Positions 1 to 33,979 of a DNA stretch of 33,979 nt are shown here, one piece after another. Position 1 is the first letter of the stretch. Every line of letters starts with the position of its first letter. Position numbers and translations under genes: made by a program. The stretch is from a virus: IMG/VR virus record IMGVR_UViG_3300047994_000577, positions 1 to 33,979 of that record; one strand, written 5' to 3'. The notes under the pieces were generated by a model, which made no database searches, was not told where the DNA came from, and worked only from the letters and a program-made list of their open reading frames with translations.

Positions 1-108
1 AGGATGAAAGAGAAATGGCAGCCGACCGCGGCTGCCATTTCTCTTTCATCAAGCGGCACCCGCCGCCATCTTTCTGCGCTTTTTGCCCGCCGCCAACAGT
101 TTAAGTGA
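1..108 (+). CDS. possible C-terminal end of an upstream tail gene (partial)
   Basis: A frame open from the left edge closes at TGA 106-108 and would overlap the next gene by about 26 bases, as neighbouring tail genes here do. It also contains an ATG at position 4. The last residues (HLSALFARRQQFK) are basic and amphipathic. In contractile phages the gene before the LysM tail protein is usually the tape measure, so this could be its C-terminus, but there is no homology signal in so short a piece. Much of the frame lies in the inverted repeat, so it may be artefactual. Confidence 0.25.
   Translation, partial: RMKEKWQPTAAAISLSSSGTRRHLSALFARRQQFK
3..50. repeat. 22-bp perfect inverted repeat at left window edge
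   Basis: Bases 3-24 are exactly complementary to 29-50, with a four-base ACCG loop. This is longer and more perfect than any other hairpin in the window, and it lies within two bases of the edge. It has no T-tract on either side. It may be a real hairpin near the end of the upstream gene. A perfect fold-back at a sequence end is also a known assembly or amplification artefact, which I cannot exclude. Either case makes the 5' end of the first gene uncertain. Confidence 0.9.
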
Positions 109-976
109 TCTTGGCTCAAAACAAAATTGCGTCGTTCGTGAGTATCCTGGCGGCCAGGTAACGGCCCAACTCTTTGGCAGCTTTCCAAAGAAGATTAGCT
201 GGGGCGGTATTTTGTTTGGGAGCAACGCTGTTGATCGGTCGTTTGATCTTCAGCAGCTGTGTGATAACGGCGAGCAAGTAACTCTGGAATATTCTCAGTG
301 GTCCTTTGACGGTTTTGTAGAGGATTATTCGGTCACCGCTGCTAGCGTTAACGAAGTTCATTACAAAATGTCCTTCATCCCTGTGCAAAATAACAGCACT
401 GTCAGCGGTGGTAATCTCGCAACTACTAATGATCCTTTTGCAAGCATCGTGGGCAATGCCCAAGATGCATTGACACAACAATCTACCTCTCCATCTTCAG
501 GTGCGATTCTGCCAGCACCGGTTCAAACTGCTGCAACTACTCTCAATCAGTCCGTTAATCAGGCGCTTCAGGGCACGGGTGGCTCTGTATCCGCGATTGA
601 TTCGGCAACAGTTTCCGATCTTCAAGATCAGATTTCCAATCTGATGGATCTGCTCACGCCTTTGATTGGCGGCTCGGACTCAGGTATGGCTAGTGCCGCT
701 GGTGATTTGAATGGCACGCTTGGCACGTTGCAAACTGCCTTTGGCGCCACACAAACGCAGCTACTCGATACAGTCACAGTTCAGAATCCCAATCTGTATC
801 AGCTGTCCGCTCAATACTATGGCTCTCCTTGGCTGTATCGCTATATTCAAGATTGGCCGGATAACAACCTTACCGACCCCCTGCCGGTGACAGACAGCCC
901 CATTCAAGTTCAGATACCAGTTCTTCCGCCGCAGACCACATCGGGGCCTGCGACGGTGGTTTCATTGGCCGCATAA
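83..976 (+). CDS. LysM-type tail/baseplate protein (gp53/gpX-like)
   Basis: The protein is about 297 aa from a TTG at 83. No ribosome binding site is visible there and the frame is open back to position 8, so the true start may lie upstream. Its N-terminal half (PGGQVTAQLFG, then a repeating beta pattern) resembles XkdP-like tail proteins. A low-complexity Thr/Ser/Gln linker follows. The last 70 residues carry a LysM-like segment (TVTVQNPNLYQLSAQYYG, then W-LYRYI), the standard C-terminus of small tail proteins that sit just before the gpD hub. The stop overlaps the hub start (TAATG). In related phages this protein helps join the tail tube to the baseplate hub. Confidence 0.75.
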   Translation: MPAANSLSDLGSKQNCVVREYPGGQVTAQLFGSFPKKISWGGILFGSNAVDRSFDLQQLCDNGEQVTLEYSQWSFDGFVEDYSVTAASVNEVHYKMSFIPVQNNSTVSGGNLATTNDPFASIVGNAQDALTQQSTSPSSGAILPAPVQTAATTLNQSVNQALQGTGGSVSAIDSATVSDLQDQISNLMDLLTPLIGGSDSGMASAAGDLNGTLGTLQTAFGATQTQLLDTVTVQNPNLYQLSAQYYGSPWLYRYIQDWPDNNLTDPLPVTDSPIQVQIPVLPPQTTSGPATVVSLAA

Positions 977-2133
977 TGGGATTAATCCGTCAGGTTTATA
1001 CGGGAATAAGTATCGCCGGAAGTGACTTTCCTGTCCTGAAATGGCGCACCACTCTTGCCAATCAGGGAAGTATGGGCACGGTTCATGCTGAAGGAGCCTT
1101 GAGCGATCTTCTCGATGCAGGTCTCGACATTGTCGAGCTTGGGCAGTCAGTAACAGGCGCACAAATAGAAGCCTACGGTGGTTACGACGACAGTCCCTTG
1201 CTGTTTGGCGGTGTCGTTGATAGTTTTCATTTGGATATTGATAATAATTCGTTTGAAGTAAAAGGTCGCGACTGGTCAGCTTATCTAGCTGACGGTCGTC
1301 AAACGATGGCCGGTATGAATTACAGAAATCAGACAGTGGCTCAGATTGTCAAACAGATTGCTGATCAATTTGAAATGGGAACGGACATAACTGATCCGGG
1401 CATCAAGGCCGGTCCTCTTATGAACAATGAAAATAGTTTCAATCCACATCCACAAAGCTATTGGACACTGCTTCAGAATCTAGCTGAGCAGGTTGGCTTT
1501 GAATGCTATTCGACGCCCGATCAGGTTCTCTATTTCGGTCCGGAAAAGGACCAGAGTTCAATCACAGTCAATTACGGTGCCAAGCCCGGCGCTAGCGTTG
1601 AGAATCCTGGGTGGGGTCTTGTTATAGATTATGACCCTAGAAACAACAGCAATATCGTGGTCAAGGCTCTTTCGATGAACCCTCAGACCACCAAAAAGGT
1701 AAGTGCGAGTGCTCAAGCTAAGCCTGTAAAGCTCAAGAAATGGCAGAAGACTCAAAGCAGTCAGACTGGTGGCAATTCAAAGCAGAAGTATCCCGGGTTT
1801 GGCAAATCAGGAAACAGTTCGCCATCGAAATCGATTTATTATATTCGCTGTCCTGGAATGTCAGCCGATCAGGCACAAGCTCGGTGCCAAGCGATGGCTG
1901 ACAATTTGGCTAAACATCAGATTGTTTGTGGATTGTCGATTGAAGGCAATGATGAGGTTGTTGTGCACAGCCAGGTTACGCTAGTTGAGGCAGGCGATAT
2001 TTCCTGCTGCGGATTTGACGGTATTGCATTCAATGCGGCAGAAGTGACTCATTGTTTTGATATGCCGCAGGGAACATCATCGACAGGCGGCTTTGTAACC
2101 GAGATGAGACTAATCGCGCAGGTGTCGGATTAA
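976..2133 (+). CDS. phage late control gene D-type tail hub protein
   Basis: This 385-aa protein matches the gpD/gp27-like hub family in length, order and motifs. It has an N-terminal beta barrel (LSDLLDAGLDIVELGQSV; LLFGGVVDSFHLD; FEVKGRDWSAYLADGR), then the helical NQTVAQIVKQIADQF segment and a second barrel (YWTLLQNLAEQVGFECY, then QVLYFGPEK). The hub is the ring that links tail tube to spike. A Lys/Ser/Gln-rich stretch around residues 240-290 looks like a disordered insertion. It starts with ATG in a TAATG overlap with the LysM gene and ends in the same overlap with the spike gene, implying coupled translation. Confidence 0.9.
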   Translation: MGLIRQVYTGISIAGSDFPVLKWRTTLANQGSMGTVHAEGALSDLLDAGLDIVELGQSVTGAQIEAYGGYDDSPLLFGGVVDSFHLDIDNNSFEVKGRDWSAYLADGRQTMAGMNYRNQTVAQIVKQIADQFEMGTDITDPGIKAGPLMNNENSFNPHPQSYWTLLQNLAEQVGFECYSTPDQVLYFGPEKDQSSITVNYGAKPGASVENPGWGLVIDYDPRNNSNIVVKALSMNPQTTKKVSASAQAKPVKLKKWQKTQSSQTGGNSKQKYPGFGKSGNSSPSKSIYYIRCPGMSADQAQARCQAMADNLAKHQIVCGLSIEGNDEVVVHSQVTLVEAGDISCCGFDGIAFNAAEVTHCFDMPQGTSSTGGFVTEMRLIAQVSD

Positions 2134-3044
2134 TGACTGCCTGGATTCACGATTATTTGGCAGTTATGAGCAGGCAAGCTAACGACCAGGCTCAGAATCA
2201 AGAGTTCAACTTGATCGGCCACGTCATTGAATATGACGTGAACACAAACATGTGTCGAGTACTTCTGCCAACCAGGCGTGCTGAAAATGATGACAGCTCA
2301 AGTGGTGATTCTAGCAGTGGCGGCTCAAGTGATTCTGGTCAGACAATGGAAACTGGCTGGATCCAAGTGGGTGTTCCTGCCGTCGGCAAAGGCTGGGGAT
2401 TCCAGTATTGCTTGAAGGGCGGAGCGACGGCTGACAATCCAGAACAGGGCGAGCAGGTTCAAGTCACTATCCAGGATCGTTTCAGCGGCTTGTGCGCAGT
2501 TGCAAATTTGACATTCAATGATGAGATGCCGCCGCCTGGCGCTGGCCAAAGTGATGATTCAAGTGGTTCCGGGTCAAGCAGTTCAAATGATGTGAGTAGC
2601 GGCGGCTCAGGGGGTAGCAGTGATGCGGACCCTGCCACTGATGCTGATGGCTCTCAGCAGCTTCAACCTGCGGAATGCATAGTTTTTAAGCATGAGTCAG
2701 GGGCAATTTATAAGTTCTATGAGGACGGCAGTATCAGGGTCAACAGCCGCGGAACGCTTTATTTACAAGTCAAACAAGACATAAATATCGTGATAGAAGA
2801 AGGCAATTTAATTGCCGACGTCCAAAAAGGCGACGTGAAAGCAACCGTAGACATGGGGAACGTGTCCCTCGATGTGGCTAAGGGAAGCATCAGCGTGACT
2901 GCGGATACAAGTGATATTAAAATGGCAGCCACAAAAGGCAATTTCAATATCAGCTGCGGCAAAGACTTCAGCGTCATGGCCGGCGGTCTTGTGAAACTGA
3001 TCGAGGGCGTTCCCCCAGCCCCTGCCGGAGGTGCAACACCGTGA
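2133..3044 (+). CDS. gpV/gp5-like baseplate spike protein
   Basis: The protein has 303 aa. Residues about 24-130 form the gp5/gpV OB-fold (FNLIGHVIEYD at the start; WIQVGVPAVGKGWGF; GEQVQVTIQD). Residues about 180-300 form the beta-helical spike, seen as repeating short strands (GNLIADVQKGDVKATVDMG, then NVSLDVAKGSISVTA). There are two Ser/Gly/Asp-rich runs: one at about 51-70, inside a loop of the OB fold, and one at about 135-175, between OB fold and spike. Such tracts are not typical of this family. The spike would be tipped by the PAAR protein two genes downstream. The stop TGA overlaps the next GTG start (GTGA). Confidence 0.85.
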   Translation: MTAWIHDYLAVMSRQANDQAQNQEFNLIGHVIEYDVNTNMCRVLLPTRRAENDDSSSGDSSSGGSSDSGQTMETGWIQVGVPAVGKGWGFQYCLKGGATADNPEQGEQVQVTIQDRFSGLCAVANLTFNDEMPPPGAGQSDDSSGSGSSSSNDVSSGGSGGSSDADPATDADGSQQLQPAECIVFKHESGAIYKFYEDGSIRVNSRGTLYLQVKQDINIVIEEGNLIADVQKGDVKATVDMGNVSLDVAKGSISVTADTSDIKMAATKGNFNISCGKDFSVMAGGLVKLIEGVPPAPAGGATP

Positions 3045-3916
3045 TTATTCAATCTATAACTGGAAGTATTCAGCACATTGCTGCGCTTGATATAAGTCAG
3101 GACGCAGGTCTTGAACTGAGTGGGAATGCCACAAAAATAAACTATACAGCAAAAGCTCAGGCGAACATCGCCGCCCCAATACAGAAGATTCAGGGTATTG
3201 CCAAGAATCTCCTGGGCAGTTTGCTGAGTCAAATATCGTCGATTACAGACTTGCAAGGCATGCTCAGCCAGGTTCAGCAAACTTTTGGTGACGCCCTCGG
3301 CCTGAGTGGCCTCACCAGTCAACTCGGTTCTTTGACCTCGTCGTTTTCTAGCCTTACATCTCTGGCCGGCTCGTTTGGCGATCTCAAGGATTTGGCTGGC
3401 AGCCTCGGTTCGTTTACAGATCTTGGCTCTGCTTTGAGTTCAATTACTCAGCCACTGTCGTCATTGTCGGATTCTCTAGATAGCGTCACCGGTGCCTTTG
3501 ATTCTCTCAGTGGCGCTTCAGATATGCTCTCGGACCTGGCCGGGTCTGGCACTATGTCGAGCGCCAGTCAAAACTTGACCAATTTATCAAATAACACACA
3601 GACGCAGACGCCATCGGTAGCAACACAAGTGACCACTACATCTGTTAGCGCAAGTAAGAGTATTGACCGTGTAACTTCAGCTCTTAACGCTGCGACGACC
3701 CTTCAAACGCTGGGGATCAAAATGAGTCAGCCGAATTCAACGGCGACTGTTGCAGAATTAAGCTCGTTGATGGAAGACATTTACAAGATTCTGACCGGAG
3801 TTCCGGTCACAGAAGCACTTTCAAATTTGTCCGACCAGGTCGACACAATGAACGGCAATATCACAGGTGTTAAGCCGGATGTTGATGCCGTTGCCACTCT
3901 GGTGAATTCTTTATGA
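3041..3916 (+). CDS. unknown baseplate-module protein, Ser/Leu/Gly-rich
   Basis: A 291-aa protein of unknown function between spike and PAAR genes. It starts with GTG in a GTGA overlap and ends in an ATGA overlap with the PAAR gene. Its middle (about residues 55-180) repeats a Leu-Ser-Ser-Leu pattern at roughly seven-residue spacing (LTSQLGSLTSSFSSLTSLAG), suggesting an amphipathic helical or coiled structure. The C-terminus (MEDIYKILTGVPVTEALSNL) is more ordinary. Its position fits a spike accessory, chaperone or tail-completion protein. I recognise no domain, so the role rests on context only. Confidence 0.7.
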   Translation: MIIQSITGSIQHIAALDISQDAGLELSGNATKINYTAKAQANIAAPIQKIQGIAKNLLGSLLSQISSITDLQGMLSQVQQTFGDALGLSGLTSQLGSLTSSFSSLTSLAGSFGDLKDLAGSLGSFTDLGSALSSITQPLSSLSDSLDSVTGAFDSLSGASDMLSDLAGSGTMSSASQNLTNLSNNTQTQTPSVATQVTTTSVSASKSIDRVTSALNAATTLQTLGIKMSQPNSTATVAELSSLMEDIYKILTGVPVTEALSNLSDQVDTMNGNITGVKPDVDAVATLVNSL

Positions 3917-4203
3917 GCCAGATTGCACTGGTCGGTAAATCAGTATGTGGGGGCGGCCCAGGTGCAACTGGAGTTGGACTAATTCTCGGGCCAGGGGACC
4001 TTACACAATTTGCCGATGGGGACATTGTGAGTAAGGTTGGCGATGCGATTGCCACACATGGCCCAGCCCCGCATGATGCTGGAGTAATCATCAGCGGCAG
4101 CTTTGATACTTTTCTTGATGGAATTCCTCTTGTTAGAGTGGGCGATCAGACTAGTTGCGGTTGCACAGTTCTTGAGGGAGATTTTGACGCTTACTGCGTG
4201 TGA
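3913..4203 (+). CDS. PAAR-domain spike tip protein
   Basis: This 96-aa protein shows the PAAR pattern of Gly-rich beta hairpins (GKSVCGGGPGATG; GDIVSKVGDAIATHG; FLDGIPLVRVGDQTSCGCTV). His and Cys residues in the THGPAPHDAG and TSCGC segments are candidates for the metal site of the family. PAAR proteins form the sharpened cone capping the gpV/VgrG spike in contractile tails and type VI secretion. It overlaps the preceding gene by ATGA and is followed by the gp25 gene after nine bases. No C-terminal effector extension is present. Confidence 0.88.
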   Translation: MSQIALVGKSVCGGGPGATGVGLILGPGDLTQFADGDIVSKVGDAIATHGPAPHDAGVIISGSFDTFLDGIPLVRVGDQTSCGCTVLEGDFDAYCV

Positions 4204-4212
4204 AGGTGAATC

Positions 4213-4662
4213 ATGCCGACGAATACTAATCCAGATCCTAATCCTATTTCAGTGTCTCTTCCCTGGGGTCAGGATCTAATAGTGACTCCCGATGGGAGTA
4301 TTGAATTCTGCACCGGTGATCAGAAGATTCAGCAGAGAATAATTCGCCGCTATTACACCTGCCCTGCTGAGAAGCTTGAAGGTGAACCGCCAATTGTTGG
4401 CGATTACCTCATGGATCAAACATACGGCCTTGGAGCGAGCAGATTAATCGGTCAGCCGATTAGTCCAAAATTGGCAGCCAAGCTTACTCAAAAAATCAAC
4501 GCGGCCGTACTGGTAGACGAAAGCGTCGACACAACTCAACCGCCAGATATAACGCTTTATGCAACTCCCGGAAGCAATACTGTATGGGCGAAAGTCTTGG
4601 TGTATTTGTTGAATAACACCACGATTGAGTTGACATTCCCAGCAAATGGCACGCCCTCTTAA
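4213..4662 (+). CDS. gp25/gpW-like baseplate wedge protein
   Basis: The 149-aa product has the gp25-like layout: an N-terminal strand with ISVSLPWGQDLIVTPDG, a helix containing GDQKIQQRIIRRYYTCPAE, a GDYLMDQTYGLG turn, and a C-terminal strand pair ending in LNNTTIELTF. In T4 and relatives gp25 belongs to the wedge that nucleates sheath assembly. A clear AAGGTG ribosome binding site precedes the ATG by about six bases. It sits directly before the baseplate J gene, as in P2 and Mu-like phages. Confidence 0.85.
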   Translation: MPTNTNPDPNPISVSLPWGQDLIVTPDGSIEFCTGDQKIQQRIIRRYYTCPAEKLEGEPPIVGDYLMDQTYGLGASRLIGQPISPKLAAKLTQKINAAVLVDESVDTTQPPDITLYATPGSNTVWAKVLVYLLNNTTIELTFPANGTPS

Positions 4663-4717
4663 AATCGATAGGTAAATTTACTCTCTAAAGTTTTCTCGGT
4701 AGCGCCCGGGAAAGCTG

Positions 4718-5902
4718 ATGCCATTAAATACAAAAACTGACGAGCAATTTGTTTCAGACCTTGTCACGGCCTGGACATCAATAGTTTCCGCGGCAAAAGG
4801 AATTTCGCTCTCTCCCAATTTGGCGAGCGGCGATCCACTCCTGGCCATGCTTCAGGCGCAAGCGCTTGCCGGCTTGATGTTTATTCAAAGTCAGGCCGTC
4901 ACGATCAACATGCTGACAAGAGCAAAGACATCGGAAGGCCCTGACCTCGATTCTTGGATGGCACAATTTGGCTTTTCTAGGCTGCCTGCAGCTTATGCGA
5001 GCGGCACAGTTCAATTTTCCGTCCGCGCAGTCTTGGGAACAAATGTCACCATTCCAGTTGGCACAATTATTCAAACAGCTGATAGCACAATCCAATATCA
5101 AGTTGTCGCAAATACAGAAAATGCCAATTTCAACGTAGGCCTAAATGGATACGTCTTGCAGGCAGGCCAGCTTAGCGTTACCGCCTCTGTTCAAGCGCTC
5201 GTATCAGGTTCGGGTAGCAATGTCCAGGCGGGAATGCTCAACACATTTGCTTCGTCAGTATCGGGCATAAATTTCGTCACCAACACAGCGCCAATTTTGG
5301 ACGGCGCCAATCCAGAGTCTGACGCTTCGCTGCGTTCCAGATTTATTCTCTTTATCAACTCAGTTAATGCCCGCACCACCCCTGCTGGCACCTATTCAGC
5401 TTGTCTTGATGTGCCCGGTGTTGTTTCAGTTGCCGTTCTCGAAAATCAGGATGCTCAAGGTCGCTTCCTTCCGGGCTATGGCGTCATTGTTGTAGATGAC
5501 GGTTCTGGTTCGCCTCCTGACTCTTTGCTTAACGCTGTACGCGCTGTTATTGCAGCACCTAATGCGCCGTCTCGCGGTTTTACGATCACGAACATTGTCC
5601 GTGGCCCCACACTTGCGACGGTGACTATTGCACTCTCGGTTCGTATCGATACTTCATCGCCGAGCGTTCCCAATTCACTCTTGAATGTGCTCAATGCTGT
5701 GTTGGATTATGTAAATGCCCTTGAAGTGGGCAATACTCTTTTCCTTGAGAATATTTCGGCGACCGCAAAGGCTGCTGACCCATATGTCATCGCAGTCGGC
5801 GCGGGAAGCGTGCTTATAAATGGTCTGGCGAAAGATCTCGTGGCCACGCCAAGCACTATTATCCGCACAAACAATGTGCTGACTACCATAGGTCAATTCT
5901 AA
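4718..5902 (+). CDS. baseplate J-like protein
   Basis: A 394-aa protein of the Baseplate_J family (P2 gpJ, T4 gp6-like). The diagnostic segments are present: GTVQFSVRAVLGTNVTIPVG with TIIQTADS near residues 95-125, the DGANPESDASLRSRF motif near 195, GTYSACLDVPGVVSVAVLEN near 225, and a final domain with repeated beta-alpha units. It forms the wedge ring of the baseplate with gp25 and gpI. A 55-base spacer precedes the ATG and no strong ribosome binding site is visible there. The stop abuts the next ATG (TAAATG). Confidence 0.9.
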   Translation: MPLNTKTDEQFVSDLVTAWTSIVSAAKGISLSPNLASGDPLLAMLQAQALAGLMFIQSQAVTINMLTRAKTSEGPDLDSWMAQFGFSRLPAAYASGTVQFSVRAVLGTNVTIPVGTIIQTADSTIQYQVVANTENANFNVGLNGYVLQAGQLSVTASVQALVSGSGSNVQAGMLNTFASSVSGINFVTNTAPILDGANPESDASLRSRFILFINSVNARTTPAGTYSACLDVPGVVSVAVLENQDAQGRFLPGYGVIVVDDGSGSPPDSLLNAVRAVIAAPNAPSRGFTITNIVRGPTLATVTIALSVRIDTSSPSVPNSLLNVLNAVLDYVNALEVGNTLFLENISATAKAADPYVIAVGAGSVLINGLAKDLVATPSTIIRTNNVLTTIGQF

Positions 5903-7264
5903 ATGGGCGCTCAGGCAACCACCTGCGCAGTGTATACAGCCGACCAATGGGCGGTCAGACTGCTTCAGGTTTTTCCTCTGCGGTGGACAAGCGATGAAGC
6001 ACGAACGGCCTCCGGCATACTCTATTCGTGGTTTAAAACCACCGGCACACAATATAACTACCTTGAACAGAACCTTGACTGGCTTTTGGACTCTGAGCGA
6101 CTTCAGACTGCTCAGGATGTTGCTTTAGATGCATTTGCCGCTGATTATTTCGGAAAGGTTTATGGCATAGACCTTTCTGTTGTGCGAGCTCCTGGGCAAA
6201 ATGATGCTTCGTTTTTACAGACGATCATCAATAATCTTCTTCAGCCCGGAGGGACGCGAGCCGATATCAATCGGATTCTGACGAATCTAACGGGCCAGGC
6301 TCCAAGAATTGTTGAGCCTTGGAATGTCATGGATACTTGCTCTTTTAAGGGCATCAGTTATTGGGGCGTCGATACGCCCTCTAACCCAGGTAGATTTGGT
6401 GGTTACCGTCCGTTCCAGGCGTTTGTCGAGGCTGTTATGCCTGGCTGGGCCGGGCTGAGTTATCCCTATTGGGGATTCAATTCGCCCGGAATGTGTTTCA
6501 ACAATTCATATTTTATGCCGCAGCAGACGAACTGGCTGACGGGAGCCCAGCTCCTGGATAACGCAATCAACAAATTGCGCATGACCAACACGGTTGTCTG
6601 GCGCAGATATTTCAATTCGCCCAACTCATCTATTGCCCGGGGAGGGACACTCGCCCAGCCTGCTGGTCAGAATAGTCAGAGTGTTTTGCTTGTGCCGGCG
6701 TGTGAAAGCTCTTTAGTGATTCTTCTCCAAGCAAATTGGAACTCCGGTAGCTGGGCGAAGATGAAAGCCTTCAATCAGTTCGTCGCAAATTTTGAGGTTG
6801 AGGCTGGTTCTAGTGCAACCTTCGACTGGATTTGCGCGCCGATGACTGTGCCTGGATTTGGTATTTATCCAATATCCGGCACATTGCTTTCAAAGACGAT
6901 TCCTGTACCTCTGGCTGGCCAAACAATGTTTGTCACGCCTAGCTGGAACACGAATGTTTGGTTGTCTTCGGAAGAGACCACAACGGCAGCGCTCAATTTC
7001 AACGTTGCTTCGCCCGGTGGAGGTGCTCTTTATTACGGGTGTCTGCCCGCGGCTAACTGCGGCAACGTAAGCGTGACCGCCGGTTCCGAATCGGCAAGCG
7101 TGACTTTCAACACTCCCCTTGTCGGCTCATATCAGTTGATGCTTTTGCCAGGTTGGAATACAGAATTTCAAATCACAAAATCGTCCAGTGGATTCACTGT
7201 GAATTTTTCCTCGACTCCAACAGCAGATTCATTCTTCATTTGGGGCTACTTCCAGCAGTCATAA
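5903..7264 (+). CDS. gpI-like tail/baseplate protein with C-terminal beta extension
   Basis: The 453-aa protein begins with a domain like P2 gpI and YmfQ: LLQVFPLRW, LLDSERLQTAQDVALDAFAA, then PGQNDASFLQTIINNLLQPG and TRADINRILTNLTGQ near residues 90-130. A Trp/Tyr/Phe-rich middle (YWGVDTPSNPGRFGGYRPFQ) follows, as in phages of this type. The last 200 residues are beta-rich with a Gly/Thr pattern and may dock the first fibre. It starts with ATG directly after the J stop. In P2, gpI joins gpJ to the fibre protein gpH. Confidence 0.8.
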   Translation: MGAQATTCAVYTADQWAVRLLQVFPLRWTSDEARTASGILYSWFKTTGTQYNYLEQNLDWLLDSERLQTAQDVALDAFAADYFGKVYGIDLSVVRAPGQNDASFLQTIINNLLQPGGTRADINRILTNLTGQAPRIVEPWNVMDTCSFKGISYWGVDTPSNPGRFGGYRPFQAFVEAVMPGWAGLSYPYWGFNSPGMCFNNSYFMPQQTNWLTGAQLLDNAINKLRMTNTVVWRRYFNSPNSSIARGGTLAQPAGQNSQSVLLVPACESSLVILLQANWNSGSWAKMKAFNQFVANFEVEAGSSATFDWICAPMTVPGFGIYPISGTLLSKTIPVPLAGQTMFVTPSWNTNVWLSSEETTTAALNFNVASPGGGALYYGCLPAANCGNVSVTAGSESASVTFNTPLVGSYQLMLLPGWNTEFQITKSSSGFTVNFSSTPTADSFFIWGYFQQS

Positions 7265-7320
7265 ATTTCAGAATGGAAAAGTTTTTCTTTAACTTTGCCT
7301 TGGTTTAAGAGGCTAGAAGT

Positions 7321-8637
7321 TTGAATATCTTTCCCGCTCTCGACGGCGAACAAGTCACAACATTTGACAATCTTTCCCAGTCAGTAGATACGATGACTGG
7401 CCTGGCGGATACGATATTGGCCGCTCTTGGCAGTGCGGCAACCGTTGTCACTCCCGTTGCAGGCACGCAAACTTCTCCAGCCTCGCTTTCAATAAACATC
7501 GGACCATTTCAAATTTATGAGCTCGCTGATACTCTCGCTGCCCCGATTGGAACTTTTGATGCAATCGACACTGAGATTCTTCAACAGGGAACGAACCCAG
7601 GTCAACAGGTCAATTTAAATACGGACGGGCTTGAGGCCGGGCAATCAGTGTGGTGGTTGATTTCAGCCAGCTATCTGCAAGTGCCACAGGTGCGCCCGGG
7701 CGACCCTACGAATGGCCTTCGCAATTTCTTTAATTCCGCAAATAATGCGATGCCTTTGAGTGGGCCATCTGGATCGGGAGATGACGTCGCCACCGTAGTT
7801 AGTGGCACAGCTATTATCACGACAACAATGGGAACACCCGCTACTACTGATTCAAATGAACCCCCAGCTGTCCCTGCCGGTAACGTTCCTTTATTCCTTA
7901 TCAATCTTGCATTTGGCCAGACCACAATCACCAATGGTGAAATTATGGTCGCCGGTCCCGAGGCCTACACGGGCGCTGGCTGGGAAGACGGTTATCCTGC
8001 CTCGCCGATTTTGACCGGTCTTTTGCAATCACATCACGGTGGAGTGCCTGGGCAAGCCCCGCAGATACATCTTGAGACGGAAGTACAGGGAACACTTCCT
8101 TACACCAACATGCTGGTTTCGGATCAGACTCCTGCTCCTGCCACTGGCGATATTGCAGTGCAGGGTGTAATTCCTATTTTTGAATTCGGTACGGTTGATC
8201 CCAACGGAAACGTTGCCGGCAAAGAACAAACGATTTATGCCAACGTCACCAATAACTCTGTGTGGTGGTGCAAAACAACCGGCACTTCAAGCACAGCTGT
8301 CTGGGAAGCAATGTCTTCTGTGATCCCGATGAAGTGGACTCCTGGCACTGTTACCGGTACCAATAATATCAACGGTACTTCAGGGACGTTCTATATTGCA
8401 GACGCAACCGCGGCGGTAGTAAATGCGACTCTACCCCCCAACCCTGCCGATGGTACGGTTTATAAATTCGCGAGAAGCGGCGTAAATGATGTAAATATTT
8501 TGGTTAACGGTACTGCTGGCGCTGGGACAAATCAAATCATTTTCCCAACTGGCACCATAGACACAAATTTGGCGCTGCATGAGTACGGCGGCGTAGTCGA
8601 CCTAATTGCAATGCCCGGAGGCTGGTATGTTGGTTAA
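7321..8637 (+). CDS. tail fibre-like protein
   Basis: A 438-aa protein starting at TTG. An AAGAGG ribosome binding site about ten bases upstream supports this start, and the next ATG is about 70 bases inside. It has no signal peptide, unlike the next two genes. The composition is Gly/Thr/Asn/Pro-rich and beta-like. A segment AGWEDGYPASP followed by ILTGLLQSHHGG may be a fibre joint. The C-terminus ends in a beta module (VNATLPPNPADGTVYKFARS, NILVNGTAGAG, closing WYVG) that recurs in other fibre proteins here. It is probably the proximal fibre attached to the gpI-like protein. Confidence 0.65.
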   Translation: MNIFPALDGEQVTTFDNLSQSVDTMTGLADTILAALGSAATVVTPVAGTQTSPASLSINIGPFQIYELADTLAAPIGTFDAIDTEILQQGTNPGQQVNLNTDGLEAGQSVWWLISASYLQVPQVRPGDPTNGLRNFFNSANNAMPLSGPSGSGDDVATVVSGTAIITTTMGTPATTDSNEPPAVPAGNVPLFLINLAFGQTTITNGEIMVAGPEAYTGAGWEDGYPASPILTGLLQSHHGGVPGQAPQIHLETEVQGTLPYTNMLVSDQTPAPATGDIAVQGVIPIFEFGTVDPNGNVAGKEQTIYANVTNNSVWWCKTTGTSSTAVWEAMSSVIPMKWTPGTVTGTNNINGTSGTFYIADATAAVVNATLPPNPADGTVYKFARSGVNDVNILVNGTAGAGTNQIIFPTGTIDTNLALHEYGGVVDLIAMPGGWYVG

Positions 8638-9232
8638 AAAATTCCTCGCAATTCTACTTGCGTTTTATGCGCTGGCATTCACGCCGGCGGCATACGCCAG
8701 CTCTTATGGTGGCGTGTTTGAGCTGCCGTCGTTTGTGCCGACCTATGTGGCATCGTCCGGCTATTTTGTGCCGGCGTCTTCCACAACTGACTTCGGCCAG
8801 ATAACGGGAAGCAGCTCCAAGACAATTAAAGTCTTAAAGATCTACATGAGTTACACGGCGACAGCGGCCGACCTGCAGAACGTCTTTGTGATTAAAAGAT
8901 CTTCTGCCGACAGCGGCGGCACTCTAACTTCTGGCGTGCCAGTGCCGCTTAACAGCTCATCTCCGGCTGCTTCTGCTTCAGTATGCACATATACAGCAAA
9001 TCCTACTGTTGGAACTGCAGTCGGACAGATTGATGCGGTGACTGTGCTTGCAACTAATACTGGCGGTGCTGCTGTTGGGCAAGGGCGAGTGCTGATTTTC
9101 GACGCCGACAAATATGGTGATGCCTGCGAGCTTCATGGCACCTCGGAAGCTCTCTGTGTCAACGGTGGTGGGAATAGCTTTAGTTCGCATTCACCGATGG
9201 TGCAACTTACATATGTTTGGACGGAGCAATAA
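8627..9232 (+). CDS. secreted protein of the fibre cluster (Sec signal peptide)
   Basis: I chose the ATG at 8627 because GGAGG lies five bases upstream. This start gives a textbook signal peptide: Lys-Lys near the N-terminus, a hydrophobic core (FLAILLAFYALAF), and an AYA-SS type cleavage site near residue 24. The 201-aa product continues with a Ser/Thr/Gly-rich beta protein containing ITGSSSKTIKVLKIYMSYTA and several Cys, ending in VQLTYVWTEQ. The start overlaps the end of the preceding fibre gene by 11 bases, so it is co-translated with late tail genes. Function is unknown. A Sec signal is unexpected for a virion fibre. Confidence 0.7.
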   Translation: MLVKKFLAILLAFYALAFTPAAYASSYGGVFELPSFVPTYVASSGYFVPASSTTDFGQITGSSSKTIKVLKIYMSYTATAADLQNVFVIKRSSADSGGTLTSGVPVPLNSSSPAASASVCTYTANPTVGTAVGQIDAVTVLATNTGGAAVGQGRVLIFDADKYGDACELHGTSEALCVNGGGNSFSSHSPMVQLTYVWTEQ

Positions 9233-9237
9233 TCCAC

Positions 9238-10317
9238 GTGAGATTCCTTGTTGCACTTTTAGCGCTTTTCCTCACTGTCTCCCCCTGCTGGGCTCAGAGT
9301 GTCGGTGTTTTTGTCAGGTCTGATCCGACAACTATCTCTTCGCCTGTGAATGGAAAGACGGTTTGCTATGACACCACAAAAGGCATTTGGTGCGTCTACG
9401 ATTCCAGTATTCCCGGTTACCGTTCTATTGGCGTAGCAAAGACCAACCTCAACGCTTCAGTTGCGCCAACGGTAAACGATGACAACACCGAGGGTTATGC
9501 CCCCGGCTCTCTTTGGATTATCCCAAATGACCAGTTCATGTGGATATGCCTCAGCTCCGGCACCGGTGCTGCTGTTTGGCAATCAATTGACAATACCTGG
9601 GTTCTGGACAATATCAATGATGCTGCCGTTCAGCTTCTGACCACGCGCGATTTGTTCACTGATTGGATTCTTTTTGGTGGTATCGGTATTAATCCGATCA
9701 CCTCATCCAGCTTGGTCCAGACAATAAACCCAGGCTTTGCCTACATCAAAGGCTCTCGCACGGCCTATCCCGGTGAGACGGTAACCTACCCGGCGAATTC
9801 TGATACTTATGAGTGGCTTGAGCAAATTGGCGGCCCTTTCCTGCGTGTGTCTGTGGCAAATGGCGACGCTCAACCAGCCGATCCAACTCCGGGCGGAGAG
9901 ACTTCCGACCTTGTGCAAAAGGTCGTCACCAACGGCACCGGCGTGACATCAGCGACACTGCTTTTGCCCACACTTCCGAATATGTTTGTTGGAGCAGGCA
10001 CGCAGGTCGCTCACGCCGTCAATTTGGCGCAGCTTTGCCCAGAGCCAACAGTCGTCAGCACGACACCTTATCAAACCCTCGTCAATCAAGCGTTTTTGAT
10101 TTCAAATCTGTCTGCCGACGGTGAAATTGATCTGCCTGATGGCACGCAACGCTGCCTGGTGACTGTTAAGTTGACGGCTGGAGGTCACACTCTGACTGTC
10201 AAACCGAATCCAACAACAAGCGGCCAGACAATTAACGGCAATCCAACTTTCACAACCACGACTGACGGGACCTATCAGTTCATCAGTGACGGTTTCGGTA
10301 ATTTTACAAGCTTCTAG
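9238..10317 (+). CDS. fibre-like protein with Sec signal peptide, TAG stop
   Basis: GTG at 9238, with GGAG 11 bases upstream, starts a 359-aa protein with a clear signal peptide (RFLVALLALFLTVSPCWA-QS). The body contains CYDTTKGIWCVYDSSIPGYR and GAAVWQSIDNTWVLDNIN segments. It ends in the fibre beta module (LVNQAFLISNLSADGEIDLP; GHTLTVKPNPTTSG; YQFISDGFGNF). The stop is TAG (10315-10317). The next gene begins 12 bases on in the same frame with no other stop between, so amber readthrough would fuse the two into one 485-residue chain. Confidence 0.7.
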   Translation: MRFLVALLALFLTVSPCWAQSVGVFVRSDPTTISSPVNGKTVCYDTTKGIWCVYDSSIPGYRSIGVAKTNLNASVAPTVNDDNTEGYAPGSLWIIPNDQFMWICLSSGTGAAVWQSIDNTWVLDNINDAAVQLLTTRDLFTDWILFGGIGINPITSSSLVQTINPGFAYIKGSRTAYPGETVTYPANSDTYEWLEQIGGPFLRVSVANGDAQPADPTPGGETSDLVQKVVTNGTGVTSATLLLPTLPNMFVGAGTQVAHAVNLAQLCPEPTVVSTTPYQTLVNQAFLISNLSADGEIDLPDGTQRCLVTVKLTAGGHTLTVKPNPTTSGQTINGNPTFTTTTDGTYQFISDGFGNFTSF

Positions 10318-10329
10318 TGCGGGGGTCTG

Positions 10330-10695
10330 GTGGCCGACACAACTGATCCTCAAGTTCAAAACTACCCGGTATACATCTACCGGGGCGGTTCTTATCAGGA
10401 AGGCTGGCAGGTTGTCGATGAGAGTAATGAGCCAGTAGATATCTCTTCTTGGACTGCCGTGATGAATATCGTCACGCAGAAAGATGGCGGATCAATCATT
10501 CAATCGCTGTCAACAACAAACGGAAAAATCACAAATGGCGGCGCAAATGGCACATTCACCGCGGCCCTCGCCGTTGCCGATACTGCACCTATTGCCGTTG
10601 ATACTGGCTGGTATGAGTTTTTGGTCACCGACAATACAAATTTCACATATGCTTTGACTGTGGGCACTGTTGAGTTCGACGGGCGTACCCAATAA
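10330..10695 (+). CDS. small beta-sandwich-like fibre-region protein
   Basis: A 121-aa protein beginning VADTTDPQVQNYPVYIYRGG, resembling the short Ig-like or BppU-N-type proteins found among phage fibre genes (YRGGSYQEGWQVVDESNEPV, then SSWTAVMNIVTQ and WYEFLVTDN). The GTG start has only a G-run upstream as a ribosome binding site. It lies in the same frame as the preceding gene, separated by one TAG, so it may be made independently, as a readthrough extension, or both. Its role may be a fibre collar or connector, inferred from context. Confidence 0.6.
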   Translation: MADTTDPQVQNYPVYIYRGGSYQEGWQVVDESNEPVDISSWTAVMNIVTQKDGGSIIQSLSTTNGKITNGGANGTFTAALAVADTAPIAVDTGWYEFLVTDNTNFTYALTVGTVEFDGRTQ

Positions 10696-10707
10696 GAGGG
10701 GCGAGCA

Positions 10708-11193
10708 ATGCCAGTCGTAGTTCAACCGGCCAGACAAATCAACATAAATGTAATCAAGCTTTCCGCGACTGCAATCACGGTTAAACCCGTCGCGCGGGTT
10801 GCGGTGAAGGTCCTTCCGCAAGTCTCCAAGCAAATAGTTGTGCAGCCGAGAGCCGCCGTGTCTGTAGTTGTCTCAGGTGTCCGCGGACCTGCTGGACCAC
10901 CGGGACCGCCAGGTGCATCGGGTTCTAATTGGGGTTACATAAAGTACACCGCTGAATCGGTCACCCTAACCAATCAAAATTACGTCGACCTCGACTGTAC
11001 AAACAACGACATTGTTGTGACGCTTGCTTCAGCGACGGCCCTGGCCGGGGGCACTGTTATTTTGTATAGGACCGTTGGTGGAGACAATATAATTACCGTC
11101 CAGGACGAATTTAGAAATGTGATTTACTACATGCTCGACATTGGTGAGTCGCTTGAATTAATTGCAAACAATGGCACATGGAGAATTTCTTAG
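10708..11193 (+). CDS. collagen-like short fibre protein
   Basis: This 161-aa protein has a good GAGGGG ribosome binding site. The N-terminal 60 residues alternate Val with charged residues (ITVKPVARVAVKVLPQ), suggesting a beta-rich trimerisation or anchoring part. Four Gly-X-Y triplets follow near residues 60-72 (GPAGPPGPPGAS), the collagen-like signature used as stalks in phage fibres. The C-terminus is the recurrent fibre beta module (VTLTNQNYVDLDC; GGTVILYRTVGGDNIITVQD; ending NNGTWRIS). It ends in TAG (11191-11193) with a TAA five codons later. Confidence 0.65.
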   Translation: MPVVVQPARQININVIKLSATAITVKPVARVAVKVLPQVSKQIVVQPRAAVSVVVSGVRGPAGPPGPPGASGSNWGYIKYTAESVTLTNQNYVDLDCTNNDIVVTLASATALAGGTVILYRTVGGDNIITVQDEFRNVIYYMLDIGESLELIANNGTWRIS

Positions 11194-11552
11194 TGGAAGA
11201 GCAGAACGTAACGAAAGAGCAGGGCGTGACACAAGCGATGGTTGATCCTCTTGAACAGGCTCACCAACTTGCCGATGTATTGAATGGCCGGATGCGGCTC
11301 CTTTTAGATACGGTAAGTCATGATCTTGACTTGAAAAATACAATTGTGCGGCACCAAGCGCAGAAGATTTCTCAGCTTGATGAGTTGATACTCCAAATGA
11401 TGGCTCAGAAAAAAGCTGATGATGCTCGTATCGCGAAGCTCTTAATCCGGCTCAAGCATTATGAGCAAGACCCAGAAAAGAATGCTGATGTTGCCGTTGA
11501 AATTGCTAAAAACAAAAACAGAGCGAAAATGAAGGGTGTTCCAAAGCACTAG
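11193..11552 (+). CDS. coiled-coil protein, possible fibre assembly factor
   Basis: I favour GTG at 11193 (TAGTG overlap with the previous stop, GGAG nine bases upstream) over ATG at 11178, giving 119 aa. The sequence is almost wholly helical and charged: QAHQLADVLNGRMRLLLDTV, then a heptad region QKISQLDELILQMMAQKKAD and DDARIAKLLIRLKHYEQ, with a basic C-terminus. No known domain is evident. Small helical proteins among fibre genes are often fibre chaperones. It ends in TAG (11550-11552), with TGA nine codons later. Confidence 0.6.
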   Translation: MEEQNVTKEQGVTQAMVDPLEQAHQLADVLNGRMRLLLDTVSHDLDLKNTIVRHQAQKISQLDELILQMMAQKKADDARIAKLLIRLKHYEQDPEKNADVAVEIAKNKNRAKMKGVPKH

Positions 11553-11601
11553 AAGTTCTGTCAGGCCAGCAAAAATCACTGATAGAAAAATAGATCTTTA
11601 G

Positions 11602-11633
11602 ACTCCGGGCTGTGTCCACAGCCTGGAGTTTTT
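11602..11633 (+). terminator. intrinsic terminator directly before a fibre gene
   Basis: A 12-bp stem (one G-U pair) joins 11602-11613 to 11618-11629, closed by a four-base loop and followed at once by a run of T (11629-11633). The downstream ATG starts at 11635, leaving no room for a new promoter. The 3' arm contains GGAG (11625-11628), the only ribosome binding site for that gene. The element therefore looks both terminating and translation-controlling. The downstream fibre would need readthrough or antitermination. Confidence 0.75.
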
Positions 11634-11634
11634 A

Positions 11635-13140
11635 ATGTCGAATCTGAATACATTCACTTCACCGCGAATTTTTACATCGCTGAAGTTTGTGACGAGTCCG
11701 ACTGCGCCAGTGCTGTCGATTGTTGCTACGTCTCCCGCCTCGTCCGAGACTTTGACTTTGCCGGATCCGGGCGGTTCAGATTCATTCGCTTATCTTGGTC
11801 TTGCGCAGACGATATCGAATAAAACGTTTGGCACAAACTGGAATGCCGGCGGTTTCAAGCTGACTAACCTTGCAACTCCGACATCTTCGACGGACGCTGC
11901 CAACAAAGGCTATTGCGACGGCCTGATTACAGGTCTCGACCTTCACGATGCTGTCCAGTGTGCAACGACTGGCGCTCTCCCTTCTTGCACATACAGCGGC
12001 ACGCCGAATTTTACTTTGACAGCCACGGCGAATGGCGTGCTGACAATTGATGGCTACAGTCCTGTTCTGAACGACCGCGTGCTTGTGAAGAATCAGGCCA
12101 CGCAGTCAAATAATGGAATCTATGTCCTGACAACTGTCGGTACCGGCTCAGTTCCATTTGTATTGACCAGGGCAACTGACTATGACACCTCAGCCATGAT
12201 TTCGACTGCCGCTTTTGTCTTTGTACAGAACGGCACAGCCAACGGCGAGCAGGGCTGGGTCGCAACTCAGGGAACTGGTGCGACTCTCGATACTACATCT
12301 ATCACCTTCACGCAATTCACCGGTACCGGTGCATACTCGCAAGGCAACGGTATAAATATTGCATCAAACGTCATCTCAGCGGTAGGCGATGGAACGACCA
12401 TCACCGTCGGTGGTGGTGGCATTTCGGTGTCGTCAACTTATGCCGGCAACACATCAATTTCAAGTGTCGGAACCATCACCACTGGAACGTGGAGCGCTAC
12501 GGCGATCGCCACTACCAAGGGCGGAACTGGAGCGACCTCCGCCGCTGCCGGTTTCAACAACCTAAGCCCCGTGACTACGACTGGCGACCTGATTATTGGT
12601 AACGGCTCTAATTCCAGCACACGTTTGGGTATTGGAAGCAACAACACGTCACTGACTTCAAATGGCACCACTGCGTCCTGGAATCTTCTTGCAGCTGCCA
12701 ACTTCGCCACAGTTGCCGCCGACTCTTGGTTTGGTAATGCCACCGGCTCAACTGCGACACCCGCGTTTAATACTTCTCCCGTACCTACTGCCATGGGCGG
12801 AACAGGTTCTGCGACTACAGCTGGAGCTCTGACGAATCTCGGCGCTCAGCCTTTACAGCAGACGATTACAACAGCCTCCGGGACAACCCACACGCAAGTT
12901 GTCACTGATCTAATCACTCAGTACACTACCGGTGCAAGCGCTTGCGCTATGACTCTTGTAGCAGTGAGCAGTTCAAATAAGGGCATCGTCTACACGATAA
13001 CTAAGGTCGACTCTGGCACGGGTGTACTTACGATTTCGCCCGCTTCAGGCACGATCAACGGTGCTGCTTCTGTCGCTCTCGACTTCCAATATGACAGTAT
13101 TGACCTCTACAACGACGGTACTAATTGGTGGCTATGTTAA
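11635..13140 (+). CDS. large tail fibre protein
   Basis: A 501-aa fibre protein without a signal peptide. Its N-terminal third has features common in myophage fibres: TLTLPDPGGSDSFAYLG, KLTNLATPTSSTDAANKGY and the VLVKNQATQSNNGIYVLTTV strand repeat. The middle repeats Gly-Gly-Thr-Gly units (TKGGTGATSAAAGFNNLSPV, then MGGTGSATTAGALTNLG) that also occur in the next gene. The C-terminus is the recurring beta module (GIVYTITKVDSGTGVLTISP; DGTNWWLC). It overlaps the next ATG by seven bases. Confidence 0.75.
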   Translation: MSNLNTFTSPRIFTSLKFVTSPTAPVLSIVATSPASSETLTLPDPGGSDSFAYLGLAQTISNKTFGTNWNAGGFKLTNLATPTSSTDAANKGYCDGLITGLDLHDAVQCATTGALPSCTYSGTPNFTLTATANGVLTIDGYSPVLNDRVLVKNQATQSNNGIYVLTTVGTGSVPFVLTRATDYDTSAMISTAAFVFVQNGTANGEQGWVATQGTGATLDTTSITFTQFTGTGAYSQGNGINIASNVISAVGDGTTITVGGGGISVSSTYAGNTSISSVGTITTGTWSATAIATTKGGTGATSAAAGFNNLSPVTTTGDLIIGNGSNSSTRLGIGSNNTSLTSNGTTASWNLLAAANFATVAADSWFGNATGSTATPAFNTSPVPTAMGGTGSATTAGALTNLGAQPLQQTITTASGTTHTQVVTDLITQYTTGASACAMTLVAVSSSNKGIVYTITKVDSGTGVLTISPASGTINGAASVALDFQYDSIDLYNDGTNWWLC

Positions 13141-15641
13141 TCAGAAGGCTCTTAGCTCTCTGGGTTGCGGTACTTCTGTGCACGCTCCCAGCAGCTGCTG
13201 GGGACGACAGTTATGCTCGTTATCTGTTATTCGGTGGAAACAGTCCTGAAAAGGCTCTCCCGAATTCGTTTACCGTTGGAACAACATCAGCGGCTGGTAT
13301 CCCACTTTTAAGTGGCACTTCAGGCACAGGTACGCCGACCTTTGGAGCGCTAAACCTCGCTGGTGGAAGCAGTGTCCTGTCAGGCATCTTGGGCGTCAGC
13401 AATGGCGGCACAGGCTTATCAGCTGTTGGTGCATCCGGTAACGTTTTGACATCTAACGGCACTTCATGGGTGTCCCAGGCGATATCAGCGCTGGTCAATC
13501 CTATGACTACTACCGGAGACATGATCTATTCATCCAGCGGGTCCACGCCGGCCCGGCTTGGGATAGGAATCACCGGAGATTTACAGAGCGTTGTAAGTGG
13601 TGCACCTGGTTGGGTGCATGGTGCGTTCGGTACTCCGACAAATTACACCAGCAACCAGACGCTAACGGTAGCATCGCCTTCTTATATAACTGTCAGTGGT
13701 TCTTCGAGCGTAAACTTGACGCTTCCCGCCTGCAATACGTGTCCCGGGAAAGTCTTCTTTATTGAGAATATAATAACTGGCAATCATTCATTAGCGATCA
13801 TCCCGAATGGCACAAATGGGGATTTTCTTGAAGGCAATGCGGGCCCTACTCCCACTGATCTGAATACTACCAACCAAACATTGGCAATCATATCTGATGG
13901 TGCTAATCCTGGTACTTGGCGTATATTCGTCCCAACTGCATTTGCTACGGCGCCATTTCTCACAACCACTTACTCTCAAGGGATTATTGGAATAGCTTGG
14001 AGCGGGACTGCCATCGCTCCAAACAATGGCGGCACGGGTACACTCACGGCGCCAACCTCCGGTCAAATCCCAATCGGCACTTCTGGCGGAATCTATACGC
14101 CAGCTACAGTCTCAGCCGGTTCGTCTAAAATCACTGTGACACCAGGCTCTGGGACGCTATCTTTAGACGTTAATCAGGCCAATTTGTCATTGGGGTCAAT
14201 CGGAGGCACCGCTTCACTATCGTCTCAGGTTACTGGCACTCTTAGTGCAACAAATGGCGGCACAGGTCAAACGTCCACGGCCGCCGCTTACAATGCGCTA
14301 TCTCCCATGACCACTCTTGGCGATATCGAATATGAAAGTGCTGCAAGTACAGCTTCGCGTCTGGCCGGTAACACGACCGCTACCAAGAAATTTCTTACTC
14401 AAACAGGTACAGGCAGCGTATCAGCAGCTCCAGGATGGAACACTATTGCCAATGGTGACCTGCCCTCTATCACTGGCTCCAACATCGCTTCTGGGACTAT
14501 TACGAGTTCTAATATTTCCGCTTCTGCTGGAATAACAGGATCTCAGCTGGCCTCATCTACTATCACTGGCTCCAACATCGCTGCTGGAACAGTGGCCCTA
14601 ACCAATATCGCCACCCAGGCCGCCACCACATTTGTTGGCAATTCGACGGGCAGCAGTGCGTCGCCAACAGCGTTATCGGTGGCTTCAGCTCAGACTATGC
14701 TTGGCTACGGCAGCACGGGCTACAACCTGAAGTCTTACGGCATCACCGCATCAGGCAACCAGCTGCCCACGTCAGGAAGCATCGGCCCGGGCCCGTATTG
14801 GCATTTTGGCAACTGGACGCAGACAGGCAACCTGACAATAGCCAGCGGTACCCGCATTTATATGAACGGCACTCCGACATTCAACGGCAGCGCCATCACT
14901 GTTTCTCCGCATCTAACTGGCGGCGAGGGTACAGGTACTGGCACGCTGACAGCGGCTATCACAGTCCTTGCGCCACAGAATGGCGCCGGGTTGGGTTACT
15001 CTGGCGGCAACGGTCTCTTAACGACAGCATGTGGCCCGGCTGGTGCTGGTTTTGGTGGCCTCGGCGGCCATGGCGGCAGTACTGTTGCAAACCAATTCTA
15101 TTGGGGCGGCCAAACCTATTCGTGGCAAGACCAGTTCTCTGGTTCCTCGGCCATGGGTGGTTCAACTACCGCGCTTGCCAACTACGGCGGCACTGGCGGG
15201 CAAGGCGGGGGCTCTCTCTACTGGGAATGCACAGGGGCGTTCAACGCACCATCGGGCAACCCATCAGGATTCATTACAGCTAACGGCGGCGCGGGCGGTG
15301 CATTCACTACGACTGGCACAGGTGGACCCGGCGGTTCTGGCGGAGCTGTCTGCATTGTCTCTGGCACGTCAATTAACCTCGGCACGTCTACCAGCGCAAT
15401 TACTGTGACTGGGGGCGCCGGAGCCAGTGCATCATCGACAAGTTTCGGAAGCCCAGGCGGCGGCGGCGGCGGATATATTGTTTTAAATTCGGCCGGCACA
15501 ATTACGCAGTCACTCACAGCAGCAGCTGCTTGTGGCGGTGGTGCTGCGGGTACAGGCGGAAGCTCTACGACACCAGCGGCCGCCGGCGGCAATGGTCAGA
15601 TAATTTCTAACCCTTCGATAACGCCAGTTTCGCTTTTCTAA
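13134..15641 (+). CDS. Sec-signal fibre/adhesin with polyglycine-rich tip
   Basis: ATG at 13134 overlaps the previous stop and starts an 835-aa protein with a strong signal peptide (LIRRLLALWVAVLLCTLPAAA-GDD). The central 500 residues carry Asn-Gly-Gly-Thr-Gly repeats with spacers like those of the preceding fibre (NGGTGQTSTAAAYNALSPM). The last 230 residues are extremely Gly-rich (GAGFGGLGGHGGST; GGTGGQGGGSLYWECTG; FGSPGGGGGGYIVL). These resemble the polyglycine adhesin tips of gp38-type receptor-binding proteins. It is the last gene of the fibre block and so probably the host-recognition protein. How a Sec-exported protein would join virions made in the cytoplasm is unclear. Confidence 0.7.
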   Translation: MLIRRLLALWVAVLLCTLPAAAGDDSYARYLLFGGNSPEKALPNSFTVGTTSAAGIPLLSGTSGTGTPTFGALNLAGGSSVLSGILGVSNGGTGLSAVGASGNVLTSNGTSWVSQAISALVNPMTTTGDMIYSSSGSTPARLGIGITGDLQSVVSGAPGWVHGAFGTPTNYTSNQTLTVASPSYITVSGSSSVNLTLPACNTCPGKVFFIENIITGNHSLAIIPNGTNGDFLEGNAGPTPTDLNTTNQTLAIISDGANPGTWRIFVPTAFATAPFLTTTYSQGIIGIAWSGTAIAPNNGGTGTLTAPTSGQIPIGTSGGIYTPATVSAGSSKITVTPGSGTLSLDVNQANLSLGSIGGTASLSSQVTGTLSATNGGTGQTSTAAAYNALSPMTTLGDIEYESAASTASRLAGNTTATKKFLTQTGTGSVSAAPGWNTIANGDLPSITGSNIASGTITSSNISASAGITGSQLASSTITGSNIAAGTVALTNIATQAATTFVGNSTGSSASPTALSVASAQTMLGYGSTGYNLKSYGITASGNQLPTSGSIGPGPYWHFGNWTQTGNLTIASGTRIYMNGTPTFNGSAITVSPHLTGGEGTGTGTLTAAITVLAPQNGAGLGYSGGNGLLTTACGPAGAGFGGLGGHGGSTVANQFYWGGQTYSWQDQFSGSSAMGGSTTALANYGGTGGQGGGSLYWECTGAFNAPSGNPSGFITANGGAGGAFTTTGTGGPGGSGGAVCIVSGTSINLGTSTSAITVTGGAGASASSTSFGSPGGGGGGYIVLNSAGTITQSLTAAAACGGGAAGTGGSSTTPAAAGGNGQIISNPSITPVSLF
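14467..14582 (+). repeat. 23-bp in-frame direct repeat inside the adhesin gene
   Basis: The same 23 bases occur at 14467-14489 and 14560-14582, 93 bases apart and in the same frame. Both encode SITGSNIA-like peptides in the GTI-S-NI repeat zone of the adhesin. Such exact repeats in a fibre can recombine to change shaft length. The repeat is explained by the protein repeat architecture and needs no mobile element. Confidence 0.8.
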
Positions 15642-15642
15642 G

Positions 15643-16338
15643 TTAGCTGGCTGAAAATCCAGCGGCGGCAACTGCATTTTTAATCGTGGCCGTGGTCAGG
15701 TAACCATCGATTGAATGTGGAGATTGCGGCGACATCGGATTGTGAACCAGGCAATCAGTGATCTGAATTCCGGAATAGAACGTAGATATTCCGTGCACGA
15801 GTGCTACGGGATCGAGCGGGTCATTGATATTCTGCCACGCCCTCACACCTGCTGGGGCTGGGAGCCCATTACTTCCATTCTCTTTGCGTAATTCAGCCAG
15901 GACAGATTCAAGGCCAAGCGGAGAACCAACAGTTAGATATAACTGGATGTCCGGCGTGAAGTTCTTGTATTTGCTGAAGTTTTTCAGGACGTCATAACTG
16001 ATGACAGTCCCCAGACTGTGCGAGAGCAGGACTGTCGGCTCTGGCGTGAGCTTGTCGATGAGCCTCTGATTGATTTGCTCTTTGATAGCAGCGTCGTAAA
16101 AATAGTTGTAGCAGTCGCCCAGAAAATGATTGTTTGTGCCGAGTTTATAGAGTTCGACCATAACATCGTCCATCAGCGACAGGTCACGAGGCTGCCTCAT
16201 GACGGACAGATCGGCCCAGAAAGCAAAATCAGCATTGGGAACATCCGGCTTACCGAACAGTTTTGTATTCCAGTCGGCCAGCAGGGTTGCGGGGTCCGTG
16301 CAGGATTCATTCATTCCGTGAATGTAGAGTAATTTCAT
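15643..16338 (-). CDS. lipase-like alpha/beta hydrolase
   Basis: A 231-aa alpha/beta hydrolase. The oxyanion strand LLYIHGMN opens the protein. The nucleophile elbow is LLSHSLGTV with Ser108 (Ser-His-Ser-Leu-Gly, a variant of Gly-His-Ser-Leu-Gly). The acid is probably Asp173 or Asp176 in INDPLDPV, and His208 in SPHSIDGYL completes the triad. It has no signal peptide. It lies opposite to the late operon, tail to tail with the adhesin gene (one base apart), with a small gene just upstream on the same strand. This is the layout of a lysogenic-conversion moron. The substrate is unknown. Confidence 0.75.
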   Translation of the reverse strand: MKLLYIHGMNESCTDPATLLADWNTKLFGKPDVPNADFAFWADLSVMRQPRDLSLMDDVMVELYKLGTNNHFLGDCYNYFYDAAIKEQINQRLIDKLTPEPTVLLSHSLGTVISYDVLKNFSKYKNFTPDIQLYLTVGSPLGLESVLAELRKENGSNGLPAPAGVRAWQNINDPLDPVALVHGISTFYSGIQITDCLVHNPMSPQSPHSIDGYLTTATIKNAVAAAGFSAS

Positions 16339-16341
16339 GCC

Positions 16342-16527
16342 TTAGGTGCTCTCTATTATTGGGCAAATCTCAGTCGAGAAAAAGTCGGAGCATTTACAGA
16401 CGATTTTTAAGATCGCAATGATCTCTGCTTCATCGATGTGCGGGATATTTGCACCCTGATCAATAAAGAATTCTTTTGTTGTGCCAGTTTGCACGGCTTC
16501 GCTGAAACGTTCTGCTATGTCATCCAT
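16342..16527 (-). CDS. small acidic protein upstream of the lipase-like gene
   Basis: A 61-aa frame (MDDIAERFSEAVQTGTTKEF at its start; Cys-Lys-Cys near the end) finishing three bases before the hydrolase start, so the two are likely one operon. The ribosome binding site is weak. It is acidic and mostly helical with no recognised domain. It could be a partner or immunity-type protein of the hydrolase, which is inference from position only. Confidence 0.5.
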   Translation of the reverse strand: MDDIAERFSEAVQTGTTKEFFIDQGANIPHIDEAEIIAILKIVCKCSDFFSTEICPIIEST

Positions 16528-16552
16528 GGCGACCAGTTTAGATAATTTCCAG

Positions 16553-16603
16553 CCAGGTAAGAAAAATCATTACTGTGCTCACGTGAATTATCAGATTACC
16601 TGG
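16553..16603. promoter_or_regulatory. inverted repeat in the divergent spacer before the sedolisin gene
   Basis: CCAGGTAA (16553-16560) is mirrored exactly by TTACCTGG (16596-16603), 35 bases apart, in the only gap between the leftward lipase pair and the rightward protease gene. The right arm overlaps the GGAG ribosome binding site of the protease. This could be a regulator site pair or an mRNA hairpin hiding the start. No convincing -35/-10 pair is visible. Confidence 0.45.
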
Positions 16604-16610
16604 AGCACTG

Positions 16611-17684
16611 ATGCATACCTCACGCAGATTTAAAACACGGGCGAGCGCAACGGCCCTGACTCCCACGCAAGTGGCAAAAGCCTACAATTTCCCGCTCGGC
16701 CAGGACGTCTCAAATAAAACAGTTGCAATTTTAGAACTTGGCGGCGCTTTCAATCTTGTGGACGTGGTTGCCTATTGCGCACGCTACAAATATAAATTGC
16801 CGCAAATTACAGCAGTCTTCGTTGACGGCGCGGCCGAACAGTCAGATCCTCAAGGCGCAGACGGCGAAGTATGTCTGGACATAGACGTTATTGCCGCAGT
16901 CGCAGAAGGCTGCAAAATCGTTGTCGTATTTGCTCCCAATTCCGATCAAGGATTCATCGACGGCGTTGCAAAGTGTATTGAACTTCAGCCTGATGCAATC
17001 TCGATTTCATGGGGTTCGCCCGAAGACGGATGGGCACCCGAAACCAGGACCGCGCTGGACAACCTATTTATGGATGCCGCCAGCAAATCAATTTCCGTTT
17101 TTTGTGCTTCCGGAGACAACGGCTCGAGCGACGGCGAAACTCTTGGCCAACACGTCGACTATCCGGCGAGCTCTCCTTATGTCATTGCATGCGGCGGAAC
17201 TCGCCTTGTGCTCAACGATGACGGCACAAGGTCAACTGAGACAGCCTGGAACTGCACTGGGCTCGATTTGCTCGGCAACATTGTCGGCAGCTCAGAAGGC
17301 GGCGGTGGTGGCGTGAGTGTTGCTTATAACTCCACTCCTACTTATCAAACTGGCCTGCTTCCCAATCTTCCGTCAGGTAGACGGTCGCCTGATGTATCAG
17401 GCAATGCAGATCCTGATACCGGCTACCTGGTAGATATTGACGGCACTATTCAACAGATTGGCGGTACTTCGGCCGTGGCGCCGCTTTACGCTGCTCTGCA
17501 ATGCCTCCTGAACTCGGCCAAAGGCGGAAAGCTTGGCGACATGCACGTAAGGTTTTATGGCAATCCGGGAAGCTTCTATGACGTCGTCAGCGGAAGCAAC
17601 GGCGCTTATAAAGCCGGCACCGGATACGACTGTGTGACCGGTCTTGGAGTAGTCGACGCAGCTGCGCTTTCAAAGGCAATCTGA
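16611..17684 (+). CDS. sedolisin (S53) serine-carboxyl protease, no propeptide
   Basis: This 357-aa protein aligns by eye with the catalytic domain of kumamolisin-type S53 peptidases. All key residues are visible: Glu86 and Asp90 in DGEVCLDID, Asp169 in CASGDNG, Ser287 in GGTSAVAP, and a C-terminal calcium-site pattern (Asp324 in FYDVVSG, then TGYDCVTGLG). The family motif ISISWGSPEDGW is also present. Most sedolisins carry a propeptide of nearly 200 residues and a signal peptide. Here the protein starts directly with the mature-type domain (ALTPTQVAKAYNFP) and has neither. A GGAG ribosome binding site supports the ATG. It lies between the adhesin and the lysis genes. Confidence 0.85.
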   Translation: MHTSRRFKTRASATALTPTQVAKAYNFPLGQDVSNKTVAILELGGAFNLVDVVAYCARYKYKLPQITAVFVDGAAEQSDPQGADGEVCLDIDVIAAVAEGCKIVVVFAPNSDQGFIDGVAKCIELQPDAISISWGSPEDGWAPETRTALDNLFMDAASKSISVFCASGDNGSSDGETLGQHVDYPASSPYVIACGGTRLVLNDDGTRSTETAWNCTGLDLLGNIVGSSEGGGGGVSVAYNSTPTYQTGLLPNLPSGRRSPDVSGNADPDTGYLVDIDGTIQQIGGTSAVAPLYAALQCLLNSAKGGKLGDMHVRFYGNPGSFYDVVSGSNGAYKAGTGYDCVTGLGVVDAAALSKAI

Positions 17685-17716
17685 TAGACAAATTTTCGGA
17701 TTAAAGAGGGGGGAGT

Positions 17717-17746
17717 GTTTCCCTGCAAAGTGAATACGAGGGAAAC
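17717..17746 (+). promoter_or_regulatory. hairpin sequestering the holin ribosome binding site
   Basis: GTTTCCCT (17717-17724) pairs perfectly with AGGGAAAC (17739-17746) around a 14-base loop. The 3' arm contains the AGGG of the GAGGG ribosome binding site (17738-17742) of the holin-like gene starting at ATG 17748. Folding would block initiation there. An alternative in-frame GTG at 17715, preceded by AGAGG, lies just before the hairpin, so ribosomes starting there would open it. This resembles the dual-start timing control of some holin genes. Confidence 0.6.
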
Positions 17747-17747
17747 C

Positions 17748-18107
17748 ATGAGCGAGGATAAAGAACGTGAACTTCAGCGAAATACTAGCGAATTCGATCT
17801 CTCTGTTAGTGGCTATCATATTGTGGATCTCACAACAGGAGAGTCTGCCGAGAATCCACTAGCTATACACGACCAGGTCAAGGCCGACAACGTGGCAGTA
17901 ATGTTTCGGATGACGTCTCTCTGGTTAGCGCACTGTCTGGTTCTGGGTATCTTCGCCGCCTCCTGCTGGGCGCAGCTGGGCTGCCAACCCCCCAAGGCTT
18001 TCGCCGTCCCCAATGAAGTACTGATGATAATTTTCGGCATATACGGCGGAAATTCTTGGAATTTCATAGGGAAATTGATATCCGCATGGCAAAACAGAGG
18101 CAAGTGA
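17748..18107 (+). CDS. holin-like membrane protein
   Basis: From ATG 17748 the protein has 119 aa; from GTG 17715 it would have 130. The N-terminal 50 residues are hydrophilic and charged. A strong transmembrane segment follows at about 55-77 (TSLWLAHCLVLGIFAASCWA), and a second weaker one at about 90-105 (VLMIIFGIYGGNSW), with a basic end (ISAWQNRGK). It immediately precedes the endolysin, the usual place for a holin. No family-specific motif is seen, so the call rests on topology and context. Confidence 0.6.
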   Translation: MSEDKERELQRNTSEFDLSVSGYHIVDLTTGESAENPLAIHDQVKADNVAVMFRMTSLWLAHCLVLGIFAASCWAQLGCQPPKAFAVPNEVLMIIFGIYGGNSWNFIGKLISAWQNRGK

Positions 18108-18137
18108 TACCACAAGATATGCACATAAATATATCTA

Positions 18138-18238
18138 GTAGTACTACAGATAGTATTAGTACTAAATGCGGTGCTTCACCATATATGGTACTAATACCGC
18201 ATGCGATACTTTCTGATATCTATATCTATATATCGCAT
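18138..18238. promoter_or_regulatory. AT-rich palindrome cluster between holin and endolysin
   Basis: The 149-base spacer holds an unusual density of dyads. There is a palindrome GTAGTACTAC (18138-18147) and a 10-bp inverted repeat GTATTAGTAC/GTACTAATAC (18153-18162, 18188-18197). A 7-bp repeat ATGCGGT/ACCGCAT (18166-18172, 18196-18202) competes with it. Palindrome ACCATATATGGT (18178-18189) and inverted repeat ATGCGATA/TATCGCAT (18201-18208, 18231-18238) follow. GTACTA occurs three times. No frame of useful length crosses it. Operators, alternating RNA folds delaying endolysin translation, or an origin-like site are all possible. Confidence 0.6.
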
Positions 18239-18256
18239 ATTATTCAGGGGTAGTTT

Positions 18257-18709
18257 TTGGGTATGCTCTTTCCTGAAAATATCATCAAAGCAGCCCAGGC
18301 GGCCCATCAGGTGACGGGGTGCCCGGCGTCGGTCACACTTGCCCAGTGGGCGCTTGAATCCGGCTACGGTAAATTCACCCCTCCTGGCTCGAATAACTAC
18401 TTCGGTATTAAGGCGGTGCCCGGCCAACCGTTTGTGCAGGTGCCGACCCACGAGTTCTACGGTGGGACCATGCACACGGAAGTGGCAAGGTTTGCGAAGT
18501 ACGAGACTATTGCTGACGGGTTTGAAGCTCACGCCCGGTTGCTCACGGATCCGCATGGTCCATACTCGGCTGCGCTCAGATATAAAAACAATGGGCTGCT
18601 ATTTGCGCAGGCAATTGCTTCCAGATATGCAACTGATCCGCGCTATGCCGACAAGCTAACCATGCTGATCAATCAAAATAAATTGCTTCAGTTCGATCAA
18701 TTGGTATAA
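18257..18709 (+). CDS. endolysin, glucosaminidase (FlgJ/LytG-like)
   Basis: A 150-aa lysozyme-superfamily N-acetylglucosaminidase. The hallmark is ALESGYGKF with the catalytic Glu at about residue 34, followed by SNNYFGIK, then FAKYETIADGFEAHARLL and IASRYATDPRYADKL. It cleaves the glycan strands of peptidoglycan. There is no signal peptide, so it depends on the holin. TTG at 18257 has AGGGG six bases upstream; ATG at 18263 is the alternative start and changes only two residues. It contains only the catalytic domain, without a cell-wall-binding repeat. Confidence 0.88.
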   Translation: MGMLFPENIIKAAQAAHQVTGCPASVTLAQWALESGYGKFTPPGSNNYFGIKAVPGQPFVQVPTHEFYGGTMHTEVARFAKYETIADGFEAHARLLTDPHGPYSAALRYKNNGLLFAQAIASRYATDPRYADKLTMLINQNKLLQFDQLV

Positions 18710-18794
18710 ATATTCCATGGCTCGGGACGGCGTGATGAGCAGTGATGTTCTAGCGGGTTCAGTTTAAGAGACAAACGGGCCGCCATTTTTTGAT

Positions 18795-18867
18795 ACTCCT
18801 GAGTCCTCACGGTAAAGGAGTCTCGCTCTAAACGAGAACGTTGCGCGTTCAACTCGCGTCAGGAGTA
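18795..18867 (+). tRNA. tRNA-Sup, anticodon CUA (amber suppressor type)
   Basis: A complete 73-base cloverleaf. Acceptor ACTCCTG/CAGGAGT has seven Watson-Crick pairs. The D arm is TCCT/AGGA with loop CACGGTAA carrying the GG pair. The anticodon arm is TCTCG/CGAGA with seven-base loop CTCTAAA, giving anticodon CTA (18828-18830) after the conserved U33. The variable region is ACGTT. The T arm is GCGCG/CGCGT with loop TTCAACT, matching the TTCRANY consensus. The discriminator is A and CCA is not encoded. A8 and C14 replace the usual U8-A14 pair. CUA reads the UAG stop codon. Stop-recoding phages are known to carry such tRNAs. I cannot tell which amino acid it would carry. Confidence 0.87.
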
Positions 18868-18872
18868 AGTTT

Positions 18873-19175
18873 TTGAATTCAGGCGAAATTATCGAAATTG
18901 TTCAGCTGGGCATGGAGGCTCTGAAGGAACTCCCCGGCTGGCTGAAGAGTTTCAAGAGCCGGAAAGTAAAGTCTGAACTTGAGGCAAAAGCCGAACAGAA
19001 TCGGCAGTGGGTTTATGATCGCGAGAAGAAGGCCCATGATGAAGTCTGCGATTGTATGAACCATGAGCGCCACACTTGGACCTGTCCATGCGGTACGACT
19101 AGCACTGCTTATACGAGCATGCAGCCTTACTGTATTTTGTGCCGACAGAAGGAAAATGACGCCATGAAACTATAG
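18873..19175 (+). CDS. small zinc-ribbon-like protein
   Basis: A 100-aa protein from a TTG start. Its ribosome binding site AGGAG (18861-18865) lies inside the 3' acceptor strand of the upstream tRNA, so tRNA folding or processing may affect its translation. The N-terminal half is helical and charged (FKSRKVKSELEAKAEQNRQW). The C-terminal half has paired Cys/His residues (CDCMNHERHTWTCPCG, then YCILC), consistent with a zinc ribbon. Function is unknown. It ends in TAG (19173-19175), with TGA five codons later. Confidence 0.65.
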   Translation: MNSGEIIEIVQLGMEALKELPGWLKSFKSRKVKSELEAKAEQNRQWVYDREKKAHDEVCDCMNHERHTWTCPCGTTSTAYTSMQPYCILCRQKENDAMKL

Positions 19176-19229
19176 ATCAGACCACCGCCCTGAGAAGTGC
19201 CAACTACTCACACTTCCAGGAGATTTACC

Positions 19230-19544
19230 GTGAACGATCAACAGTATTTTTATGTCGTTGTCCGAAAAGACATCTCAATAGCGGACCAGATATGCCAGGT
19301 CGCACATGCAGCTGCTGAGGCCGGGAGGCTTTTCCAGGTGCCTGAGCGCACCTTTTTGGTGCTTCTTGCTGCGGCTGACAAGGCTGAGCTCTTGGCCATG
19401 AAAGAGCGAATGGTCAAACATAATATCCGCGTGGTAATGATGGATGAGCCGGACGACGACCTGGGCGCGACGGCCCTGGCGACGGAAGCCATAGCTGGAG
19501 ACAAGCGCAATTATTTGCGACACTATAAAATTTGGCGTCCATAA
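19230..19544 (+). CDS. PTH2-type peptidyl-tRNA hydrolase-like protein
   Basis: I chose GTG 19230 because AGGAG lies eight bases upstream, giving 104 aa. The sequence follows the PTH2 fold: YFYVVVRKDISIADQICQVA with HAAAEAGRL (strand, Lys-containing loop and AQVAHA-like helix), TFLVLLAAADKAELLAMKER, HNIRVVMMDEPDDDLG and a C-terminal strand. PTH2 enzymes release peptides from peptidyl-tRNA after ribosome drop-off, and phage relatives are common but little studied. Here the gene lies 360 bases after a suppressor-type tRNA, suggesting a joint translation role. Confidence 0.7.
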   Translation: MNDQQYFYVVVRKDISIADQICQVAHAAAEAGRLFQVPERTFLVLLAAADKAELLAMKERMVKHNIRVVMMDEPDDDLGATALATEAIAGDKRNYLRHYKIWRP

Positions 19545-19564
19545 AACTGTGCTTATCATTGGGC

Positions 19565-19747
19565 ATGTTTGGCGATCACTACATTGGCACAAGTCTCGAG
19601 CATGAGGGTGAAGAAACCTGGTGCGACATCGTTGTCCCGTGGTGGTATGCCCTCGGTGTCCGGCTGAAATTCTGGGTGGGTGTCTATGTTGAGAAATGCA
19701 TTAGTCTGCTTGATCGTCTTATGGGCTGTGACGGCGAGACCAGCTGA
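19565..19747 (+). CDS. small protein of unknown function
   Basis: A 60-aa frame from ATG 19565, 20 bases after the PTH2 gene, overlapping the next gene by 62 bases in another frame. It has a Trp/Val-rich amphipathic middle (WCDIVVPWWYALGVRLKFWV). The ribosome binding site is weak. Nested small genes behind lysis genes are sometimes spanin pairs, but no lipobox is present, so this is only a context-based thought. Confidence 0.4.
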   Translation: MFGDHYIGTSLEHEGEETWCDIVVPWWYALGVRLKFWVGVYVEKCISLLDRLMGCDGETS

Positions 19748-19982
19748 GGCCGGCCCGCTCAAGCGCTGCTGGACGAGAGCCAAGCAGATAACCATAAACA
19801 CTCTTTCCGTGCCTTTCCTTTTGATGACCGGTGTCGGCATGGGAGCGGAGTGGTGTTACGACCGCCTGCAGGAGAGGTCGCAACAGATCATTCTTGATCA
19901 ACAGGACTTGATAAAGCGCACCACAGAAAGACCATTTGACGAAGACGACCTGTGGCCAGGCCGGCTAGAGCAGGATGCGTAA
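19686..19982 (+). CDS. small exported or membrane protein with signal-like N-terminus
   Basis: ATG 19686 gives 98 aa starting with a signal-like segment (LRNALVCLIVLWAVTARPAEA-G). A second hydrophobic stretch follows (INTLSVPFLLMTGVGMGAEW), then a charged helical C-terminus (YDRLQERSQQIILDQQDL). It is the last rightward late gene before a terminator. A spanin-like or envelope role is possible, but no diagnostic motif is seen. Confidence 0.55.
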   Translation: MLRNALVCLIVLWAVTARPAEAGPLKRCWTRAKQITINTLSVPFLLMTGVGMGAEWCYDRLQERSQQIILDQQDLIKRTTERPFDEDDLWPGRLEQDA

Positions 19983-19983
19983 A

Positions 19984-20007
19984 GGGGTGCCGCTTGCGCA
20001 GCACCCC
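19984..20007. terminator. hairpin between convergent operons
   Basis: GGGGTGC (19984-19990) pairs with GCACCCC (20001-20007), with an inner CGC/GCG extension. It starts two bases after the stop of the last rightward gene and lies 58 bases from the leftward gene end. A short T-run follows only on the - strand (CCCCTTTACG). It probably separates the late operon from the convergent early strand. Confidence 0.6.
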
Positions 20008-20064
20008 ACCCTAATTCCGATTCAACAACTACGAAATTTTGCGAACCTTCAACAGGTCCGTTGA

Positions 20065-20295
20065 TTATACGTGCGTTGGCAGCTGTGCGATCTTAGAAGA
20101 TTCACCAGCGTAATTTTCACTCAGGTCCATGGTCGACACAGAGAGATGATTTCCCTGACTGCGACGGAAGTTGTCGAGGTATCTGCGCAGAGCTTCGCGT
20201 ATCAAATCGGACCGAGTTCTATGCTCACACTGAGCGATGAAATCAACTTGCTCAAGCATTGCTGGGGGTAGAGCAATAAGTACTTTCTTTGGCAT
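20065..20295 (-). CDS. ribbon-helix-helix DNA-binding protein
   Basis: A 76-aa protein with the RHH (CopG/NikR-type) fold in its first 45 residues: strand KKVLIALPPAMLEQVDFIAQ, then HRTRSDLIREALRRYLDNFR. The C-terminal 30 residues are polar. AGAGG eight bases before the ATG supports the start. RHH proteins repress promoters as dimers, often their own. No toxin gene is adjacent, so I favour a phage regulator over an antitoxin. It has its own upstream gap of about 120 bases, unlike the packed genes to its right. Confidence 0.8.
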   Translation of the reverse strand: MPKKVLIALPPAMLEQVDFIAQCEHRTRSDLIREALRRYLDNFRRSQGNHLSVSTMDLSENYAGESSKIAQLPTHV

Positions 20296-20419
20296 ATGGT
20301 TACCTCTCTGGGAAATATGAAATGGCTGCTCTCTGGGGCGCCTTTCGATATAGAAATAGTAACACTATGCCACCGCTAATGGTGAATATTTAGAGGCTTC
20401 CCATCTGGGTTGCGGACCA

Positions 20420-20584
20420 CTAATTGGCAATTGCCCAGCAGGTTTGGAAGACGACTATCAATACCTGGCAGAACTCGGCTGTGATATGCACCATGCCAAG
20501 AATCATGCACAAGAATGCTAAGAAGGCCAGCCGGCCGTCACGTATTTCTAGTTTGATTGGAATCATAGCCTTCCTGTTCATCAT
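20420..20584 (-). CDS. small membrane protein, TAG stop
   Basis: A 54-aa frame from ATG 20584 (further ATG choices at 20638, 20581 and 20569) overlapping the end of its upstream neighbour by about 47 bases. One hydrophobic segment is evident (LAFLAFLCMILGMVHITAEF, then LIVVFQTCWAI). It ends in TAG (20420-20422), with TAA nine codons later. Its overlap and position fit the operon pattern, but there is no family match. Confidence 0.4.
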   Translation of the reverse strand: MMNRKAMIPIKLEIRDGRLAFLAFLCMILGMVHITAEFCQVLIVVFQTCWAIAN

Positions 20585-20837
20585 GCTTCCACTCAGAGTA
20601 GTCTGCAATGATGACTTCCTCGTCTGGGCCCCATCCATAGTCTTCGGTCATTAATTTGCCGTCTTTTACTTGCGTATAATCGGAACAGTGCCATTGTGTA
20701 TTGTGACCGGCGTGCTCCTTCCCCTTTGGACTTTCAGGCCAATAAGCCCGAAGCTTTTCTATGTAGCCGCCTCCGCCATAACCCAAATAGACCTCGGTTT
20801 TGCAATCAAAACATAGAACTGATAGCGGTTGTCCCAT
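20538..20837 (-). CDS. hypothetical protein with a Cys pair
   Basis: A 99-aa protein from ATG 20837, in a TAAAATG junction with the phosphatase gene upstream. The N-terminus contains VLCFDCKTEVYLGYGGGGY, a CxxC pair typical of small metal-binding phage proteins. The rest is acidic and aromatic (EDYGWGPDEEVIIADYSEW). Function unknown. Confidence 0.6.
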   Translation of the reverse strand: MGQPLSVLCFDCKTEVYLGYGGGGYIEKLRAYWPESPKGKEHAGHNTQWHCSDYTQVKDGKLMTEDYGWGPDEEVIIADYSEWKHDEQEGYDSNQTRNT

Positions 20838-20838
20838 T

Positions 20839-21294
20839 TTAGAAATCACCCGGCGCGACCTGGGCGCAAACGAGGCCAGCGTCGCGCCAGGCCTGGACAA
20901 CAGAATTGCGGTCGTCTATCGCGAGGAAAGGCCGCCATCCTTCCGCCCTCAGCTTCTCTAAAATTTCGAGCTTAAACACGACATCATGCCGGGTATCACC
21001 GTCTTCCCTCAAGTAGAGCTTGTGCGGATAAAACCACAGTTCGTTTTTCCGTAGCCATCTGAGAGTCACGTCGTAGTCGTGGGCCGCTCGGCCAGAAACG
21101 TAAATCACAGGGTAGTCACGGTGAAGCGCCTGGACCATACGCTTGACCGGTTCGATCACTCTGTCTTTAATCACGAGCTTCGGATCCAGGAAACTCTTGA
21201 AGTCCTTCTCACCGTTCGGGCGCTCGACAAAATGTCGACGATGGGTGCAATCGGCGAGTGTTCCATCGATATCACAAATTACAGCCTCTGTCAT
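20839..21294 (-). CDS. Pnkp-like HAD phosphatase (polynucleotide 3'-phosphatase type)
   Basis: The 151-aa protein is the phosphatase half of T4 polynucleotide kinase, without the kinase half. HAD motif I is CDIDGTLAD (Asp8, Asp10), motif II is IYVSGRAA (Ser67), the Lys is in FKLEIL (Lys108), and motif III is AIDDRNSVVQAWR (Asp127, Asp128). The ending QVAPGDF is characteristic of T4 Pnk-like proteins. T4 Pnk heals RNA or DNA ends, including tRNAs cut by host anticodon nucleases. No RNA ligase is visible in the window. It starts in an ATGA overlap. Confidence 0.85.
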   Translation of the reverse strand: MTEAVICDIDGTLADCTHRRHFVERPNGEKDFKSFLDPKLVIKDRVIEPVKRMVQALHRDYPVIYVSGRAAHDYDVTLRWLRKNELWFYPHKLYLREDGDTRHDVVFKLEILEKLRAEGWRPFLAIDDRNSVVQAWRDAGLVCAQVAPGDF

Positions 21295-21593
21295 TTCTTT
21301 ATCGCCTCCTTTATCAGATCGCTCTTCACGTTATCGCACCACTCAACCCACGATTTTGATTCGCTGGCGAGCTTCGACAAAACGTGCTTCACGTAATACG
21401 GCGCCATGGCGATTTCTTCGGGCGTCATGTCTTCAGCCATCTTCCCTGCCACGGCGAGCATCGAGGCCATGAAAACAAACTTTGAGGCAAGCTCGATCTT
21501 ATCGTTGTCGATCTTGACCGTGTACTGCAGGGGCTTCGGCGCGTGACAAAACTTGCAGCCAGCTTCGTCGTATTCGTGTTGGCAATAGCTCAT
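21291..21593 (-). CDS. hypothetical early protein with Cys/His N-terminus
   Basis: Start chosen at ATG 21593 (ATGA overlap with the preceding gene), giving 100 aa. The N-terminus has CQHEYDEAGCKFCHAPKP, a likely metal-binding knuckle. The remainder is helical (IELASKFVFMASMLAVAGKM, then MTPEEIAMAPYYVKHVLSKL). It ends in an ATGA overlap with the phosphatase gene. Function unknown. Confidence 0.6.
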   Translation of the reverse strand: MSYCQHEYDEAGCKFCHAPKPLQYTVKIDNDKIELASKFVFMASMLAVAGKMAEDMTPEEIAMAPYYVKHVLSKLASESKSWVEWCDNVKSDLIKEAIKK

Positions 21594-21802
21594 TCGACTA
21601 TCTCCGCTGTCAGTGTCCATAACTTAAAAGTGCCTTCAGTCTCGGGCCACTTCTCGACGCAATGTTTTAACGCTTCCTGAGGGTGCATGATCACACTCGC
21701 CCTCTTGAAATTTCGCGTCAGGTAGAGATCCAGTCCGAACGCTGTTTCTTCATGCACGATCCAAGTGCTGCCGGGCCCTGATATCAGCCAGCCGTAATCC
21801 AT
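21590..21802 (-). CDS. hypothetical small early protein
   Basis: A 70-aa protein (MDYGWLISGPGSTWIVHEET at the start; HPQEALKHCVEKWPETEGTF inside) from ATG 21802, two bases after the TAG of the upstream gene. Overlap with the next gene is ATGA. No domain is recognised. Alternating hydrophobic residues suggest a small alpha/beta fold. Confidence 0.6.
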   Translation of the reverse strand: MDYGWLISGPGSTWIVHEETAFGLDLYLTRNFKRASVIMHPQEALKHCVEKWPETEGTFKLWTLTAEIVE

Positions 21803-21804
21803 CG

Positions 21805-21990
21805 CTAGTCACTCTCCGCAATACGTATGTCTTTAATAATCTCTTCTGGCTGCTCCATGACTTCAATCAGGCCGTGACAGTCGGTCTCTATTTGGGTGCC
21901 TTCAATGCCGTAACGCCGTAGCGTGCATACGTCCGAGGCGCGAATCCAAATAGTCTTGCCTGTCATTAGGGTTAGTTTGATGAAACTCAC
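21805..21990 (-). CDS. hypothetical small early protein, TAG stop
   Basis: A 61-aa beta-rich protein (FIKLTLMTGKTIWIRASDV; GTQIETDCHGLIEVMEQPEE). This resembles small phage proteins related to FlbD-like domains by pattern only. GTG start at 21990 with GGAGG about ten bases upstream, in a GTGA overlap with the amber-interrupted gene. It ends in TAG (21805-21807), with TGA six codons later. Confidence 0.6.
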   Translation of the reverse strand: MSFIKLTLMTGKTIWIRASDVCTLRRYGIEGTQIETDCHGLIEVMEQPEEIIKDIRIAESD

Positions 21991-22193
21991 CGATTTTTAG
22001 CCTCCAATCTATCCATCTCTTTGCTGAGAGCTTGCATGCTAATTTGATATTCACCTACAGCGTCTTCGGTGCGGCCACACTAATACTCTAACGACGGCTT
22101 GTCCGCTGGGTGCGATGAGTATTCACAGCGGCAGCAGAAAAACTCGCAGCAGCAACATCTCTCGGCAATACCCGATGATTTACAGTCGCTCAC
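21987..22193 (-). CDS. amber-interrupted early gene (in-frame TAG at codon 38)
   Basis: From GTG 22193 the frame runs 37 codons, meets TAG at 22080-22082, and continues 30 sense codons to TGA at 21987-21989. The start overlaps the upstream stop by GTGA and the final TGA overlaps the next gene's GTG by GTGA. Both junctions therefore match operon spacing only if the TAG is read through. The first part is Cys-rich (RCCCCEFFCCRCEY, then HPADKPSLEY), possibly metal-binding. The part after the TAG is a charged helix (QISMQALSKEMDRLEAKNR) like the C-termini of neighbouring early proteins. With a CUA-anticodon tRNA in the window, I read this as one 68-residue gene translated by amber suppression. A sequencing error or decayed gene is the alternative. 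Confidence 0.6.
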
Positions 22194-22540
22194 TTATTAG
22201 CCTCCTGCTCTAGCCGCTCCAGTTCTTTATTCAGAGTGTCAATCATCCACTTCGCCCTGGCCACGTCGACGCCCTCGCCGGCATGGTGGTTTAGCGGCAC
22301 CATAGCGCCGCCGGGCAGCACTACATAACACGGGTCATGCGGCCCTGGGTCGTCGTGGAAACTGAATCTGTCACCTATTTTAAAGTCCAGGCGCTTGTAG
22401 GGTGGAAATTCTATTTCGTTGCGTACTCGGTAGATTCCCGCCGCTATCTCTAACGCTTCGGGCAAGCTGTGGATATAGTTGCAGCCTGCAATATTTATGC
22501 AGACGTCAGTGCGGTCTTCGCGCCATCTGAAGATTCTCAT
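22190..22540 (-). CDS. hypothetical early protein
   Basis: A 116-aa protein from ATG 22540 (ATGA overlap with the upstream gene). The N-terminal half is beta-like (RIFRWREDRTDVCINIAGCN), the middle is Pro/Asp/His-rich (FHDDPGPHDPCYVVLPGGAM), and the C-terminus is a charged helix (WMIDTLNKELERLEQEANK). It ends in TGA within the GTGA overlap that starts the amber-interrupted gene. Function unknown. Confidence 0.65.
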   Translation of the reverse strand: MRIFRWREDRTDVCINIAGCNYIHSLPEALEIAAGIYRVRNEIEFPPYKRLDFKIGDRFSFHDDPGPHDPCYVVLPGGAMVPLNHHAGEGVDVARAKWMIDTLNKELERLEQEANK

Positions 22541-22797
22541 CGTCGGACTGTCTCCTTAGTCTGTCGGCCGTGGATTAGACAGCACGTGCAATGCACCGTC
22601 ATTGACATCGTTACCACTGTCGGGTCTGCTCGCCTGAGCACGTCCATTGCTTTCAGGACTGACGCGCCTGTAAGACTCGGATCTTCTTTAAGGTCCACGT
22701 ATTTCTTGCCACAGGCCAAGCAGTGACAAATTTTGTAAGGCCCGCTAGACCAACGGTGGCGGCCATGTGTGCTGGCAGTGCATTTAATTAGTGCCAT
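22537..22797 (-). CDS. zinc-ribbon-like early protein
   Basis: An 86-aa protein with a Cys cluster typical of small phage zinc ribbons (YKICHCLACGKKYVDL) and a second one near the C-terminus (VHCTCCLIHGRQ). Four Cys in two pairs could bind one metal ion. It starts at ATG 22797, overlapping the preceding gene by 14 bases. Function unknown. Confidence 0.6.
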   Translation of the reverse strand: MALIKCTASTHGRHRWSSGPYKICHCLACGKKYVDLKEDPSLTGASVLKAMDVLRRADPTVVTMSMTVHCTCCLIHGRQTKETVRR

Positions 22798-23023
22798 CGG
22801 TTGTGCCCTTGATTCGACCTAACACGGCATCGCACACCATCTTGTCCACGCCTTCGCCTGGGTACTCGCAGCGCTCAAGCAGCTCCGCTATGATGTCGGC
22901 GATAATTTCAAGCCCAGCTTCGTAGTAGTGAACGGCCTCATCTAGCTCTTTATCTTCTGCTCTGTTGCGCGCCTTGATGATCTTGTCTTCAGCGTTGACA
23001 ATGTTCATGGTTAATTTCGTCAT
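22784..23023 (-). CDS. helical early protein
   Basis: A 79-aa acidic, helical protein (KLTMNIVNAEDKIIKARNRA; YYEAGLEIIADIIAELLERC). ATG 23023 shares its A with the preceding TAA (TAATG). No domain is recognised. It may be a small coiled-coil partner in a complex with neighbouring early proteins. Confidence 0.55.
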   Translation of the reverse strand: MTKLTMNIVNAEDKIIKARNRAEDKELDEAVHYYEAGLEIIADIIAELLERCEYPGEGVDKMVCDAVLGRIKGTTDGTN

Positions 23024-23463
23024 TATTCCTCCCTGTCGTAATGCCCGAGGGCGTCAGTGAGAGCTGCCATGTCGGCGGCATCAGAATCGTCTTCTCTCTG
23101 CATCCCTGCAGCTATCGCTTGAAGTGCTTCTCCCGGCGTTTTCATTCGCCCGGTGTATGGCTGGCATGGCTCGTCTTCGCATCCGTGGCCGACATGCCAG
23201 AGGCCGTCATTATCAACCAGCAGATTTATCCATTCGCCACAGCCCATTATTCCGCAAGGAAATTCACGACTGAACAGTTCGGGCAACTTCTCTACCGTGT
23301 CCCAATTGGCAGCTTTAACTTCCAGCTCATCAAGTTCGGCTTTCAGCAGCGCGTATGCTTTATGGCGTGGCGTATCGAGTTCGCGCACATCGAATGGTCC
23401 GGTGGCGTGCTCTCTTTCAAGGTTGACATAGTCTGCCAATAACTCTAACAATTTCTCGTTCAT
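23023..23463 (-). CDS. early protein of the mosaic coiled-coil family
   Basis: ATG 23463 has a perfect GGAGG ribosome binding site and an ATGA overlap, giving 146 aa. A helical N-terminus (NEKLLELLADYVNLEREHAT) is followed by AANWDTVEKLPELFSRE, a module also present in the next gene upstream in the operon (RNWDMLERLPELLD). The C-terminal half has CGIMGCGEWINLLVDNDGLW with further Cys/His, then PGEALQAIAAGMQ. Function unknown. The shared modules suggest these early genes arose by duplication and domain shuffling. Confidence 0.65.
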   Translation of the reverse strand: MNEKLLELLADYVNLEREHATGPFDVRELDTPRHKAYALLKAELDELEVKAANWDTVEKLPELFSREFPCGIMGCGEWINLLVDNDGLWHVGHGCEDEPCQPYTGRMKTPGEALQAIAAGMQREDDSDAADMAALTDALGHYDREE

Positions 23464-24314
23464 TTCCCCTCCAAAGCAGCGGATAGTGCGGTGGCGGCAG
23501 ACGGACAATTCTGTGCTATGTAAGGCAAGTCGTCACCGGAAATATCGTATGCCCCTAAATGCCAGCGCGTCCCAAGAGGATTGTTAGATACAGTAACCGC
23601 AATAGTTATCGCCACTGCATCGTCGGTCGAATCTAACAACTCAGGCAGCCGCTCAAGCATGTCCCAGTTGCGGGCTTTCTCTTCGGCTTGCATGGCTCTT
23701 TCTGCCCACATGTTTCGCTGCCTATCAATACCTGCAACGAGCTCTTCCAGTTTTTGCCGACTGGCGTTTTCAATACAAGCTAACTCGGCCGGGCGCCATT
23801 CTCCAGCTTTCAGCTCGTCGCGTTCGGCCTCGATCCGATTGATAGCACCCCTCAGCGCACAGGTTTGATTGGCACCGTTAACATGACCATAATCAGCCTG
23901 CCCTCTAGCAGCCATCTTACCCTCGTCAAAAGCGTTCCCCAGAGCATCTTCTAATAGCTGGTCAAAGCTAGCCGTGGAGTCAAGCAGTGCATTAGCTTCT
24001 TCTAGATCGACTTTTAGGCCGTCGCGCTCTTTGTTCAGGCGCTCAATCCCCGGCAATATCTCGGGCAATATATCCGTGCCAAGCTTCAGATCCAGCGCTT
24101 TGCCAATGGCCTGGACGTCCCAAGTCGACTGAAGCTGCATGGCCGATTCTTTCCAGTAGGCCAGGGCGTCGCGTTCTGCCTCAAGTTTCTCAATGGCGCC
24201 CAGAAGTGCGTTTCTTGTCTCCACTTTTCTGGCATGCAATTCAGGCGACTCGCATGCATAGGAATGAAGCTCGAAGTCACCTACCAGCTTGCGCATCTCT
24301 TCACTTATTGGCAT
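23460..24314 (-). CDS. long coiled-coil early protein
   Basis: ATG 24314, with GGAGG five bases upstream, gives 284 aa. The protein has long charged helices (LGAIEKLEAERDALAYWKES; LKVDLEEANALLDSTASFDQ) and two recurrent modules. One is QAIGKALDLKLGTDILPEIL with PGIERL, shared with the gene at 27523-28017. The other is RNWDMLERLPELLD, shared with the gene at 23023-23463. The end has a beta part (VAITIAVTVSNNPLGTRWHL). The N-terminal PISEEMRKL matches the start of the next upstream gene. No enzymatic motif is seen. Confidence 0.65.
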   Translation of the reverse strand: MPISEEMRKLVGDFELHSYACESPELHARKVETRNALLGAIEKLEAERDALAYWKESAMQLQSTWDVQAIGKALDLKLGTDILPEILPGIERLNKERDGLKVDLEEANALLDSTASFDQLLEDALGNAFDEGKMAARGQADYGHVNGANQTCALRGAINRIEAERDELKAGEWRPAELACIENASRQKLEELVAGIDRQRNMWAERAMQAEEKARNWDMLERLPELLDSTDDAVAITIAVTVSNNPLGTRWHLGAYDISGDDLPYIAQNCPSAATALSAALEGK

Positions 24315-24544
24315 TGCTCCTCCCATATGTTGAAATCATTCAGCAAATTTGTCTTTTCCAGAAACTGTAGATGCTGAAGATTTTGCGATAACGCGCGATC
24401 AAGCTCTCTTTTATGAGCTTCCAGATCCGCCTCAAGCTTCTCGATGGCAGCAACCAGCAGCGCCTCGCTAGGCGAATCCATACTGCTGTTGTAGTGCTCG
24501 TCGGCAGCTGCATTAATCAGCTTCTTCATTTCTTCGCTAATCAC
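24305..24544 (-). CDS. short coiled-coil early protein (paralogue)
   Basis: I chose GTG 24544, with GGAGG five bases upstream, giving 79 aa beginning VISEEMKKLINAAADEHYN. The segment NSSMDSPSEALLVAAIEKLE is almost identical to one in the upstream gene, so one of the pair is probably a partial duplicate. The rest is a charged coiled coil (LDRALSQNLQHLQFLEKTN). Function unknown. Confidence 0.6.
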   Translation of the reverse strand: MISEEMKKLINAAADEHYNSSMDSPSEALLVAAIEKLEADLEAHKRELDRALSQNLQHLQFLEKTNLLNDFNIWEEQCQ

Positions 24545-25040
24545 TCGCACCTCCCATCAATCCATCACCGCCGCCAAGCCTGACAATATTCGGCGCGCAA
24601 TCAAGCTGCTTTTCGAACCTCTCAATGCCGCCGTCTATCTTCTCGTCGGCCTTGGGCGCTTCGCCGAGCTGCACTATCTGATTCCTATACCTCGCTATTT
24701 TTCGGCGGTAGAGCATGGCTAGGTTTTTCCATGCTGCTTCGCGCTTCTCGATTTCGGCGACTAAAAGCGCCTCACTCGGCGAGTCCATAGAGCTGTTGTA
24801 ATGTTCATCGGCGGCGGCATCTATTAACTTCTGTAGATATTCGCTATCACAGATTTTCTCCTTCGGCTTGACGCCATACTCGCTCGGCCAAAACCAGCGT
24901 TTGCAGTCCGGGCATTGTTTCTGCTTCACGCCCTTAGCTACCATCTTGTCGCCATGGATGAAAAACCCGATGTAACTTCGCTGGCCAGCGATGTAACTGC
25001 GCTGGCCAGGCTTGTGCCATGGGCAGAGAAGGGTATTCAA
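24537..25040 (-). CDS. early protein with Cys pair and duplicated segment, TAG stop
   Basis: TTG 25040 has GGAGG seven bases upstream and a TTGA overlap, giving 167 aa. The first 30 residues include a tandem seven-residue repeat (GQRSYIA/GQRSYIG) from a 21-bp DNA repeat. A CPDCKRWFW Cys pair follows, then the NSSMDSPSEALLVAEIEKRE segment shared with the downstream gene, then a basic helix. If ATG 24944 were the true start, the tandem repeat would be untranslated. It ends in TAG (24537-24539), with TAA seven codons later. Confidence 0.55.
   Translation of the reverse strand: MNTLLCPWHKPGQRSYIAGQRSYIGFFIHGDKMVAKGVKQKQCPDCKRWFWPSEYGVKPKEKICDSEYLQKLIDAAADEHYNSSMDSPSEALLVAEIEKREAAWKNLAMLYRRKIARYRNQIVQLGEAPKADEKIDGGIERFEKQLDCAPNIVRLGGGDGLMGGASD
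24969..25010. repeat. 21-bp tandem duplication
   Basis: Two adjacent 21-base units (24969-24989 and 24990-25010) differ at two positions. They fall in frame near the start of the overlapping early gene and encode the repeated GQRSYI peptide. It looks like a recent slippage duplication. Confidence 0.75.
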
Positions 25041-25246
25041 GACTTCGCCTCCAGTCTCCGAAACTCATCAATTAAAGCGCAGCTTTCTTTGTATAGGGGA
25101 TGCTCAGTGGGCAGCTCTATAAGCCAGCCGCCAAGTTTTCTGCACCAATCATCCCAAGTGAGCATTGCATCGCAGCGAGTGGCGACAGCCTCTAAGTATT
25201 CGCCTTCTGTAATGAATGGGCCAAAGTCAGTCCTGATTCTGCTCAC
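25037..25246 (-). CDS. hypothetical small early protein
   Basis: A 69-aa protein (SRIRTDFGPFITEGEYLEAV; MLTWDDWCRKLGGWLIELPT) with GTG start in a GTGA overlap and TGA overlapping the next TTG. Trp-rich and acidic. No domain recognised. The four-base overlaps at both ends support it as a real gene. Confidence 0.6.
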   Translation of the reverse strand: MSRIRTDFGPFITEGEYLEAVATRCDAMLTWDDWCRKLGGWLIELPTEHPLYKESCALIDEFRRLEAKS

Positions 25247-25518
25247 GGCTTCTCAACCTCATCTGCAATAGCGTCTTTAATCAACGCTATATTTAGCTCT
25301 GTCAGCGGCCCACTGACGAACTGGGCGTGCATAGCCAAGAGCTTGCGCAGATTCTTAAGCCGCTCGCTCTCTGGTTTTGGGAACAGTTCGTTTAAAAGTT
25401 CGTTGCGCAGGTCGTGAGTAAAATCATCGAATCCATAACCCTTCGAGCTATGCAATAGACCCGAATTATTCAAGATGACTTTGTAGATAATCTGGGCTGC
25501 TTCTTCTCTTGTAGTCAT
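25243..25518 (-). CDS. hypothetical helical early protein
   Basis: A 91-aa protein (TTREEAAQIIYKVILNNSG; DDFTHDLRNELLNELFPKPE; then a helical end with LRKLLAMHAQFVSGPL). ATG 25518 lies in an ATGA overlap. No known motif is visible. The pattern suggests a small all-helical protein. Confidence 0.6.
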   Translation of the reverse strand: MTTREEAAQIIYKVILNNSGLLHSSKGYGFDDFTHDLRNELLNELFPKPESERLKNLRKLLAMHAQFVSGPLTELNIALIKDAIADEVEKP

Positions 25519-26045
25519 GATTTCCCCGTTGCGACTGGCCGCTCAATGCTGATACTTAGAAACTTTTCTGAATGATTTAACGCCACGACCCAGCCTTTGG
25601 CGTGAAACAAATCATGGATTTCGTCAAAATCCGCCTCTGATGCTGAATCTCTAAATTCAGACTCATAGAAGCCGAAAGCTGTTGGTGCCTCTCTCATAGC
25701 TTTCAATATGCGTCCGATGAACAGTTCGGCTACTGTTGGCGGCCTCACATCCGATGGCTCAGGTATCTTCAACTTAGTAGCGCGGGCTTCTATTTGTAAT
25801 TCGGCCATCTCTTCATCAGACAGCACACCCTCCCAATCGTCAGGCAGGCCACCATGTGACGCGCCAATCTCGGCCAGTTCAAGGATGGCGTAAATCTGAG
25901 ACTTCGAATACTGCTTCCACGCCTGCGATGGCGACAATGGCTCGCCGGCGCTGTTTTCTCTGTAGAACGTATCCAGCAGCTTGCGCGCCTCTGGCAGGAA
26001 TTTCCGCTGATTTATTGGTTGGTTTACGTTGTCGAATATTTCCAT
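25515..26045 (-). CDS. hypothetical early protein
   Basis: ATG 26045 forms a TGATG junction with the methyltransferase gene and has GGAGA upstream, giving 176 aa. The sequence is helical in the first two thirds (QRKFLPEARKLLDTFYREN; QAWKQYSKSQIYAILELAEI; TVAELFIGRILKAMREAPTA). A small beta end contains GWVVALNHSEKFLSISIERP. No recognised domain. Confidence 0.6.
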   Translation of the reverse strand: MEIFDNVNQPINQRKFLPEARKLLDTFYRENSAGEPLSPSQAWKQYSKSQIYAILELAEIGASHGGLPDDWEGVLSDEEMAELQIEARATKLKIPEPSDVRPPTVAELFIGRILKAMREAPTAFGFYESEFRDSASEADFDEIHDLFHAKGWVVALNHSEKFLSISIERPVATGKS

Positions 26046-26743
26046 CAGCGAATCTCCGGAGGTACGAACAAAACAAACATATTGCCACCGCATGGCGAGC
26101 CCGCTTTGAGCAGATCGTTACCGTCACCGTCGCGCGGTGGAATGAATCTAATGCGGCCGTCGCCGTCCTCAACATAAGGCGTCTTCGCTATCGGCTTTAC
26201 GTATTTTTTGTACCATTTAGTATCTCTACTATTCGGCAACAAACATAGCACCGACGCGCCGCGCTGAGATTCTTCGTAGGCCTTCGCGACGAACTTACCC
26301 AGCAGCTGCTGGGAGTAGGGCGGGTTCATCCAGAAGTAGGGCTTGAGGCCCCAGATTTCTGCTTCACGACACCAATCGACTTCAAGAGCGGACTTGATCG
26401 CGAGTGTGAAAAATTTAGGGCATTTAGTATTTTCAGAATTGGCGCAAGCATCTATCTGCGGCATGAAGTTGAACTGCTTGCATATTGCTTCGTAACTGCC
26501 TTGTGGCGTCTCCCAGCAGTCAGTGAGCAGCACCCCGTCAGCATCTCTAAGCCTGACTTTCTTTGCCTTCTTCTTCTGAAACTTCTCAGCCATCTCATAG
26601 AGTTCATCTCTGCTCAAAGAGAATCGTTCCATGAAACTATTCAGAGTTTCGGGGTATGGTATTTGAGCTACAAGAGCATTAGGCCACGGTTTGAGGCCGT
26701 CCATTTCCGACGGAGGATTGTCGTTATTAGGAACTTTGAGCAT
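26045..26743 (-). CDS. phage DNA N6-adenine methyltransferase (Dam type)
   Basis: The core matches the phage Dam family: CWETPQGSYEAICKQFNFMP, IDACANSENTKCPKFFT, the catalytic motif FWMNPPYSQQLLGKF, and SVLCLLPNSRDTKWY with GRIRFIPPR. It transfers a methyl group from S-adenosylmethionine to adenine N6, probably to protect phage DNA. The frame is open to 26836, but that would overlap the membrane gene by 88 bases. ATG 26743, five bases after the membrane gene's stop, gives 232 aa and fits the operon better. Its ribosome binding site is weak. Confidence 0.85.
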   Translation of the reverse strand: MLKVPNNDNPPSEMDGLKPWPNALVAQIPYPETLNSFMERFSLSRDELYEMAEKFQKKKAKKVRLRDADGVLLTDCWETPQGSYEAICKQFNFMPQIDACANSENTKCPKFFTLAIKSALEVDWCREAEIWGLKPYFWMNPPYSQQLLGKFVAKAYEESQRGASVLCLLPNSRDTKWYKKYVKPIAKTPYVEDGDGRIRFIPPRDGDGNDLLKAGSPCGGNMFVLFVPPEIR

Positions 26744-26748
26744 TTTAC

Positions 26749-26940
26749 TCAGCCATTCATCATCTGGTCTATGCAATACATAGTCGCCATGAAACTGGCC
26801 CCAAAAGCCCACATAACAATCAGAACTCCAAACCACTCAATCGGCGCCCACAGGAGCCACCAGGGCAAGTAGAAAACGTTGTCCTGACTCAGGAGGAGAA
26901 GCACCTGAAAAAACAACACCCAGCAAATCACGACAACCAT
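26749..26940 (-). CDS. small two-span membrane protein
   Basis: A 63-aa, very hydrophobic protein with two probable membrane spans (VVVICWVLFFQVLLLLS; APIEWFGVLIVMWAFGASFM) and a Trp-rich link (YLPWWLLW). ATG 26940 lies one base after the TGA of the LuxR-type gene. Membrane proteins in early operons sometimes act in superinfection exclusion, which is inference here. Confidence 0.6.
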   Translation of the reverse strand: MVVVICWVLFFQVLLLLSQDNVFYLPWWLLWAPIEWFGVLIVMWAFGASFMATMYCIDQMMNG

Positions 26941-26941
26941 C

Positions 26942-27172
26942 TCAAGTCCCCTTCGACGTGACTGTCACGCCAGGAAGTTTAATCAGCCCCATCTGCACAC
27001 CTTTAAGTGCCGCCTCCACCCTGCTGGTTACTTTGAGCTTTTTGAATATGACCTCAACGCGATGCTCGACCGTGCGATGCTTAATCCCAAGGTCAGAGGC
27101 GATCTCTTTGTTGGTCATATCGAGGCGGATGAGTACATCATGCTCGCGCTCGGAAAGCTCACCAAGAATCAT
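26942..27172 (-). CDS. stand-alone LuxR-type HTH protein
   Basis: The 76-aa product is little more than a GerE/LuxR helix-turn-helix: LSEREHDVLIRLDMTNKEIA, DLGIKHRTVEHRVEVIFKKL, then VTSRVEAALKG. No receiver or ligand-binding domain is present, so it resembles GerE-like single-domain regulators. It overlaps the excisionase-like gene by ATGA. It could regulate phage or host promoters; I see no neighbouring site that identifies its target. Confidence 0.82.
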   Translation of the reverse strand: MILGELSEREHDVLIRLDMTNKEIASDLGIKHRTVEHRVEVIFKKLKVTSRVEAALKGVQMGLIKLPGVTVTSKGT

Positions 27173-27522
27173 GCCTCTGCCCCAACCGGCTCGGCATTCT
27201 CGGCCGGGCCCAGGACAACCGGCAGGGATGCGGCGATTTCTCTCGAAAGTGAGTTGAGCTCCGGCGCCAGAGAAACTGCCACAGACTTGGCATTCTTTGG
27301 CGAATTCTCGGCCTTTTCAAACCAATCGTTCACGGCAAGTATGTGATAACTGACTGTGCGATAACCTTTGCGATGCGGCGGACCGTCGCTGTTGCGGATT
27401 CTTTCTCGCAGCCAGCCAAGACTGACTCCATACTTGCCGGCAACTTGGGCTGGCGTCAGCCAAATTTGGCCGGGCAATATGTCGCTCGACTTACGTTTCT
27501 TCTTGTGCAATATTCTGGACAT
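27169..27522 (-). CDS. excisionase/AlpA-like winged-HTH protein
   Basis: A 117-aa protein whose residues about 20-68 fit the small MerR/excisionase HTH: WLTPAQVAGKYGVSLGWLRE, RIRNSDGPPHRKGYRTVSYH, ILAVNDWFE. The N-terminus is basic (HKKKRKSS). The C-terminal 45 residues are Ala/Glu/Pro-rich. Such proteins serve as excisionases or early regulators. It is far from the integrase, so a regulatory role is as likely as directing excision. Confidence 0.7.
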   Translation of the reverse strand: MSRILHKKKRKSSDILPGQIWLTPAQVAGKYGVSLGWLRERIRNSDGPPHRKGYRTVSYHILAVNDWFEKAENSPKNAKSVAVSLAPELNSLSREIAASLPVVLGPAENAEPVGAEA

Positions 27523-28017
27523 TTATACCTTCTCCTTCATCATGTCTTCTAGTGCTTTCATAAAATCAGTCCCTGAGCCATAGATAAAGTGTCTATTTAC
27601 GTCTGTCTGGTAAAGCGAACTAATCATGAACTCATCGTTCGGCTTCATCACTATGGACAAATGCCCGCGGGTCTTTACGATTACTTCCAGCGCATCATGC
27701 GCCAGAACCTTGGGAGCGAACTCCTGGCACCGGGTCTTCAAGGTTTGAAGGCCGGGCAATATGTTCACGCCTATACTGTCTCCAATCTGAAGATCGAAAA
27801 CTTCGCCAATCTCCTGCCATGGCAGGCTGCCATAAACTCTGTCGGACTCAGATTTGAAGTGCCTCAAGTCCTCAAGCTCTCGCTCAAGCGCCTCGATATT
27901 TTCATTGAAAGCATTCAGCTTTTCAGAGAAGGCATCCTGGTCAACAACTTCTTTATTGACGTGCTTTGAGATTTCCCTGAACGCATCAAGAAGAAGCTCC
28001 GATCTAACACTGTCCAA
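27523..28017 (-). CDS. early protein of the mosaic coiled-coil family
   Basis: TTG 28017 has GGAGG eight bases upstream and overlaps the previous gene by 14 bases, giving 164 aa. A coiled-coil N-terminus (KLNAFNENIEALERELEDLR) leads into QEIGEVFDLQIGDSIGVNIL with PGLQTL, nearly the same module as in 23460-24314. A small alpha/beta end follows (HLSIVMKPNDEFMISSLYQT). Function unknown. Confidence 0.6.
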   Translation of the reverse strand: MDSVRSELLLDAFREISKHVNKEVVDQDAFSEKLNAFNENIEALERELEDLRHFKSESDRVYGSLPWQEIGEVFDLQIGDSIGVNILPGLQTLKTRCQEFAPKVLAHDALEVIVKTRGHLSIVMKPNDEFMISSLYQTDVNRHFIYGSGTDFMKALEDMMKEKV

Positions 28018-28852
28018 GTTCAGGCCCTCCGGAAGTTGGAATCATGGGGACTTCGCAAGCACGCCGGCGGACTATTTGGTCGCACTCCACGTCCAGCAGG
28101 GCTGCGCCGCGGGTGAGCATTTTTGTCAGGTGCATTTCTGAGAAGGCTGGCTCTTTGTCCTGGGCGATGTAAGTGAAAGCATGGCCGTAGAACATATGGG
28201 CATCTTTCTTTGTCAGTGCCCGAATCTTGAGAGTGGCTCCATTGAAAAATTGGAACTCTTGTAGAGCCGGACGGTATACCCACATATCGGCATGTGGCCC
28301 GCATGCCTCTTTTAGTTTCTCAATCAAAAGTTTTGCTTTTTGCGAAGAGCTGCGGACCATGAGTCCTTTGAATTTTCCGCCCTGCTCTGCCAGAAGCTCA
28401 GCTGCCCCACGAAGCTGCACGGCATCATAGCCGTCATCAGTCGAGAGAAGCCGGCGCTCATATTTATGGTCGATCCACTTTTTGAGCTCCGCGTGGACGG
28501 CACGGTGCCGCAATTTCAGAAACTTGATGCGCGTCTGGAGTTTTGCAGCCAGTCTGCCGTTGCGTTTTGCGACGTCTTTCCAAACCATTGCATTAGCCTG
28601 GAATTTTGCACTTTGTTTAGTGCTTTGCTTCAGGTTTTCTGTTAAACCATTGATGATTCGCTCGTTTGCTGCATTCAACGAACGAAGTATTTCAGCGTCC
28701 TCAGTCTGCTCTTTCAACTCAAGGTCGAGAATATTGTCGCGCTGCGTCTCGCCGAGGTTCAGCGACGCCCAGGCCATGACCACCAGGTACGTGAAAAACA
28801 CGTTACCTATAGCCCACCAGAAATCGAGCTGGAACCAGAAACTATCGGTCAT
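28004..28852 (-). CDS. membrane-anchored coiled-coil protein with terminase-like C-terminal segment
   Basis: The 282-aa protein starts with one transmembrane segment (FWWAIGNVFFTYLVVMAWAS), followed by a coiled coil to about residue 130. The last 110 residues resemble the ATPase-domain core of phage large terminases: GLMVRSSSQKAKLLIEKL (like the LIFRRTYPQL helix), GATLKIRALTKKDAHMFYGH, FTYIAQDKEPAFSE (Walker B-like, with Lys in place of the usual catalytic acid) and HLTKMLTRGA. No Walker A loop is visible. It may be a decayed or repurposed packaging ATPase. This is a by-eye resemblance only. Confidence 0.45.
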   Translation of the reverse strand: MTDSFWFQLDFWWAIGNVFFTYLVVMAWASLNLGETQRDNILDLELKEQTEDAEILRSLNAANERIINGLTENLKQSTKQSAKFQANAMVWKDVAKRNGRLAAKLQTRIKFLKLRHRAVHAELKKWIDHKYERRLLSTDDGYDAVQLRGAAELLAEQGGKFKGLMVRSSSQKAKLLIEKLKEACGPHADMWVYRPALQEFQFFNGATLKIRALTKKDAHMFYGHAFTYIAQDKEPAFSEMHLTKMLTRGAALLDVECDQIVRRRACEVPMIPTSGGPELGQC

Positions 28853-29453
28853 AAAACTCTCCCGTTACACGAAGAAAATCCAAAGCATCCTCGACTCTCG
28901 CTTTGAGGTCATCGAGCCCAAGGTCGTTTTTGATAATGGTGTCGACATGTATTTCGTCAATTGAGGCTTCTGAAGGATGCTCGCGCGAAACGCCGCTGTT
29001 GAAGTTCGGACGGTGAATCCGCCAGACCTGACCTTGCAGCCTTTTTATAGCGTCGGCTTCATTTGGAAAACGGCAATCAGAAATGACGATGTTTTGAATT
29101 ACCGATTCTTGAATTTTTCTTTGAAGAAGATCTATCCAGCAGTTGGGCCCGAAGATCTCTCGGCCGCCTTCTGTGCCGATACGCTGAAGTAAGCGGCGAA
29201 TCTCTGGATTCTGTTTTGCGATTTCCCATCCAACGGTTTCCACGACTCTTGAAAGATAACTATTAGGCATCAGCGTATAAAAAGTGCTGTCCGCCATGCC
29301 ATAACCATAACAACTGATCAGAGGATCGATGGCAAGCGCCATCTCTCTAACGCCATCAGCAAAAGCCATCTGTTTGAAGCCATGCTTCTCAACCAGATAC
29401 TGCGCAACAGTATTTTTGCCATGCCGGGCATATCCAGTGAGCCCGATAATCAT
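28842..29453 (-). CDS. deoxynucleoside monophosphate kinase
   Basis: The 203-aa protein has the phage dNMP kinase layout. The P-loop is GLTGYARHGKNTVAQYL (Gly7 to Thr15), followed by FKQMAFADGVREMALAIDPL, a Trp/Gln region with LLQRIGTEGGREIFGPNCWI, and VISDCRFPNEADAIKRL, the conserved DxRFPNE motif of the family. It phosphorylates dNMPs to feed phage DNA synthesis. ATG 29453 starts 13 bases after the preceding gene. It ends in TAG (28842-28844), with TAA 12 codons later. Confidence 0.88.
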   Translation of the reverse strand: MIIGLTGYARHGKNTVAQYLVEKHGFKQMAFADGVREMALAIDPLISCYGYGMADSTFYTLMPNSYLSRVVETVGWEIAKQNPEIRRLLQRIGTEGGREIFGPNCWIDLLQRKIQESVIQNIVISDCRFPNEADAIKRLQGQVWRIHRPNFNSGVSREHPSEASIDEIHVDTIIKNDLGLDDLKARVEDALDFLRVTGEFYDR

Positions 29454-29465
29454 GGCAGCACCTTG

Positions 29466-29807
29466 TTAGACCGGGCTGTGAAAAGCTGAACTTGCAGCAA
29501 CGCGTGCCGCTCTCTTACTTTTCCGTTTTGCTTTCGGCTTTTCAACTTTCTCTGATTCCTCTGACTTTGACTTGTGCTTTTTAGGCGCCAGGCCAACTGA
29601 CTCTTCTGCTTTATGCAGTTCCTTCAGCCATATTTTGTAGACGCGGCCCTTTCGATGAGCCCCAAATGGATAAGACCTTCTCAGTAAAAATCGCATCTCA
29701 TCGAGTGTCTTTCCTTTCTCTCTGGCCTCTTCAATAGTGGCCTGGAACGCTTCGATACTGGCATCTCTGTAATATGTATCCGGTTTGTCGGTTTCGTGTT
29801 TCTGCAT
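29466..29807 (-). CDS. basic-tailed hypothetical early protein
   Basis: A 113-aa protein from ATG 29807 with GAGG five bases upstream. The helical N-terminus (YYRDASIEAFQATIEEAREK; TLDEMRFLLRRSYPFGAHRK) leads to a Lys/Arg-rich tail (KKHKSKSEESEKVEKPKAKR) likely to bind nucleic acid. RKGRVYKIWLKEL resembles a small phage domain that I cannot name. A terminator-like hairpin lies just upstream. Confidence 0.6.
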   Translation of the reverse strand: MQKHETDKPDTYYRDASIEAFQATIEEAREKGKTLDEMRFLLRRSYPFGAHRKGRVYKIWLKELHKAEESVGLAPKKHKSKSEESEKVEKPKAKRKSKRAARVAASSAFHSPV

Positions 29808-29827
29808 TAATCCTCAGCGAAAAACTG

Positions 29828-29847
29828 AGCAGGTAAGAAAACCTGCT
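29828..29847 (-). terminator. terminator-like hairpin within the early operon
   Basis: On the - strand a 7-bp stem AGCAGGT/ACCTGCT with a six-base loop is followed three bases later by five T residues. It lies after the first leftward gene (29916-30269) and before the rest of the operon. It may attenuate transcription entering the main early genes or mark an internal promoter start. Confidence 0.5.
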
Positions 29848-29915
29848 AGGGTTCTATCGCTTCAGATTTCTATACAGAGGTTGCCCGTGCCAGCGGTCAG
29901 CTCTCTATTCGCTGC

Positions 29916-30269
29916 CTATTTCGGCCTGCGAAGCTGCTCTTCGTTTTCATACCAACAGAAGTACGCCTTCTGGCCCATGTCGAGCCATTGGCGCTCGCAC
30001 TCTTCTGGATCTTCCGTGTCAAGTTCACAGTTGAACTCATGCTTCTCTTTCTCAGCGTCGACGTTCCTGAGACTGACGACAACTCTAAGGTGCCAGGTCG
30101 GTTTGTCCATGGCAATGAGCGATCGGATCTCGGGCACGTGAGACGAGAGAAATTCTTTGGCCTCAGCAGCGTCATTCGGCGGCGGATTGTTTTTCTTCCA
30201 CTCGTCAAACTCCATCTGCACGGGGTTTATGCCGGGCAAAAATTGCTGCTGACCAGAAACTGAATTCAT
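29916..30269 (-). CDS. first leftward early protein, TAG stop
   Basis: ATG 30269, with a GGGG run eight bases upstream, gives 117 aa. The sequence is acidic and mixed alpha/beta (FDEWKKNNPPPNDAAEAKEF; WHLRVVVSLRNVDAEKEKHE; CERQWLDMGQKAYFCWYENE). No domain is recognised. It is the first gene leftward of the divergent control region and so probably immediate-early. It ends in TAG (29916-29918), and readthrough would add 17 residues up to TGA. Confidence 0.6.
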   Translation of the reverse strand: MNSVSGQQQFLPGINPVQMEFDEWKKNNPPPNDAAEAKEFLSSHVPEIRSLIAMDKPTWHLRVVVSLRNVDAEKEKHEFNCELDTEDPEECERQWLDMGQKAYFCWYENEEQLRRPK

Positions 30270-30331
30270 GGAATACCCCGTGCAAGTGCAATCGTGGCGG
30301 CAAAGCCGCACCGAGTTGAGCTATAAAAACG

Positions 30332-30416
30332 ACACAAAACTTGTGTATGGAAATCATACGACACGTTTTGGAATGTGCAACACATTAATGGTGATTTCAT
30401 CCTGGTTGTGGACCAC
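30332..30416. promoter_or_regulatory. operator-like inverted repeats in the divergent control region
   Basis: The 190-base gap between divergent genes holds three dyads: ACACAA/TTGTGT (30332-30337, 30341-30346), AATGTG/CACATT (30372-30377, 30381-30386) and GTGG/CCAC around one base (30408-30416). The first two share a TGTG-type half-site about 40 bases apart, as expected for regulator binding over two face-away promoters. No convincing -35/-10 pair stands out. Confidence 0.45.
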
Positions 30417-30460
30417 TGAAAATTTAAACGCACCGTGGGCAGCTGCTGTAAAAAATACAA

Positions 30461-30820
30461 ATGACTAAACCAAAGATATGGATATTTCTTCAGGCCACCT
30501 CTGGGGGGTTGCAGCAGTGGGTTGCTATCGCTGAGTCCGGCGCGTGTCTAGCCAGTGAGATGCTGAAGGCCAAACTTATGCCGGCGGTTATGGCCAAACT
30601 GGGACCACTGAGCAAAAACGCAGCTACTTATAAAGAACACTACCCGGATGGTTACGACCTGGAATACATTGAAGACATCAACGCCCCTGAAAACTGGCAA
30701 GTACTTCAAGACATAAGAAAGGCCACTGACAATTTTGTCCTGGGCCATGTCGCTCGCGGTTTCGACAAGGTGAAGCAGGCCATGGCCGAAAATCGACTGA
30801 AGAAGGTGCGCAAGAAATGA
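30461..30820 (+). CDS. hypothetical early protein
   Basis: A 119-aa protein, the first rightward gene after the divergent region. It begins TKPKIWIFLQATSGGLQQWV, has a middle with AATYKEHYPDGYDLEYIEDI, and ends in a basic helix (QAMAENRLKKVRKK). A beta-rich N-terminus with a helical end is predicted. No domain recognised. It overlaps the next gene by ATGA. Confidence 0.6.
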   Translation: MTKPKIWIFLQATSGGLQQWVAIAESGACLASEMLKAKLMPAVMAKLGPLSKNAATYKEHYPDGYDLEYIEDINAPENWQVLQDIRKATDNFVLGHVARGFDKVKQAMAENRLKKVRKK

Positions 30821-31128
30821 GACCTATATGGATCAGGCGCCACGAAGGAGAGCGCAGATATCTCCCGGCGAGTCAGCGCCAGGGTATTGAAGCGGTTCAG
30901 ACTGAGCTCGTCCCACTTCAAGCGGCAATCGCTCTTATGTCCGGCCGCCCTGCTGGTGATAAAGATGCGCTTGAAGAAATGTTTGATGCACTTGCAGATC
31001 CAAAAGGTCACCTGTTTTGCAAAGTCTGTTTCGTCGACCTCAAGACTGAAGCTCATATAAATAGTTGCGACATCAGGAATATGTATCTCAAAGTTAGAGA
31101 CGAAGACCCTCAACCGCTCAAGCTCTAA
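30817..31128 (+). CDS. hypothetical protein with C-terminal Cys/His
   Basis: A 103-aa protein starting in an ATGA overlap. The N-terminus is basic and aromatic (RPIWIRRHEGERRYLPASQR), the middle helical, and the end carries FCKVCFVDLKTEAHINSCDI, a CxxC plus His/Cys arrangement that may bind zinc. It ends in TAA followed directly by TAG. Function unknown. Confidence 0.55.
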   Translation: MRPIWIRRHEGERRYLPASQRQGIEAVQTELVPLQAAIALMSGRPAGDKDALEEMFDALADPKGHLFCKVCFVDLKTEAHINSCDIRNMYLKVRDEDPQPLKL

Positions 31129-31171
31129 TAGTCCTGGTCCGTAACGCAGATGAAATTCAGTTTTTTCTGCT

Positions 31172-31184
31172 CTGTTTGAAACAG
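31172..31184. promoter_or_regulatory. CTGTTT-G-AAACAG dyad upstream of the HNH operon
   Basis: A 13-base perfect dyad lies in the only gap between the first two rightward genes and the next four. TATAAC follows seven bases later and could be a -10 element, but no -35 sequence is at the right distance. It may be an operator for a separate promoter of the HNH gene group. Confidence 0.35.
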
Positions 31185-31222
31185 ATTGATATAACATCTT
31201 TGTGAACATAAGGAGCTTTGAC

Positions 31223-31396
31223 GTGACCGACAACGGGCCGCGCGATCTTTCGTGCGAACAATTAGACGCCGAAGAAATGGAAGAGTACCTCAAGGTCGAG
31301 CCGTACACTGCTCTGAAAATCGAACTGGCCTCCCTTCAAAAAAAGGTCGATGCGCTTATAAAAGAGTTTGTGAGGTTGCAACAACACGATGGCTAA
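31223..31396 (+). CDS. small acidic coiled-coil protein
   Basis: GTG 31223 is chosen because AAGGAG lies seven bases upstream, giving 57 aa. It is acidic (RDLSCEQLDAEEMEEYLKVE) with a C-terminal heptad helix (LASLQKKVDALIKEFVRLQQ). It overlaps the HNH gene by eight bases. Function unknown. Confidence 0.55.
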   Translation: MTDNGPRDLSCEQLDAEEMEEYLKVEPYTALKIELASLQKKVDALIKEFVRLQQHDG

Positions 31397-31643
31397 AAGA
31401 GCAGGTGGCGACGCACGCGGGAATTCTGCCGCAAGACGTGCCAGAAAACATTGGATGCTCAAATACTACGGCACCGGCAAAACTTGCCTGTGCTCACATT
31501 GCCTCAAGAGGCTGACTTTTAAAACGGTTGAAGCCGATCGAATAATTCCCGGCGGAACTTATGCCAGACATAATGTTATGCCTGCCTGCAGGCAGTGCAA
31601 TCTCGCAAGATCTAATAATGTTGAATGGGATAAAACAGCATGA
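31389..31643 (+). CDS. HNH endonuclease-like protein
   Basis: An 84-aa protein with an HNH-type zinc core: CLCSHCLKRLTFKTVEADRI, then NVMPACRQCNLARSNN. The two CxxC pairs frame the fold and the final Asn is kept. The usual His of the first motif (Asp-His) is Asp-Arg here, as in a subfamily of phage HNH proteins. The N-terminus is basic. Phage HNH proteins act in packaging or as homing nucleases; this one is in an early operon away from any terminase. Confidence 0.75.
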   Translation: MAKRAGGDARGNSAARRARKHWMLKYYGTGKTCLCSHCLKRLTFKTVEADRIIPGGTYARHNVMPACRQCNLARSNNVEWDKTA

Positions 31644-31864
31644 ATGAAGATTTTACGCCGCCGCCTGGTTTTGAAGATTCAGATTATGAGCCTGCACCAG
31701 CGAGAAGTTTTTCCGTCACCATGCGCCTCGCAAATGGCTCTGTTTTAAAAGAGATGGTGTATCGCGAAGAGCATATGACCACAGAGCTGTTTAATAGCCT
31801 CGTAGCGGCCATTGCTCGCAAATTTGACGGCACTGTGCAAGACATAAAAGAGATTTTTGCCTAA
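31640..31864 (+). CDS. hypothetical small acidic protein
   Basis: A 74-aa protein in an ATGA overlap with the HNH gene. It begins with an acidic Pro-rich stretch (FTPPPGFEDSDYEPAPARSF) and continues as a small beta-alpha unit (FSVTMRLANGSVLKEMVYRE; FNSLVAAIARKFDGTVQDIK). No recognised family. Confidence 0.55.
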   Translation: MNEDFTPPPGFEDSDYEPAPARSFSVTMRLANGSVLKEMVYREEHMTTELFNSLVAAIARKFDGTVQDIKEIFA

Positions 31865-31867
31865 CTT

Positions 31868-32146
31868 ATGAGCAGCTCAATCTATCAAATCGACCTTGAA
31901 AACAAAGCCAGAACATTTGTGGTGGTCGACGACGACTATGGCGAATACAGGCTCTACACATTCCTGCAATCGCTCGGGCTGCCAAAAATAACGGCGCTCA
32001 CTTGCATCGGCACGTCACTGGCCACAATCAGCGACGCCGAGATTGTGCCGGCCGGTAATTTTAGAGAGGTCCTCCAGCAGGTGCGGAGTGGGCCGGTCGG
32101 TGACAAATTGTTTGTGCCCGGCGTGAATCTCCAAGCGAACGTTTAA
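31868..32146 (+). CDS. hypothetical small protein
   Basis: A 92-aa protein from ATG 31868, three bases after the previous stop. It appears to be alpha/beta (KARTFVVVDDDYGEYRLYTF; ITALTCIGTSLATISDAEIV). It is the last gene of the rightward early group, with a strong hairpin 22 bases after its stop. Function unknown. Confidence 0.6.
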   Translation: MSSSIYQIDLENKARTFVVVDDDYGEYRLYTFLQSLGLPKITALTCIGTSLATISDAEIVPAGNFREVLQQVRSGPVGDKLFVPGVNLQANV

Positions 32147-32167
32147 CTGATCTCACCTACCAGAGAG

Positions 32168-32207
32168 AAATAACCCAGCAGCGCGGGCAGCGACTGCTGG
32201 GTTATTT
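32168..32207. terminator. strong hairpin ending the rightward early operon
   Basis: A perfect 14-bp stem (32168-32181 with 32194-32207) encloses a 12-base loop. The stem has a G/C-rich core and an A/T end: AAAT on the left and ATTT on the right. It can act as a terminator in both directions, chiefly for the gene that stops at 32146. Confidence 0.75.
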
Positions 32208-32260
32208 GCCATGGCTTCCACCGGACCCTACGTCGAGCACTCGCGACGCGGTTTCTGCCA

Positions 32261-32331
32261 TGCCAGGGCGCCGACTTGAACGTGCATATGAAAGGTTATG
32301 AGCCTAACGGATTTCCATTACCCAACCTGGC
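32261..32331 (-). tRNA. degenerate tRNA-like sequence, CAU anticodon loop
   Basis: Read on the - strand, GCCAGG and CCTGGC form an acceptor-like stem. Between them lie a D-loop-like TAATGGAAA, an anticodon-like loop CTCATAA (anticodon CAT, as in Met tRNAs) and a T-loop-like TTCAAGT. The spacings from anticodon loop to T loop (22 bases) and from T loop to acceptor end (12 bases) are exactly those of tRNA. The anticodon stem keeps only three pairs and the T stem two, so it is probably a decayed tRNA or attachment-site remnant rather than a working tRNA. Confidence 0.4.
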
Positions 32332-32356
32332 TCAATCAGTCTAAAAGAAAACAAAA

Positions 32357-32381
32357 CAGCCGCCAGAAATTCTGACGGCTG
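32357..32381 (-). terminator. intrinsic terminator of the coiled-coil gene
   Basis: On the - strand a 25-base hairpin (CAGCCG/CGGCTG, one mismatch, then CAGAA/TTCTG-type pairs) is followed by a T-rich tract TTTTGTTTTCTTTT. It lies 36 bases after the stop of the leftward gene at 32418, in the right orientation to end it. Confidence 0.75.
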
Positions 32382-32417
32382 CTTTAGTGTCATGAGGGCG
32401 TTTAAACCGACTGAACG

Positions 32418-32870
32418 TTAGCTGGCAGGAGCCGACGGGTTAGAAGGTGCTGGAGTCGGATCGGCTGGTGCCGGCGCTGGAGCAGGTTCTGGATCGCCAG
32501 TGTTGAGCTGATTGTTTGCATTGGTCAAAGCCGTACTCATCGATTGGATCTGTTGATCAATTTGTGAAAGCTGAGATGATGCATTGCCACCATTGGCGAT
32601 TGTCTGCTGAGCAGCTTCTAAATCCGCGAGGACGCGCTGTGCATTTGTGATAAATGTCGTGATGATTCCCTGGAGGGAATTCACATCGTCTTGAAGTGTG
32701 TTTAACTCTGAACTCAATTTGTTTACCTCTGTCTGTTGTGCACTCAGTTGAAGCTTCAGTTCTTGTATTTCCACACTGTGACGAAACACCGACCGGTCAA
32801 GGTAGGCCACGCCGAGATGGACGCAGTCAGTTATGTTTTGTATGCAATCTAGAAAATACGAGAACTTCAT
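32418..32870 (-). CDS. coiled-coil protein with Pro/Ala tail
   Basis: I favour ATG 32870 (150 aa) although its ribosome binding site is poor; the frame is open to TTG 32906. After a short N-terminal part with Cys (FSYFLDCIQNITDCVHLGVA) comes a long heptad coiled coil (QTEVNKLSSELNTLQDDVNS; then LSQIDQQIQSMSTALTNANN). It ends in a Pro-Ala-Asp linker (EPAPAPAPADPTPAPSNP). It has its own terminator and so is probably an independent unit between the attachment region and the rest of the genome. Function unknown. Confidence 0.6.
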   Translation of the reverse strand: MKFSYFLDCIQNITDCVHLGVAYLDRSVFRHSVEIQELKLQLSAQQTEVNKLSSELNTLQDDVNSLQGIITTFITNAQRVLADLEAAQQTIANGGNASSQLSQIDQQIQSMSTALTNANNQLNTGDPEPAPAPAPADPTPAPSNPSAPAS

Positions 32871-32980
32871 GTGCAATAAGGCTAGCGACTTTGGACGAGT
32901 GGCCAAAAAATTTTGCTAGTCTTAGGTCAAGAGATCTCACCGACCAAAGATGAACTTCCCTCGGCTACGGCCCAGGGCGC

Positions 32981-33004
32981 GAGGCCCTCAGAAATGGGGG
33001 CCTC
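32981..33004. repeat. hairpin in the int downstream spacer
   Basis: GAGGCCC (32981-32987) pairs with GGGCCTC (32998-33004) around ten bases. It lies in the 134-base spacer between the integrase stop and the next leftward gene, where an attachment site or terminator would be expected. There is no T-tract, and I cannot identify an att core without the other end of the element. Confidence 0.5.
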
Positions 33005-33040
33005 TGCATTAAATGGTGACCTACCAATGCGCCAACAGAT

Positions 33041-33979
33041 TCACTTTTCTAGCATTGCCGAAACAGCCTTCATCATAGACTCGCGCACTGGATCTAATTG
33101 AAGCCGGGCGTAAATATGTGTCGCTCTAGTACTGGAATGGCCTAATGTTTTGCCAATGATATGAAGGCTAGCTCCTGTATTTGCCTGCCAACTGCCCATA
33201 GTTCTGCGCAAATCGTGCATGTGCAAATCTGTAATTCCAGCGCGGTCCATTAACCTTTCCCACGAACGCCCAGGGCTTACCATATGACCTGTTTTGCCTC
33301 GACCAGGGAAAACCCAAATATCATGTAGACCTTTTTGTGAATTTATAGCAGCAAGAGCCTCGGGTATGAGAGGCACAAGTACAGGCTTCCCGGATTTGGT
33401 CATAGGGATGCGCCATACATTATTCTCTAAGTCAACATCGTCCCAACGCATCGAATAGACGTTTGAAACTCTAGCACCGGTGAAAAGTGCTGTTAAAGCA
33501 AAAGCCCTAAAAGTCTGTGAGCGCATTTGAGCCACAGCATTTAGGAATTTCTCAATTTCTGTTTTGCGCGACAAGTATCTGTCACGACTGTCCAGAGGGA
33601 AAGGAGAGACAACGTTGCATGGATTGACGCCTGAATAAAGGCCCCACTTAATGTTCTTGTTAATGGCCGCTCTCAAAACCTCTAAGCACCGGTTGGCAGT
33701 TGCCAGACCATGCGTCTGGCCAATCGTACTATGCCAGGTGAAGATCTCCTGACTGGTGAGCGTGTGCACAGGCCTATCTTTAAAACAGGCTATGTGACGG
33801 TCAAAAAGCTGCCGCATTTTTACAGCAGATTTTCGCCGACTTCCATGCCGGCTCATGTAGTTTTCAAAGATCTCCGCCACTGCCATCCCTTCCGGTAACT
33901 TAGAATTTTCGAGAGCGGCCAAAAGCTCAATAGCGAGCCGTTTGGCATCCTCGATACTCAAAGTTTTCCTTCTGGCCAC
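33041..33979 (-). CDS. int: tyrosine integrase (probably cut at its N-terminus by the window edge)
   Basis: The 312 visible residues include all catalytic positions of tyrosine recombinases: Arg170 in LFTGARVSNV, Lys195 in MTKSGKP, His255-x-x-Arg258 in MHDLRRTMGSW, His281 in LGHSSTRATHIYARL and Tyr290 in the same segment. Residues about 30-125 form the SAM-like core-binding domain. A GTG coincides with the final base of the window, and the usual N-terminal arm-binding domain is short or missing, so the gene probably extends beyond the edge. It would integrate and, with a partner, excise the phage. Confidence 0.92.
   Translation of the reverse strand: MARRKTLSIEDAKRLAIELLAALENSKLPEGMAVAEIFENYMSRHGSRRKSAVKMRQLFDRHIACFKDRPVHTLTSQEIFTWHSTIGQTHGLATANRCLEVLRAAINKNIKWGLYSGVNPCNVVSPFPLDSRDRYLSRKTEIEKFLNAVAQMRSQTFRAFALTALFTGARVSNVYSMRWDDVDLENNVWRIPMTKSGKPVLVPLIPEALAAINSQKGLHDIWVFPGRGKTGHMVSPGRSWERLMDRAGITDLHMHDLRRTMGSWQANTGASLHIIGKTLGHSSTRATHIYARLQLDPVRESMMKAVSAMLEK

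Follow-up and report, generated by a model that had tools for sequence, protein, structure and literature searches.

The A1 coat extension of phage Q-beta is produced by readthrough at a leaky UGA using a host tRNA. Amber suppressor tRNAs are carried by the recoded phages that use code 15, crAss-like phages and others, and these phages have TAG reassigned within their structural and lytic genes (PMC9523058; PMC11210395, citing Borges 2022; PMC10879173), while no recoding has been seen in their early-infection proteins (PMC9523058). Stenotrophomonas phage Summit (95.7 kb, 5 tRNAs) uses the standard code and has one predicted amber suppressor tRNA for which no plausible target was found (PMC9022506). 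The locus described here is in a virus record of 33,979 bases, and the whole of this stretch is called the window. Like the recoded phages, it has a tRNA with a CUA anticodon and a coding-like frame that is broken by TAG, but here one early gene is affected and no TAG lies within the long late genes. Like Summit, this phage is tailed, has a single amber tRNA, and ends about a dozen genes in TAG; unlike Summit, it has one candidate target, TAG 22080, and the window has one tRNA whereas Summit has 5. What we propose resembles Q-beta A1 in that a leaky stop would divide a short from a long product, both made from one start, and differs from it in that the stop is UAG, its context is poor, and the phage itself supplies the cognate tRNA.

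The tail, fibre, and lysis genes of the window are on the plus strand (83-19982), the early operon occupies 29453 to 20538 on the minus strand, and the right end has an integrase gene, which makes it probable that the phage is temperate. Two genes of unusual cargo are between the tail fibre and the lysis genes, namely, a lipase/LCAT-like gene at 15643-16338 (a weak assignment) and a gene for a serine protease of the subtilase family at 16611-17684 (PF00082). The features that are needed for the argument are the following.

18257 to 18709, plus strand: endolysin, glucosaminidase-type, directly upstream of the tRNA gene (Pfam PF01832, E 2e-26; PHROG endolysin families)
18794 to 18868, plus strand: tRNA gene with a CUA anticodon, amber-suppressor type (ARAGORN; Rfam RF00005, 48.7 bits, gathering score 29)
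20538 to 29453, minus strand: early operon with 23 genes; apart from the junction behind TAG 22080, every junction is within -14 to +7 nt
21805 to 21990, minus strand: downstream operon gene, 61 aa, start GTG 21990 with its own GGAGG, terminating in TAG
21987 to 22079, minus strand: post-TAG extension, 30 open codons, its TGA (21989-21987) within the GTGA of the next gene
22080 to 22193, minus strand: Cys-rich 5' half, 37 codons and then TAG (22082-22080), with the Shine-Dalgarno (SD) sequence AGGAGG 7 nt before GTG 22193
22190 to 22540, minus strand: upstream operon gene, 116 aa, overlapping the frame by 4 bases, C-terminus MIDTLNKELERLEQEANK
25037 to 25246, minus strand: operon gene with a tail-like C-terminus, ALIDEFRRLEAKS, from the C-terminal alignment

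The minus-strand frame from GTG 22193 to TGA 21987 has exactly one internal stop when it is translated, the TAG at 22080-22082; it reads VSDCKSSGIAERCCCCEFFCCRCEYSSHPADKPSLEY up to this codon and CGRTEDAVGEYQISMQALSKEMDRLEAKNR from there to the closing stop. It shares the four bases GTGA with each neighbour gene, and the upstream gene ends in AAG TGA, within GTGA 22193-22190. Thus, the single in-frame TAG and the four-base overlaps on both sides that were described in the initial annotation were confirmed by translation and by the gene ends. The 5' half has a low codon score, at least partly due to its Cys richness, and therefore its coding status rests on the operon packing and on its SD sequence. 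The downstream gene has a weak match to phrog_21271 (E 0.001), and since GGAGG is 10 nt upstream of GTG 21990 this gene is translatable without readthrough. It had also been claimed that a true stop would leave a gap with no good start. This holds between the TAG and 21990, where only ATG 22037, ATG 22016, TTG 22007, and ATT 22043 are found and none is good, but it does not hold for GTG 21990 itself, which has the GGAGG.

The DNA itself shows one TAG in the frame, an overlap at either end, the tRNA gene, and a coding-like tail, and from this we propose that 21987-22193 is one 68-codon early cistron in which TAG 22080 is conditionally read through by the phage's own CUA tRNA. We give this a probability of roughly 0.4 and put it first because the tail looks maintained and the cognate tRNA is present.

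The first line of evidence is the packing of the operon. Taking the operon genes from our own curation of mechanical open reading frames, so that the count depends on the choice of starts, 21 of the 22 junctions are within -14 to +7 nt and nine are exactly -4, the commonest value. One start was corrected before counting, the Dam gene being taken from ATG 26743. The sole outlier is a gap of 89 nt if TAG 22080 terminates translation, and it becomes -4 if the codon is read through. By itself the overlap geometry is only moderately surprising, because a GTGA start always gives TGA in one of the three phases and the probability that 30 codons are free of stops is 0.15-0.24, to be multiplied by 1/3 for phase. 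A chance look-alike is present in the same operon, where readthrough of TGA 26942 would give 34 open codons ending beside GTG 26836; the DNA of this look-alike is occupied by another gene, 26940-26749.

These considerations bear on the explanation that TAG is the true stop of a 37-aa Cys-rich peptide and that the following 89 nt serve as a leader for the next gene or hold a tiny re-initiated ORF, for example from ATG 22037 (MQALSKEMDRLEAKNR), translation of which would open the ribosome-binding site of GTG 21990. The GGAGG of GTG 21990, the ordinary use of TAG as a stop in this phage, the TGA that any GTGA supplies in one phase, and the odds of about 0.15-0.24 for a 30-codon open frame all agree with this. 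It would, however, leave the only gap in the operon that is larger than 7 nt, and there is no good SD sequence before ATG 22037. We also considered whether RNA structure hides the SD sequence of the downstream gene and set this aside, no significant structure being predicted. Similarly, a frameshift in place of readthrough was rejected as the other two frames on the same strand close after 7 and 8 codons.

The second line of evidence is the tail itself. Eighteen residues at the end of the tail were compared with the C-termini of 22540-22190 and 25246-25037 by ungapped BLOSUM62 scoring anchored at the stop, with 104 out-of-frame stop-ended peptides as controls, and the scores were 34 and 32. 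The controls had best scores averaging 17.7, and none of the 104 reached 34. When the tail was shuffled, its best score was reached in 0.1% of the trials (0.001) and its best two scores in none. This C-terminal likeness is partly forced: in all three genes the next gene's GGAGG lies in these codons, and an SD sequence at such spacing before GTGA itself forces Glu-Ala in the frame of the tail, a point in favour of the true-stop explanation. The match extends upstream beyond the codons that encode the SD, which argues against that explanation, and altogether we consider a true stop rather improbable. As observations in their own right, three operon genes (at 21987-22050, 22190-22252, and 25037-25098) share similar helical C-termini, RLEAK or RLEQEANK, and the GGAGG of the following gene, which starts with GTG or TTG, is embedded in the codons for these ends. 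Hence a 3'-end coupling module appears to be repeated at these three places, through duplication or convergence. Elsewhere in the operon, two adjacent genes at 24305-25040 share a stretch of 111 nt that is 74% identical (AADEHYNSSMDSPSEALLVA), a partial duplication.

The full codon score of the tail is equalled or exceeded by 63% of true coding windows and by 1.2% of out-of-frame windows on the same strand. The score for synonymous choice only is not coding-like, 30 codons being too few for such statistics. A structure model made from the single sequence, which is of low confidence (mean pLDDT 57), has a helix at residues 45-67 with pLDDT 76-82 in its last blocks. The operon packing, the C-terminal similarity to the sister genes, and the coding-like codon score together mean that the post-TAG frame behaves as part of a 68-codon gene. 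The tail is part of the gene now, or was until very recently.

The words until very recently are needed because a recent nonsense mutation would account equally for the operon packing and for the coding-like tail. If this is the case, then the ancestral cistron was a normal one of 68 codons, with sense at 22080, and the mutation sits in this phage individual or in a defective prophage copy. The gene, now truncated, would have no function or be dispensable, and the tRNA would serve some other purpose. In-frame stops are widespread in prokaryotic genes, and many are regarded as short-lived (PMC7918605). The left end of the window also has some bearing on this. Its first 98 positions (1-98) hold a near-perfect palindrome of 48 nt joined to a tail gene that is truncated at its 5' end, whereas L003, a contig from another sample, is identical from window position 99 onward and continues upstream (4115-5074) with an intact tail gene and a tape-measure-like gene. 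The left end may reflect true rearrangement, mark the edge of a prophage, or be an artefact of assembly, and the hairpin with the truncated gene, unlike L003, is in keeping with an element that may be rearranged and so with a nonsense mutation. Against it, no other gene of the early operon was seen to be obviously interrupted, and the element carries the cognate suppressor tRNA. A nonsense mutation fits nearly as well as conditional readthrough, and we regard it as possible, though on the unlikely side.

L003 bears as well on the explanation that 22080-22082 is an assembly or consensus error and that the real codon is sense. The site is on a single contig, no second contig covering it having been found, which leaves room for such an error. 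L003 is 100% identical to the window over 6431 shared bases, which indicates that the assembly is generally accurate, and single-base substitutions are rare in assembly consensus. We therefore consider an error at this codon very improbable.

Searches for relatives of the 68-aa protein gave no homologue by tblastn in phages and plasmids, where low-complexity filtering may mask the Cys-rich half, nor in PHROGs, Pfam, and PDB, nor in pattern scans of IMG/VR with the protein and with a degenerate PSLEYxCGRTED pattern. Matches to the Cys motif in IMG/VR look like spurious low-complexity matches, and those that were inspected share only the Cys pattern. With the neighbouring genes as queries, no relative of the operon was found in the collections searched. 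As to the host, the only clues among genome contigs were distant integrases, and a tail protein of the phage particle had no match in two groups chosen by guess, a phylum (297 genomes) and a class (289 genomes).

The tRNA gene at 18794-18868 is, as judged from its sequence, a genuine tRNA, with a cloverleaf fold of -25.4 kcal/mol. ARAGORN labelled it tRNA-Pyl, but it does not look like a reduced tRNA of that type, having a regular cloverleaf, GG in the D-loop, UUC in the T-loop, and a variable loop of 5 nt. The bases U8 and A14 are nearly universal in tRNAs. In the Rfam alignment this tRNA has A8 and C14 instead, and it has no encoded CCA, and for these reasons its activity is not guaranteed. 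A suppressor-type tRNA 3 kb away had been pointed out in the initial annotation and the distance is correct, but the gene is on the strand opposite to the early operon, the late strand, in the lysis region behind the endolysin. No sigma-70-like promoter was found just upstream of it. Being on the late strand without a promoter-like site just upstream, the CUA tRNA is likely made later than the early operon.

A parent for this tRNA was looked for by a DNA search of 142 genomes, which gave no match, and the sole exact match to its anticodon arm, in L137, is not a tRNA. The 3' acceptor strand (AGGAG, 18861-18865) is also a well-spaced SD sequence (7 nt) for an ORF that starts at TTG 18873, and thus one transcript could be the tRNA precursor or the leader of this ORF but not both. 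Just downstream of the tRNA, 19197-19544 has a weak similarity to PTH2 (peptidyl-tRNA hydrolase; Pfam 13.3 bits, below the cut-off). The early gene at 20839-21294 has a polynucleotide kinase 3'-phosphatase domain (HAD_PNKP, E 5e-31), and this gene and the encoded tRNA might be linked through the repair of cleaved tRNA.

TAG is a working stop in this phage and is not reassigned. It terminates 10 of the 50 curated genes, the one under discussion and 9 others, and none of the long late genes, which reach 838 aa, contains a TAG, their frames being open under table 11. Recoded phages have TAG inside structural and lytic genes, and this phage fails these defining features; also unlike them, it does not avoid TAG, which ends about a fifth of its genes. 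Reading TAG as sense joins only one in-frame pair among the late genes, at 10317, and for 8 of the 9 other TAG-ended genes the gain from readthrough is 5-17 codons. The late TAG at 10315-10317 stands between two in-frame genes, 9217-10317 and 10330-10695, which are four codons apart, so that suppression would fuse both. This fusion was rejected as a real target because the downstream gene alone matches phrog_1084 nearly end to end. Amber suppression is favoured by purines at +4 (PMC6266110). The base after TAG 22080 is U (UAG-U), a poor suppression context, and no stimulatory RNA structure is predicted around the codon (fold z +1.5). It had been suggested that this gene is the best candidate for dedicated suppression. 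It is indeed the best among the TAG-ended genes of the window, where the ninth of the others is the gene fusion, but neither the word dedicated nor the switch between an early and a late product that was also suggested is supported, since TAG commonly terminates genes of this phage, the context is UAG-U, a stimulatory RNA structure is not predicted, the tRNA is on the late strand, and the searches gave no homologue in which the TAG or the tail is conserved. A recent nonsense mutation would explain the same data.

Returning to conditional readthrough, we propose that it would work as follows. Ribosomes would start at GTG 22193 and, in cells where the CUA tRNA is absent, would stop at TAG 22080 and release the 37-residue Cys-rich peptide. 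The tRNA is probably transcribed together with the late and lysis genes, and once it is present some ribosomes would insert an amino acid at the TAG and add the helical tail of 30 residues. These ribosomes would then terminate at TGA 21989-21987, within the GTGA of the next gene, in the manner of the other coupled junctions in the operon. We infer in this that the tRNA is expressed and charged, that it acts at TAG 22080, and that two products are made with this timing. A selected, timed switch accounts for only about half of the figure given above for conditional readthrough, the alternative within it being an amber mutation that is tolerated, the phage having a suppressor of its own. It is accordingly doubtful that a late-strand amber tRNA serves as a timer in a temperate phage of otherwise standard code, with the short Cys-rich form made early and the long form with the helical tail made late. 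What would be novel in this rests on a putative link between the tRNA and the site.

In phages of otherwise standard code, lone amber tRNAs still lack an explanation. If TAG 22080 is used, then it would be a concrete target for an amber tRNA and the basis of a simple two-product switch. If, instead, it is a tolerated mutation, it would be an example of the drift toward recoding that is open to a phage with a suppressor of its own.
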